From assembly GCA_020249465.1 (NCBI GenBank), contig JADCFP010000031.1, forward strand, positions 1 to 53,534: 53,534 nucleotides of DNA, read 5' to 3'. Position numbers and translations under genes: made by a program. The notes below the pieces were generated by a model. That model did no database searches and was not told the origin of the DNA. It saw only the letters and a program-made list of their open reading frames with translations. The number at the start of each line of letters is the position of its first letter. Within the stretch, counting starts at the first letter, position 1. Below are positions 1-53,534 of this stretch, one piece after another. Source of the stretch: Roseomonas sp. GTDB lineage: Bacteria > Pseudomonadota > Alphaproteobacteria > Acetobacterales > Acetobacteraceae.

Positions 1-2167
1 AAAGCGATTGCGCATTACCAGAACCACCTTGCAGCCAGTCATTATCCGCACCACCCCAGGCACCCTGCAGCGTGCCACTACCCAGGATCAGCGTGTCATG
101 GCCGCCATCACCGTTAAGGCTATCGGAACCGGCATCGCCGATCAGCGTGTCGCGGCCATTGCCACCCCAAAGTGAGTCGGATCCAGCGCCACCAATCAGG
201 CTGTCATTATGTTCCCCGCCATCCAGCGTATCATTGCCGCCAAGGCCAAGGATTGAATCATTGCCATCGAACCCTTGGATCGATTCAGCCAGGTCTTCGC
301 CTATCAGAAGCTGGTCAATAGGGCCTATGGTAGCCGCGATATTAACGCTTTCCCATCCGCGCACAAAAACCGTGGTGCCAAGCGCGCTATAGGTGGTCCA
401 ATCACCGCTGGTGACCAGCACCCAGCCTTCGCTGCCAAGATTGAGCGTATCGGCGCCATTGCCGCCATCCAGCGTGTCGTTGCCGGTGCCGAAGACATAG
501 CTGTGCTGATCATCGGCGCCGCGGAAATCGAGCCAGTCATTGCCCGCACCGCCAACCAGGCTATCGGGGCCATGCACACCACCGCCGCCGAGCAACGTAT
601 CGTCGCCCGCGCCGCCAATCAAACTATTGTCGTAAGAATTAAGACTGGCTTCGATGGAATCATCGCCCGCGCCGCCTTCAAGCCATTGCTGCGCGAAGCC
701 GCCAGTCAGCGTGTCCTGGCCTTCGCCACCGTCAAGAGACTGAAGACCTCCACCGCCGGCGCGCAACTCGTCATCACCATCCTGGCCGAACAGGTTCTGG
801 AAGATGCCGTCACCCGCGACAATGCTGTCTGCGCCATTCCCGCCGCGGAATTCCTGGCCGATGCCGACGCCACCCATCAGCGTATCATTGCCATCCTGTC
901 CGCCGGAATCCTCAACATCATCGCCATAAAGTATTTGATTACTGCCGGTGCCAGCTAGCAGGCTATCGGCGCCAGTCCCTCCATAAAGCCGCGCTGCAAA
1001 TTGACCATTGAAGCTGCTGCCGACAAGCGTGTCATTGCCATCCTCGCCAGCGATGGCCAAGCTACTGCCATTTGCATCGGCGCCCGAAAGACTGTCATCG
1101 CCCGCGCCACCACCGAGTTGTTGGTCATTCCCGCTGCCGGCGACCAGCGTGTCCCGCCCATCCTCACCAAATAGCTGTTGTCGCGGGCCACCGCTGCCGA
1201 TCAGGCTATCATCATTATTGCCGCCGGACAGGTATTGTTCTTCGCCATTACCGGCGATCAGAATGTCATTGCCATCATCGCCGATAAGTCTTTGGTATTG
1301 GCCGCTGCCACCAATCAGCAGATCATGCCCACCACCGCCCTGGAATTCCTGCAGAGTGCCTTCACCGCCAACCAAGGTATCGGCGCCACCCTGATAATAG
1401 AAGGAAGGTCCGGCATCATCGCCATAGAAGTATTGAAAGCCGGTCTGTCCTGAACCGACGTGGATACCGGCCTCAAGGTAGTCATTGCCGGCATTGCCGT
1501 AGAGAATTTGCGCCGCGCCAGAACCGCCCCGAAGAATGTCATCATTGTCGCCGCCGAACAGAGCCTGGTTCGCGCCAGAACCGCCCAGAATACTGTCGTT
1601 GCCGTTGCCGCCATCCCATTCATTATAGCCAAGCAAGGAACTGGCCCCGGCCGCGATCGTATCATCGCCATCATCGCCATAGAGAAGTTCAGCATGGCGG
1701 GTCCCGCTATTGCCGATCAGGCAGTCATTGCCGATGCCGCCTGAAAGCCGAAAAGATGAACTCGTAGCGGAAATCCCAGCAGCAGCGGAAAGCGTATCAT
1801 TGCCAGCCTCACCAGCCAGCAGTTCAACCCGTTCAATCAGGCCAGTCAGCAGCAGATCATCATGGCCACTGCCGTAAACCACATCCACATTGACCAGGCT
1901 GTCATTGCCGGCCGCACCGGAACTGCTGCCTGCACCAAAATTGACCGTGACACCGCCTGAGGCGCCTTCGTAGCTGACACGGTCGTACCCCGCGCCGGTT
2001 ACATCAGCGACGATCGTGTCATCGCCACCGCCACCGATAATGAAGTCATCGCCGCCAATACCAAGAATGCTGTCATGGCCATTACCCGGGTTGCCGCCGG
2101 AAACGCCACCGCTCACGGAATCAGGCGTGATCGTGTCATTGCCACCGGTGCCAATGATATTGGGCAT
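1..2167 (-). CDS. Giant RTX-like repeat protein, 3' end outside window
   Basis: Reading the minus strand from the ATG at 2167 gives an open frame of 722 codons with no stop before the left edge, so the C-terminus is missing. It begins MPNIIGTGGNDTITPDS and then consists almost entirely of Gly/Asp repeats of the RTX (hemolysin-type calcium-binding) kind. No enzymatic domain or signal peptide is visible, as expected for type I secretion substrates. After a block of the common DRVSYEGASGGVTVNF type, most of the chain (codons from about 1600 down to 610) is a regular 19-residue repeat with consensus [VI]GGxGxxQxLxGxxGxD[ST]L, unlike the canonical 9-residue RTX unit. Such proteins act extracellularly as adhesins or surface-layer-like material; that role is inferred. 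It is paralogous to the protein at 2870-6490. The many plus-strand open frames across it are shadows of the repeats. Confidence 0.85.
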   Translation of the reverse strand, partial: MPNIIGTGGNDTITPDSVSGGVSGGNPGNGHDSILGIGGDDFIIGGGGDDTIVADVTGAGYDRVSYEGASGGVTVNFGAGSSSGAAGNDSLVNVDVVYGSGHDDLLLTGLIERVELLAGEAGNDTLSAAAGISATSSSFRLSGGIGNDCLIGNSGTRHAELLYGDDGDDTIAAGASSLLGYNEWDGGNGNDSILGGSGANQALFGGDNDDILRGGSGAAQILYGNAGNDYLEAGIHVGSGQTGFQYFYGDDAGPSFYYQGGADTLVGGEGTLQEFQGGGGHDLLIGGSGQYQRLIGDDGNDILIAGNGEEQYLSGGNNDDSLIGSGGPRQQLFGEDGRDTLVAGSGNDQQLGGGAGDDSLSGADANGSSLAIAGEDGNDTLVGSSFNGQFAARLYGGTGADSLLAGTGSNQILYGDDVEDSGGQDGNDTLMGGVGIGQEFRGGNGADSIVAGDGIFQNLFGQDGDDELRAGGGGLQSLDGGEGQDTLTGGFAQQWLEGGAGDDSIEASLNSYDNSLIGGAGDDTLLGGGGVHGPDSLVGGAGNDWLDFRGADDQHSYVFGTGNDTLDGGNGADTLNLGSEGWVLVTSGDWTTYSALGTTVFVRGWESVNIAATIGPIDQLLIGEDLAESIQGFDGNDSILGLGGNDTLDGGEHNDSLIGGAGSDSLWGGNGRDTLIGDAGSDSLNGDGGHDTLILGSGTLQGAWGGADNDWLQGGSGNAQSL
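610..1600 (-). repeat. Array of 19-residue Gln-containing RTX-variant repeats
   Basis: Inside the left-edge RTX gene, roughly 15 consecutive units follow a 19-residue period: a nine-residue GGxGxDxL-type half and a ten-residue half in which the calcium-binding Asp is replaced by Gln, as in IGGSGQYQRLIGDDGNDIL and VAGSGNDQQLGGGAGDDSL. A few units carry short insertions, for example around 1390-1450. At DNA level this gives a quasi-periodic 57-bp pattern. Boundaries are approximate and read by eye. Confidence 0.7.
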
Positions 2168-2217
2168 GAATGCAACCCCAGATTGAGGGATATCGTGTGT
2201 CGCAAAATGTAAATGAA

Positions 2218-2246
2218 ACTTTAGCCGGTTGGCGCAGCAAATTCAA
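2218..2246 (-). promoter_or_regulatory. Possible sigma70-type promoter of left-edge RTX gene
   Basis: On the minus strand TTGAAT (2246-2241) and TAAAGT (2223-2218) are separated by exactly 17 bp, each matching four of six consensus bases. Transcription would begin about 45 nt before the ATG at 2167. The stretch is more AT-rich than its surroundings. Pattern match only. Confidence 0.4.
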
Positions 2247-2308
2247 ATAATATGAAGCGGCGGATCGTTTCGCGACGTTCGCTCGGCTGGCGCGCCCCGG
2301 ACGATGCC

Positions 2309-2695
2309 TCAGCCGCGCATCAGCGCGCCCCAAAAGGCCAGGGCCGCCGCGATGGCCATGACGCTAAAACTCCCCATCATGCCAAAGACGCGAAAGCGAT
2401 AATCCTCAGGGTCTTGCACCATGCCCATGCCATGGGAAAGGCGTGCGGCGACCAGCAGCGCCCCCAGCGCGTGCAAAAGCCATGGCCAGGCGCCGCCCCA
2501 TTCCGCCAGGATCAACAGCAGCACCGCAAAGGGCACAAATTCTGCGAAATTGGCATGCGCCCGGATGGCGCGTTCCAGGGCGGCATTGCCCCCTGACCCG
2601 AGCGGGATACGCTCGGCCCGCCGATGGCGGATTACGCGGAAGCTGAGCCAGAGGAAGATCAGCGTCAAAGGCAGGGTCCAGAAGGCGATGATCAT
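2309..2695 (-). CDS. MAPEG-family membrane protein (YecN-like)
   Basis: This 128-residue protein has about four hydrophobic membrane segments (near residues 3-20, 48-68, 72-85 and 105-125). The segment after the first helix, with ALERAIRAHANFAEFVPFAV, matches the MAPEG family (membrane-associated proteins in eicosanoid and glutathione metabolism), whose bacterial YecN-type members are small inner-membrane proteins of mostly unknown function. Length is normal for the family. It lies in the same orientation between the two giant RTX-like genes, separated by about 140 bp on one side and 174 bp on the other. Nothing links it functionally to them; glutathione-S-transferase-like activity is possible but unproven. 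Confidence 0.85.
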   Translation of the reverse strand: MIIAFWTLPLTLIFLWLSFRVIRHRRAERIPLGSGGNAALERAIRAHANFAEFVPFAVLLLILAEWGGAWPWLLHALGALLVAARLSHGMGMVQDPEDYRFRVFGMMGSFSVMAIAAALAFWGALMRG

Positions 2696-2869
2696 GGCGG
2701 GGGGCTCTGCGGTAGGGTGGCGCGCGGTTCATGCCGTCTATCCGGCTTGCTGCGTGATACGGCGGTGAGCATGTGTTGGATATCTCGGTTTGGCTCTCTC
2801 TTGTCTGCTCGGTCGTTGTCGCGAAGGCCCCTCAGCTTGGTTCCGCACTCTTGCAAAAGCACATATCCT

Positions 2870-5800
2870 TCAGGGCGTATTGAACAGCGCCAGAAGCGCG
2901 GCCAGACCATCACTGTAGTTGGTATTCCCTACCAGGATCACATCATCGCCCGCACCGCCCACAAGCCGGTCCAAGCCATCGCCCCCTACAATAGTATCAT
3001 TTCCCGCACCGCCATTCAGCGTATCCGCGCCGCTCTCACCAAAGAGCAAATCATGATCATTACCGCCCAATAGGCTATCGTCATAGGCGGTACCAAAGGT
3101 GCCGGTGATCCCGATCAGGCTATCAAGACCATCCGCGCCGGAGCTTCGGCCAATAGAAAGATCAACCGTTACTGCACCGGCTGCAAAGCGATAATCTGCC
3201 AGGTCCTGACCGCTACCACCGATGATCGTATCATTGCCTGTGCCCCCCCTAAGAAACTCATTCGTATTGCCACCAAGAAGGCTGTCGTCGCCATCACCGC
3301 CCCGTAGCTCCATATTGATGCCACCCCCGGCGGTCACCGTATCATTGCCTTCTCCCCCTTCAAGAATATGAAAGAAACCACCTGTGGCGGTCAGACTATC
3401 GGCTCCCTCGTTGCCATTCATTACTTTTCCGGCACCAAGGGCGACAAGTGTATCGTTGCCTTCAGCACCATAAAGATATTGCGCAATGCCTTCACCACCC
3501 AACAGGCTGTCGTTACCTTCATTTCCCCAAAGGTTCTGGAAAGACCCGCTGCCCCCAACCAGCGTATCATTGCCATTTCCGCCTGAGAGATAGGTGCTGT
3601 AATAGGCGCCGCCCTGGTCAGAAGCGGCGCCGGCAACAAGGCTATCCGCTCCGTCACCTCCAGCAACGAATTCATCGTCACCAAACCCTGCAAGCAAGGT
3701 ATCGTCGCCGTTCCCACCCGACAGGCTCTGCCCCGCAGCATTGCCCAACCTACCGTCCAACAGGTCATTACCGCCGCCACCGATCAGCGTATCGCTGCCG
3801 CCGCCGCCCAAAACAGTATCCGCACCCGACCCACCATCGAGGATATTGCCAAGACCATTCCCCAAAATGCTGTCGTTATTCGCGGCACCCAAAACATTTT
3901 CGATGCTGATTAGAACGTCAGTCTCAGAAACGCTAAACCCGACAAGGGCTGTCCCGGCGGCAAGATCAACGACTACACGCGCGAAAGGCCCATCAATGAT
4001 TCTGGGATGGTTCAGGAAAACGGCCCAGTCATTGCCAGCGCCGCCAAACACGGTATCGGCGCCGAAACCGCCTTCAAAAGTTTCGTCAGAAGCTGTGCCG
4101 AAAAGCGAGTCGTCTCCAAAGGATCCGAACAGAAACTGCCCGGCACCCCCGCCCGCGACAAGGGTGTCAGCCCCGGCATCGCCACCTGAGAGGGTCTGCG
4201 CGGTGCCAAAGGCGGCCAGGATGCTATCGTCGCCCCTGCTGCCTAACACACCCTCGAAGCCTGAAAGACTATCAACCCCGAGACCCTCAGCGCGGCCAGT
4301 CGCCAAATTGATTGTCAGCGGGGTGGAGATTTCATCATAAACTACCCAATCGGCGCCCCCGGCGCCGCCTGCAAGTGTATCATTACCCAGGCCACCGCTC
4401 AGGCTTTCATTGCCAGCGCTGCCAAATAGGGAATCATTACCACTGCCCCCCAAAACCCCCGCGGCACCGACAATGCTATCTCTGCCCGGGGACCCGAAAT
4501 TACGGCCGGTGACAAGGTCTACCGTCTGATCAAATGACCACATTGCATAGCTCACCCAAGAACCTGGGCCGGAACTCACTATCGTGTTCTGGCCAGACGC
4601 ACCCGAAAGGGTCGCGGTAGCCAATTCAGAGATCAGAAAATCATCGCCCAGGCCACCATCCAGGAACTGACCTGCACCGCTGCCCGCCGAAAGGCTGTCA
4701 TTGCCCATTTCACCGAAAATGCTTTGAGCGCCGCCATCACCGCCGAAAAGTCGGTCATCTTCGTTGCCGCCCAGCAGATACGTGCCAAAGCCACCCCCAC
4801 CATAAAGCGTATCCGCGCCCACATCCCCAGCAAGAGTGGCGCCGCCCAATCCTCCGACCAGGTAATCATTCCCTAACCCGCCATGCAGTGAAGCAGCGCT
4901 TCCGGCGCCACCCAAAAGCGAATCAGCGCCCGCATCCCCTGATATTGTCTGATTAAGGCCAGAGCCGCCAACCAAACTATCCGCATCATCGCCGCCGAAT
5001 AACTCCTGATTATCGCCGCTACGGCCCACAAGCGTATCGGTACCGGCGCCGCCAGAGAGCCATTGCTTGCCGGTCGGGCCAAATCTATCGCTCGCCAAGA
5101 GCGAATCAGCACCCGCGCCACCATCGAGCGAGGAACCGCCGCTGGCTATACCGCCCGAGAGAGTATCAGCGCCGTCCTCCCCCACCAGGGTCTGAGAGGC
5201 GCCTACGCTCAGAAGGCTATCCCCATCTGCCCCACCGAACAGGTACACATCAAAACTGGTACCAGTCAGCGTATCAGCACCCGCATCACCCCGAAGGGTT
5301 TGAACTTGCAAACCTGCCTGAAGACTATCTGCGCCCGCGCCACCCGATAGGCTATGATTATAGCCCTCGCCACCAATCAGCGTATCGTCGCCAGCATCAC
5401 CGGAAAGTGTCTGGTCATTTCCAACGCCACTCAACAGCAGATCATTATTATTGCCCCCAAAAAGATATGCCCGACTGCTCGATGAGCGGGCGCCACCGCC
5501 CGCCAGCGTATCGGCGCCCGCGTCGCCTGCGAGGGTTTGATTTTCATTAAAGGGGCCTGCCAGCAAACTGTCATTGCCTTCACCCCCAGCCAGTGACTGG
5601 TCCGCGAGCGTCGAGATTGACAGAGCTGTCAGCGTATCGCTGCCGGCATCGCCAGAAAGAGTTTGCTCCCTGAAACTGGCCACCAAGCTATCATCGCCCT
5701 GCCCGCCAGAAGCACTTTCATAGCCGGCCTGCAGCGTGTCATGGCCGTCATCGCCAGACGCATATTGCGCGAAACCGCCAATAATTCTGTCGTCGCCATC

Positions 5801-6490
5801 ACCGCCGGCAAGCGTGGAATAGGAAGCGCCACCGGTGATGGTGTCATTCCCCCCAGCACCGCTCAAGACCATGGCCTCGAAGCCAAGGCTGGTGCCTGCG
5901 GTCAGACTATCGGCGAGGTTACTCCCAATGGCAATGTCAATGCCGAAAAGACTGTCATTGCCCGCAGCGCCAGAACTACGCCCTACGGTTTGCGGGGGCG
6001 CGAAACTGGTATTGACAGCGTTGATATTGATGGTGACACCGCCTGAGGCAGCCCGATAATCCACAATATCGCGATGATACCCGCCTACTAGCGTATCGTC
6101 GCCAAGTCCACCAACCAATATATCATCGTTGATGCCGCCATCCAGCCAATCATTCCCATCGGCACCAAAAAGACTGTCATTGCCATAGTTACCAGATAAA
6201 GAGTCGTTCGCGCCGGCACCAATCAGGGTATCGGCATAGCTCCCCCCTTCAAGCGCTTCAATCGAGATAAAAGTATCATTGCCCGCCGCACCACTGCTGC
6301 GGCCCGTGCTCAAATCAGCGAGGACACCGCCGGTCGCACTCCAGTACCCTACCCAATCATTGCCGCCGCCTCCGTCAATCCAATCATTGAAGCTGCCGGA
6401 AATGATGGTGTCATCGCCGACGGTGGATGGCGGAAATGAGGTCGGAGAAACCGTATCATTGAATAATGAGGACAGTACAAGAAACGCCAT
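2870..6490 (-). CDS. Giant RTX-like repeat protein (1206 aa)
   Basis: Complete gene of 1206 codons; a GGAGG motif stands 8 nt before the ATG at 6490. The protein is almost all Gly/Asp repeats: canonical GGxGxDxL nonapeptides at both ends, a long central tract of 19-residue Gln-type repeats, and about six copies of a 40-residue module of the form WVxYxxxxxxxxVDLxxGRxxGxxGxDSL. No catalytic domain, cysteine or signal peptide is seen. It ends DDVILVGNTNYSDGLAALLALFNTP, a hydrophobic tail consistent with an uncleaved C-terminal type I secretion signal. Such all-repeat RTX proteins are typically calcium-stabilised extracellular or surface-layer-like proteins; that is inferred. A PrtD/PrtE-type exporter is encoded about 26 kb away at 32467-35531. 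Confidence 0.88.
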   Translation of the reverse strand: MAFLVLSSLFNDTVSPTSFPPSTVGDDTIISGSFNDWIDGGGGNDWVGYWSATGGVLADLSTGRSSGAAGNDTFISIEALEGGSYADTLIGAGANDSLSGNYGNDSLFGADGNDWLDGGINDDILVGGLGDDTLVGGYHRDIVDYRAASGGVTININAVNTSFAPPQTVGRSSGAAGNDSLFGIDIAIGSNLADSLTAGTSLGFEAMVLSGAGGNDTITGGASYSTLAGGDGDDRIIGGFAQYASGDDGHDTLQAGYESASGGQGDDSLVASFREQTLSGDAGSDTLTALSISTLADQSLAGGEGNDSLLAGPFNENQTLAGDAGADTLAGGGARSSSSRAYLFGGNNNDLLLSGVGNDQTLSGDAGDDTLIGGEGYNHSLSGGAGADSLQAGLQVQTLRGDAGADTLTGTSFDVYLFGGADGDSLLSVGASQTLVGEDGADTLSGGIASGGSSLDGGAGADSLLASDRFGPTGKQWLSGGAGTDTLVGRSGDNQELFGGDDADSLVGGSGLNQTISGDAGADSLLGGAGSAASLHGGLGNDYLVGGLGGATLAGDVGADTLYGGGGFGTYLLGGNEDDRLFGGDGGAQSIFGEMGNDSLSAGSGAGQFLDGGLGDDFLISELATATLSGASGQNTIVSSGPGSWVSYAMWSFDQTVDLVTGRNFGSPGRDSIVGAAGVLGGSGNDSLFGSAGNESLSGGLGNDTLAGGAGGADWVVYDEISTPLTINLATGRAEGLGVDSLSGFEGVLGSRGDDSILAAFGTAQTLSGGDAGADTLVAGGGAGQFLFGSFGDDSLFGTASDETFEGGFGADTVFGGAGNDWAVFLNHPRIIDGPFARVVVDLAAGTALVGFSVSETDVLISIENVLGAANNDSILGNGLGNILDGGSGADTVLGGGGSDTLIGGGGNDLLDGRLGNAAGQSLSGGNGDDTLLAGFGDDEFVAGGDGADSLVAGAASDQGGAYYSTYLSGGNGNDTLVGGSGSFQNLWGNEGNDSLLGGEGIAQYLYGAEGNDTLVALGAGKVMNGNEGADSLTATGGFFHILEGGEGNDTVTAGGGINMELRGGDGDDSLLGGNTNEFLRGGTGNDTIIGGSGQDLADYRFAAGAVTVDLSIGRSSGADGLDSLIGITGTFGTAYDDSLLGGNDHDLLFGESGADTLNGGAGNDTIVGGDGLDRLVGGAGDDVILVGNTNYSDGLAALLALFNTP
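4620..5690 (-). repeat. Array of 19-residue Gln-containing RTX-variant repeats
   Basis: The central part of the 1206-residue RTX-like protein repeats with a 19-residue period, for example VGGSGLNQTISGDAGADSL, FGGDGGAQSIFGEMGNDSL and SAGSGAGQFLDGGLGDDFL. In some units Gln is replaced by Tyr, Ala or Ser (YGGGGFGTYLLGGNEDDRL). Units of 18 residues are interspersed. The same consensus occurs in the RTX gene at 1-2167, so it is a shared family trait. Limits are approximate. Confidence 0.65.
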
Positions 6491-6669
6491 GGATGTCGCC
6501 TCCGGAAACGCCTAAATTTCATGATCACGTAATATTTCGTTAGCAATTTGGTGAATTTAGGGCAAGGTTTTTCGATCTCCCGGACCATGGCCGCCACGAT
6601 TCCAGGGCCGCAGTCTCCCAGTGAATGCCCCATTCCCATTCCCCGCCCGAACCGGCATAGGTTAACGCC

Positions 6670-7830
6670 ATGGCAACTCAGAAAACCGCCCTGATTCTTG
6701 GCGCCGGTATTATGGGGCTTTGCACCGCCTGGGCGCTGGCCCGTGCCGGCTGGCGGGTGCGCGTGATTGAACAGGCGCCCATCCCCAATCCGCGCGGGGC
6801 CTCGGTTGATCAGCACCGCCTGATCCGCCACGCCTATGGCGCGCAGGCTGGCTATATGCGAATGGTTGTCCCCGCCTATGCGGCCTGGGAGATGATCTGG
6901 GCCGCAATCGGCGCGCGGCATTACGTGGAAACCGGCGTGCTGGCGCTGGCCAATCATCAGGGCGGCTGGCTTGCGGAAAGCCATGTTGCGTTACGGGCCG
7001 ATGGGCATGCCTGTGCTGACCTATCGCCGGATCAGATCACCACGCGCTTTCCCATGCTGTCCGATACCGGCATCGCCGCCGCCTTCACCTTGCAACGCGG
7101 GGGCGTTTTGCTGGCTGAAAGGATTGTCGCTGGCCTCGCCGCGCATCTCGCGAGGCTTGGTGTGGTGTTCGAAGCCGCCGAAGTCGCTGCCGCCCAACCG
7201 GCGCGCAAAACCCTACGCTTGGTAAGTGGCGCGGAACGCAGCGCTGATCTGCTGGTGCTCGCCGCCGGTCCCTGGGGGCCAAGGCTGCTCGGCACTGGGC
7301 TTACTGGCCGCGTGGTTCCTTCCCGACAAATCCTGGTGCGGCTTGAAGCCCCGCCTGCCTTCCGCGCCGCCTGGGAAGCCGCGCCCATGCTGCTTGATCT
7401 GGCCGAAGATGGCGGGTTTTACGCCGTGCCGCCGGTCGCAGGCACCGCGCTCAAAATCGGGGATCACCGCTTTTCCCGCCAGGGCGATGCCAGGGCGGAC
7501 CCGCGCGCGGCCATGCCCTCAGAAATCGAGGAAATTCTGGCACTGGCCCGCCCGCGCCTGATTAATGCGGAAGCCTATCGCGTCTTGGGTGCCAAGGCCT
7601 GTTATTACGATGTGGAAGACCGGGAGGAATTCATCCTGGAAGCCGCGGCCCCCGGTTGCTTTGTCATGTCAGGCTTTTCCGGCCATGGCTTCAAATTCGC
7701 CCCGCTTTTGGGTCTGGCCCTGGCCGCGGCGGCAGAGGATAATACGCTCGCCCGCGCCCTGCCGGGATGGGCCGCTGGGCGGGATGCGCCCGCGCCCGGT
7801 TTGCTTGCTGCCTTGGAGTCCGCCCCATGA
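6670..7830 (+). CDS. FAD-dependent amine oxidase, sarcosine-oxidase type (DAO family)
   Basis: Flavoenzyme of 386 residues. The N-terminus has the dinucleotide-binding motif LGAGIMGLCTAWALARAGW followed by an acidic strand end (VRVIE). DQHRLIRHAYG near residue 50 and GHGFKFAPLLG near residue 345 are hallmarks of monomeric sarcosine oxidase and N-methyl-amino-acid oxidases, which oxidise secondary amines to imines with formation of hydrogen peroxide. The exact substrate cannot be read from sequence. An AGG stands about 10 nt before the ATG. It is divergent from the RTX gene at 2870-6490 across about 180 bp and overlaps the following acyl-CoA dehydrogenase start by 4 nt (ATGA), implying translational coupling. 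Confidence 0.85.
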   Translation: MATQKTALILGAGIMGLCTAWALARAGWRVRVIEQAPIPNPRGASVDQHRLIRHAYGAQAGYMRMVVPAYAAWEMIWAAIGARHYVETGVLALANHQGGWLAESHVALRADGHACADLSPDQITTRFPMLSDTGIAAAFTLQRGGVLLAERIVAGLAAHLARLGVVFEAAEVAAAQPARKTLRLVSGAERSADLLVLAAGPWGPRLLGTGLTGRVVPSRQILVRLEAPPAFRAAWEAAPMLLDLAEDGGFYAVPPVAGTALKIGDHRFSRQGDARADPRAAMPSEIEEILALARPRLINAEAYRVLGAKACYYDVEDREEFILEAAAPGCFVMSGFSGHGFKFAPLLGLALAAAAEDNTLARALPGWAAGRDAPAPGLLAALESAP

Positions 7831-9443
7831 CCACAACTGCCGCTGATGATCTGATTTTCGGCCTGACGCGCCTGGTTGACCTGCCTGGTCTGACCAATGC
7901 CGCCGGCGCGCCTCTGTCTGCCGATGACATTGCGCAGATTGTGACTGAGGCAAACCGTTTTTGCACCGAAGCGCTGCAACCGAAAGCCCAGGAAGCGGAT
8001 AAGCAGGGTGCCCGCTACGCCAATGGCACGGTCACGACGCCGGCGCATTACCCAGCCTTGTACGACCAATGGCGCGAAGGCGGTTGGCAGGGGCTGGCCG
8101 CACCGGTGGAACATGGCGGGCAGGGCCTGCCGCTCAGCCTTTGGACCGCCATGACGGAATTGGGCATGGCGGCGGATACATCCTTCATGCTCGGCCCGCT
8201 GCTCACGGCTGGGGCGATTGATCTGCTCCGCCATCACGCCACGCCGGATCAGGCGGCGCGCTGGTTGCCGCCCATGATCGCGGGTGAATGGACCGGCGCG
8301 ATGTGCCTGACCGAACCGCAAGCCGGCAGCGATTTGGGCATGCTGCGCACGCGCGCGGAACCGCTGGACAATGGGCGTTATGCCTTGCACGGGCAGAAGA
8401 TTTTCATCACCTGGGGCGAGCATGATTGTGCCGGCAATATCCTGCATCTGGTGCTGGCGCGCCTGCCGGATGCGCCGCCGGGTTCACGCGGGATTTCGCT
8501 GTTCGCCGCGCCGAAAATCCTACCCGATGGCGCACGCAATGCGTTCCGCTGCGGTGGTATCGAACGCAAAATGGGCATCCATGGCAGCCCCACCTGCATC
8601 ATGTTGTATGAGGGTGCGGAGGCCGAGATGGTCGGCGAACCGCATCGCGGCCTGCAAGCCATGTTCGCCATGATGAATAATGCCAGGCTTGGCGTTGGTA
8701 CCCAGGGTGTGGCGCATGGTGCGGCGGCGCTCAGGCTCGCGGAAGCCTATGCCGCGCAGCGCGTGCAGAATGGGCGGGCTATTGCGGAACACCCGGATGT
8801 GGCGCGCATGCTGATGGAAATGCGCGCGACCACGCTCGCTGCCCGGCTGATCATGCTGGAAGCGGCGGTGGCTGCCGACCGCGCCGAGCTTTTGGGCGAT
8901 GCCGCCGCCAGCACGCGCTTGGCGCTGCTGATCCCGGTGTTGAAGGCTTGGGCGACGGATCGGGGGGTCGAAACCGCCTCCCTCGGCGTGCAGGTGCATG
9001 GCGGCATGGGCTTCATCGAGGATACCGGCGCCGCCCAGGTGCTGCGCGATGCCCGCATTGCCCCGATTTATGAGGGCACCAATGGCATCCAGGCGATTGA
9101 CCTGCTGACCCGCAAGCTCGCCCGCGATGGCGGGGCCGAAATGCGGGCCCTGATCGCGGAGATCGCGGCGCTCCCGGATGCCAGGCTGCGTGCCGCGGCG
9201 GAAGGGCTGGCCCGGACCACGGAAGCGGTACTCGCCGAACAAGGTCGCGATGCAGAGGCTGGTCAAGCGCTCGCGACTGCCTATTTGGATGCGGTGGGCT
9301 GGGTCCTTGGGGGTGCTCTTCTCGCGCGGGCGGCTGCGGCGGATGGCGCGGCTTATGGGGCGGTGGCGGATTTCTATCTGCGGCGGCTTCTGCCGCGTGC
9401 TGGGGCGCGCTTCGCGGAAATTGAGGGGGCGATGGCAGCCTAA
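7827..9443 (+). CDS. Acyl-CoA dehydrogenase (long, DmdC-like form)
   Basis: Protein of 538 residues starting at the ATG that overlaps the previous stop; an upstream in-frame ATG at 7767 would add 20 residues lying inside the previous gene. It has the classical acyl-CoA dehydrogenase core: MCLTEPQAGSD for FAD and substrate binding, and IYEGTNGIQ carrying the probable catalytic Glu. An N-terminal helical extension and a C-terminal extension after the core give the architecture of the DmdC (3-methylmercaptopropionyl-CoA dehydrogenase) branch. It oxidises an acyl-CoA to the 2-enoyl-CoA, passing electrons to ETF. The substrate is unknown, and DmdC function itself should not be assumed. Coupled to the upstream amine oxidase. 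Confidence 0.85.
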   Translation: MTTTAADDLIFGLTRLVDLPGLTNAAGAPLSADDIAQIVTEANRFCTEALQPKAQEADKQGARYANGTVTTPAHYPALYDQWREGGWQGLAAPVEHGGQGLPLSLWTAMTELGMAADTSFMLGPLLTAGAIDLLRHHATPDQAARWLPPMIAGEWTGAMCLTEPQAGSDLGMLRTRAEPLDNGRYALHGQKIFITWGEHDCAGNILHLVLARLPDAPPGSRGISLFAAPKILPDGARNAFRCGGIERKMGIHGSPTCIMLYEGAEAEMVGEPHRGLQAMFAMMNNARLGVGTQGVAHGAAALRLAEAYAAQRVQNGRAIAEHPDVARMLMEMRATTLAARLIMLEAAVAADRAELLGDAAASTRLALLIPVLKAWATDRGVETASLGVQVHGGMGFIEDTGAAQVLRDARIAPIYEGTNGIQAIDLLTRKLARDGGAEMRALIAEIAALPDARLRAAAEGLARTTEAVLAEQGRDAEAGQALATAYLDAVGWVLGGALLARAAAADGAAYGAVADFYLRRLLPRAGARFAEIEGAMAA

Positions 9444-9526
9444 AGGCTGACATGCCCCTCGGCTGGCCCGGTTTGTAATTGCTTTTGGACATTTGCTACC
9501 GTTAAGCCGTAAAGACAGATTGCCGG

Positions 9527-11098
9527 ATGAACGCATCACCACCCTCCCTTTCGCAAACCCGCCCCCATGTCGCCGTAATCGGCGCCGGACCTGGGGGGCT
9601 GGCGGCTGCCATGCTGCTCGCTTCCTCCGGCGTCAGGGTCACGGTCTATGAGAAGGATGGCGTGGTCGGCGGGCGCACGCGCACGATCACGGCCCCCGGC
9701 GGCTATCGCTTCGATATCGGGCCGACCTTCTTTTTGTATCCGCGCATTCTGGCAGAAATCTTCGAAGCCTGCGGCGCGCGGCTTGAGGATGAGGTGGATC
9801 TGATCCGCCTTGATCCGCAATACCGGCTGATCTTTGAAGGCGCCAATCCGGTCACGATAGATGCATCGCCCGATCTGGCGCGCATGGAAGCGGAGGTCGC
9901 GAAGATCAACCCCGCAGATGCGCCAGGTGTGCGGAGCTTCATGGCGGAAAACCGCGTGAAGCTGGAAGCCTTCCGCCCCGTGCTGGAACGGCCCTTTCAT
10001 GGCGTGATGACCTATCTGGCGCCGGAAGTGATGAATGGCTTGCGCCATTTGCGGCCCTGGCTTTCGCTGGATCAGGAATTGCAAAGACACTTTTCTGATC
10101 CGCGCACGCGGCTCGCGTTTTCCTTCCAGTCCAAATACCTGGGCATGAGTCCCTTCCGCTGCCCGAGCATGTTCTCCATCCTGTCCTTCCTGGAATATGA
10201 ACATGGCGTGTTTCATCCGCGCGGCGGTTGCGGTGTGGTATCGGAAGCCATGGCGCGCGTCGCTGAGAGTGTCGGCGTGGATATCCGCCTGAATACCAAG
10301 GTGGATCGCATTGTCTTCGAAGGCCGCCGCGCCGTGGGTGTTGAAGCGGGCGGGCGGTTGCATGCGGCGGATGCGGTGGTGGTGAATGCTGATTTCGCCC
10401 ATGCCATTCCGGGGCTGATGGAAGAAGAACAGCGCCCGCAATGGCCCGACAAGAAAATCGCCGAGGCGCGTTATTCCTGTTCAACCTTCATGCTTTACCT
10501 TGGCATTGAAGGGAAGCTTGATCTGGCGCATCACTCGGTGCTGCTGGCCGAGGATTATGAGAATAATCTGGCGCAGATCGAAGCCGGCATTATTCCGCAA
10601 AACCCATCGCTGTATGTGCAGGCGGCGGCGGGCACTGATCCGTCACTCGCCCCGCCCGGGCATTCCACGCTTTATATGCTGGTGCCGGTGCCGAATTTGT
10701 TGGGCGGCGCTGACTGGGCCGCTGAGGCGCCGCGTTATCGGCGGCTGGCGTTGGATCGGCTGAAGGTGCTTGGCCTGCATGATATCGAAAGCCGCATTCG
10801 GTATGAGAAAATCCTCTCGCCGCAGGGTTGGCAGGATGAATATGCGGTTGGCTATGGGGCCACCTTCAACCTGGCGCATAATGTGCGGCAGATGATGCAT
10901 TTCCGCCCGCGCAACCGCTTTGGCCGCGCGAAGGGTGTTTATCTGGTGGGCGGCGGCACGCATCCGGGCAGTGGCTTGCCGGTGATTTACGAAGGTGCGC
11001 GCATCAGCACCGATTTGTTGTTGCAGGATCTGGGCCTCGCGCGGAGCGAGCGCAGCCCGCGCCAGATGCGGGCAAATGCGTCCGTAGCTGGTGAGTGA
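9527..11098 (+). CDS. crtN: CrtN-like C30 carotenoid desaturase (phytoene-desaturase superfamily)
   Basis: FAD enzyme of 523 residues of the CrtI/CrtN/CrtP superfamily. The N-terminal motif is VAVIGAGPGGLAAAMLLASS followed by GVVGGRTRTI, and the C-terminal FAD motif is GVYLVGGGTHPGSGLPVIYE. The middle has HPRGGCGVVSEAMARVAE, typical of carotenoid desaturases. It is the first gene of an operon that also encodes squalene-forming enzymes, so a role in dehydrogenating a C30 backbone (squalene to diapo-carotenoids) is the best reading. Whether this one or the next gene is the desaturase rather than the terminal-methyl oxidase cannot be settled from sequence alone; I favour desaturase here. No strong ribosome site is seen before the ATG. 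The next gene starts 15 nt downstream. Confidence 0.8.
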   Translation: MNASPPSLSQTRPHVAVIGAGPGGLAAAMLLASSGVRVTVYEKDGVVGGRTRTITAPGGYRFDIGPTFFLYPRILAEIFEACGARLEDEVDLIRLDPQYRLIFEGANPVTIDASPDLARMEAEVAKINPADAPGVRSFMAENRVKLEAFRPVLERPFHGVMTYLAPEVMNGLRHLRPWLSLDQELQRHFSDPRTRLAFSFQSKYLGMSPFRCPSMFSILSFLEYEHGVFHPRGGCGVVSEAMARVAESVGVDIRLNTKVDRIVFEGRRAVGVEAGGRLHAADAVVVNADFAHAIPGLMEEEQRPQWPDKKIAEARYSCSTFMLYLGIEGKLDLAHHSVLLAEDYENNLAQIEAGIIPQNPSLYVQAAAGTDPSLAPPGHSTLYMLVPVPNLLGGADWAAEAPRYRRLALDRLKVLGLHDIESRIRYEKILSPQGWQDEYAVGYGATFNLAHNVRQMMHFRPRNRFGRAKGVYLVGGGTHPGSGLPVIYEGARISTDLLLQDLGLARSERSPRQMRANASVAGE

Positions 11099-11113
11099 GA
11101 AGGAGAGGGCGCG

Positions 11114-12697
11114 ATGGGTGCCAAGGTAGTTGTCATCGGCAGCGGTTTGGGTGGGCTTGCAGCCGCCGCCACCGCGCAGGCGCGTGGACATCAGGTTACG
11201 GTTCTTGAACGCAACTCCTGGCTGGGCGGCAAGGCCGCCGTATTGAATCTGCCATCCCCTGATGGGCGCGGGAATTTCCGCTTCGATATGGGGCCCACTA
11301 TCCTGACCGTGCCGCGCGTGCTGCGTCGCATCTTCGCTGAAGCCGGGCGCAATCAGCAGCAGGAAATGCCGCTGATCCGGCTTGATCCGCAATGGCGCTG
11401 CTTTTTTGATGGCAGCAAGCAGATTGATCTGATCGAAAACGTCCAGGATATGGCGCGTTCCATGGATGCTTTCGCGCCGGGCGGGCCGAATGGTGCGGGG
11501 TATGAACGCTTCCAGCGCGTCGCGCGCCATTTGCACAAGGTTTCGGAGAAGTTCTTCTTCTGGAAGCCGGTGGAAGGCATTGGCGATACGCTGAACCTTG
11601 GCGATAATTTCAAGCCCGATGTGCTGCGCGATGTGATGGCTTTGCGTATGGGCCAGACGGTGGCGAAGGTGATTCGCGGCCATGTGCCGAATGAGCAATT
11701 GGCGCAGATGCTTGATCACTTCACGCAATATGTCGGATCAAGCCCTTACCTTGCGCCGGCGGTGCTGTGCAGCATTGGCGATATGCAGGCGTCCGAAGGT
11801 GTGTGGTATCCGGTGGGCGGTACGCGCGCCACGGCTGAAGGGCTCGCCAATCTCGCAGCCTCACTCGGTGCTGATCTGCGCACCAATGCCGAGGTGACGG
11901 ATATTGAGATTGTGAACGGCGCAGTACGCAGCGTGACCGCCAATGGCGAACGCATTGCCTGTGATGCGCTGATTTCCAACATGGATGCCATCCGCACCTA
12001 CACGGAATTGGTGAAGGGCAATGCATCGCAGCGCTATGCGAAGAAGTATGAGCCAGCCTGTTCTGGCGTTGTGCTCTATCTCGGGCTCAATCGCCGCTAT
12101 GAGCATTTGGCGCATCATGATTTCGTCTTCTCCCGCGATGCGGAAGAGGAATTCGATGCGATTTATCGCAAGGGTGAACCGGCGCCCGATCCCACTGCCT
12201 ATCTCGCCGCGCCATCGGGCACGGATCCTTCGGTAGCACCCGAAGGGGGCGAAGCGCTTTATGTGCTGGTGCACACACCCTATCTTCGCCCGCATCATGA
12301 TTGGTCGAAGATGTTCCCGGCCTATCGCCAGAAGATCCTGGATAAGCTGAAGCGCACGGCGGGGCTGGAAGATATTGAAAGCCGCATTGTCTGCGAAAGC
12401 CACTTGACGCCGGTGGATATCCATAACCGCTACAAGGTGCTGAATGGCGCGATTTACGGCCTGGCATCGCATGGCTCCTTCACCGGCGCCTTCAAGCCGA
12501 GCAATCGCAGCAAGGCGATCAAGGGCCTCTATTTGGCCGGCGGCGCGGCGCATCCCGGCCCTGGCATGCCAATGGTCATGATGTCCGGCTGGATCGCGGC
12601 CGATGCTTTGGACCGTGATCTTGGCGGGCGCGGCATGTCCCCCGAAGCGGAATTGGCCGGCCGGCGAGAGGCCGATCTGCCAGCCGCGGCGGAATGA
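11114..12697 (+). CDS. Second carotenoid desaturase/oxidase (CrtN/CrtP-like)
   Basis: FAD enzyme of 527 residues in the same superfamily as the preceding gene but clearly diverged from it. It starts with VVVIGSGLGGLAAAATAQAR and SWLGGKAAVL, carries YPVGGTRATAEGLANLAASL in the middle and ends with GLYLAGGAAHPGPGMPMV. A good ribosome site (AAGGAGAG) precedes the ATG. In known C30 pathways (Methylomonas, Staphylococcus) one homologue desaturates the backbone and another, CrtP/CrtNb, oxidises a terminal methyl to an aldehyde. With an aldehyde dehydrogenase at the end of this operon, a CrtP-like oxidase is expected, and this gene is my candidate by elimination. The stop overlaps the next start by 4 nt. 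Confidence 0.78.
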   Translation: MGAKVVVIGSGLGGLAAAATAQARGHQVTVLERNSWLGGKAAVLNLPSPDGRGNFRFDMGPTILTVPRVLRRIFAEAGRNQQQEMPLIRLDPQWRCFFDGSKQIDLIENVQDMARSMDAFAPGGPNGAGYERFQRVARHLHKVSEKFFFWKPVEGIGDTLNLGDNFKPDVLRDVMALRMGQTVAKVIRGHVPNEQLAQMLDHFTQYVGSSPYLAPAVLCSIGDMQASEGVWYPVGGTRATAEGLANLAASLGADLRTNAEVTDIEIVNGAVRSVTANGERIACDALISNMDAIRTYTELVKGNASQRYAKKYEPACSGVVLYLGLNRRYEHLAHHDFVFSRDAEEEFDAIYRKGEPAPDPTAYLAAPSGTDPSVAPEGGEALYVLVHTPYLRPHHDWSKMFPAYRQKILDKLKRTAGLEDIESRIVCESHLTPVDIHNRYKVLNGAIYGLASHGSFTGAFKPSNRSKAIKGLYLAGGAAHPGPGMPMVMMSGWIAADALDRDLGGRGMSPEAELAGRREADLPAAAE

Positions 12698-13512
12698 CGA
12701 CAGGCCAGGCAAAACAAGTGCCTGATCCGGTGGCGCTGCGTTCAGCGCGCCATCTGGATTTTTTCGATTTTATGTTCACGCGGTTTTTCCGCAACCACAT
12801 GCGCGCGCTGCGCGTGGCGCGCTGGGGCCTGCCCGAATTGCCGGAAGGCAAGCCAGTGGTGATTTTCGCCAATCACCCTTCCTGGTGGGATGGCGTTGCC
12901 TTCATGCTGCTCTATCGGCGGCTTTTGCCGCACCGGCCGCTTTTTACGCCGATGGATGCGAAGGCCATTGAGAAATATCGCTTCATGACACGGCTTGGCG
13001 TTTTCGGGATCGAGACCGGCTCCGCACGCGGTTCGGTTGCGTTTCTGCGTGTGGTGGAAAAGGTGCTGGCGAATCCCGCGCATATTCTTTGGATCAATGC
13101 GCCGGGGCGCTTCAGTGATCCGCGCGAAAGGCCTGTGCCGATTGCGCCCGGCATGATCCGCCTGCCGGAGATTGCGCCCGAGGCTGTGTTTGTGCCGCTT
13201 GCTTTGGATTACCCGTTCTGGACTGAGCGCAAGGCAGAAATGCTCGCGGCTTTCGGCGCGCCCATCCCTGCCGCCGCGCTGCTGGAAGCGCCGCGAGAGG
13301 CGCGTAGCGCCATGCTATCCGATGCCTTGGCGGGCGTGATGGAAAAGCTCAGCACCGATGCCATTGCGCGTGACCCGGCAGCGTTTCAAACCCTGGTGCA
13401 GGGGCGCGAAGGCATGGGCGGCATTTATCAAGCCTGGCGCCGCGCCAAGGCGCTGCTGCGCGGTGAACGCTTCGACCCCCGACATGATCAACGCGCGGAG
13501 ACAGCGCCATGA
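12694..13512 (+). CDS. PlsC-type acyltransferase
   Basis: Protein of 272 residues with FANHPSWWDG near residue 52, the H-x4-D catalytic motif of the glycerolphosphate/lysophosphatidate acyltransferase family. Within a carotenoid operon it probably acylates the sugar of a glycosylated carotenoid, the step done by CrtO in staphyloxanthin synthesis, although S. aureus CrtO belongs to a different and shorter family, so this would be a non-homologous replacement. That role is inference from context; a lysophospholipid acyltransferase is the alternative. It overlaps the previous and next genes by 4 nt each. Confidence 0.72.
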   Translation: MTTGQAKQVPDPVALRSARHLDFFDFMFTRFFRNHMRALRVARWGLPELPEGKPVVIFANHPSWWDGVAFMLLYRRLLPHRPLFTPMDAKAIEKYRFMTRLGVFGIETGSARGSVAFLRVVEKVLANPAHILWINAPGRFSDPRERPVPIAPGMIRLPEIAPEAVFVPLALDYPFWTERKAEMLAAFGAPIPAAALLEAPREARSAMLSDALAGVMEKLSTDAIARDPAAFQTLVQGREGMGGIYQAWRRAKALLRGERFDPRHDQRAETAP

Positions 13513-14612
13513 CAGATTTCCTGCCCTGGATAGCGCTTGCCTTGGCGCTGATGCCGGTCGGTTTCGCCATAGATAACCTCCGCCGCATGGCAAAGGCGCA
13601 CGGGCCGGCGCCGAAGGATGCGCTGGTATCCATTCTGATCCCGGCGCGTAATGAGGAAGCGCATATCAGCGCCTGCCTTGATGCCGCACTCGCACAGCAA
13701 GGTGTCGCTATTGAAGTGCTGGTGATGGATGATGGGTCGAGCGATCGCACCGCCGCGATTGTGAATGCCTACGCAGTGCGTGATGCGCGGGTGCGGCTGC
13801 TGGCCTGCCCGCCGCTGCCGCAGGGCTGGACCGGCAAGGTGCATGCCTGTGCGCGCTTGGCGGAAGCGGCACGGGGGACGCATTTCCTGTTCATTGATGC
13901 CGATGTGCGGCTTGCGCGTGATGCCGCAGCGCGCATGTCCGGCCATGCGGCGCAGCAAAAGCTTGCCATGGTAACCGGCGTGCCGCGCCAGATCATTGGT
14001 ACTTTGGGAGAGGCGCTGACCGTGCCCATGATCAACCTGCTGCTGATCGGCTATCTGCCTGGCGGCGGTCGGGCCGAGACTGAACGTGCGGAACTTGGCG
14101 CTGCGTGTGGGCAATTGATCCTGTTCGAACGCAGCGCCTATGAATCCATCGGCGGGCATGGCGCCATCCGCACCCTGTTGCATGATGGCTTGCAGCTTTC
14201 CCGCAAGCTGCGCGGCGCTGGGTTCCGAACGGAAATGGTGGAAGGCGTGCGGCTTGCCGAATGCCGCATGTATGATGGGCTGCGTTCAAGCTGGAATGGC
14301 TTCATCAAGAATGCGCATGAAGGCATGGCGACACCCATTGGCCTGCCGATCTGGACGACGCTTTTGGCGGGTGCGCATATCTGGCCCTTCTTTCTGCTGC
14401 CGGAATGGCAGGCAGCCCTTGCCATTCTGCTCGTCTTTGGCTTGCGCGCTGCCATTACCTACAAAACCCGCGAAGCCTGGTGGACCGTGCCGCTGCATCC
14501 CTTTGCGGTGTTGGTTGGGCTTGCCATTCAATGGACCGCGCTTGTGCGGGTGCTGATCGGGCGCCCTGCCGGTTGGAAGGGCCGCGCCTATTCCGCCAGC
14601 GGCACGGCATGA
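13509..14612 (+). CDS. Family 2 glycosyltransferase (CrtQ/HpnB-like)
   Basis: Protein of 367 residues with an N-terminal membrane segment, then a GT-A fold: SILIPARNEEAHISACLDAA, VMDDGSSDRT, and FIDADVRL carrying the DxD-like metal site. PQGWTGKVHACARL is typical of the HpnB/CrtQ branch. Hydrophobic segments near the C-terminus (about 285-350) suggest membrane attachment. By context it would transfer a sugar to the carboxyl of a C30 carotenoic acid, as CrtQ does, giving a glycosyl ester that the neighbouring acyltransferase could acylate. HpnB-type hopanoid-related transferases are a sequence-level alternative, but no squalene-hopene cyclase is nearby. Starts and stops overlap neighbours by 4 nt. 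Confidence 0.75.
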   Translation: MTDFLPWIALALALMPVGFAIDNLRRMAKAHGPAPKDALVSILIPARNEEAHISACLDAALAQQGVAIEVLVMDDGSSDRTAAIVNAYAVRDARVRLLACPPLPQGWTGKVHACARLAEAARGTHFLFIDADVRLARDAAARMSGHAAQQKLAMVTGVPRQIIGTLGEALTVPMINLLLIGYLPGGGRAETERAELGAACGQLILFERSAYESIGGHGAIRTLLHDGLQLSRKLRGAGFRTEMVEGVRLAECRMYDGLRSSWNGFIKNAHEGMATPIGLPIWTTLLAGAHIWPFFLLPEWQAALAILLVFGLRAAITYKTREAWWTVPLHPFAVLVGLAIQWTALVRVLIGRPAGWKGRAYSASGTA

Positions 14613-16270
14613 CGAAACAAAGCGCTGCCTCCCGCGCGCCAACACGTGACGCGGGGTCTGAGAATTTCCCTGTCGCGTCCCGGTTGCTGGCGCCGGAAAT
14701 TCGCCCGAAGGTGCTGGGCTTTTACCGCTTCGTGCGCACCGCTGATGATATTGCCGATGATCCGTCACTAGACACTTCGGAAAAGCTGCGCCGCCTGGCC
14801 GCACTTGAAGCCGCGCTTGATGATCCCGCAACGGCGGAACCCGCTGCCACTTCCTTGCATCGCGCTGGTAGCGGCACGGATGAAGCGCGGTTGATGCTCT
14901 CTGCCTTTCGGCAGGACGCAGTGCAAGCGCGTTACGTGGATTGGGCAGGATTGGAAGATTACTGCGCGCGGTCAGCCAATCCTGTCGGGCGCATGTTGCT
15001 CCGCTTGCATGATGAAACGAAACCGGAGGCCATCGCGGCCGCCGATGCACTTTGCACCGCCTTGCAAATCCTCAATCACCTGCAGGATCTCGTGCCGGAT
15101 CGGCGCGATATCGGGCGCGTCTATCTGCCCGAGCCCTGGATGGATTTGGCCGGCGGTGAGGTGCGCTTCTTTGACCCCACCAAGACTGAAGCGCGGCGCG
15201 CCGTGCTGGATGCTGCGCTGGATCAAGTAGAGGAAAGGCTGGATGCCGCCGCCGCGCTGCCGCGCCTGATCGCGGCGAAGCGCCTGGCGCGCGAAAGTGC
15301 TGTGACCATCGCGCTGGCGCGACGACTGTTGGCGCGGCTGCGCGCGGCGGACCCGGTGCTGGGGCGCGTTGCTTTGTCGCGGTGGGATTTTTTGCATGGC
15401 TTTCGCGCGGCACTCGGCACAGGCCCAAGCGATGCAGCGCTGGTCAGTGCGCGCGTCGGGCGCGCAGGGTCTTCCTTCGCGCGCGGCATGTCGGCGCTCA
15501 AGGGCGAAAGGCGGCGCGCGCTTTGGGCGGTATATGCTTTTTGCCGCGCGGTGGATGACATTGCCGATGGGGCGATGCCAGAGGCGGAAAAGCGCCGGTT
15601 CCTCGCGGATTGGCGCGGCAAGCTCCGCGCGCCCGATTGTGCGCTCTCGCGCGAATTGGCGCAGGCACGCAGCGCCTTCGCACTGCCGATTGAAGAATGC
15701 GAAGCCATGATTGCGGGGATGGAAACTGATTCTACGCCAAGGCTGCGCATCGCCGATACCGAAGCGCTGAACCTTTACTGCCGCCGCGTCGCCGGCAGTG
15801 TTGGCGCCATGGCGGTGCGGATTTTCGGCGCACCGGAAGCCGCTGATTTCGGCCTTCGGCTTGGGCGCACGCTGCAATTGGTGAATATCCTGCGCGATCT
15901 GGATGAAGATGCAACGCGCGATCGCGTCTATTTGCCGCTTGATCTGCTGGCGGCTGAAGGTGTGGCTGACGCGCCCGCCGCAACATTAATCGCAAGCCCA
16001 GGCTTTGCGCGCGCCGCGGCACATTTGGCACAGCAAGCCGAAGCCGGCTTCGCACAAGCGGCGGCCGAGTTGCGCCATTTGGATCAGCGCGCGCTTTTGC
16101 CCGCGCGCATCATGATGTGGGGCTATCAGCGGCTATTTGAACGCCTGATGGCGCGCGGTTTTGGCTTGCCGCGACCACGCCCGCGCCTGACACGCGGCGA
16201 GAAGCTGCAAATGGCCGCCTATGCCATGGGAATCATGCCCATGCCGCAAGCAAGCACCCACCGCGCGTGA
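14609..16270 (+). CDS. hpnCD: Fused HpnC-HpnD squalene synthase-like protein
   Basis: A 553-residue protein containing two complete trans-isoprenyl diphosphate synthase domains in one frame. Domain 1 (about 15-270) is HpnC-like: RTADDIADD at 43-51 is the first aspartate motif and NHLQDLVPD at 156-164 the second. Domain 2 (about 280-545) is HpnD-like: AVDDIADG at 314-321 and NILRDLDED at 426-434 are its aspartate motifs. In separate form, HpnD joins two farnesyl diphosphates to presqualene diphosphate and HpnC converts that to hydroxysqualene; HpnE, encoded next, reduces it to squalene. All metal-binding motifs look intact in both halves. The start chosen is the ATG overlapping the previous stop; an ATG at 14405 in the same frame lies inside the glycosyltransferase. 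The next gene begins at a 4-nt GTGA overlap. Confidence 0.88.
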   Translation: MTKQSAASRAPTRDAGSENFPVASRLLAPEIRPKVLGFYRFVRTADDIADDPSLDTSEKLRRLAALEAALDDPATAEPAATSLHRAGSGTDEARLMLSAFRQDAVQARYVDWAGLEDYCARSANPVGRMLLRLHDETKPEAIAAADALCTALQILNHLQDLVPDRRDIGRVYLPEPWMDLAGGEVRFFDPTKTEARRAVLDAALDQVEERLDAAAALPRLIAAKRLARESAVTIALARRLLARLRAADPVLGRVALSRWDFLHGFRAALGTGPSDAALVSARVGRAGSSFARGMSALKGERRRALWAVYAFCRAVDDIADGAMPEAEKRRFLADWRGKLRAPDCALSRELAQARSAFALPIEECEAMIAGMETDSTPRLRIADTEALNLYCRRVAGSVGAMAVRIFGAPEAADFGLRLGRTLQLVNILRDLDEDATRDRVYLPLDLLAAEGVADAPAATLIASPGFARAAAHLAQQAEAGFAQAAAELRHLDQRALLPARIMMWGYQRLFERLMARGFGLPRPRPRLTRGEKLQMAAYAMGIMPMPQASTHRA

Positions 16271-17493
16271 GCACAACGGCCACATGCCATGTCATTGGCG
16301 CTGGAGTCGCGGGCTTGGCGGCGGCGCTGCGCCTCGCACAGCGTGGCCGCGCTGTGATGCTGCATGAAGCGACACCCGTGGCGGGCGGGCGCTGTCGTGC
16401 GTTGCCCGATGGCACGGATAACGGCACCCACGCGCTGATGGGCGCCAATCGCGCCGCGCTGCGTTTCCTGACCGATATCGGGGCGCGAGAGGGTTGGGTG
16501 GAAGCCGAACCGGAAGGCCTGCCGGTTTTTGATCTGGCCGATGGCAGCGCACGACGCATTGCCGCAAGCCCGCTTGATTGGCGCGATCCTGCGAAGCGCC
16601 CACCGGGGTTGAAAGCTGCTGCCTTCGCGACGCTGCTGCGCCTTGCTTTGCCGATTGGTGATCGCCCCGTGGCGGAGGTGATGGCAGCGCATCCCGCGCT
16701 ATATCGTGCGTTGATTGAACCTTTGACCGTGGCAGCACTGAATACGCCAGGGCATGAGGCATCATCCGCGCGGCTTGGCGTGGTGTTGCGCAGGCTTGGG
16801 CGGCCAGGCGCGGGCGCGGTGCTCGTGGCGCGTGAAGGGCTCGGGCCGGATTTGATTGCGCCTGCGCTCCACGCCTTACAGCACGCGGGAGTCACGACGC
16901 GTTTCGGGGCGCGGTTGCGCGCCATGACGGAAGCGGAAGGGCGCATCATTGCGCTGCATTTCGGTGATGACAGCATCGCGCTGGAAGCGCGGGATCAGGT
17001 GGTGCTGGCGCTGCCGCCCTGGGAAGTCGCGCGGCTAATCCCGAAGCTGCGCGTGCCGGAACGCCATGCGCCGATTCTCAATCTGCATTTCGCGCATGGC
17101 GGTACGGGGCCGGTGCGCTTCATCGGTGTGCTTGGTGGGCTCACGCAATGGGTCCTGGTGCGCCCGAGCGGCGTGAGTGTCACCGTGAGTGCGGCAGATG
17201 CCGAAGTTGAAGAGCAGGCGCCGGATTTGGCGCCGCGCGCCTGGGCGGAAATTCGTGCTGCCGCCAGGGGTTTTGGCTTGCCTGGCGATTGGCCGGAAGC
17301 GCCACCTGCGATGCGCGCGGTGAAGGAACGGCGCGCCACACCGCGCCATGCGGTGGGCATGCCGCCGCAACCACCGCGGCAGGTTTATCGCAACCTGGTG
17401 CTGGCCGGGGATTGGACCTGGCCGCGCCTGCCCGCCACCATCGAAGCTGCGGTGCTATCTGGTGAGGCTGCGGCAAAAGCGTTGCCCTCATGA
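16267..17493 (+). CDS. hpnE: HpnE-like hydroxysqualene reductase (FAD-dependent)
   Basis: A 408-residue flavoprotein starting at GTG inside a GTGA overlap with the fused synthase gene. The N-terminus has CHVIGAGVAGLAAALRLAQ then ATPVAGGRCR, and the C-terminus has LVLAGDWTWPRLPATIEAAV, the usual HpnE ending; length matches the family. HpnE reduces hydroxysqualene to squalene, the last step of the three-protein bacterial route. Its position immediately after the HpnC-HpnD fusion makes the assignment firm at family level. The operon links this squalene to carotenoid genes rather than to a hopene cyclase. Confidence 0.85.
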   Translation: MSTTATCHVIGAGVAGLAAALRLAQRGRAVMLHEATPVAGGRCRALPDGTDNGTHALMGANRAALRFLTDIGAREGWVEAEPEGLPVFDLADGSARRIAASPLDWRDPAKRPPGLKAAAFATLLRLALPIGDRPVAEVMAAHPALYRALIEPLTVAALNTPGHEASSARLGVVLRRLGRPGAGAVLVAREGLGPDLIAPALHALQHAGVTTRFGARLRAMTEAEGRIIALHFGDDSIALEARDQVVLALPPWEVARLIPKLRVPERHAPILNLHFAHGGTGPVRFIGVLGGLTQWVLVRPSGVSVTVSAADAEVEEQAPDLAPRAWAEIRAAARGFGLPGDWPEAPPAMRAVKERRATPRHAVGMPPQPPRQVYRNLVLAGDWTWPRLPATIEAAVLSGEAAAKALPS

Positions 17494-18830
17494 CGCCTGG
17501 TGAAGCCCTGGCCGCCTTGCGTGCTGCTGAAGCGCGTGATGGCGCGCCCAATCTCAAGCAACGTCGCGCGTTGTTGGCGGCACTCGCACGCGCCGTGATG
17601 GCGCGCTCGCACGAGATCATGGCGGTGCTCGATGCAGAATATGAAGGCCGCGCGCCGATCGAAACCTTGCTCGCGGATGTGCTGCTGGTGGCCGATGCAG
17701 CGCGTTATGCGCGGCGTAATCTGTGGCACTGGATGCGCCCGCGCCGCGTGAGCGTGCCCTATCCCTTCTGGCCCGCCCGCGCGCGGGAGGAATTCGTCCC
17801 GAAAGGCGTAGTCGGCATCATGGCGCCGTGGAATTACCCGGTGCAATTGGCGCTGCTGCCCGCGATTGATGCCATTGCGGCCGGCAATCGCGTGTGCGTG
17901 AAACCATCGGAAGCGCTGCCACGTACCGCCGCCCTGATTGCAGATATTTTGCGTGACGCCTGCGGTGATGACATGGCGCTTTGCGTGCAAGGCGGCGCGG
18001 AAGTTGGTGCGGATTTCGCGGCGCAAGCATGGGATCATCTGGTCTTTACGGGCAGCACCGCGACGGGGCGTAAGATCATGGCCGCTGCCGCGCCGAACCT
18101 CACGCCCCTCACGCTAGAACTGGGCGGCAAATGCCCGGCGCTGGTGCTGCCGGGCGCGGACCTCAAGCGTGCCGCACGCGATATTCTGGCGGGCAAGGCC
18201 TTCAATGCCGGGCAAACCTGTGTGGCGCCGGATACGGTGCTGCTGGTTGGCCATGGCAAGCAGGCTTTCATTGATGCCTGCCGGGAAACCGGCATCGGCC
18301 TGCCGGAAACCGCCGTGATCAATGCCGCCCAAATTACTCGGCTTAGGCACCTGATGACGGGCGCCAGCCTGACCCCCTTGGCCGAGGATGGACCAGGCCG
18401 CCGCATGGCGCTGACCCTGGCCGAGGCGCCGCCCGAAGCCGCCATCTGCCATGAGGAAATCTTCGGCCCGATACTACTTATGCGCGAAGAAACCTCACTT
18501 CAGTCAGCACTCGCCTGGGTTGCAGAGCGCCCCGCGCCCTTGGCCATCTATCTGTTTGGCGCAACGTCCGAGGAAGAAAATCAGGTCGCACGCATCGCGC
18601 GCGGCAGCGCCATCATCACCGGGCGCACTGTGGAATTTGCGGGTTTTCAAGCCTTGGGTTTCGGTGGGTCTGGCGATTCCGGCTTTGGGCGACGCAATGG
18701 GCTGGCAGGTTTTCTGGAATTCTCCCATCGCCGCGCCCGCGTCTATCATGGGAAATTTTCCCTGTCTCGCCTATTCGATCAACCTCGCGGGAAAGCTGTG
18801 GAAAGGTTAAAAAATTTTCTAGCCAAATAG
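17490..18830 (+). CDS. Aldehyde dehydrogenase, probable carotenoid aldehyde oxidation
   Basis: A 446-residue NAD(P)-dependent aldehyde dehydrogenase of the class 3/coniferyl aldehyde type. Visible motifs are GIMAPWNYPVQL, FTGSTATGRKIM, LELGGKCPALV with the general-base Glu, and FNAGQTCVAPD with the catalytic Cys. Class 3 enzymes are shorter than typical ALDHs, which fits. As last gene of the carotenoid operon it probably oxidises a C30 carotenoid terminal aldehyde to the acid, as the aldehyde dehydrogenases of the Methylomonas and Staphylococcus pathways do. It starts at an ATGA overlap with hpnE. Substrate is inferred from context only. Confidence 0.85.
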   Translation: MTPGEALAALRAAEARDGAPNLKQRRALLAALARAVMARSHEIMAVLDAEYEGRAPIETLLADVLLVADAARYARRNLWHWMRPRRVSVPYPFWPARAREEFVPKGVVGIMAPWNYPVQLALLPAIDAIAAGNRVCVKPSEALPRTAALIADILRDACGDDMALCVQGGAEVGADFAAQAWDHLVFTGSTATGRKIMAAAAPNLTPLTLELGGKCPALVLPGADLKRAARDILAGKAFNAGQTCVAPDTVLLVGHGKQAFIDACRETGIGLPETAVINAAQITRLRHLMTGASLTPLAEDGPGRRMALTLAEAPPEAAICHEEIFGPILLMREETSLQSALAWVAERPAPLAIYLFGATSEEENQVARIARGSAIITGRTVEFAGFQALGFGGSGDSGFGRRNGLAGFLEFSHRRARVYHGKFSLSRLFDQPRGKAVERLKNFLAK

Positions 18831-18854
18831 ATTTTCCCGGTCTATATACATCCT

Positions 18855-19466
18855 ATGGTTGTTTTTCTCCCAACTGCTCCCGTAGCAGAAACACCTCGCC
18901 TTCGGTTGCGCTGCGTCGAAGGTCGCGATGCCCCGGCCATTGCGGAGATGATGACCGAAGCGATCAGCAAGCGCCTTGCCTCCTGGCCCGTGCCATTCTC
19001 TCCCCCCATGGCGGAGGAGAAGATCAGCTCAGCCCGCGGTGCGGCGGCGGAAAGGCGGTCCCTGCCACTGGTGCTGGAACGGAAATCCGATGGCGCGATT
19101 TGCGGCTGGGTCAGCCTGGTCTGCCCGCCTGGCGATGATAAGGTGGCGTTGACCACCTATTGGCTCGGTGAGCAGTATCAGGGCCAGGGGCTGATGCGCG
19201 AAGCGGGGCCGGTGGCGGTGGAATTGGCCTTCAAGCACATGGATATTGATTGCCTGCGTGCGGCAGTGCAGCCGGATAATGTGGCCTCACTCGCGGTCAT
19301 TCGCCTGTTGGGCTTTGGCCCGCTTGGGGAAGGGCGCATTTGGTGCCCATCCCGCGGCATTGAAGAAACCTGCCTTTGGTTCGAAAGGCCGCGCCCGGTA
19401 GTGCCGGTCTGGGCGGCGGGGGCAGCGCTCGCCAAACGCGATCTGTTGCGGCAGGTTTCGGCCTGA
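18855..19466 (+). CDS. GNAT-family N-acetyltransferase (RimJ-like)
   Basis: A 203-residue protein with the RimJ/RimL-type acetyltransferase pattern: ETPRLRLRCVEGRDA at the start, YWLGEQYQGQGLMREA (acetyl-CoA-binding QGQG loop) near residue 97, and a following LRAAVQPDNVASLAVIRLLGF strand-helix. It acetylates an amino group; the acceptor (protein N-terminus or small molecule) is unknown. It starts 24 bp after the carotenoid operon's last stop and could be co-transcribed, but no functional link is evident. Confidence 0.85.
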   Translation: MVVFLPTAPVAETPRLRLRCVEGRDAPAIAEMMTEAISKRLASWPVPFSPPMAEEKISSARGAAAERRSLPLVLERKSDGAICGWVSLVCPPGDDKVALTTYWLGEQYQGQGLMREAGPVAVELAFKHMDIDCLRAAVQPDNVASLAVIRLLGFGPLGEGRIWCPSRGIEETCLWFERPRPVVPVWAAGAALAKRDLLRQVSA

Positions 19467-19526
19467 CGCCAGCCGCTTCAATCTGGTGGACGGCGCGCGT
19501 TTTCCAGGGCTAGGCTTTCCCTGAAA

Positions 19527-19546
19527 CGCTGGGTTCACCCCCAGCG
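19527..19546 (+). terminator. Stem-loop between acetyltransferase and Bug-protein genes
   Basis: CGCTGGG (19527-19533) and CCCAGCG (19540-19546) form a perfect 7-bp stem with a 6-nt loop. No T-run follows, so it may be a weak terminator of the upstream unit or a structured leader of the gene starting at 19575. Confidence 0.35.
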
Positions 19547-19574
19547 CGACCAAAAACATCAGGGAGATATTGCC

Positions 19575-20558
19575 ATGAATGCATCGCTTTCACGGCGCCG
19601 GGTTATGCTGGGTGGCGCCGGGTTCATCGGTGTCAGCGCCTCAAGCAGCGCTTTCGCACAAACCAATTGGCCTGAACGTCCGGTGCGCCTGATTGTCGGC
19701 TTCACCGCCGGTAGCGCCACGGATGTAACGGGGCGCATTTTCGCTCAGAGGTTTTCCGACGCCTGGGGCCAGCCTGTGGTGGTGGAAAACGTGGCGGGCA
19801 ATTCAGGCGCCATTGGTGTGGATCGTGTCGCGAAAGCGGCGCCGGATGGCTATACGCTGATGTGGGCCGCGAGTGCGGCCTTGACCCTGCTGCCAAACCT
19901 GCAGCGCCTACCTTTTGATCCCGTGAAGGATTTGGCGCCAATTCATCTTGCCTTCGCCATGCCATCACTTTTTGTGTCGAACCGCGATTTTCCGCCGCGT
20001 ACGATCCAGGAATTGATCGCTTATGCCAAGGCCAACCCCGGCAAGGTATCCTATGGCACGCCGGGCATCGGTACGCCGCAGCATGCTGCTGGCGAGATGT
20101 TCTGCAGCCAGGCCGGCATCAAGATGGAACACATACCCTATCGCGGCGCGAATATGGCCGATGTGCTGAATGGCAGTGTCCAGCTTGGCATCCAGAATAT
20201 CGGCGCCGTGCTTCCCATGGTGCGCGATGGCCAATTGCGCGGGCTTGGCATCACTACGCTCCAGCGTTCAGCCAATGCGCCAGAAATACCAACACTGGTT
20301 GAGCAAGGCTTCCCAGGTTTTGAGGCGAGTTCCTGGTTCGGCACCATGGCACCGGCAGGCACGCCTCAGCACATCCTGGATCGCGTGCAGGCGGCATCGC
20401 GGGCTATTCTGGCGGACCCCGCCATGCGCCAGCGCTTCACCGGGCTTGGCCTTGATATTGTGGATGGCGATCGTGAGCAGATGCGCGTCAGGATTACCGA
20501 TGACATCGCCAAATGGGGGCGGGTGATCCGAGATGCCGGAATCAGATTGCAAGGTTAG
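19575..20558 (+). CDS. Bug/TctC-family periplasmic solute-binding protein
   Basis: A 327-residue exported protein. The N-terminus MNASLSRRRVMLGGAGFIG has an SRRRVM twin-arginine-like motif, and cleavage is likely after SSSAFAQ. The mature part opens with WPERPVRLIVGFTAGSATDV, characteristic of the Bug (tripartite tricarboxylate transporter receptor) family, followed by VVENVAGNSGAIGVDRVAKA. Bug proteins bind carboxylates or other small organic molecules for TctAB permeases, but most are orphans as here, with no permease genes nearby. AGGGAGAT lies just upstream of the ATG. Ligand unknown. Confidence 0.9.
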   Translation: MNASLSRRRVMLGGAGFIGVSASSSAFAQTNWPERPVRLIVGFTAGSATDVTGRIFAQRFSDAWGQPVVVENVAGNSGAIGVDRVAKAAPDGYTLMWAASAALTLLPNLQRLPFDPVKDLAPIHLAFAMPSLFVSNRDFPPRTIQELIAYAKANPGKVSYGTPGIGTPQHAAGEMFCSQAGIKMEHIPYRGANMADVLNGSVQLGIQNIGAVLPMVRDGQLRGLGITTLQRSANAPEIPTLVEQGFPGFEASSWFGTMAPAGTPQHILDRVQAASRAILADPAMRQRFTGLGLDIVDGDREQMRVRITDDIAKWGRVIRDAGIRLQG

Positions 20559-20570
20559 GGCGCGTGCCGT

Positions 20571-20599
20571 GGCGTGATCCGTGACACATGGATCACGCC
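20571..20599. terminator. Bidirectional stem-loop between convergent genes
   Basis: GGCGTGATCC (20571-20580) and GGATCACGCC (20590-20599) are a perfect 10-bp inverted repeat with a 9-nt loop, in the 45-bp gap between the convergent Bug-protein and esterase-like genes. Neither side has a clear T-run, but the position suggests termination in both directions. Confidence 0.55.
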
Positions 20600-20603
20600 G
20601 ATA

Positions 20604-21557
20604 TCACCCCCGCCACGCAAACAGCAGCAAAAGGCTCCGCTGCAAGATGCTTTCATTATCATCGGATATCAGCGCCACCAGCGTCTGATCTCCCAAACGC
20701 GTCACCGCTACGGCCTCCCAATTCTCGGAAGGCAAGGGCGCGTCATCCAGCATCAGGATCGTCTCGCCAGTAAGCACCGTGCCTTCGCGTGGTGAGCGCA
20801 GCGCACCGGGCACGGTTATCACCAGCCGGGCGCTGAAACCACCGAGCAGACTGAAGCGGCGTTCGAGCACCAGCGCGCGGCCATCCGGCAGGATCGCTGC
20901 ATCGGTTGGGTGAAAGCCGGGGGCGGGTTGCCAATAAAGCGGCATCCAGCGCCCCGGCGTGCCAAGCCAAGCATGGCGCAATTCAGGGCGGTCAGGCGGG
21001 GCAAAGGTCTCCGCAATGGCGAAGAGCCGGCCATCTGGCAGCACGGCCAGGCTCTCCAACCCGCCATTGGCTGGCGCGTTTTCCAAGCCTGGTGGCGGCG
21101 CGACATAGGCGCCCGGCCCATCAAGCCGGCGATAGGCGCGGATGCGATGGCGGCGTTCAAAGGCGACCAACCAAGTGCCATCGGGCAGGCGGGCCAGGGC
21201 TTCCGCATCGGCGTTGAAACCGCGCGGCAAAGGGCGCCCGGCCTCATCGTGCAAAGCCCCGTGGCGGAGCGGGTGCAGGCCAATCGGCGTCAGGCCATCC
21301 AACACAAGCCGTGCTTCGGCCCAATGGCCACGATCACTGATCATGCTCAGGGTTAAGTCCGGCGCCAGATGCGCTCCGGAAAAACCGCCACCGGCCAAAG
21401 CCTTGGCGTCAATCACCAGCCCGCCAAGCGGGCGCAAGGGTCCGGGGATATCGGGCAACGCAAAAGGCTGCGCGGCATTTTGCGCCGCCACCGGGGCAGC
21501 GCTGGAAGCAAGCAACGCGGCAAGAAAGGCGCGGCGCGAAAGCGGGTGCGCCGCCAT
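20604..21557 (-). CDS. Exported esterase-like protein of the phytase-like family
   Basis: A 317-residue protein read from the ATG at 21557, chosen because it puts the twin-arginine signal HPLSRRAFLAALLASSAAPV at the extreme N-terminus and lies 16 nt after the cobT stop; an in-frame start further upstream would overlap cobT. After AAQNAAQ the mature chain contains GGLVIDAKALAGGGFSGAHL, GFNADAEALARLPDGTWLVA and GGLESLAVLPDGRLFAIAE, the repeated blade pattern of the esterase-like/phytase-like beta-propeller domain (PF13449 type). Substrate and activity are unknown. Probably co-transcribed with cobS and cobT, although a cobalamin role is not implied. Confidence 0.82.
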   Translation of the reverse strand: MAAHPLSRRAFLAALLASSAAPVAAQNAAQPFALPDIPGPLRPLGGLVIDAKALAGGGFSGAHLAPDLTLSMISDRGHWAEARLVLDGLTPIGLHPLRHGALHDEAGRPLPRGFNADAEALARLPDGTWLVAFERRHRIRAYRRLDGPGAYVAPPPGLENAPANGGLESLAVLPDGRLFAIAETFAPPDRPELRHAWLGTPGRWMPLYWQPAPGFHPTDAAILPDGRALVLERRFSLLGGFSARLVITVPGALRSPREGTVLTGETILMLDDAPLPSENWEAVAVTRLGDQTLVALISDDNESILQRSLLLLFAWRG

Positions 21558-21573
21558 GTGATGGTTCAGCGCG

Positions 21574-23448
21574 TCACGCCACCATCGAGGAACGCTCAGC
21601 CGCGCTCCGCTGCCAGGCTTCCGCCGCATCCTCATCAAACAATTCGGCCAGCTTCTTCATCATGGTGCCGCCCAATTCCTCGGCATCCACAATCGTCACC
21701 GCGCGGCGATAATAGCGCGTCACATCATGGCCGATGCCAATCGCGACCAATTCCACCGCGCCGCGGCCTTCAATCTCACCAATCACTTTGCGCAAATGCC
21801 GTTCCAGGTAATTGCCGGGATTGACCGAGAGCGTGCTGTCATCCACCGGCGCGCCATCGGAAATCACCATCAGGATGCGGCGATGTTCGGGCCGCGCGAG
21901 GATGCGCTTATAGGCCCATTCCAAAGCCTCACCATCAATGTTTTCCTTGAGCAAGCCCTCGCGCAGCATGAGGCCGAGATTCTTGCGCGCACGCCGCCAG
22001 GGCGCATCGGCGGGCTTGTAGATCACGTGGCGCAGATCATTCAGCCGGCCCGGATTGCGTGCCTTGCCTTCCGCCACCCAGCGTTCGCGGCTTTGCCCGC
22101 CCTTCCAGGCGCGCGTGGTGAAGCCGAGGATTTCGGTTTTGACCGCGCAGCGTTCCAAGGTGCGCGCCAGGATATCGCTGCACATGGCGGCAACGGTGAT
22201 CGGGCGCCCGCGCATGGACCCGGAATTATCAATCAGCAGCGTCACTACCGTATCGCGGAAATCCGTCTCACGTTCGCGCTTATAGGACAGCGAATGGGTT
22301 GGATTGGCGACAATGCGCGCCAGGCGCGCGACATCCAGAATGCCTTCTTCCAGATCGAAATCCCAAGCGCGCTGTTGTTGCGCAAGCAAGCGCCGTTGCA
22401 GGCGATTGGCGAGTTTGGAAACTACGCCCTGCAAATGCGAAAGCTGCTGGTCAAGCTGTTGGCGTAGCCGCGTCAGCTCATCCGGATCGCAAAGATCATC
22501 GGCGGCCACCACTTCATCGAATTGCGTGGTGAAGGCGTGGTAGCGCGTGGTGTCATCCACCTGCGGCACCTCGCGGCGCTGCTGCGGGCCACCTGGCTTG
22601 TCATCGCCATCGGCTGCGGCGCCATCTTCTTCGGATTCTTCGGCTTCTTCTTCGGATGCCTCGCCCTGCATTTGCTCGGGCTGGGCGCCGAGCATTTCAT
22701 CTTCCTGTTTGGATTGGCTTTGCCCTTCGCCGGATTGATCCTGCTGGGGCGTGCTTTCGCCGCCTTCTTCGCCTTCTTCGTCCTGCTGTTCGCTTTCCGC
22801 TTCCATCTCGGCTTCAGCGAGGTCGAGTGCGGTGAGCAGCTTGCGCGCGGCGCGGGCGAAAGCACCTTGGTCTTCCGCCGTATCCGTCATTTCCGTGAGG
22901 GCCTTTTCGGCATCCTCACCAATCGTGTCGCGCCACAAATCCAATACGCGATGCGCGGCTTCGGGCGCGGCTTCGCCGGTCAGGCGTTCACGCGCAATCA
23001 GGCCGAGCGCCGCCGGCAGCGGCATCTGGTCCTTGCGCGTCATGCGGTCATAGCCTTCGGCTTCGCATTCTTCGATCAGCTTGGCGCGCAGATTGGCGGC
23101 AACGCCTGCCATATGGCGCGATCCCACCGCCTCCACGCGCACCTGTTCCAGCGCGTCGAACACTTCCTTGGCTTCGCGCCGCGACGGGATGCGGCTGGCA
23201 TGCAAGGCTTCATCATGATGCCGAAGCTTGAGCGCAGCGGCATCCGCCGCACCACGCAGCTTCGCCATTTCATTGGCGGGCAGCGCGCGGGTAGGAAGCG
23301 GCAGGCGCACGCGCTTGCCGGCCACACCGGAAGGGCCGGGCTGAAAGGCCACCTGCACTTCCGCATCGGCATGCGCCATGGCGCGCAAAACGCCTGCGGT
23401 GGCGCGCTTGAATTCTTCCTGCCGGGTCAGATCCTGCTTGCCGCTCAT
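21574..23448 (-). CDS. cobT: Aerobic cobaltochelatase subunit CobT
   Basis: A 624-residue protein. The start chosen is the ATG at 23448, preceded by an AGAGAGAAG ribosome site, giving [20 protein letters not shown] helical N-terminal part is followed by a very acidic, Glu/Gln-rich linker (about residues 215-295) and a C-terminal von Willebrand A-type domain with the metal-site motif [13 protein letters not shown]. CobT forms the AAA+ chaperone complex with CobS and works with CobN to insert cobalt into hydrogenobyrinic acid a,c-diamide in the aerobic B12 pathway. It sits directly downstream of cobS. cobN is not in the window and no cobalamin riboswitch is evident. Confidence 0.93.
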
Positions 23449-23505
23449 GTACTTCTCTCTGGCATGCAATGGCGGCGCCAAGGACTGACGCCGCCGTTAC
23501 TGGGT

Positions 23506-24513
23506 TCAGCCCGCCTTGCGGAGCATGGAGCCTGAGGGCAATTCCTCATTGAAGCAGCGCTGATAATATTCAGCCACCGTGCTGCGTTCCGCCTCATCGC
23601 ATTTGTTCAGGAAGGAAAGGCGGAAGGCGAAGCCGACATCGCCGAAAATCTTGGCGTTATCGGCCCAGGTGATGACGGTACGCGGCGACATGACGGTGCT
23701 GATATCGCCTGCGATGAAGCCAGCGCGGGTCAGATCCGCCAAGGCCACCATGGCTTCCACCTGCTTCTTCATCTTGGCATCGCCTTCAACACCAAGCTTG
23801 GCCAGCACGATTTCGGTTTCCTGCTTATGCGGCAGGTAGTTCAGGGTAGCAACGATGTTCCAACGGTCCATCTGGCCCTGATTGATCTGCTGCGTCCCGT
23901 GATAAAGCCCAGTGGTATCGCCAAGCCCGACGGTATTCGCGGTGGCGAAAAGCCGGAAATACGGGTTGGGGCGAATGACGCGGCTTTGATCGAGCAGGGT
24001 CAGCTTGCCTTCCACTTCCAGCACGCGCTGGATGACGAACATCACATCCGGGCGGCCGGCATCATATTCGTCAAACACCAAGGCGCAGGGGTGCTGCAGC
24101 GCCCAGGGCAGAATGCCTTCGCGGAATTCGGTGACCTGCTGGCCATCCTTCAGGACGATGGCGTCCTTGCCGATCAGGTCAATGCGGCTGATGTGGCTAT
24201 CCAGGTTCACGCGAATGCAGGGCCAATTCAGCCGCGCTGCCACCTGTTCGATATGGGTGGATTTCCCGGTGCCGTGATAGCCCTGGATCATGACGCGGCG
24301 ATTGAAGGCGAACCCGGCGATGATCGCCAGAGTCGTTTCCTTATCGAAGCGGTAGCTGGTGTCAATTTCGGGCACATGTTCCGTGCGCACCGAAAAGGCG
24401 GGCACATCCATGTCAATATCCACACCAAAGGCATCGCGCGCCTTGACGGTGGTATCCGGGGCAGAAATCGCCGAGGTCGGCTTGATGTCGGCGATAGGGG
24501 CGATTTTGTTCAT
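23506..24513 (-). CDS. cobS: Aerobic cobaltochelatase AAA+ subunit CobS
   Basis: A 335-residue AAA+ ATPase. Walker A is [13 protein letters not shown] near residue 97, Walker B is [14 protein letters not shown] near residue 160, followed by [20 protein letters not shown] and [13 protein letters not shown], all characteristic of CobS. It powers cobalt insertion together with CobT and CobN in cytoplasmic aerobic cobalamin synthesis. cobT follows 57 bp downstream; the DnaJ-domain gene lies 59 bp upstream in the same orientation, a grouping that is common in alphaproteobacteria. Confidence 0.94.
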
Positions 24514-24572
24514 CGCGTGTCAGGTTCCGTGCATGGGGAAGAGGATAGTGTAAGCCGGTAATGCCAATCCGG

Positions 24573-25157
24573 CTACCCGGCGGGTACCGGTTGTTTGGCC
24601 AGGCGGTGCTTCAGCAGGCTATAGGCGCGGTTGATATCCTTCAAACGCTCCTCGGCCTGCTTGTCGCCGCCGGTGGCATCGGGGTGGTGCTGCTTGGCAA
24701 GATCCTTGTAGCGGGCACGCAATTCCACTGAATCCAGCGGCCATTTCAGGCCCAAAAGGTCCAAGGCAGCGCGGAGTTCCGGGGGCACCGCGCTTTCGGG
24801 CGGCTGGCGGCGCGGCGTTGGGGCTTCCGCGCCCAGCACGCCCAAGGGGTCACGCAGGATTTCGGGGTCAAAGCGCCCGGAACCACCAACGCGCCCCAGC
24901 GGCCAGGTCGGCCGCTGCCAGGATGTATCGGCGCGCAGACAGGCTTCGATCTCATCCGGGCCCATGCCCTTATAGAAATCCCAACTGGCGTTGTAGGCGC
25001 GTACATGGTCCAGGCAGAACCAGTGGAATTCCTTGAGCGAACGGTCTCGGGGGGCGCGATATTGGCCGGGTTCGGCGCAATCCGGCGCATCGCAAAGCCG
25101 CCCAGGGGGCGCTGCGTCATCCGGGGCATAGGCCTTGCGTCGTTTGCGCGCGAACAT
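24573..25157 (-). CDS. DnaJ-domain protein
   Basis: A 194-residue protein (ATG at 25157; a TTG one codon upstream is possible). The C-terminal 65 residues are a J-domain with the essential HPD in LAKQHHPDATGGDKQAEER, followed by INRAYSLLKHRL. The N-terminal part contains CDAPDCAEPGQYRAP and EFHWFCLDHVRAYN, with paired Cys/His that could bind zinc. J-domains stimulate Hsp70 (DnaK) ATPase; the client here is unknown. Divergently arranged with the bolA-like gene and upstream of cobS. Confidence 0.9.
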   Translation of the reverse strand: MFARKRRKAYAPDDAAPPGRLCDAPDCAEPGQYRAPRDRSLKEFHWFCLDHVRAYNASWDFYKGMGPDEIEACLRADTSWQRPTWPLGRVGGSGRFDPEILRDPLGVLGAEAPTPRRQPPESAVPPELRAALDLLGLKWPLDSVELRARYKDLAKQHHPDATGGDKQAEERLKDINRAYSLLKHRLAKQPVPAG

Positions 25158-25240
25158 CAAGGCTTTATGGGGGTGGTAGCGCCAAGCCGCAAGGCGAAAT
25201 GGGGCTTGGCAAAAAAGTCACAAGCGCGGAAAAACACGTC

Positions 25241-25516
25241 ATGACCCAACGCGCGGACCGTATGCGGCAAACCCTGGAAGCGCGCTTCCAGCCTGCCTTG
25301 CTTGAAATCACCGATGACAGCGCCCGCCATGCCGGCCATGCCGGCGCAAGCCCCGGGGGGGAGACGCATTATTCGGTGCATATCGTCTCGGCTGGGTTTG
25401 CGGGCATGGCGCGCGTGGCGCGGTCCCGCGCGGTGCATGAGGCTTTGGCGGGGGAATTTGCCTCTGGCTTGCATGCGCTGGCGCTCAGGCTGCAAAGCCC
25501 TGAGGAGGCTGGCTAG
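25241..25516 (+). CDS. bolA: BolA-family protein
   Basis: A 91-residue protein from the ATG at 25241 (MTQRADRMRQTLEARFQPAL); an upstream in-frame start at 25199 would add 14 residues that lack family similarity. The core THYSVHIVSAGFAGMARVAR with the following helix SRAVHEALAGEF matches the BolA fold (class II KH-like). BolA proteins pair with monothiol glutaredoxins in Fe-S handling or act as regulators. It lies 83 bp from the divergent DnaJ-domain gene and ends 2 bp from the convergent small secreted-protein gene. Confidence 0.88.
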   Translation: MTQRADRMRQTLEARFQPALLEITDDSARHAGHAGASPGGETHYSVHIVSAGFAGMARVARSRAVHEALAGEFASGLHALALRLQSPEEAG

Positions 25517-25518
25517 TC

Positions 25519-25905
25519 TTAAAAAGGAACGTTCAACCGCGCGCCAGGTGCGGGTTGGCGGAGCAGCCGATCTTCCTGCGCCTGCACGGCGAAGCCGGAC
25601 CGACCAAGATGCGGCTGAGCCGCTTCCGGATGGATGAGGGTGGGGCTAAGGCTCGCGCGTGGCGGCCCATTCAGCCCGCGCGGGGGCTCTATGTCGCGAT
25701 TGGGGACGGGGGCGGGCTTGCCGGGCGGTTCCGGGGCAGTGACGATTGTCTCAGCCTGGCGGCGGTGGCGACGCAGTTGAGGGTTGCGGGGCGGCACTGG
25801 TGACGCGGCGGGGCGCGTGACGCTTGGCGCCGCGTTTTGCGCCAAGGCCGATCCTGCCCCGAGGGTCAGCAGCAGGCCAGTCAGCAGTGCACGACGCCCC
25901 AGCAT
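25519..25905 (-). CDS. Small secreted proline-rich protein, unknown function
   Basis: A 128-residue protein whose ATG overlaps the Nudix gene stop (TGATG), suggesting coupled translation. The N-terminus [20 protein letters not shown] with LAQ following is a clear signal peptide; the rest is rich in Pro, Arg and Ala (for example SPVPPRNPQLRRHRRQ) and probably disordered. No cysteine or recognisable domain is present in the mature part. I do not recognise a family. The longer in-frame reading upstream is inside the Nudix gene and was not used. Confidence 0.65.
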   Translation of the reverse strand: MLGRRALLTGLLLTLGAGSALAQNAAPSVTRPAASPVPPRNPQLRRHRRQAETIVTAPEPPGKPAPVPNRDIEPPRGLNGPPRASLSPTLIHPEAAQPHLGRSGFAVQAQEDRLLRQPAPGARLNVPF

Positions 25906-26447
25906 CAGCCAGCAACCGGCAGGCGATGCACGCCGCGCCTGTCCTCCGCCGGGTTGAGTGCCGCGGCGGGCAGGGCGCCATGGGCGGAATCCCGCCAGGC
26001 TTTCAGCGCCCAATGGACTGACGGAAAGGCGAGTTCGTCCCAGGGGATTTCGGACCAATGAAAGCGAGCGACTTCAAGGCTTTCCGGGCCGGGGGCGAAG
26101 CCTGGCTCGGCGAAGCGGGCGCGGAAAATCACCTGCACCTGGCCGATCCGCGCAATGGAATAAACCGCGAGCACACCTTCAAGCGTGATACGGACACGGG
26201 CTTCTTCCCAGGCTTCGCGCGCCGCGCCTTCCTCAGCGGTTTCGCCCAATTCCATATAGCCAGCAGGGATGGTCCAGAAGCCTGAGCGGGGTTCAATGGC
26301 TCGGCGGCACATCAGAATGTGGTCCCCCTCTGCAATCACGCTGCCCACAACCACTTTTGGGTTTTCATAGGCCACATGCCCGCAATCGGGGCACATCAGG
26401 CGTTCTCGGTCGTCGCCTTCGGGGATCTGACGAATGAAGCGGGTCAT
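25905..26447 (-). CDS. Nudix hydrolase with N-terminal zinc ribbon
   Basis: A 180-residue protein. [20 protein letters not shown] near residue 17 is half of a zinc-ribbon typical of NADH-pyrophosphatase-like Nudix proteins. The Nudix box runs from [20 protein letters not shown] at about 63-82; the Gly that normally follows the EE pair is Arg here, a variation seen in this subfamily. These enzymes hydrolyse nucleoside diphosphate derivatives with Mg ions; the exact substrate is unknown. Divergent from the first protease gene across about 190 bp. Confidence 0.88.
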
Positions 26448-26640
26448 CGGGTCCGTAGCTGCGAATCGTGGATTTCACATATAAGTCGTCTGCGGCAGGA
26501 ATGCGACAAAAACCGGAATCGCCGTCACCTTACCGATGGTGATTGCGCGCGTTGCGCCACGCCAGACGACCCCGCGGCGTTTAACGTCTTCTTTATGGCT
26601 ACCTTCTAAATTTTGATCCTTCTCCTTGGGGTGCAGGATC

Positions 26641-29112
26641 ATGAATGCTTTCAACGCCGTGATGCTCAGACGCTTTGTCGGTGGTTGGCAGGATCATTTG
26701 CTGTTGCAATCGAATGAGGGCGAAGGGCGCGACGGCCTTTGGCTGGCGCCGATTGCGATTGCCGAAGTCACTCTGCCAGAGCTCGCCCCCTCTGCCATCA
26801 GCGTGCAAACTCCGGTGATTACACTTGCGGTAGAGGTGAGCTTGGGGGCAGCTTCTTTACCGACCCGGGTCGAGGAACCCGGCGCAAATCCCATCGACAT
26901 TATTGGCGAAGATCCGGTCGATACAGGTGAAGCTTTCCTGAACTCCGCCATAATGGAGGAAGTGGGCGAAATTCCTTTTCTCGAGGTCGGCGGCATTTCC
27001 GGTGATAGTGGAGAGCCTTTCTTCGGCGTATCCGAGATAGAGGATTCCAGCGAAATCTTCATTGCCCTGGCAAGCAATGATCCCGGCTATACGGGCGGGT
27101 CCTTGTGGGGGATGCTTGGGGATACCGGCCCGGTGCGTAATGCCTTTGGCAGCCAAGCAAATGAGGCCTGGGCAAGGGGAGATGTTGGGGCCACTTCAAG
27201 CGTGGTGGGCGTGATTGATACGGGCATTGATTACAGGCACCCCGATCTTTACCTGAATATCTGGCTCAATCAACGCGAAATCCCGACCACGCTCCGCGCA
27301 AGGCTTCGTGACATTGATACCGACGGCCTGATCACCTTCCGTGATCTCAATAATGCATCCAACGCTTCCTATGTGCGGGATTACAATCGCAATGGCCTTA
27401 TTGATGCCGGCGATCTGTTGAGCGATTCCCGCTGGGAAAACCTCGTTGATGATGATGGCAACGGCTACCGCGATGATCTGATCGGCTGGGATTTCGTCAA
27501 TAACGACAATGATCCTTTTGATGACAATAGCCATGGTACGCATGTTGCCGGCACGATTGGCGGCATGGGAGGGAATGGCATTGGCGTGGCCGGCGTAAAT
27601 TGGGCCATTCAGATGATGCCGCTGAAATTCCTTTCCGCCAGCGGTTCTGGCGGTACTGCCGGTGCGATCAATGCGGTGAATTACTTCACGGATGCAGCCA
27701 GGCGCGCGAATGACGCCGAGGATTTCATCGCCACCAATAATTCCTGGGGCGGTGGTGGCTACTCGGCGCAATTGCAGGAAGCGATCAATCAGGCAGCGCG
27801 AAAGAATATCCTCTTCATCGCGGCTGCCGGCAATTCCGCCGCCAATAATGATGTGCAGGCGAATTACCCAACCAATTACTCGACCATCTCAGCCGCGGGG
27901 TACGAGGCGGTGGTATCCGTGGCGTCCATCACCGATACGGGTGTCCGTTCTTCCTTTTCCAATTACGGCGCGACCACGGTGGATATCGCCGCGCCGGGGT
28001 CATCCATTTATTCGACCTTGCCCAATGGTGGTTATGGCACCTATAGCGGCACTTCGATGGCGACCCCGCATGTGACGGGCGCGGTAGCACTTTACGCGGC
28101 AGAGCACCCGGAAGCCTCGGCCGCCGAAATTCGTGCGGCCTTGCTGGCAAGTGCCGCGGCGACCACGTCTTTGAATGGCCTGGTTGCGACCCATGGGCGG
28201 CTTGATATTGGTGCATTATTGGATATCACACCGAGCCTTCCCCCATCCACCGACCTGATCGCGGGTAGTACCGCGACTATGGCGTCGCTTTCGGCCAGCG
28301 CGCCCCAAACCTCCAGCATTGATTTTGGGGGGGATCAGGATTGGTTCCGCCTGACGCTCACCGCGGGTTGGCGCTATGATTTTGCCATGGATGCTGCGCC
28401 GGGTTCGTCGCTTGACGCCTATCTCCGGCTGCTGAACGCGAGTGGTCAGGCATTGGCCCTGAACGATGATGCGGTTGGCTTGAATTCCCGACTTGCCTTT
28501 GTGGTCAGCAGCAGCGGTACCTATTACTTGAGCGCGCAGGGCTTCGACGCGTCACGGGGCAATTATACCCTGACGATGACTGGCAGAGAAGCTGATCGGA
28601 CCATCATCGGCACCGCAAAAAATGACACCTTGAATGGCGCAAGTGGCAATGACAGCCTGGGCGGTGCTGCGGGCAATGACCTGCTTCAGGGCAATGCCGG
28701 ACAAGACACGCTATCAGGCCTGACCGGGAATGATACGCTGGATGGTGGTGCAGGCAATGACTGGCTGATTGGCGGTGCGGGGCGCGACTTGTTGATCGGC
28801 GGCGCAGGGGCGGATCGGTTCTGCTTCTTGACCCTTGCCGATAGCGTGTTTGGAACCAACCGCGACGTGGTCACGGCCTTCAGCCAAGCCGAGGGGGACC
28901 GGGTTGACCTGGCCGCGATTGACGCGAATTCCCGGCTTGCCGGGGATCAGGCATTTTCCTTCATTGGGGGCGCGTCTTTTGGCCGGATTGCCGGTCAGCT
29001 CCGTTTTGCGGGGGGCGTTCTTCAGGCGGATGTGAATGGCGACGCGCAGGCGGATATGGAGATCGCGATTCAGGGGGTGTCTTCCCTGCTGGTGGCAGAT
29101 TTCATTCTTTGA
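26641..29112 (+). CDS. Secreted subtilisin-like serine protease with RTX C-terminus (copy 1)
   Basis: An 823-residue S8-family protease. The catalytic triad is D193 (VVGVIDTGID), H298 (NSHGTHVAGT) and S472 (SGTSMATPHVTGA). Between D and H lies a long insert with three EF-hand-like loops: DIDTDGLITFRD (224-235), DYNRNGLIDAGD (247-258) and DDDGNGYRDD (270-279). After the catalytic domain comes a PPC-type beta domain (about 545-650), six or so RTX nonapeptides (GNDTLDGGAGNDWLIGGAG) and a serralysin-like C-terminal domain ending in DFIL, the type I secretion signal pattern. No signal peptide is present, as expected. The acidic N-terminal stretch (45-150) is absent from copy 2. The start chosen is the ATG matching the start of copy 2; a TTG 15 nt upstream is in frame. 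Confidence 0.93.
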   Translation: MNAFNAVMLRRFVGGWQDHLLLQSNEGEGRDGLWLAPIAIAEVTLPELAPSAISVQTPVITLAVEVSLGAASLPTRVEEPGANPIDIIGEDPVDTGEAFLNSAIMEEVGEIPFLEVGGISGDSGEPFFGVSEIEDSSEIFIALASNDPGYTGGSLWGMLGDTGPVRNAFGSQANEAWARGDVGATSSVVGVIDTGIDYRHPDLYLNIWLNQREIPTTLRARLRDIDTDGLITFRDLNNASNASYVRDYNRNGLIDAGDLLSDSRWENLVDDDGNGYRDDLIGWDFVNNDNDPFDDNSHGTHVAGTIGGMGGNGIGVAGVNWAIQMMPLKFLSASGSGGTAGAINAVNYFTDAARRANDAEDFIATNNSWGGGGYSAQLQEAINQAARKNILFIAAAGNSAANNDVQANYPTNYSTISAAGYEAVVSVASITDTGVRSSFSNYGATTVDIAAPGSSIYSTLPNGGYGTYSGTSMATPHVTGAVALYAAEHPEASAAEIRAALLASAAATTSLNGLVATHGRLDIGALLDITPSLPPSTDLIAGSTATMASLSASAPQTSSIDFGGDQDWFRLTLTAGWRYDFAMDAAPGSSLDAYLRLLNASGQALALNDDAVGLNSRLAFVVSSSGTYYLSAQGFDASRGNYTLTMTGREADRTIIGTAKNDTLNGASGNDSLGGAAGNDLLQGNAGQDTLSGLTGNDTLDGGAGNDWLIGGAGRDLLIGGAGADRFCFLTLADSVFGTNRDVVTAFSQAEGDRVDLAAIDANSRLAGDQAFSFIGGASFGRIAGQLRFAGGVLQADVNGDAQADMEIAIQGVSSLLVADFIL

Positions 29113-29291
29113 GATGCCAGGCAATAACTGAAAGCGCCTGGCTCGGTTGACCCCTTTGGCTTGATCGGCGTCGCGCCGATCATCGGATCAGCTTGCTCGT
29201 ACCAGAAAGCGGCATCCAGGCCCGCATTAAGGCACCGCGTCAGACCTGCGCCCGATAACAAAGGTGCAGCGATGGCCCCTTGCTGGGGCAT
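29070..29291 (-). CDS. Possible small convergent ORF, 73 codons (copy A)
   Basis: Minus-strand frame from ATG 29291 to a stop inside the last codons of protease copy 1. It reads MPQQGAIAAPLLSGAG, then DPMIGATPIKPKGSTEP. A 74-codon ORF at 31990-32214 sits in the same position behind protease copy 2, with matching start (MPxQ...AA) and the shared pattern MIGxxPIxxKxxxEP. The shared segment differs mostly at degenerate codon positions, which favours coding, but no ribosome site, signal peptide or known domain is visible and it may only be paralogous non-coding DNA. Function unknown. Confidence 0.3.
   Translation of the reverse strand: MPQQGAIAAPLLSGAGLTRCLNAGLDAAFWYEQADPMIGATPIKPKGSTEPGAFSYCLASQRMKSATSREDTP
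29116..29182 (+). terminator. Two stem-loops after protease copy 1
   Basis: Just past the protease stop, GCCAGGC (29116-29122) pairs with GCCTGGC (29136-29142). Then TGATCGGCG (29162-29170) and CGCCGATCA (29174-29182) form a perfect 9-bp stem with a 3-nt loop. No T-run follows. They probably end or protect the protease transcript; the second also overlaps the minus-strand small ORF. Confidence 0.5.
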
Positions 29292-29715
29292 GCTGCTGCG
29301 CTTACGCGTCGCTTCGGATGGTGGGGCAGAATTGCCTTGATCGCAGTGGTTTTTGGTTATTAACTTATTGATTTTACAGCTTTGTCTCCTTCCCTGGCAG
29401 GTGAACCGATCCTGGCCCATGATCGGGATTGGATGGGGAGTGAGGCATTTTCGTAGGCAAATCGGATCGTCTGTTTCCAGAAAAACAGGCATCAACCGAA
29501 CTTGCCCGGCATGCATGCGGGCTCGCTTCCCGGCGTCCATATGCGATGCAGAGCAGCGAAAAAGCAGTAACCGTGTGATTTTTGATACGGAACTCCGGCC
29601 AGCTATGGGCTACATTACGTGATCAACGAGCTTGCTGGTTAAACGGCGACAATTCCGCTAGCCTCTCCTAACGAGAGGCTCACTAGAGCTAAATTTTCCC
29701 GTGGGGTTTGATGTC
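29292..29715. other. AT-richer intergenic region, paralogous to the region before prtD
   Basis: No convincing gene. The segment 29355-29460 aligns with 32282-32402 in front of the ABC transporter gene: both begin GGTTAYTA, continue through GCTTT, and share ATGATCGG (29419 and 32347) and a GTGAGG...TTTT block. Coding potential is broken by frameshifts and stops when the two copies are compared, so an untranslated leader or regulatory element duplicated with the protease is more likely than a gene. Confidence 0.5.
29660..29680 (+). promoter_or_regulatory. Perfect hairpin in leader of protease copy 2
   Basis: AGCCTCTC (29660-29667) and GAGAGGCT (29673-29680) make a perfect 8-bp stem with a 5-nt loop, ending 35 nt before the ATG at 29716. 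It could be an operator, an attenuator or an mRNA-stabilising structure. No counterpart is seen before protease copy 1. Confidence 0.45.
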
Positions 29716-32016
29716 ATGAACTTGACTCTCATGATGATGCACCGACGTCTCATTGCTGGCACGCAGGATCAAGCTGCTTTTCAATCCGATGAGAGAGATC
29801 TGGGCGATGACATATGGCGTGCACCTATCGCGATAGCGGAACCAACCGCGACTGCGGCTTGGACGATGTCCGCAGTCGCTACGCCTGCGCCTGCGCCAGC
29901 CACCGCGTCGCCCGTTGAAGCCGCACAGGCGAAGGATGTGGTGGACGTGGCGGATGTGAGCGTCGCCGTTGTCAGTAATGATTTTTTCTACAGCAACAAC
30001 ATGCTTTGGGGCATGCTGGGCGATACGGGGCCCTTGCAGAACGCCTTTGGTAGCCAGGCGAATGAAGCCTGGGCCGAAGGCGCGACGGGTTCGACCTCCA
30101 GTATCGTTGGTGTCATTGATACGGGCATTGATTACACGCATCCTGATCTTTACTTGAATATTTGGCTTAATCAGCGGGAAATTCCAACCACGCTGCGGGC
30201 AAGCCTTTCCGATATTGATGCGGATGATCTGATCACTTTCCGCGATCTGAATGGCGCAGCCAATGCCGCCTATGTGATGGATTACAACCGCAATGGCCGG
30301 ATTGACGCCGGCGATTTGCTAAACGATGCGCGATGGGAAAACGGTAATGATGAGGATGGCAATGGCTATCGCGACGACCTGATCGGCTGGGATTTCGCCA
30401 ATAACGATAATGATCCCTTCGATGATCACGGTCATGGTTCGCATGTCAGCGGCACAATCGGCGCCATTGGCGGCAATGGTAGGGGCGTTGCGGGGGTTAA
30501 TTGGACCATCCAGATGGTGGCTTTGAAAACGCTATCGGCCGCCGGCACGGGCTTCACCTCCTCGGCGGTCAATGCCGTGAATTACTTCGCCGATGCCGCC
30601 ATCCGCGCGAGCGATGACGAAGACTTCATTGCCATCAATGCTTCCTGGGGTGGGGGAAGCTATTCCGCGTCATTGAATGAGGCGATTGGGCGCGCCGCGC
30701 AGCAGGATATCCTGTTCGTTGCCGCGGCGGGCAACTCCAGCCGTAATAATGATTTGCAGCCGCAATTTCCGGCCAATTATTCGACAACCAGCGTCGCTGG
30801 ATTTGAGGCCGTGATATCGGTTGCGTCCATCACGAGCACGGGTGCCCTTTCCTCCTTCTCGAATTTCGGGGCGACCACGGTGGATATTGCCGCACCTGGG
30901 TCGAGCATTGTGTCCACTCTTCCGAATGGGGAACGCTATAGTTCCTGGAGCGGGACTTCCATGGCGACACCGCACGTGACCGGTGCGGTTGCGCTATACG
31001 CCGCAGAGCATCCGGACGCCACTGCGGCTGAGATCCGCGCCGCGTTGCTCAATAGCGCGGCGGCAACCCCATCGCTTGGCGGGCTGATGGTGACGGGCGG
31101 GCGACTTGATATTGGCACGCTGCTGGATACGGTTCCTGGCGTGTCCGGGCTGGTCGACAGGATCGCTGGGAATGCCTCAACGGTCGCCGAGCTTTCCCCG
31201 GGCTCAGTGCAAGCCTCCAGCATTGATTTCAGCGGAGATCAGGATTGGTTCCGCGTGACCCTGACTGCCGGCTGGCGCTATGGTTTCGCGACAGACTCCG
31301 CCGCGGGTTCGTCCCTTAATGGTTATTTGCGATTGCTGACCGCCACAGGACAACAATTGACCTTCAATGACGACGCTGTGGGCATGAACCCGCGGCTTTC
31401 CTTCATGGCCACCGCCAGCGGTACTTATTACCTGAGCGCTCAGGGATCCGGTGCATCCACCGGCAGCTACAATCTGACCATGACGGCGGTGGAGGCTGAC
31501 CGCGTCCTGAATGGTACCAGCGCGAGAGATACGCTGAACGGTGCTGGCGGCAATGATAGCCTGAATGGGCAAGCGGGTAATGACTGGCTGATTGGTGCAG
31601 CGGGCGAAGATACTCTGTCTGGATTGGACGGGAGTGATACGCTGGATGGGGGGGCGGGCAATGATTGGCTTCTTGGCGGTGCCGGGCGGGACGTGCTTAC
31701 CGGCGGCGCCGGAGCGGATTTGTTCACCTTCCTAGCCCTTGACGATAGTAAGCCGGGGTCGTCACGCGATGTGATCACGGATTTGAGCCGGACCCAAGGG
31801 GATCGGATTGATTTAGCCGCCATTGATGCAAATACGCGGCTGTCTGGCGATCAGGCCTTTGCCTTTATTGGCGGTGGCGCCTTCACCAGGGTCGCCGGGC
31901 AGTTGCGTTTTGCCGGCGGGGCATTGCAGGCGGATGTGAATGGCGATGCGCGCGCCGATTTTGAGATCGCAATCCAGGGAGTGTCTTTGCTACTTGCGGC
32001 GGACTTCATTCTTTGA
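29716..32016 (+). CDS. Secreted subtilisin-like serine protease with RTX C-terminus (copy 2)
   Basis: A 766-residue paralogue of the protease at 26641, closely similar through the catalytic domain, PPC domain, RTX repeats and C-terminus. The triad is D135 (IVGVIDTGID), H240 (DHGHGSHVSG) and S415 (SGTSMATPHVTGA). The EF-hand insert is conserved (DIDADDLITFRD and DYNRNGRIDAGD), with one loop position changed from Gly to Asp. It lacks about 60 acidic N-terminal residues of copy 1. The C-terminus ends SLLLAADFIL, again fitting type I export. The start is the ATG at 29716; a GTG 15 nt upstream is in frame. The adjacent position and paralogous flanks point to tandem duplication. It probably uses the PrtD/PrtE exporter encoded next. 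Confidence 0.93.
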   Translation: MNLTLMMMHRRLIAGTQDQAAFQSDERDLGDDIWRAPIAIAEPTATAAWTMSAVATPAPAPATASPVEAAQAKDVVDVADVSVAVVSNDFFYSNNMLWGMLGDTGPLQNAFGSQANEAWAEGATGSTSSIVGVIDTGIDYTHPDLYLNIWLNQREIPTTLRASLSDIDADDLITFRDLNGAANAAYVMDYNRNGRIDAGDLLNDARWENGNDEDGNGYRDDLIGWDFANNDNDPFDDHGHGSHVSGTIGAIGGNGRGVAGVNWTIQMVALKTLSAAGTGFTSSAVNAVNYFADAAIRASDDEDFIAINASWGGGSYSASLNEAIGRAAQQDILFVAAAGNSSRNNDLQPQFPANYSTTSVAGFEAVISVASITSTGALSSFSNFGATTVDIAAPGSSIVSTLPNGERYSSWSGTSMATPHVTGAVALYAAEHPDATAAEIRAALLNSAAATPSLGGLMVTGGRLDIGTLLDTVPGVSGLVDRIAGNASTVAELSPGSVQASSIDFSGDQDWFRVTLTAGWRYGFATDSAAGSSLNGYLRLLTATGQQLTFNDDAVGMNPRLSFMATASGTYYLSAQGSGASTGSYNLTMTAVEADRVLNGTSARDTLNGAGGNDSLNGQAGNDWLIGAAGEDTLSGLDGSDTLDGGAGNDWLLGGAGRDVLTGGAGADLFTFLALDDSKPGSSRDVITDLSRTQGDRIDLAAIDANTRLSGDQAFAFIGGGAFTRVAGQLRFAGGALQADVNGDARADFEIAIQGVSLLLAADFIL

Positions 32017-32214
32017 AGAGCTTTCGATGCCGTTAAGCGCGCTTGGTTCAGGCAGCCTCTTGAGAATTATCGGCACCGAGCCAATCATCCAAACCGGGGC
32101 GTCTTCCGAGCTGCCTTCCTGCTCCGGAAGCTGGGCTGGGGAGACCGGCACAAAGTACGGCGCCCGATCCACACCCAGGCAAAAGAGCGCCGCGCGGGAT
32201 CTTTGATGGGGCAT
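31990..32214 (-). CDS. Possible small convergent ORF, 74 codons (copy B)
   Basis: Minus-strand frame from ATG 32214 to a stop inside the last codons of protease copy 2. It reads MPHQRSRAALFCLGVDRAP, and later VWMIGSVPIILKRLPEPSAL. It corresponds in position, length and the MIGxxPIxxKxxxEP pattern to the ORF behind protease copy 1. Both starts lie in the same GGGGCATGCTG context on the plus strand. A secreted-protease partner such as an inhibitor would be an attractive idea, but no signal peptide is seen and expression is unproven. Confidence 0.3.
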   Translation of the reverse strand: MPHQRSRAALFCLGVDRAPYFVPVSPAQLPEQEGSSEDAPVWMIGSVPIILKRLPEPSALNGIESSSKNEVRRK

Positions 32215-32260
32215 GCTGCCAGCATGCCGCGTCTGATCTGATGGCGGGTGCTGGCAGCAT
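32210..32260 (+). terminator. Nested inverted repeats after protease copy 2
   Basis: GGCATGCTG and CAGCATGCC flank one base at 32210-32228, and ATGCTGCCAGCA (32213-32224) is also perfectly complementary to TGCTGGCAGCAT (32249-32260), a 12-bp stem around a 24-nt loop. The two foldings are mutually exclusive. It lies just before the predicted exporter promoter, so termination of the protease transcript is the simplest role. Confidence 0.5.
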
Positions 32261-32264
32261 TTCC

Positions 32265-32293
32265 TCGACAGAATAAGTCAAGGTTACTATAAA
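32265..32293 (+). promoter_or_regulatory. Predicted sigma70 promoter of the prtD exporter operon
   Basis: TCGACA (32265-32270) and TATAAA (32288-32293) are separated by exactly 17 bp, each matching five of six consensus bases. This is the best promoter-like sequence noticed in the window. Transcription would start near 32300, leaving a leader of about 165 nt before the ATG at 32467 that contains the block shared with 29355-29460. Confidence 0.55.
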
Positions 32294-32466
32294 CTTGATC
32301 TAAAGGCTTTAGGGTTACCTTTCTGTGTTCAGACCCAATCTGGTTGATGATCGGAATGGGGCGTGGCGAAGGGGTTGTGGGTGAGGGTAGTTTTGCTGAC
32401 AAGACTCCAGGCGAAACCGGCACAGGAGGCGTGCGGAATGCCCGTTGACCTAGCATGAGGTCACCT

Positions 32467-34191
32467 ATGCTGCGCAAAGGACCCGCCTCCCCGGTCTATG
32501 CCATCATGGGCGAAATGAAGGGCGCGCTCGCGCTGCTTTTTGCCGTTGGCTTCATTGTCAATCTGCTGCAGCTTACCGGTTCGGTTTACATGATGCAGGT
32601 CTATGACCGGGTGCTGGCAAGCCAAAGCGAAGCAACCCTTTTGGCACTTACGCTGATTTCGCTGTTCTTGATCTTGATTTACGGCGTTTTGGAAGGGTGC
32701 CGCAGCTTTGCCCTGATTGGCCTTGGGCGACTAATTGACCGGCGCTTGTCGTCGCGCGTTTTCGACGCCCTGTTTGTGCACGGCAGCTTGCGGGGTAGTG
32801 ATCGGGTGGGGGTTCAACCTCTCCGCGATCTGGAACAAGTCAGGTCTTTCATTTCCACAACGGGGCTGACCACAACGCTTGATGCGCCGTGGATTCCAGT
32901 TTTCCTCGTCATTTTGTATATTGTCCATCCGTTCTTTGCCTTTTTTGGAACCGTCGCAGTTTTTATTGTTATTGGTAGCGCCTTGATTCAGGCGTTTCTG
33001 TCCACGAAGAAGCTGGCGGAAGCATCCAATAACAACGTGCAGGCCTATGCCTTCGTTGAGACCAGCATTCGCAATGCCGAAACAGCTGAAGCCATGGGCA
33101 TGCGACCGGGGGTTTGGCAGCGTTGGCAGGAACGCCATCTGGGAATGCTTAATCAGCAGCAAAATGCCAGCCAGATTGCCGGGAGTTTTTCTGCTGTCAT
33201 CAAGTTTTTGCAATTGTCCCTGACGGGCGTTCTGACGCTTGGGCTTGGCGCATTGTTGGTGATTGAACAGGCCATCACGCCAGGTGCGATGATTGTCGCC
33301 ACCTTCATTCTGGGCCGAGCCTTGGCACCTAGTATGCAGGTTGTGGCCCTTTGGCAGCAGGCCATGAATGCGCGTGCGGCGCATCGACGGTTGTGTGAAT
33401 TTTTGGCGACTGCGCCAGCCGAAAAGCAGGGCATGCAACTGCCGACACCGCAGGGCGCCTTGGCTGCCGAAAATCTGGTGCTGGCGGTACCTGGGACCGA
33501 TACCATCGTGTTGCGTGGGGTCAGTTTTGCCCTGCAACCAGGGGAATCCGTGGCGGTGATCGGGCCAAGTGCTGCGGGAAAAAGCAGTTTGGCGCGCGCG
33601 CTTTTAGGGATCTGGCCACCACGAGCCGGAGCAGTGCGGCTAGATGGCGCGGATATGTCACGCATGCCGCGGGACCAGGTGGGGCAGCACCTGGGCTATC
33701 TGCCGCAGGATGTGGAGTTGTTCGAAGGAACTGTGGCGGAAAATATCGCGCGACTCGGAACTGTTGATTCTGAGAAAGTGGTGGCCGCCGCAAAGGATGC
33801 CGGGCTGCATGAGCTGATCCTGCATTTACCGGAAGGCTATGATACGCCGCTTGGCCCCGGCGGGCGGGGGCTTTCGCCGGGTCAACGCCAGCGCGTCGGT
33901 TTGGCGCGCGCGCTTTACGGAACGCCAAAGCTTGTTGTGCTGGATGAACCCAATTCCAATTTGGATAGCGATGGGGAAGCAGCTTTGGCAGCCGCTTTGG
34001 GCAGGCTGCGCGATCGGGGTGTTACTACCGTGATCATCACACATCGCGCCAATATCCTGGCCGCAGTGGACAAGATCCTATTGCTGCGCGCCGGGGCTGT
34101 GGAGGCCTTTGGCAAGCGTGATGAGATTCTACCGCGCCTGACGCGTCCGGCCCAACCGCCGCGCCCTGTTACGGCAATTGTCAGTAGCTGA
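32467..34191 (+). CDS. prtD: Type I secretion ABC transporter, PrtD family
   Basis: A 574-residue inner-membrane exporter half-transporter: about six transmembrane segments in residues 20-300, then an ATPase domain with Walker A GPSAAGKSSL, ABC signature LSPGQRQRVGLARAL, Walker B KLVVLDEPNSNLD and the switch His in ITHR. The length and lack of an N-terminal peptidase-like domain place it in the PrtD/AprD branch that exports RTX proteases and lipases. The ATG at 32467 is preferred over one at 32455 because GAGG stands 6 nt before it. It lies directly downstream of two RTX proteases and 11 nt upstream of the membrane fusion gene. No TolC-type outer-membrane gene is in the window. Confidence 0.93.
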   Translation: MLRKGPASPVYAIMGEMKGALALLFAVGFIVNLLQLTGSVYMMQVYDRVLASQSEATLLALTLISLFLILIYGVLEGCRSFALIGLGRLIDRRLSSRVFDALFVHGSLRGSDRVGVQPLRDLEQVRSFISTTGLTTTLDAPWIPVFLVILYIVHPFFAFFGTVAVFIVIGSALIQAFLSTKKLAEASNNNVQAYAFVETSIRNAETAEAMGMRPGVWQRWQERHLGMLNQQQNASQIAGSFSAVIKFLQLSLTGVLTLGLGALLVIEQAITPGAMIVATFILGRALAPSMQVVALWQQAMNARAAHRRLCEFLATAPAEKQGMQLPTPQGALAAENLVLAVPGTDTIVLRGVSFALQPGESVAVIGPSAAGKSSLARALLGIWPPRAGAVRLDGADMSRMPRDQVGQHLGYLPQDVELFEGTVAENIARLGTVDSEKVVAAAKDAGLHELILHLPEGYDTPLGPGGRGLSPGQRQRVGLARALYGTPKLVVLDEPNSNLDSDGEAALAAALGRLRDRGVTTVIITHRANILAAVDKILLLRAGAVEAFGKRDEILPRLTRPAQPPRPVTAIVSS

Positions 34192-34202
34192 GGTCGAGAG
34201 CC

Positions 34203-35531
34203 ATGGACCAGAACAACACCAAGCCTGATTTGGGTGCCGCAGCGTCGATGGTGCCAATCTGGCGCCCTTTGCGCTTTGCGCTATTCATCATTCTCTTCGG
34301 CGTAGGTGGCGTTTTCGGCTGGGGCGCCTTTGCCATGATTGACAGTGCTGTGGTCGCGCCCGGTACGCTCATGGTGGAAGGCAATCGCCGCAATGTGCAG
34401 CATCTGGAGGGTGGTATTGTTGGCGAAGTGTTGGTGCGTGACGGGACCATTGTAACTGCCGGTCAGCCGCTGATCCGCCTTGATGACACGCGCGTGCGCG
34501 CCGGGCTGAATGTGGTACTTGATGAAACTGACCGCGTGCGCGCACGCATCGCGGTCTTGACCGCCGAGCGGGAAGAAGCGCCCGCGCCCTCATTCCCACC
34601 CGAACTTTTGGCTCGCCGCGCCGAACCCAAGGTCGCTGAAATACTAACCGTCCAAAGCGATGAATTCATCGCGCGTCGTGCTTCACTGCAAGGCCAGATC
34701 GAAATCCTGACCCAGCGCGCGTTGCAGTTGCACAAGCAGATTGACGGGCTGAATGTCCGCATCGATTCCAATGACCGGCAGCTTTCCCTGGTGCGGCAGG
34801 AAATCATGGGTGTTGAAGGCCTGGTGCGCATGGGCCTTGAACGCCTGCCGCGCCTGCTTGCCCTGCAACGCGAAGAAGCCCGGCTGATTGGTGAACGTGG
34901 TGAGGCGATTGAGAATGTCGCACGCACGCAGCAGGCAGTGGGAGAAGCTGAAATGCAGCGCGCCCAATTGGTGCGGTCCCGGCAGGAGGAAATCGCCAAG
35001 GAATTGCGCGAATTGCAGGGGCGTCTTTTGGAGTTGCGCGAGCGTGAAATCAGCGCCAATGACCAATTGATGCGGTTGACCATTGATTCGCCCGAAGCAG
35101 GGATGGTGATGGATTTGCGCTATTCCAACCGGGGCGGGGTAATTGCGCCTGGTTCGCAAGTTGCCTCCATCGTGCCGCAGGAAGAAAGGCTGGTGGTCGA
35201 GGTGCAGATCACGCCAGTTGATGTGGACACGGTGCGGATTGGCATGCCGGCTTCCATCCGGCTTTCCCATGCGGCGGCACGTACCACGCCCGTGCTGGAA
35301 GGATCGGTCGAACGCATTGCCCCAGACCGCATGACGGATCAGCGCACTGGCATGCCGTATTTTGTTGCGCGCATCGCCTTCGCGCCAGAAGAACTTACCA
35401 GATACGAGCATTTGCGCCTGCAGCCGGGCATGCATGCCGAAGTGCTGATTCGGCGTGGGGAGCGTTCCTTTGCTTCCTACCTGGCGCGCCCCTTGGCGGA
35501 CCGCTTCGCGAAATCCATCCGAGAGTTCTAG
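34203..35531 (+). CDS. prtE: Type I secretion membrane fusion protein, PrtE/HlyD family
   Basis: A 442-residue adaptor anchored by one N-terminal membrane segment (about residues 20-45, FALFIILFGVGGVFGWGAFA). It is followed by the lipoyl-like half-motif NVQHLEGGIVGEVLVRDGTI, a long coiled-coil hairpin (about 100-280) and the second half with IDSPEAGMVMDL and a beta-barrel region ending EVLIRRGERSFASYLARPL. It bridges the ABC transporter to a TolC-like outer-membrane channel. Co-transcribed with prtD across an 11-nt gap. Confidence 0.93.
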   Translation: MDQNNTKPDLGAAASMVPIWRPLRFALFIILFGVGGVFGWGAFAMIDSAVVAPGTLMVEGNRRNVQHLEGGIVGEVLVRDGTIVTAGQPLIRLDDTRVRAGLNVVLDETDRVRARIAVLTAEREEAPAPSFPPELLARRAEPKVAEILTVQSDEFIARRASLQGQIEILTQRALQLHKQIDGLNVRIDSNDRQLSLVRQEIMGVEGLVRMGLERLPRLLALQREEARLIGERGEAIENVARTQQAVGEAEMQRAQLVRSRQEEIAKELRELQGRLLELREREISANDQLMRLTIDSPEAGMVMDLRYSNRGGVIAPGSQVASIVPQEERLVVEVQITPVDVDTVRIGMPASIRLSHAAARTTPVLEGSVERIAPDRMTDQRTGMPYFVARIAFAPEELTRYEHLRLQPGMHAEVLIRRGERSFASYLARPLADRFAKSIREF

Positions 35532-35576
35532 ACTTGCAAGCGTCTGGCGTCGCACCGCCGCGTGAGGAGAAAGCCT

Positions 35577-36257
35577 ATGCTGTTTCGTCGTTTTCTGGGT
35601 GCCTTGGCGCTCTGTTTTTTTGGTCTCTCCGCGGCCCCCGCGCTGGCGCAGCAGGGTGATCCTTCCTTCAACCTGGTCAATCGTTCCGGGCGCTTGATTT
35701 TTGAGGTTTATGCATCGCTCGCGACCGATCAGGATTGGGGTCGGGATCGGCTTGGCGATAAGGCGCTGCCCAATGGGCGTGCCTTCACGCTGCGGCTGCC
35801 GCAAGGGCCATGCATGTGGGATTTGCGCGTGGTTTATGAGCGCGCCGGCGGCCCGGCCGAGGATAAGCGCAACATCAACCTATGCGCGGTGACGGAAGTG
35901 GTGTTTGAAGGGCGGCAGATGGGGCAAGCGCCATCTCCGCAACAGCGCCCGCAGCCTGCCCCACCGCAGCGCGGCACGCAGACTGGCCCCTCAGGTAACC
36001 CTTCCTTCAACCTAGTCAATCAATCGCGTGCCACGGTGATGGAAGCCTATGTCTCGCTTACGACCGAGCAGGAATGGGGGCCGGATCGGTTAGGTAATGA
36101 TACGGTTCTGCCTGGGCGCCATTTCGCCATTCGTCTGCCGGAAGGCCCCTGCCTGCATGATGTGCGGTTTGTCTATGAAAATGGTCAGGCAGATGAACGC
36201 CGCAGCGTGAACCTTTGCGACGTCACCAATCTGATCCTGCCCTTGCAGCGCCAATAG
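35577..36257 (+). CDS. Periplasmic protein with two tandem ~80-residue repeats, unknown function
   Basis: A 226-residue protein; ATG 35577 is preceded by GAGGAG, whereas the in-frame GTG at 35562 lacks one. Residues 1-25 are a signal peptide (ALAQ cleavage). Two homologous modules follow, 28-110 and 141-221, each starting G[DN]PSFNLVN and containing W-G-x-DRLG, RLPxGPC and NLCxVT, joined by a Pro/Gln-rich linker. Each module has two conserved Cys (C79/C103 and C192/C214) that could form a disulfide. I recognise no named family. It closes the type I secretion operon, so an accessory role in folding, anchoring or inhibition of the exported proteases is possible but unproven. Confidence 0.8.
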   Translation: MLFRRFLGALALCFFGLSAAPALAQQGDPSFNLVNRSGRLIFEVYASLATDQDWGRDRLGDKALPNGRAFTLRLPQGPCMWDLRVVYERAGGPAEDKRNINLCAVTEVVFEGRQMGQAPSPQQRPQPAPPQRGTQTGPSGNPSFNLVNQSRATVMEAYVSLTTEQEWGPDRLGNDTVLPGRHFAIRLPEGPCLHDVRFVYENGQADERRSVNLCDVTNLILPLQRQ

Positions 36258-36268
36258 GCGCTGCCTGA

Positions 36269-38350
36269 TCAGGCCGGCAGGCTCACATCCAGGTTAAGCG
36301 CGGCATCGCAGCGCGCGCTTGCACCAGGTGACAGCACCAAAGTGCATTCGCGTTCTTCAATCAGCGCCGGCCCGGCGACGCTTTCGCCGGGGCGTAGCGC
36401 GAGACGATTGAGCACCGGCGTCTCGACATAGGCGCCACCAAACCAGGCGCGGCGCGTGCCGCGATTCAAAGCACCTTCTGCGACGGTGCTTTGTTGCGTA
36501 AGGTCCACGACAGGGCGCGGCCCCGCGACAATCACCTGCCAGGAGACGCATTCCACCGGCAGGCTTGGTTCGGTGCGGCCATATAGCGCCAGATAGGCGG
36601 CTTCGAATTTTGCGCGCAGCACTGCCGCATCGCCGCGCGTAATGGCGTCAGCGGGGATTTCCGCTTCCACCTGAAACCCCTGCCCTGTATAGCGCATGGC
36701 GCCCAGGATGCGCGCTGCGGCGGCTTCCGGCGCGACACCCGCTGCCGCTGCCATGGCCTTGCCTTGCGCGGTCATGGCGCCGGTAATCTGACGCAGTTTG
36801 GCGAAATCCAACCCAGCCAACGGCGCCACCCAACCCTGCACAAAGGCAAAGGAAATCGGCGCGGCGAGGAAACCGAAAGCCGAGGCAACGCCCGCGCCCA
36901 AGGGCACGATGATGCGACGAAGGCCAAGCTTCATGCCGATATGGCAGGCATGCACAGGGCCCGCGCCGCCAATCGGCACCATCGCATAGGCATCAATGCG
37001 CTTGGCTTTTTCCAGCGCATGAATCGCCGCGGCCTGCGCCATATTGCCATTGACGGTTTCATGAATGGCCCAAGCGGCTTCCGGCACGGAAAGGCCAAGC
37101 GGCTTGCCGATATGCTCCGCCAACGCGGCTTCCGCTGCCGCAACATTCAGCTTCATGGCGCCACCCAGAAAACTTTCGGCGCCAAGATAGCCAAGCACCA
37201 AATCCGCATCCGTGACCGTGGGCCGCGCGCCACCCAGCCCATAGCAGGCGGGGCCGGGATCGGAACTCGCACTTTCCGGGCCGACACGCACCAGACCAAG
37301 GCGATCCACGCGCGCGATGGAACCACCGCCAGCGCCGATTTCGATCATGTCAATGACCGGCACCTTGAGCGGCAAGCCGCTGCCCTTGCGGAAGCGATCC
37401 ACGCGCGCGACTTCGAAATCCAGGCTGCGCTGCGCTTCGCCATTGTCAATCAGCGCGGCCTTGGCGGTGGTGCCGCCCATGTCAAAGCACAGGATATCGC
37501 GCGCGCCGGCGGCGGCACCGTAAATGCCGGTGGCCTCAACCCCACCTGCCGGGCCGGATTGCACCAGGCGGATTGGGTGACGCGCCGCGGTTTCTTCGGC
37601 GACGGTGCCGCCATCGGACAGCATCAGGAAAAGCGGGCCGGTCAAGCCAAAACCGCGCAAGCCATCACTCAGCCGGCGCAGATAGCGTTCGAACACTGGC
37701 TGCACATAGGCGTTGCAGACGGTGGTGGAGGCGCGTTCATATTCGCCGATTTCCGGCACGACTTCGGATGAAAGACAGATGGTGAGCTCAGGCGCCTCTT
37801 CCGCCAGAATATCGCGCATGCGGAGTTCATGCGCGGGGTTGCGGAAGGCGTGCAGGAAGCACACGGCCACTGCCTTGGCACCGGCAGCGCGCAACGCCCG
37901 CACCGCTTCGCGCGCACCCGCTTCATCCAGGGCTTCGCGCACCGCGCCATCCGGCAGCAGCCGTTCCGCGACCCCAAGCCGGCGATGGCGTGGCACCAAA
38001 GGTTCCGGTACGCGCATGAAAAGATCATAGGTGTCGTGGCGGAGTTCCGTGCCGATTTCCAGAATATCGCGAAAACCCTTGGTGGTGATTAGCCCCGTCG
38101 GCACGCCCCGCCTTTCGATCAGCGCATTGGCAACCAGCGTGGTGCCGTGAATGACATGGCGCACTTCATCTGCCCGCGCACCGGTGCGCGCAAGCAAATC
38201 GCGCACGCCTTCCAGCACGGCTTCTTCCGGTGCATGGGGCGTTGTCAGCACCTTGCCATTGAAGATGCGCCCATTACGCGAATCGAGCATCACCAAATCA
38301 GTGAAGGTGCCGCCAATATCAACACCAATGCGCCAGGGGGCCGTATTCAT
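36269..38350 (-). CDS. hyuA: HyuA-type hydantoinase/5-oxoprolinase subunit A
   Basis: A 693-residue ASKHA-fold ATPase of the HyuA/5-oxoprolinase family: IGVDIGGTFTDLVMLDSRNG at the N-terminus, VIHGTTLVANALIERRG near 65, CFDMGGTTAKAALI near 290 and GAGGGSIARVDRLG near 347. With the B subunit it catalyses ATP-dependent ring opening of 5-oxoproline, N-methylhydantoin or related cyclic amides (or acts on acetone-like substrates in other members). It overlaps hyuB by 4 nt. Operon neighbours include a gamma-glutamyltransferase-like gene, which favours 5-oxoproline but does not prove it. Confidence 0.9.
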   Translation of the reverse strand: MNTAPWRIGVDIGGTFTDLVMLDSRNGRIFNGKVLTTPHAPEEAVLEGVRDLLARTGARADEVRHVIHGTTLVANALIERRGVPTGLITTKGFRDILEIGTELRHDTYDLFMRVPEPLVPRHRRLGVAERLLPDGAVREALDEAGAREAVRALRAAGAKAVAVCFLHAFRNPAHELRMRDILAEEAPELTICLSSEVVPEIGEYERASTTVCNAYVQPVFERYLRRLSDGLRGFGLTGPLFLMLSDGGTVAEETAARHPIRLVQSGPAGGVEATGIYGAAAGARDILCFDMGGTTAKAALIDNGEAQRSLDFEVARVDRFRKGSGLPLKVPVIDMIEIGAGGGSIARVDRLGLVRVGPESASSDPGPACYGLGGARPTVTDADLVLGYLGAESFLGGAMKLNVAAAEAALAEHIGKPLGLSVPEAAWAIHETVNGNMAQAAAIHALEKAKRIDAYAMVPIGGAGPVHACHIGMKLGLRRIIVPLGAGVASAFGFLAAPISFAFVQGWVAPLAGLDFAKLRQITGAMTAQGKAMAAAAGVAPEAAAARILGAMRYTGQGFQVEAEIPADAITRGDAAVLRAKFEAAYLALYGRTEPSLPVECVSWQVIVAGPRPVVDLTQQSTVAEGALNRGTRRAWFGGAYVETPVLNRLALRPGESVAGPALIEERECTLVLSPGASARCDAALNLDVSLPA

Positions 38351-39945
38351 GGCGTGACATAGCCTTCCTTGATGTCGCGCGCGATGGCGGTGGGGTCGCG
38401 TTCGGCTGGCGGTCCCATGCCGCCACCGCCGGGCGTTTCATAGGTAATGACATCGCCTGGTTGCAGCACAATGCGCGCCTTGGCCGGAACGGGCTTGCCA
38501 TTCACCAAATCACGCCCGCCGCGCCCGGGCGTACCACCCAACACACCGCGCGGCGGGTGCTGCACACGTTCATGGCGATAGGTGGCGGTCACGGGTTTTT
38601 CGCCGACCACTTCAAAGGACAAGCGTTGAGATAACCCGCCGCGCATGCGCCCCGCGCCGCCGGAATTGGGGATGAGTTCCTTCTCCGTCATCAGCATCGG
38701 CACCGCGTTTTCGAACTGCTCTACCGCTTGTGTGGCGACATTGGATGGGAAGGAAAGGCAGGCGGGGCCATCATGTTGGGGTGCGGCGCCATGGCCACCA
38801 TTCATGAAAAACATGCGCACATAGCGGCGGCCTTGCGCGTTCTCGCCAGTGAAATACACATTCCAAAGCGGGCTGCCGCTTTCCGCGATCACGCGATCCG
38901 GGATGAGTTTCGCAAGGGCCGCCAGCACCAGCATGGGGAGATAATGGCCCGTCAGGTGCCGCCCCCATACCGGCGCAGGACGGCGCGGATTCACGATGGA
39001 GCCTTCTGGCGCGATGAAGGTAATGGGCCGGAAGGAACCATCATTATTCGGGGTCGCGGGATCAAAGGCACATTTCACCGCGTAATTGGAATAGGCGCGG
39101 GTGAAATTGAGCGGCGCATTCACTGGCCGCGCAATCTGCCCATCTGTGCCAGTGAAATCGAGCGTGAGGTCGCTACCCTTGATGGTCAGTTTCAGGCGAA
39201 TGGTGACGGGGTGTTCAAAGCCATCGGCGGTGACTTCATCTTCCACCACACCATCAGGGGCGGCGGCAATCGCATCACGCATGGCGCGTTCGGAACGGGT
39301 GAAGATTTCTGCGGCCAGCGCATCCAGATCATCAATGCCTTCTTCCGCCATGATGCGCGTCAGGCGCTTTTCCGCCTGTTCATAGGCCGCGAATTGCGCG
39401 CGGATATCGCCGAGCGTTTCATCCGGCTGGCGCAGATTGGCTTCCAGAAACGCGATCACATCCTCATTTTCCTCGCCACCCTTCAGGATGCGGGTAATGG
39501 GGATGGTCAGGCCTTCTTCCCAGGCATCGCGCGCTTCAACGGAAGGTGCGCCGCCGATATCGGTCGAATGAAAGGTACTGCCCAGCCAGGAAATCACGCG
39601 GCCCTTGGCGAAGATGGGTTTGATCATCGTGATGTCATTCAAATGGCCGGTACCGTAATAACCATCATTCGAAATCAGCACATCGCCAGGCGAAAGCCGT
39701 TCCACCGGATAGCGTTGCAGCATGATCGCCAAGGTGCGCGGCATGGTGCCCACAAAAGACGGTACAGAACGTGACGATTGCGCGAATTGGCGCCCGGCGC
39801 TGTCCATCAGCCCAATCGCCATATCCCAATTGTCACGTACGACGGAGGAGAAGGAGGTACGCACAAAACTCTGCGCTGTTTCATCCATCAGCCCGGCAAT
39901 ACGCTGCCAGGCGGTGCCAAGCCGAAGGGCGGAAAAGCTGGACAT
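38347..39945 (-). CDS. hyuB: HyuB-type hydantoinase/5-oxoprolinase subunit B
   Basis: A 532-residue HyuB-family protein, recognised by AIGLMDSAGRQFAQSSRSVP, RLSPGDVLISNDGYYGTGHL, GSTFHSTDIGG, and near the C-terminus SGGAGRMRGGLSQRL with GGTPGRGG. HyuB is the partner of HyuA in ATP-dependent cyclic amide hydrolysis. Its 4-nt overlap with hyuA indicates stoichiometric expression. It follows the TPP-enzyme gene by 13 nt. Confidence 0.9.
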   Translation of the reverse strand: MSSFSALRLGTAWQRIAGLMDETAQSFVRTSFSSVVRDNWDMAIGLMDSAGRQFAQSSRSVPSFVGTMPRTLAIMLQRYPVERLSPGDVLISNDGYYGTGHLNDITMIKPIFAKGRVISWLGSTFHSTDIGGAPSVEARDAWEEGLTIPITRILKGGEENEDVIAFLEANLRQPDETLGDIRAQFAAYEQAEKRLTRIMAEEGIDDLDALAAEIFTRSERAMRDAIAAAPDGVVEDEVTADGFEHPVTIRLKLTIKGSDLTLDFTGTDGQIARPVNAPLNFTRAYSNYAVKCAFDPATPNNDGSFRPITFIAPEGSIVNPRRPAPVWGRHLTGHYLPMLVLAALAKLIPDRVIAESGSPLWNVYFTGENAQGRRYVRMFFMNGGHGAAPQHDGPACLSFPSNVATQAVEQFENAVPMLMTEKELIPNSGGAGRMRGGLSQRLSFEVVGEKPVTATYRHERVQHPPRGVLGGTPGRGGRDLVNGKPVPAKARIVLQPGDVITYETPGGGGMGPPAERDPTAIARDIKEGYVTP

Positions 39946-39958
39946 TGGGTATTCTCCT

Positions 39959-41557
39959 TCAGCCGCGCATGGCTTGCAGTTGCGCGGGGTAGCCGGCGGG
40001 ATTTACCTTCACGTCAATCAGGCTTGGGCCTTTATGGGCGAGGGCAGCATCGAGTGCGGTGATATAGTCAGCCTCGTTCGCTGCGGCGAAACCCTTGGTG
40101 CCGAAACCTTCTGCGATGGCAGCGAAATCGGGCCGCGCCCAGCGCACGCCTTCGGGTGGCAATTGCCGCTGCTGCTGCTTGATATCAATCAGCGATAGCG
40201 CGCCATCATTGAAGACAATAGTGATGCAGGGCGCGCCGGCTTCAGCGGCGGTGGCGAGTTCCGCCACACACATCATCAGCCCGCCGTCGCCGGTAAAGGC
40301 AACGGCGCCATCAGCAGGGTTTTCCAACGCCGCAGCTACCGCGGCGGGGAGCGCAAAACCCATGGAGGCCAGGCCGTTTGAAATCAGCACATCGCGCGGC
40401 GCGGAGCATTCCCAGAAGGCGGTAGCCGAGAACATATGCGCCCCCGCATCCACGCTGATACGCGGGCGGCGCCCGGCGCGGTGCGCGGCTTCCTGCGCCA
40501 GGGTCACGATACGCGGTGGCGCGACACCGCCCGAGCCATGCCAGGCAAGTGCAGCGCGCATCGCATCCCGATGTGCCGCAATTTCTGCGAACTTCCAGGC
40601 GCTGTGCGTGGCACCTTGTGCCAACGCGGCGAAGCTTGGCGCCAGCATGCCATGCAGGGCGGCGCTTGGCGTCACGTAATGCACCGGATGTGCGCGCAAT
40701 CCGATATCCAAAACCAGCGCCTTATAGCGCCAGGGTTGGAGAATAAGTTCCACCGGATCGAGCCCCGCCAGGATGATCAAATCCGCATCCTGCACGCAGG
40801 GCGCTTCCAGTGATCCGCCAGTGAAAATACCCACGAAATACGGGTCGGCATCGGCGATCACACCCTTGGCCTTGTAGGTCACCAGCGCGGGGCAACCGAG
40901 TGCGGCTACCAAAGCACGCAGTGGCTCGGCTGCTGCTACGGCTTCCACGCCCGCCAGGATCACGGGTTTGCGCGAAGCGGCCAGCATGGCGCGTGCTTGC
41001 GCCAGAGCATCGGCATCAAGCGAGGTCGCGGTGTTTGAAGACGAAGGCAGCAATTCCCCCGCCGGGCGGCGTGCGGCTTCGCTGGTCAAATCCAGATGCA
41101 CCGGGCCGATGGGCGCCTGCATGGCAAGATCAAGTAGTGCCTCGATTTCAGCGGCTGGGTTGTCGCTGCGCGCTTGCGTATAGCCCTTGACCAATTCCGC
41201 AGTCGCTGCACGCTGATCAAACACCTGATGGGTGATGTAGCTGAGTTGCTTATCCGTAAAACCATCGGTCAGCAACAGCACCGGTGCGCGTTCCAGTGCA
41301 GCGCAGGCAATGCCATTCAGCGCATTCATCAACCCTGGCCCCTTGGTGGTCAGCACCACGCCAGGCGCGCCGGTGACTTCCGCATCCGCCACCGCCATCA
41401 TTGCCGCATTGCCTTCGTGGCGGGCGAGGATGAAGCGAATGCCGAAACGCTCGGCGGCCGCGATGATATCCAGCGAAGAACCGCCGCCCGGCACGCCATA
41501 GATGCGCTTGGTACCGCGCCGCGCCAGCGCCGCCAGCAAATACTCCGCGGTATTCAT
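39959..41557 (-). CDS. Thiamine-diphosphate enzyme, acetolactate synthase-like
   Basis: A 532-residue protein of the acetolactate synthase/benzoylformate decarboxylase superfamily. RHEGNAAMMA near residue 50 contains the conserved Glu that activates the cofactor; the C-terminal TPP motif runs from GDGGLMMCVAEL to VFNDGALSLIDI. The start is the ATG at 41557, which overlaps the gamma-glutamyltransferase-like stop (ATGA). A true biosynthetic acetolactate synthase would have a small regulatory subunit gene next to it; none is here, so a decarboxylase or ligase role in catabolism is more likely. Substrate unknown. Confidence 0.88.
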   Translation of the reverse strand: MNTAEYLLAALARRGTKRIYGVPGGGSSLDIIAAAERFGIRFILARHEGNAAMMAVADAEVTGAPGVVLTTKGPGLMNALNGIACAALERAPVLLLTDGFTDKQLSYITHQVFDQRAATAELVKGYTQARSDNPAAEIEALLDLAMQAPIGPVHLDLTSEAARRPAGELLPSSSNTATSLDADALAQARAMLAASRKPVILAGVEAVAAAEPLRALVAALGCPALVTYKAKGVIADADPYFVGIFTGGSLEAPCVQDADLIILAGLDPVELILQPWRYKALVLDIGLRAHPVHYVTPSAALHGMLAPSFAALAQGATHSAWKFAEIAAHRDAMRAALAWHGSGGVAPPRIVTLAQEAAHRAGRRPRISVDAGAHMFSATAFWECSAPRDVLISNGLASMGFALPAAVAAALENPADGAVAFTGDGGLMMCVAELATAAEAGAPCITIVFNDGALSLIDIKQQQRQLPPEGVRWARPDFAAIAEGFGTKGFAAANEADYITALDAALAHKGPSLIDVKVNPAGYPAQLQAMRG

Positions 41558-43242
41558 GCGCGCGCCCGATCCGGCCAGAAGCGCACGCCAGCGCGGGCGA
41601 GGCCGCCGCCAAGGCCAATCGCCGTGCCATCGGCACGCCAACAAGCCGCACCTTCCATGCTGCCATCAGCATGGAAGGCGATGGCATTCATCCCACCGCC
41701 GACGTGCGGCATGGGTGAGACATTGTGTCCGCGCTTGCCGAGTGCTTCCAGAACCGCCGCATCAAAGGCCGGTTCCACTTCCACAGCAGCGCCTTGCGTC
41801 CAAAGCCGCGGCGCTTCCACCGCTTCCTGCAGCGACATGCCGTGATCCACCAGATTGAGGAAACCCTGCATGACTGAACCGAAAATCCGCAAACCACCCG
41901 GCATGCCCAGCACATAGGCGGGCTTCCCATTACGTAGCGCAATCAACGGCGCCTGGGATGTGGTGATGCGCTTGCCGGGTGCGACCGACAAAGCCTTGCC
42001 GGGGCGTGGGTCAAACAACGCCATATAATTATTCGGGATCAACCCCGTCCCCGGCACCAGGAAGCGCGCACCAAAAAGCGAATTGATGGTCTGCGTCGAG
42101 CAGACAATATTACCTTGGCCATCCGCGACCGTGACATGGGTGGTATTGGCACTCTCACCTGGGCTGACGCCCGGCCCCCAGGCTTGCGCGTGCGCCATAT
42201 CCAAGGCGGTGCGGCGTTCATCGCCATAGGCGCGCGAAATCAGCCGCGCCACGGGAACATCCACAAAGGCCGGGTCTGCCGTGGCGGCGGCACGATCGGC
42301 GAAGGCAATCTTCAGCGCCTCGGCCAGGAGGTGCAGCGTATCGGTGCTGCCAAAGCCCATCCCGCGCAGATCAAAGCCTTCCAGGATATTCAGCATTTGC
42401 AGCACATGCACGCCGGAAGATGCCGGCGGCGGCGGCAACAAAACCTCATAACCGCGATAGGGGCCGCGCAAGGGCGCGCGTTCAATCGTCGCGAAATCAG
42501 CGATATCGGCCGCCGAGACAATGCCGCCTGCTTTCCTGATGCCATCGGCAATCGCGCTGCCCAGTGCGCCCTTCAGCACGCCCGGTCCTTCGCGCGCAAT
42601 CAGCGTGAGGGTTTCGGCATATTCGGCCTGGATCAGCCGCGCCCCTGGCTTGATCGGCGCGCCACCAGGCAACAGCAACGCGGCAATGGCGGGATCGCGC
42701 GCCAGATCGGGTGCCGCTTCCTTGATGCATTCGGCGAGATAGGGTGTGACGGCAAAACCGCGCGCCGCATGGCGGATGGCCGGCGCCATCACATCGGCCA
42801 GGGACATGCTGCCGAAGCGTTCCAGTGTTTCGCACCAGGCGCGCAAATTGCCGGGCACCGCGACGGAAAGCGGGCCAACAATATTGGCGCGGCCTGTCGC
42901 TTCGAAATTCATCGCATTGGCCGGTTCGGCTGGTGAGAACATATCGGCGCGCGCGGCAGTGGGGGCGGTGGAAAGCCCATCAATTACGGTGTGCCGCCCA
43001 TCCGGCAGGCGCAGATGCGCCATGCCACCACCAAGAATGCCGACCATCATGGGTTCCACCACGGTCAGCGTGAACAGGGCGGCGATGGCGCCATCCACCG
43101 CATTGCCGCCGGCGGCCAGCATCTCGGCCCCCGCAGCGGAGGCGAGCGGATGGTTCGTCACCACCATGCCGCGCGTACCGGTGGCGGGGCGCTTTTCCGT
43201 GGTGAAGCGCGAAGCTGCGCGTGCGCGCCAATCCTGGGTCAT
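41554..43242 (-). CDS. Gamma-glutamyltransferase-family protein without signal peptide
   Basis: A 562-residue Ntn hydrolase. The start is the ATG at 43242 (MTQDWRARAASRFTTEKRPA); sequence further upstream belongs to the MFS gene. HPLASAAGAEMLAAGGNAVD and LGGGMAHLRLPDGR are family landmarks, and autocleavage with a Thr nucleophile is expected at ESAN-TTHVTVAD. The usual periplasmic signal peptide is absent, so it should act in the cytoplasm. Members transfer or hydrolyse gamma-glutamyl groups, but some work on other amides. It is coupled to the TPP-enzyme gene by a 4-nt overlap and shares the operon with HyuA/HyuB. Confidence 0.9.
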   Translation of the reverse strand: MTQDWRARAASRFTTEKRPATGTRGMVVTNHPLASAAGAEMLAAGGNAVDGAIAALFTLTVVEPMMVGILGGGMAHLRLPDGRHTVIDGLSTAPTAARADMFSPAEPANAMNFEATGRANIVGPLSVAVPGNLRAWCETLERFGSMSLADVMAPAIRHAARGFAVTPYLAECIKEAAPDLARDPAIAALLLPGGAPIKPGARLIQAEYAETLTLIAREGPGVLKGALGSAIADGIRKAGGIVSAADIADFATIERAPLRGPYRGYEVLLPPPPASSGVHVLQMLNILEGFDLRGMGFGSTDTLHLLAEALKIAFADRAAATADPAFVDVPVARLISRAYGDERRTALDMAHAQAWGPGVSPGESANTTHVTVADGQGNIVCSTQTINSLFGARFLVPGTGLIPNNYMALFDPRPGKALSVAPGKRITTSQAPLIALRNGKPAYVLGMPGGLRIFGSVMQGFLNLVDHGMSLQEAVEAPRLWTQGAAVEVEPAFDAAVLEALGKRGHNVSPMPHVGGGMNAIAFHADGSMEGAACWRADGTAIGLGGGLARAGVRFWPDRARA

Positions 43243-43255
43243 GAGAGTTTTCTTT

Positions 43256-44419
43256 CTATTGTCGTACCCGCATGAGCATGAGCGCACCAACCGCCGCCAC
43301 GCCCAGCAGTGCCGTGAACCACAAGGACGCCGCGCCGAAATCATCCAACAGCAGCCCAAACAACAGAGGCGCGAAAGCCTGTGAAGCCCGTGCCGGCGCG
43401 GTGATGAAGCCCTGGCGCTGGCCATAGCCAATGGGACCGAATAGCGCGAGTGGTAGCGTGCCGCGCGTGATGGTCAGCAAACCATTGCCCGCGCCATGGA
43501 TAATGACGAATAGCGCGGCAAAGGGCGCACCCAGCGCCATCAGCACCGCGACTGCCACCGGATGCGCGCCCGCGGCAACGCGTGCGGAAAACAGTGGATT
43601 CATCTTGCGCATGATGGTGAATTCCACCACGCGCGCCGCCACCTGCGCCGGGCCCATCAACGCGCCGGCTGCAATCGCCGCCGCCAGCGATGTGCCGGCA
43701 GATTGCAACAAGCCCGGCAAATGCGCACCAAGCGCGGTGGAGCTGAAACTCGCTGTCGCCAACACGAATGCGAGCAGGATCATATCGCGCTTCTGTTCGC
43801 GCATTTCCGCGGCGGATAATGGCGGCACGGCTGCTTTCGGCGGTGGTGGCGGCGCCTTCGGGATCAGCAGGCGATTGAGCGGCAAGCAGATGAACAGATG
43901 CAAGGCCACCCAACCCAAGCAGGCGCCGCGCCAGCCCCATTCCGCTTCCATCAGCGCGGAAAGCGGCCAGCCAACCGTACTGGCAAAGCCTGCAATCAAC
44001 GTAATGCCGGTGATGCTATTGCGTGCATCCTTGCCGTAAAGCCCGGCAAGCGTCGCAAAGGCCGCATCGTAAAGCCCCATCGCCATGGCGATGCCAATGA
44101 TGAACCAACTCAGGATCAGCAAGGGCAGGCCATTGGCGAAGGCCATGATCAGCAGGCCAAGGATGAAAATCAGATTGGAAATCGCCAGCACATCGCGCCC
44201 GCCGCGCTGGTCAATCGCGCGGCCTGCCGCTGGCCCAAGTAACGCGGTCAGCAGCAGGGAGCCCGAAAACACGCCAAAGACCATGGTGCGCGAAAGGCCA
44301 AGATCCTCGGCAATGGGCGCGGCCAGAATCGCTGGCAAGTAATAGGAAGACCCCCAGGCCAGGGTTTGGGTGGTGCCAAGCACCGTCACTACCCTGGCCT
44401 TGGAAGCGGTTGCGCTCAT
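43256..44419 (-). CDS. MFS transporter (monocarboxylate/oxalate-formate type)
   Basis: A 387-residue membrane protein with about twelve hydrophobic segments and a central polar loop (KAPPPPPKAAVPP near residue 190). The N-terminal TQTLAWGSSYYLPAILAAPI is typical of the MCT/OFA-like branch of the major facilitator superfamily. The start chosen is the ATG at 44419, 22 nt after the dehydrogenase stop. It probably imports the compound degraded by this operon; the substrate is unknown. Confidence 0.88.
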   Translation of the reverse strand: MSATASKARVVTVLGTTQTLAWGSSYYLPAILAAPIAEDLGLSRTMVFGVFSGSLLLTALLGPAAGRAIDQRGGRDVLAISNLIFILGLLIMAFANGLPLLILSWFIIGIAMAMGLYDAAFATLAGLYGKDARNSITGITLIAGFASTVGWPLSALMEAEWGWRGACLGWVALHLFICLPLNRLLIPKAPPPPPKAAVPPLSAAEMREQKRDMILLAFVLATASFSSTALGAHLPGLLQSAGTSLAAAIAAGALMGPAQVAARVVEFTIMRKMNPLFSARVAAGAHPVAVAVLMALGAPFAALFVIIHGAGNGLLTITRGTLPLALFGPIGYGQRQGFITAPARASQAFAPLLFGLLLDDFGAASLWFTALLGVAAVGALMLMRVRQ

Positions 44420-44441
44420 GGAAAAAAGCCCAAGCGCGCGA

Positions 44442-45500
44442 TCAATCCGTAATGGCGCGGCCGCGCGCTGCGGCATAGCGCTCCGCAAAACGGCCCTTCA
44501 CTTCCGGGTTGATGATGCGCGGCGGCATTTTGCCGGCAGCGCAAGCCGAAAACGCTTCCGCCGCAATGCGCGTGATCATGGACCGGCTTTCATGCGTGAC
44601 CCCCGCCGTGTGCTGCGTGCAAATCACCGCCGGGTGCCACAACAGCGGGTGATCCTTGGGCGGCGGTTCCTGTTCCCAGACATCCAAACCGGCCGAGGCC
44701 AATTGGCCGGATTCCAGCGCCGCAAGCACGGCGTTTTCATCATGGATGGAACCGCGCGCGGTGGTGACCAGAATGGCGCCCTTCTTCATGCCAGCCAGCG
44801 CCTTGGCATCAATAATGGCGCGGCTTTCGGGCGTTAAGGGGCAATGCACGCTGATGATATCGGATTGCGCAAGCAATTCGGCCAATTCAACCTTCTCCGC
44901 ACCGCGCTTGGCGATGGTTGCGGCATCCACATAGGGGTCATAGGCCAAAACGCGGCAATTGAAGGCGGCCTTGACAATGGCGGTGGTGCGCGACCCCACA
45001 TTGCCAATGCCAATCACGCCAACCGTCTTGCCGAGCAGATTATTGCCCATGAAGACTTCGCGCTTCTTGGCTTCCCCCGCGCGCATGGCGGCATGGGTCT
45101 GCGGCATTTTCTTGATCAACGCCAGCATCATGCCAACGGCGTGTTCCGCCACGGCTTCGGCGTTGCCGCCGGCCTGGTTCACCAGCAGCACGCCGGCCTT
45201 GGTGCAGGAATCTGGGTTGATCGTGTCATATCCCGCGCCCTGGGATCCCACCATCAGCAGATTGGGCAGGCGCTGCAGCAGCGCATCATTCACATGAAAA
45301 GCCTTGGGCAATTCATCGCGCGACGCACGCACATAATAGCCATCACAAGTGGCCAATTCGGCCAGCGCGGCTTCTTCCCCGTTATCAAGAGAAAGCCGCA
45401 CCACTTCCAAAGCAGGATCGGCGGTGGCGGTTTCCAGAAAGCTTGGATGCGGCACGCGTTCGAGATAGGCGACGCGGAATGGCTTATTGACTGCGGACAA
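44442..45500 (-). CDS. D-2-hydroxyacid dehydrogenase (NAD-dependent)
   Basis: A 352-residue protein with the D-isomer 2-hydroxyacid dehydrogenase fold: NAD motif GKTVGVIGIGNVGSRT near 158, ARGSIHDENAVLAALESGQL containing the conserved Arg, a following GLDVWEQEPPPKDHPL with Glu, and TQHTAGVTHES with the catalytic His. It interconverts a 2-hydroxyacid and a 2-oxoacid; phosphoglycerate-dehydrogenase-like substrates are possible but no regulatory domain is present. I chose the TTG at 45500 because GGGGGAAG lies 6 nt before it; GTG at 45506 and TTG at 45515 are badly placed relative to that site. Confidence 0.85.
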   Translation of the reverse strand: MSAVNKPFRVAYLERVPHPSFLETATADPALEVVRLSLDNGEEAALAELATCDGYYVRASRDELPKAFHVNDALLQRLPNLLMVGSQGAGYDTINPDSCTKAGVLLVNQAGGNAEAVAEHAVGMMLALIKKMPQTHAAMRAGEAKKREVFMGNNLLGKTVGVIGIGNVGSRTTAIVKAAFNCRVLAYDPYVDAATIAKRGAEKVELAELLAQSDIISVHCPLTPESRAIIDAKALAGMKKGAILVTTARGSIHDENAVLAALESGQLASAGLDVWEQEPPPKDHPLLWHPAVICTQHTAGVTHESRSMITRIAAEAFSACAAGKMPPRIINPEVKGRFAERYAAARGRAITD

Positions 45501-45506
45501 GTTCAC

Positions 45507-45530
45507 TTCCCCCAATTTTTCGATAGGGGG
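45507..45530 (-). promoter_or_regulatory. Possible hairpin hiding the ribosome site of the hydroxyacid dehydrogenase
   Basis: On the minus strand CCCCC (45530-45526) can pair with GGGGG (45513-45509), the core of the ribosome site GGGGGAAG, across a 12-nt AT-rich loop. Such pairing would mask the site and tune translation of this one gene in the operon. Short stem; pattern only. Confidence 0.3.
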
Positions 45531-45568
45531 ATGCTAGACCCGGTTTTGCGGATACGCCAAGCCGGGGC

Positions 45569-45886
45569 TTAACGCCTGACCGTCAGCAGATAAGCCACAA
45601 TGTCATCCAACTCCTCACGGCTCAGGCGGTAATCCGGCATATTTGCATGCGGTGTCCGCAAATACGCGCGGAGCGACATGGAGGTTGTCGAAGGCAGCGC
45701 GGCAATGGCGGCGAAGCTTGGCGCGATATCGGTGGCCGGGCCCGGGCCGGCAGGCGCGATGCGGTGGCAATTGGCGCACCAGCTTGCCGCCAGACGCTGG
45801 CCGGTAACGGGGTCACCTGGTTCCATCTGCGCCAGGGCTGCACCCGGCAAGGCTGCCAATACGCATGCGATCAGCCAATGGCGCAT
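45569..45886 (-). CDS. Small secreted c-type cytochrome
   Basis: A 105-residue protein from the ATG at 45886, which has an excellent AGGAGG site. MRHWLIACVLAALPGAALAQ is a signal peptide; the mature 85 residues contain one heme c motif CANCH and, after it, HANMPDY with a likely axial Met, ending in a helix (LSREELDDIVAYLLTVRR). This is a class I monoheme cytochrome of the periplasm. It sits 22 nt after an SDR gene and before the hydroxyacid dehydrogenase, so it may take electrons from an oxidation in this pathway; that is inference. Confidence 0.92.
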   Translation of the reverse strand: MRHWLIACVLAALPGAALAQMEPGDPVTGQRLAASWCANCHRIAPAGPGPATDIAPSFAAIAALPSTTSMSLRAYLRTPHANMPDYRLSREELDDIVAYLLTVRR

Positions 45887-45908
45887 TTTGATCCTCCTGC
45901 TTCGGGAC

Positions 45909-46658
45909 TTAGGCCAGATAATTGCCGCCATTGATGTGATAAACCTGACCCGTGATCCAGGCGGCTTGATCAGACGCAAGATAGACCATCAAACCGGCGA
46001 TTTCCTCGGGCCGGCCCATACGGCCCAGCGGGATTTGCCGCGCCAGGACTTCAAGTTCCGCTTCGCTATTGCCGTAGCGGGGCTGCGCAGTATCGGTCAG
46101 GCCGGGCGCGATGGCGTTCACGCGGATACCCTTGGAAGCGAGCGACAGGGCCATGGACCGCGTCATGCCGATAATGCCGGCCTTGGTCGCGGTATAATGC
46201 ACCCCAAGCGGCGCCCCTCGGACCGAAGATGACGACAGATTGATGATCACCCCCTTGATCCCGGCGGCCACCATGGCGCGCGCCGCAGCCTGGGCGCAAA
46301 AGGCGCTGCCTTTCAGGTTCACGGAAATCACCCGGTCCCATTCGGTTTCGGTCATGTCCAGAAATTCAACGCGCGGAAAAATGCCGGCATTATTCACCAG
46401 CACATCAATCCGCCCGAGCGCGGCCACGGTCTGTTCCACCAGGGCGGCCGCGCCGGCCGCGGTGCCGACATCGCCCCGGATCAGCGCGGCCCGACGGCCC
46501 AAAGCGCGGACCGAGGCTGCCACTTGCTCTGCCTGGGCCTGGTCATCCAACCAATTGATCGCGACATCATGTCCTGCTGCCGCCAGGGCGCGCGCAGCGG
46601 CCGCCCCGATGCCCTGTTGCGCGCCGGTTACCAGCGCCACCCGTGTTTCGCCCGCCAT
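45909..46658 (-). CDS. SDR-family oxidoreductase
   Basis: A 249-residue classical short-chain dehydrogenase. The cofactor motif is ALVTGAQQGIGAAAARAL, then NNAGIFPRVEFLDM, the catalytic Ser in INLSSSSVRGA and Tyr/Lys in HYTATKAGI; the C-terminal GQVYHINGGNYLA is typical. The start is the ATG at 46658 (MAGETRVALVTG); longer in-frame readings upstream enter the opposite-strand gene region. First gene of an eight-gene minus-strand operon and divergent from another SDR gene at 46772. Substrate unknown. Confidence 0.92.
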   Translation of the reverse strand: MAGETRVALVTGAQQGIGAAAARALAAAGHDVAINWLDDQAQAEQVAASVRALGRRAALIRGDVGTAAGAAALVEQTVAALGRIDVLVNNAGIFPRVEFLDMTETEWDRVISVNLKGSAFCAQAAARAMVAAGIKGVIINLSSSSVRGAPLGVHYTATKAGIIGMTRSMALSLASKGIRVNAIAPGLTDTAQPRYGNSEAELEVLARQIPLGRMGRPEEIAGLMVYLASDQAAWITGQVYHINGGNYLA

Positions 46659-46771
46659 GGTCTGACCCCCCAATGCTGCGGGCAGGCTAGGCGCAAAAAG
46701 CCGCCTTGTCTTGAGGGCTTGCCCCGGCGCGCGCGCGGTGGCACCCCTTGGCAGGAGAGGGAGGCGGCGCA

Positions 46772-47539
46772 GTGGATATTGCTGGCATGTTCTCGTTGCA
46801 TGGGCGCGTGGCGCTGGTGACTGGTGCGTCTGGCGTTTTGGGCGCGCATTTCGCGCGGGTTTTGCATGGCGCTGGGGCTTCGGTGGCCTTGGCTGCGCGG
46901 CGCGAAGCCGCGACCGCAGCGCTGGCCGCCGAATTGGGTGCGCGCGCGGTATCCGTACCCTTGGATGTAACAGCGCCCGAGACCATTGCGCCCGCCTTTG
47001 CCGCCGCGGAAGCCGCTTTCGGCGCGCCATGCGATATTCTGGTCAATAATGCCGGTATCGCCGTGACCAAACCCGCCTTGCAGCAAAGCGCGGAAGATTG
47101 GGATGCGGTGCTGGATGTAAATCTGCGCGGTTGCTTTCTGGTGGCGCAGGAAGCCGCCAAGCGGCTGGTGGCAACGAAGCGTCCGGGGGTGGTGGTGAAT
47201 ATCGCCTCGGCCCTTGGGGTTCGGATCATTCCGGGTGTGGTCGGCTATACCGCCGCCAAGGCCGGGCTAATGCATACGACACGCCATTTGGCGGTGGAAT
47301 GGGCGCGGCATGGCATTCGGGTGAATGCGATTGCGCCTGGCTATATCGCGACCGATCTCAATCGTGCGTTCTTCGCCTCCGATTCAGGGCAGGCGATGAT
47401 CAAGCGCATCCCGCAGCGCAGACTTGGCGCTGCCGAGGACCTTACCGGGCCGCTTCTGCTGCTCGCTTCCGATGCCGGGGCGCATATGACCGGCGCGGTA
47501 GTGACCGTGGATGGCGGCCATTCGATCAACCCGCTTTAG
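46772..47539 (+). CDS. SDR-family oxidoreductase (LvaD-like by context)
   Basis: A 255-residue classical SDR: LVTGASGVLGAHFARVL binds NAD(P), NNAGIAVTKPALQQS follows, and the catalytic Ser/Tyr/Lys are in VVNIASALGVRI and GYTAAKAGLMH. The GTG at 46772 is chosen because GGGAGG stands 7 nt before it. It opens an operon with an acyl-CoA dehydrogenase, a phosphotransferase, a DUF6285 protein and a CoA ligase, the gene set of the Pseudomonas putida lva operon, in which LvaD is the oxidoreductase. A 3- or 4-hydroxyacyl-CoA substrate is inferred. Confidence 0.88.
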   Translation: MDIAGMFSLHGRVALVTGASGVLGAHFARVLHGAGASVALAARREAATAALAAELGARAVSVPLDVTAPETIAPAFAAAEAAFGAPCDILVNNAGIAVTKPALQQSAEDWDAVLDVNLRGCFLVAQEAAKRLVATKRPGVVVNIASALGVRIIPGVVGYTAAKAGLMHTTRHLAVEWARHGIRVNAIAPGYIATDLNRAFFASDSGQAMIKRIPQRRLGAAEDLTGPLLLLASDAGAHMTGAVVTVDGGHSINPL

Positions 47540-47550
47540 GTATTGGTGTC

Positions 47551-48762
47551 ATGGAATTTTCTCTGCCCCCCGAAATTGACGATATGCGCCGACGCATCCG
47601 CCGCTTTGTGGATGAAAAGCTGATCCCGCTGGAATCTGACCGCGCGAATTTCGATGAACACGAAAACATCGCGCCGCATGTGCTGGCGGAAATGCGCAAG
47701 GCCGCCAAGGCGGAAGGGCTTTGGGCTTTGCAAATGCCAAAGCGCCTGGGCGGGCAGGAATTGCCGCGTATTGGCATGGCCACCTGTTATGAGGAAATGA
47801 ATCGCTCGATCTTCGGGCCGGTGGTGTTCAATAGCGCCGCGCCGGATGACGGCAATATGATGATCCTGGATCGGGTCTTGCCCGAAGCGATGAAGCCGCG
47901 TTGGTTGCACCCGATTGTGAATGGCGATGTGCAATCCGCCTTTGCCATGACAGAACCGGATGGCTGCGGTTCAGACCCCAATCTGACCTATACCAAGGCG
48001 GAACGGGTTGGGAATGATCGCTGGCGGATCACCGGGCGGAAATGGTTCATCACCGGCGCCGGCAATGCGAAGATTTTCATTATCATCGCGCGTACATCCG
48101 ATGACCCGCGCAAGGGGCTTTCGGCCTTTCTGTTCAGCGCTGATCAACCAGGTTGGAAGATCGTGCGGCGCATCCCCATCATGGGACCGGAAGAACATGG
48201 CGGGCATTGCGAATTGGAATTCGACGGGTTGGAAATCCCGAATGAGCATTTGTTGATGAGCGAAGGCGATGGGCTGAAGCTCACGCAAATGCGCCTTGGC
48301 GTGGCGCGGCTGACTCATTGCATGCGCTGGCTGGGATTGTCTCGGCGCGCTTTGGAAATCGCCATGGAACGCATCGGGCAGCGTGATTCCTTCGGCATGA
48401 AGCTGATTGACCGCGAAAGCGTGCAGGGGCTGGTCGGCCAGGCGGCGATGGAAATCGAGATCGGTCGGCTGCTGACTATGAAAGCGGCCTGGGTGCTGGA
48501 TCAGGGAGGCTTCGCGCGGAAGGAAGTTTCCATGGCGAAGATTGTGGTAGCGGATGCCTTGCAAAAATCCGTGGATACGGCGCTGCAATTGCTGGGTGCC
48601 CGCGGCTATTCCAAGGATACGGTGATTGAATGGATGTATCGCTATGCCCGCCAGGCGCGGCTGGTGGATGGCGCATCCGAAGTGCATCGCATGGTGCTGG
48701 CCAATACCTTGCGGGCGGAGGGCTCTTCCTTCTTCGCCTGGGGTCCGCCCAAGCATGGATGA
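47551..48762 (+). CDS. Acyl-CoA dehydrogenase, ACAD10/11 (LvaC)-like
   Basis: A 403-residue acyl-CoA dehydrogenase from ATG 47551 (MEFSLPPEIDDMRRRIRRFV). FAMTEPDGCGSDP and ITGRKWFITGAGNA are the FAD/substrate segments; the C-terminus has GARGYSKDTVIEWMYRYARQ and LVDGASEVHRMVLA, the ending of the ACAD10/ACAD11 branch. In P. putida, LvaC converts 4-phosphoacyl-CoA to enoyl/3-hydroxyacyl-CoA. The neighbouring kinase-like gene overlaps its stop by 8 nt, mirroring human ACAD10/11, where kinase and dehydrogenase are fused. The exact substrate is not determined. Confidence 0.9.
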   Translation: MEFSLPPEIDDMRRRIRRFVDEKLIPLESDRANFDEHENIAPHVLAEMRKAAKAEGLWALQMPKRLGGQELPRIGMATCYEEMNRSIFGPVVFNSAAPDDGNMMILDRVLPEAMKPRWLHPIVNGDVQSAFAMTEPDGCGSDPNLTYTKAERVGNDRWRITGRKWFITGAGNAKIFIIIARTSDDPRKGLSAFLFSADQPGWKIVRRIPIMGPEEHGGHCELEFDGLEIPNEHLLMSEGDGLKLTQMRLGVARLTHCMRWLGLSRRALEIAMERIGQRDSFGMKLIDRESVQGLVGQAAMEIEIGRLLTMKAAWVLDQGGFARKEVSMAKIVVADALQKSVDTALQLLGARGYSKDTVIEWMYRYARQARLVDGASEVHRMVLANTLRAEGSSFFAWGPPKHG

Positions 48763-49762
48763 GGCGCGGCGCGCAAAACTGACAGATTGGCTGCGCGAGG
48801 CAACCGGCGCGGCTGATCTTGAAATTGGCGCCATGGCCTTGCTTTCCGGCGGCGCCATTCAGCAGAATTGGGCCTTGGATGTGAAGCATGCCGGGCGTGA
48901 TGAAGCCTGGGTGCTGCGCACGGATAATGCCGCGACCTTGGCGGTTTCACTCCCGCGATCAGCAGAATTCGCGCTGTTGAAGGCGGCCTTTGGCGCTGGC
49001 GTGACGGTGCCTGAACCGCTTTTTTTGTGTGATGATGCCAGCATTCTGGGCGCGCCGTTCTTCATCATGCGTCGGGTCCAGGGCATTGCCGCGGGGCACC
49101 GCGTGGTGAAAAGCGAAACGCTCTGCGGTGGGCGGGATGCAGCGGTGCAGGCGCTTGGGCGGGAATTGGCGCGCATTCATCGCATCACGCCACCGCGAGT
49201 GGATTTAGCGTTTTTGGGCACGCCGCCTGACGATGCCTGCTTGGCCTTCGTGGCAGAACAGCGCGCGGCACTTGATCGGCACGCGCTGCCGCGTCCGGCT
49301 TTGGAATGGGGCTTGCGGTATTTGGAACGCTCCGCGCCGCCGCCGCTGCCGCCCGTGCTGAACCATAATGATTTCCGCACCGGCAATCTGATGTTGGCGG
49401 AGGCGGGCGTGACCGCCGTGTTGGATTGGGAATTCGCTGCCTGGGGCGAACCGCATGCAGACCTCGGCTGGTTCTGCGCCAAATGCTGGCGTTTCGGCAG
49501 TGCTCACGAGGCAGGCGGCATTGGCGGGCGAGAGGCTTTCTATGCCGGCTATGCCGCGGAAGCGGGCCACGCCGTGAATGCGGCGCGCGTGACCTGGTGG
49601 GAATTGGCCGCGCATATTCGCTGGGCGGTGATTGCGATTGATCAGGCGGCGCGGCATCTGTCGGGCAAGGAAACCAGCCTGGAATTGGCGCTGACCGGCC
49701 ATATTGTGCCGGAGCTTGAATGGGAAATCCTGAACATGACGGGGGTGCCCCATGCAGCGTGA
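48755..49762 (+). CDS. APH-type phosphotransferase (LvaA-like 4-hydroxyacyl-CoA kinase)
   Basis: A 335-residue protein with an aminoglycoside-phosphotransferase fold: a Gly-rich LLSGGAIQQNWALDV nucleotide loop, the catalytic Brenner motif LNHNDFRTGN with H204 and D206, and LDWEFAAWGEPHADLGWF with the metal-binding D224. The ATG at 48755 overlaps the acyl-CoA dehydrogenase end. Family members beside ACAD10/11-type dehydrogenases and a DUF6285 gene correspond to LvaA, which phosphorylates the 4-hydroxyl of 4-hydroxyacyl-CoA. Antibiotic resistance is very unlikely in this context. Confidence 0.88.
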   Translation: MDEARRAKLTDWLREATGAADLEIGAMALLSGGAIQQNWALDVKHAGRDEAWVLRTDNAATLAVSLPRSAEFALLKAAFGAGVTVPEPLFLCDDASILGAPFFIMRRVQGIAAGHRVVKSETLCGGRDAAVQALGRELARIHRITPPRVDLAFLGTPPDDACLAFVAEQRAALDRHALPRPALEWGLRYLERSAPPPLPPVLNHNDFRTGNLMLAEAGVTAVLDWEFAAWGEPHADLGWFCAKCWRFGSAHEAGGIGGREAFYAGYAAEAGHAVNAARVTWWELAAHIRWAVIAIDQAARHLSGKETSLELALTGHIVPELEWEILNMTGVPHAA

Positions 49763-50111
49763 AGCCCCGGGAGGGCCGAGCCTATTGGCCACGGCGCGCG
49801 ACGCGCTGTTGCAGGAAATCCTGCCGAAACTTTCCGGCACAGATGCTTTCACTGCGCGCATGATCGCGAATGCCATGGCGATTGCGGCGCGAGAGACTCC
49901 GCAGGATGATGCCTGGATCATTGCAATGCGCGCTGCAATGCAGCGCCTGACGGGCACGGCTGAGGCACCAGATCACGCCTTGGCTTCTGCGATTCGAGCG
50001 GGGCGTTTTGACCCAGGCAGCGCACATCACGCGGAAGTGGCGGCGATGTTGCGGGAAGCTGCACGGATGCGGTGTGCCATCAGCGCGCCTCGGGTTTTGG
50101 GAAAGGTTTGA
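49752..50111 (+). CDS. DUF6285 protein (LvaB-like partner of the kinase)
   Basis: A small 119-residue helical protein starting 11 nt inside the end of the phosphotransferase gene. It contains LLATARDALLQEILPKLSGT and TARMIANAMAIAARE, matching what I know of the DUF6285 family. In P. putida a protein of this size, LvaB, is encoded next to LvaA and is required together with it for 4-hydroxyacyl-CoA phosphorylation. No catalytic motif of its own is visible; a structural or activating partner is the best reading. Family identity is from memory and moderately certain. Confidence 0.8.
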   Translation: MQREAPGGPSLLATARDALLQEILPKLSGTDAFTARMIANAMAIAARETPQDDAWIIAMRAAMQRLTGTAEAPDHALASAIRAGRFDPGSAHHAEVAAMLREAARMRCAISAPRVLGKV

Positions 50112-50114
50112 GCC

Positions 50115-51725
50115 ATGTTGGATGATCTGCCGAAAACCGCCGCTAATCACGTGCAGCTTTCGCCGATTTCCTTCCTGCCCCGCGCGGCGCATGTCTGGGG
50201 GAAGCGTATCGCCATTATTCATGGTGCCCGGCGCATTACCTATGCGGCATTTTTCGAACGCAGCCGCCGCCTGGCATCGGCCTTGAGCAATGCGGGGATC
50301 GCACCAGGCGATGTAGTGGCCGTGCTCTTACCGAATATTCCGGAAATGCTGGAAGCGCATAACGCTGTCCCCATGGCGCATGCCGTGCTGTGCCCGATCA
50401 ATACGCGCCTGGACGCCGCCACTGTGCGCTTCATTCTGGACCATTCCGGCGCGAAGATTTTGCTGCTGGACCGTGAATTTGTAGCGCTGGTGAATACCGC
50501 GTTGGAGGGTCTGGAAAACCCGCCGCGTATCATCATCATTGATGATCCCGAAGGCCCGGGCGGCGCGGCGATGGAAGCGACCCCCTATGAGGATTTCATC
50601 GCGGGCGGTGACGCGGCTTTTCCGGTGACGCCACCGACGGATGAATGGGCGGCGATTTCGCTTTCCTACACTTCGGGCACCACGGGCGATCCCAAGGGCG
50701 TGGTCGCGCATCATCGCGGCGCTTATCTGAATGCCTGCGGCAATGCGTTGTCCTTCGGTTTGACTGCGCAAAGCGTCTATCTTTGGACGCTGCCCATGTT
50801 TCATTGCAATGGCTGGACCTATACCTGGGCAGTTACGCTGCAAGGCGGCACCCATGTCTGCCTGCGCCGTGTCGAGCCCGCGCGGATTTTTGCACTGATT
50901 GCCGAACATGGCGTGACACATCTTTGCGCCGCGCCGGTGGTGCTGACCATGCTGATCCATGCGCCGGAAGACCAGCGGCGCCGTTTTGCGCATCGGGTTG
51001 GCATTGCAACCGGAGGTGCGGCACCGCCATCACCGGTGATTGCGGCGATGGAGACACTCGGCTTCGATGTCACGCATCTTTACGGGCTGACGGAATGCTA
51101 TGGCCCATCGCTACTATGTGCTTGGCAGCCGGGCTTGCATGATCTGCCTTTGCCGGAAAAAGCCGCCTTCATGGCGCGACAGGGCGTTGCTTTACCCACG
51201 CTGGAAGAAGCGACCGTGATTGATCCGGAAAGCGGCGCGCGCGTACCCGCCGATGGCGCAACGATTGGCGAGATTTCCATTCGCGGCAACACGGTCATGA
51301 AAGGCTATCTGCGCAACCCCAAAGCCAATGCAGCGGTTTTCGTGGATGGCTGGTTCCGCACCGGGGATCTGGGTGTGCTGCATCCGGATGGCTATATTGA
51401 GGTAAAGGACCGCGCCAAGGATATTGTCATTTCAGGCGGGGAAAATATCAGCAGCCTGGAAGTGGAAGAAACGCTCTATCGTCACCCGGATGTGATGGAA
51501 GCCGCGGTGGTGGCGCATCCGGATGAAAAATGGGGCGAGGTGCCGCATGCCTTCATCACGTTGAAGCCGGGGGCCACGGAAAACCGTGATAGCATCGTGG
51601 CCTTCTGCCGGGCCAATCTGGCGGGCTTCAAGGTGCCGCGCCACATCAGCTTCGGGCCGTTACCCAAGACCGCAACTGGCAAAATCCAAAAATTCGAATT
51701 GCGCGCCCGTGTGCGTGGTGGCTGA
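50115..51725 (+). CDS. AMP-forming acyl-CoA synthetase (LvaE-like)
   Basis: A 536-residue adenylate-forming enzyme. The P-loop-like SLSYTSGTTGDPKGVVAHH, LTECYGPS, and WFRTGDLGVLHPDGYIEVKD with RAKDIVISGGENISSLEVEE are the family motifs, and the catalytic Lys lies in KTATGKIQKFELR near the C-terminus. It activates a fatty or hydroxy acid to its CoA thioester with ATP, the entry step of the pathway encoded by this operon. It starts 3 nt after the DUF6285 gene. Short-to-medium chain acids are likely by subfamily. Confidence 0.9.
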   Translation: MLDDLPKTAANHVQLSPISFLPRAAHVWGKRIAIIHGARRITYAAFFERSRRLASALSNAGIAPGDVVAVLLPNIPEMLEAHNAVPMAHAVLCPINTRLDAATVRFILDHSGAKILLLDREFVALVNTALEGLENPPRIIIIDDPEGPGGAAMEATPYEDFIAGGDAAFPVTPPTDEWAAISLSYTSGTTGDPKGVVAHHRGAYLNACGNALSFGLTAQSVYLWTLPMFHCNGWTYTWAVTLQGGTHVCLRRVEPARIFALIAEHGVTHLCAAPVVLTMLIHAPEDQRRRFAHRVGIATGGAAPPSPVIAAMETLGFDVTHLYGLTECYGPSLLCAWQPGLHDLPLPEKAAFMARQGVALPTLEEATVIDPESGARVPADGATIGEISIRGNTVMKGYLRNPKANAAVFVDGWFRTGDLGVLHPDGYIEVKDRAKDIVISGGENISSLEVEETLYRHPDVMEAAVVAHPDEKWGEVPHAFITLKPGATENRDSIVAFCRANLAGFKVPRHISFGPLPKTATGKIQKFELRARVRGG

Positions 51726-51728
51726 GGC

Positions 51729-52955
51729 ATGATAACAGAACTCCCCAAACCCGGCGCGCTCACGGACCTGCGGGTGATTGACCTGACCCGCGTGGTGGCA
51801 GGCCCGCTTTGTGCACAAATGCTGGGCGATTTGGGGGCGGAAATCATCAAGCTGGAACGCCAAGGCAATGGCGATGATCTGCGCGCCCTTGGCCCACCCT
51901 TTGTCGCCGGCAGTGATGACAGCACCTATTTTACCTCGCTCAATAGGAACAAGCGCTCGCTCAGCCTGGATTTCACGCAAGCCGAAGGTGCCGCCATTCT
52001 GAAACGCATGGTGGCGAAGGCGGATGTGCTGATCGAGAATTTCCGCACCGGCACGCTGGCGCGTTACGGCTTGGGCTATGAGGATCTGGGCGCCATCAAC
52101 CCGCGGCTGATTTATTGTTCCGTCACGGGCTTTGGTCAGGACGGGCCTTACGCGCATCGCTCAGGCTATGATTTCGTCGCGCAAGCCATGGCCGGGCTGA
52201 TGGAAGTAACTGGGGAGGCTGATGGCAAGCCAGGTGGCGGCCCGCAGCGCGTTGGCGTGCCGGTTGCGGATATGTTCACGGGCTTTGCGGCGACTGTTTC
52301 CATCCTTGCGGCGCTCCGCCATCGCGATCAAACCGGCGAAGGGCAATATTGCGAAGTCTCCCTTTATGAGACGATGGTGTCATTGATGCAGGCACCGATG
52401 GCATCCTGGCTCAATGCCGGCAAGCTGATGCAGCGCACCGGCAATGATGCGGTGGTGGCAGTGCCTTACGGCGTGTTTCAGGGATCGGACGCAAAATTCG
52501 TCATTGGCGTTTTAAATGACCGCGAGTTTGTCCGGCTGGCGGCTGCGCTAGGCCATGCGGAATGGGCGGAGGATGAGCGCTTCCGTCGCGCGCGTGATCG
52601 TGCCCCCAATCGCGATCTGCTGCTTGGCATGATGCATGATGTGCTGCACCAAAGGCCAAGGGCTGAATGGTTGGCGATTTTGGAAGATGCCAAGATCACC
52701 TCTGGCCCCATCAATACGGCGGCTGATGTGGAAGCTGATCCGCACACCAAGGCGCGTGGGCTGATCGTGGAAGTGCCGCATCATGCTGGTGGGCGCGTAC
52801 GCGTGCCGGCTTCGCCACTGCACCTTACTGCGACGCCCGTGACCTATCGCTATGGTATACCCGCACCTGGTGAGCATACGGACGCGGTGCTGCGCGAATT
52901 TGCTGAGATGACAGAAGAGGAAATCGCCGCGGCACGTGCCGCCGGCGTCTTGTAA
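51729..52955 (+). CDS. CaiB/BaiF-type CoA-transferase (class III)
   Basis: A 408-residue class III CoA-transferase. DLRVIDLTRVVAGPLCAQML, ENFRTGTLARYGLGYEDL and CSVTGFGQDGPYAHRSGYDF are diagnostic; the Asp in SGYDFVAQAMAGLM is the expected catalytic residue. It moves CoA between acids (for example from succinyl-CoA) and gives the operon a second way to activate or recycle acyl groups, one that the classical lva operon lacks. It begins 3 nt after the ligase gene. Confidence 0.92.
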   Translation: MITELPKPGALTDLRVIDLTRVVAGPLCAQMLGDLGAEIIKLERQGNGDDLRALGPPFVAGSDDSTYFTSLNRNKRSLSLDFTQAEGAAILKRMVAKADVLIENFRTGTLARYGLGYEDLGAINPRLIYCSVTGFGQDGPYAHRSGYDFVAQAMAGLMEVTGEADGKPGGGPQRVGVPVADMFTGFAATVSILAALRHRDQTGEGQYCEVSLYETMVSLMQAPMASWLNAGKLMQRTGNDAVVAVPYGVFQGSDAKFVIGVLNDREFVRLAAALGHAEWAEDERFRRARDRAPNRDLLLGMMHDVLHQRPRAEWLAILEDAKITSGPINTAADVEADPHTKARGLIVEVPHHAGGRVRVPASPLHLTATPVTYRYGIPAPGEHTDAVLREFAEMTEEEIAAARAAGVL

Positions 52956-52967
52956 GGAGGCTACGCC

Positions 52968-53534
52968 ATGGCTGGGCTTCGTTTTGATTTGCGCGATGCG
53001 CCGGATGGCGCGGCGGAACTGCGTGCGGAAGTGCGCGCATTTCTGGCGGAACATGCGCCAAACTTCACACCGGAAATCCGTGCCCGGTCCTGGATGGGGT
53101 TTGACCGGGATTTCACCCGCGCAGTGGGCGCCAAGGGTTGGATTGGCATGTGCTGGCCGCGTGAATATGGCGGGGGCGAAAAAAGCTTTCTGGAACGCAA
53201 TATCGTGCTGGAAGAAATGCTCGCTGCCGGTGCGCCGGTGGGGGCGCATTGGATCGGGGATCGGCAATCCGGCCCGCTGATCCTGCGGCTTGGGACGGAA
53301 GACCAGAAGCGCCATTTCCTGCCGCGCATCGCAAGCGGCGAATACGCGTTTTGCATCGGCCTTTCTGAACCTGATTCGGGCAGTGACCTCGCGTCACTCC
53401 GCACCAAGGCAGAAAAGGTAGATGGCGGCTGTAAGCTGAATGGTCGCAAGATCTGGACCACCTTCGGGCATCTTTGCGATTGGATGATTGCGCTGGTGCG
53501 TACCTCCCCAGCGCCGGAAGGTGGCGCGCGGCAT
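52968..53534 (+). CDS. Acyl-CoA dehydrogenase, N-terminal part (cut by window edge)
   Basis: The first 189 residues of an acyl-CoA dehydrogenase continue to the right edge. AAELRAEVRAFLAEHAPNF is the N-terminal helix, WPREYGGGEKSFLERNIVLE follows, and CIGLSEPDSGSDLASLRTKA plus LNGRKIWTTFGHLCDWMIAL are FAD-binding segments. A strong AAGGAGG site precedes ATG 52968, 12 nt after the CoA-transferase stop. It is the second dehydrogenase of this operon and differs clearly from the one at 47551. Catalytic residue not in view. Confidence 0.9.
   Translation, partial: MAGLRFDLRDAPDGAAELRAEVRAFLAEHAPNFTPEIRARSWMGFDRDFTRAVGAKGWIGMCWPREYGGGEKSFLERNIVLEEMLAAGAPVGAHWIGDRQSGPLILRLGTEDQKRHFLPRIASGEYAFCIGLSEPDSGSDLASLRTKAEKVDGGCKLNGRKIWTTFGHLCDWMIALVRTSPAPEGGARH

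Follow-up and report, generated by a model that had tools for sequence, protein, structure and literature searches.

Here, we found that a single open frame of a Roseomonas sp. genome joins two complete squalene-synthase-like domains, HpnC first and HpnD second, and that this fused hpnCD gene lies within a compact operon of carotenoid type (contig JADCFP010000031.1 of assembly GCA_020249465.1, whose 53,534 analysed nucleotides we call the window). We consider it likely, at roughly 85%, that the product is a bifunctional enzyme of squalene-precursor synthesis and that the squalene would here most likely feed a C30 carotenoid, not hopanoids. This reading is based on the fusion itself, the intact motifs, purifying selection, operon-like overlaps, and genome searches in which neither a second hpnC or hpnD nor a hopene cyclase was found.

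The fused gene occupies positions 14609 to 16270 of the forward strand and translates into 553 residues, with the terminal codon as its sole stop. The N-terminal half (residues 14-268, positions 14648 to 15412) exceeds the curated NCBIfam cut-off for HpnC (TIGR03464, 335.9 versus 250.45 bits as a whole-protein score), and the C-terminal half (residues 284-537, positions 15458 to 16219) exceeds that for HpnD (TIGR03465, 320.1 versus 278.6 bits); the two profile matches are separated by a linker of residues 269-283 (positions 15413 to 15457), and Pfam likewise finds two SQS_PSY stretches in the protein. Both aspartate-rich motifs are present in each half, as D46/D47/D50 and D160/D164 in HpnC and as D316/D317/D320 and D430/D434 in HpnD. 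Thus, the two complete domains in one uninterrupted frame that had been proposed by a sequence-only reading are borne out, and all ten aspartates it had named beforehand are indeed Asp in the translation. An ATGA overlap of 4 bases with the upstream glycosyltransferase gene argues for the start at 14609, as do relatives that match from about residue 5, and the 3' end overlaps the HpnE-like gene in a 4-base GTGA. By sequence, the nearest solved structures are 4hd1 (HpnC) for the first half and 8is6 (CrtM) for the second.

The more informative clue to function is the carotenoid-type operon, in which the gene order is CrtI-type, CrtI-type, acyltransferase, glycosyltransferase, hpnCD, HpnE-like and aldehyde dehydrogenase, all on the forward strand; at each of the last five junctions, the adjacent genes overlap by 4 bases. 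The names CrtN, CrtP, CrtO and CrtQ denote roles that we infer for the window genes. The first two are CrtI-family enzymes above the TIGR02734 cut-off of 238.1 bits, namely a CrtN-like desaturase (9527 to 11098, 501.8 bits) and a CrtP-like desaturase or oxidase (11114 to 12697, 392.8 bits). The acyltransferase with a putative CrtO-like role (12694 to 13512) passes PF01553 with 25.3 bits (cut-off 23) and has no NCBIfam match, and the family 2 glycosyltransferase with a putative CrtQ-like role (13509 to 14612) passes PF00535 with 74.9 bits (cut-off 23.3) and stays far under the NCBIfam cut-offs for CruG and HpnB. Downstream of hpnCD, the candidate hydroxysqualene dehydroxylase, an HpnE-like FAD enzyme (16267 to 17493), does not reach the HpnE cut-off (TIGR03467, 242.8 versus 283.05 bits) although the alignment extends over positions 2-428 of the 430-position profile; the shortfall counts against our reading. 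The last gene encodes an aldehyde dehydrogenase (17490 to 18830; PF00171, 210.2 bits, cut-off 23), a candidate for the oxidation of a C30 carotenoid aldehyde, for which none of the NCBIfam families shown attains its cut-off. According to the available text of PMC10448405, the counterpart of this enzyme in Methylobacterium extorquens AM1 is still unidentified, so that relatives of the 17490-18830 protein are candidates for it. As a whole, the cluster corresponds to the gene set of the squalene route to C30 carotenoids, the HpnE step being covered by the HpnE-like gene only.

What is known of these families suggests the reactions, the order in which they occur and the pigment. Presqualene diphosphate would be formed from two molecules of farnesyl diphosphate by the C-terminal HpnD half. 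The N-terminal HpnC half would turn this intermediate into hydroxysqualene, from which the HpnE-like enzyme encoded next would make squalene. The two CrtI-type desaturases, the aldehyde dehydrogenase, the glycosyltransferase and the acyltransferase could then carry squalene on to a C30 carotenoid. The supply of squalene for an acylated, glycosylated C30 carotenoid is the most economical reading of the gene set.

Could the HpnD half instead act like CrtM and make dehydrosqualene directly for the carotenoid genes, such that squalene would be no intermediate at all? The carotenoid-like operon and the protein named CrtM as best PDB sequence match of this half are what such a route would predict, but we regard it as improbable, since the half passes the HpnD cut-off, the HpnC half has been retained, and the HpnE-like gene overlaps the hpnCD stop codon by 4 bases. 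Moreover, in Azospirillum brasilense Sp7, in which hpnC and hpnD are not fused, squalene accumulates once crtNPOQ is deleted, as stated in the accessible part of PMC13274349.

Is the fused frame genuine? As the sequence-only reading had maintained, no stop or frameshift separates the domains: 31 of the 35 genus genomes, own genome counted, show a stop-free match across the HpnC/HpnD junction, a figure that takes in one match starting at residue 153 at a contig end (G009) and one ending at residue 502 (G006). A sequencing artefact is very unlikely, because the fusion recurs in 17 congeners, nearly full-length and with 90-95% identity. Three of the 35 genus genomes searched (G001, G003, G016) gave no match to the fusion, and these also miss the CrtP-like gene, i.e. 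both are jointly absent from three genus members. A fourth, G017, contains only a distant protein match (40% identity, residues 278-497); its CrtP-like gene is present on a short contig, which may end before the fusion. The match search of the genus genomes found no separate hpnC and hpnD in any of these four.

Within the genus, dN/dS values ranged from 0.069 to 0.232 for the HpnC half and from 0.034 to 0.164 for the HpnD half in 16 comparisons (16 of the 29 genus loci L006-L034, the three most distant being rough estimates with dS > 1 and saturated synonymous sites). Purifying selection acts on both halves. In a wider alignment of 57 fused rows, no catalytic aspartate column has fewer than 55 Asp; apart from one N and one G, the exceptions are gaps. 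The own genome (4.07 Mb, 97.5% complete) encodes two SQS_PSY proteins by Pfam besides the two halves of the fusion. One scores best with the CrtB model (380.3 bits, cut-off 500) and lies below the cut-offs for HpnD (165.4 bits) and HpnC (130.5 bits), and the other reaches 89.1 bits for HpnD against the cut-off of 278.6. Judged by these cut-offs, the genome search turned up no stand-alone hpnC or hpnD that could be doing the work in place of the fusion. The CrtB-like gene is located on contig C91 together with two further CrtI-family genes above cut-off, so that a second pathway, probably a C40 one, appears to exist apart from the window operon.

With both motif sets intact and both halves under purifying selection, the bifunctional squalene-pathway enzyme put forward by the sequence-only reading gains support at the sequence level. 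The channelling of presqualene diphosphate that this reading also proposed would be a conceivable advantage of the fusion. Eukaryotic squalene synthase performs both steps in one domain, and it is therefore conceivable that a single catalytic half does the whole conversion while the other is a structural remnant. We judge this to be quite unlikely, however, given that purifying selection acts on both halves, that each retains its catalytic aspartates, that the curated cut-offs for HpnC and for HpnD are both exceeded, and that the genome search returned no separate copy. That the open frame nevertheless gives rise to two proteins, through an internal start or cleavage of a linker that is indeed short and joins halves aligning to independent enzymes elsewhere, is hardly to be expected, as no in-frame ATG, GTG or TTG occurs at residues 263-293 and the HpnD half is thus left with no obvious start of its own.

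Is the carotenoid-type neighbourhood a common feature of the fusion? For 36 named fused loci from the Roseomonas group and Microvirga, we inspected flanks of up to 8 kb on either side. Among these named clade loci, which come from the 80 best-scoring of 575 in a protein search with a fused query, CrtP-like, acyltransferase and glycosyltransferase genes occur in 34 of 36, a separate CrtN-like gene in 33, an HpnE-like gene in 33 and an aldehyde dehydrogenase in 22, with some contigs ending early. One locus (L055) was not scored as CrtN-like, since its apparent CrtN hit reflects cross-matching with the CrtP-like frame at the end of a contig. Three loci (L075, L077, L078) show no HpnE-like match in the stretch examined despite carotenoid-type neighbours, which counts against our reading; their dehydroxylase may be encoded elsewhere or may be a different enzyme. 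Roseomonas sp. HF4 (L059) and Caldovatus sediminis (L072), which possess the fused hpnCD with an HpnE-like match and show no CrtI-type neighbours in the stretch examined, count against it as well, as does the aldehyde dehydrogenase count of only 22. A like gene set was seen in five Microvirga loci (L082-L084, L086, L087), whose fused hpnCD is sister to the Roseomonas-group version. Sequence comparison suggests that the carotenoid cluster may have moved by horizontal transfer between Microvirga and the Roseomonas group, in either direction.

Would the squalene serve hopanoids as well? We found no squalene-hopene cyclase (PF13249, PF13243) in the 97.5% complete own genome, and the C-terminal Pfam model of the cyclase had no match in any of the 35 genus genomes. 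Applied to 100 genomes of the family, each at least 95% complete, the same search gave a match in 90 and hence works in such genomes. The ten family genomes without a match are the own genome, G021, G039, G350, G359, G363, G389, G400, G402 and G421, and five of the ten carry an hpnCD fusion. A close fusion, defined by at least 65% identity spanning both halves, occurs in 22 of the 100 family genomes, three of these matches (G356, G407, G340) containing one TGA somewhere along their length; three further genomes (G035, G351, G414) contain translation-confirmed fusions at 39-44% identity, which brings the total to 22 to 25 of 100. A hopene cyclase is also present in 17 of the 22 genomes with a close fusion, which counts against a role in carotenoid synthesis only. 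In nine of these 17 the fusion is the sole query match at E 0.001 and would thus have to serve hopanoids there too. Such cases support the fusion as a working source of squalene and show its link to carotenoids to be non-exclusive. A 2021 survey reports, in its available text, that all Acetobacteraceae strains studied encode hopanoid biosynthesis proteins and that an acidophilic group typically lacks one or more hopanoid genes (PMC8776678).

How widespread is the fusion, and how often has its state changed? Of 289 sampled genomes of the class, 147 gave any match and at least 13, in eight family groups, contained a fusion (12 of them translated directly). We built a tree of 111 HpnC and HpnD pairs, 57 fused and 54 separate, which were drawn from 150 sequences (149 loci and the window) after leaving out 25 genus members, five one-domain loci and nine duplicates or thinned sequences (including L047). 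This tree, which carried a warning of long branches meeting, implies at least 11 state changes, nine of them forced by starred branches, and trees of the single halves give 11 and 12 changes with six and seven forced; these are quick trees without bootstrap, the named loci among their rows are the top 80 of 575 for a fused query, and the counts do not separate gains from losses. Together with sequences from the Roseomonas group, Microvirga, Inquilinus, isolate TMPK1 and relatives, the window protein forms a clade of 43 rows, all of them fused (SH-aLRT 99), which both half-trees recover as well. In a reduced tree of 70 rows (28 fused), with 18 long or odd rows omitted and 23 of the window's clade thinned, seven changes remain and six are forced; monophyly of all fused rows is rejected in this set (p-AU 4.7e-5). 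The addition of three more fusions to the 70 rows still yields seven changes, all forced.

Eight named loci of acetic-acid type were included in the tree (L102, L104, L108, L112, L113, L114, L118, L119). They carry separate genes in seven cases and all eight lie outside the window's clade, so mere fusion of the pair found in those relatives does not account for the window gene. Nearly all unfused pairs among the named loci lie in one frame. We ascribe this arrangement to selection by the search, as these loci are the best 80 of 575 by a fused query, whereas only one of 16 adjacent unfused pairs from whole-genome searches is in frame, or two of 17 when counting L146, which was left out of the former figure because it had been fetched for being in frame. 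Eight further candidate fusions, suggested by equal open-frame values, were discarded, since translation revealed separate open frames in all eight; three other loci (L173, L174, L176) are true fusions, and open-frame values were therefore given no weight. A broader scenario, in which fusion arose repeatedly in Alphaproteobacteria for the hand-over of presqualene diphosphate and the Roseomonas group and Microvirga exchanged a complete C30-carotenoid operon, is at this point a tentative and rather doubtful one.

Other long frames of the window were inspected by eye. Two neighbouring similar frames (26626-29112 and 29701-32016) resemble subtilisin-type proteases with C-terminal glycine/aspartate-rich repeats, and they are followed by frames resembling an ABC transporter and a membrane-fusion protein. 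On the reverse strand, a frame of 1206 residues (2870-6490) consists almost wholly of glycine/aspartate-rich repeats.

These results identify a likely squalene source for the compact carotenoid operon of the Roseomonas group. The natural fusions and their unfused sister pairs provide a usable set for asking if joining alters the transfer of the intermediate or the yield. Our results also carry a warning, in that hpnC and hpnD genes by themselves do not equal hopanoids.

The window fusion is another example of an already known fused HpnCD. The sequence-only reading knew of no described fusion of this kind, a view contradicted by its abundance in the family (22 to 25 of 100 genomes) and by a 2017 report, and novelty is thus ruled out: the available portion of PMC5462960 describes fused hpnCD in Acidobacteria, Actinobacteria and Alphaproteobacteria, its carriers including the majority of the subdivision 2 acidobacterial genomes examined there as well as Actinopolyspora, Blastococcus saxobsidens and Rhodospirillum centenum. 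In the openly licensed literature searched, mainly titles and abstract openings, we found neither a report that places such a fusion in the Roseomonas group or within an operon for C30 carotenoids nor an assay of a fused HpnCD protein. The acidobacterial, actinobacterial and Rhodospirillum centenum fusions are, in the same portion of PMC5462960, likewise single genes of approximately double size with HpnC first and HpnD second, a description that the window gene matches. The acidobacterial ones are reported there with bacteriohopanepolyol genes, whereas the window fusion lies in a carotenoid-type operon of a genome in which a hopene cyclase was not found.

Streptomyces fungicidicus p1 has separate HpnC, HpnD and HpnE of the same enzyme families and in the same C-D-E order as the window; there, hpnC and hpnD are two genes with a 4-base overlap and a hopene cyclase on the same stretch, whereas in the window they are fused. 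The squalene route to C30 carotenoids with separate hpnCDE and crt genes has experimental support in Methylobacterium extorquens AM1 (PMC10448405, available text). In Azospirillum brasilense Sp7, carotenoids were lost and squalene was not detected once hpnCDE had been deleted (PMC13274349, accessible part). We had considered Azospirillum brasilense as functional proof for the fusion and rejected it, as hpnC and hpnD are separate frames there (L135). As far as these partial texts describe them, AM1 and Sp7 share with the window an hpnCDE-type supply, CrtN/P-type enzymes, a glycosyltransferase and an acyltransferase; in both, however, hpnC and hpnD form two genes, and those for squalene are found at a different locus from the carotenoid genes, whereas the window unites them all in one overlapping operon.
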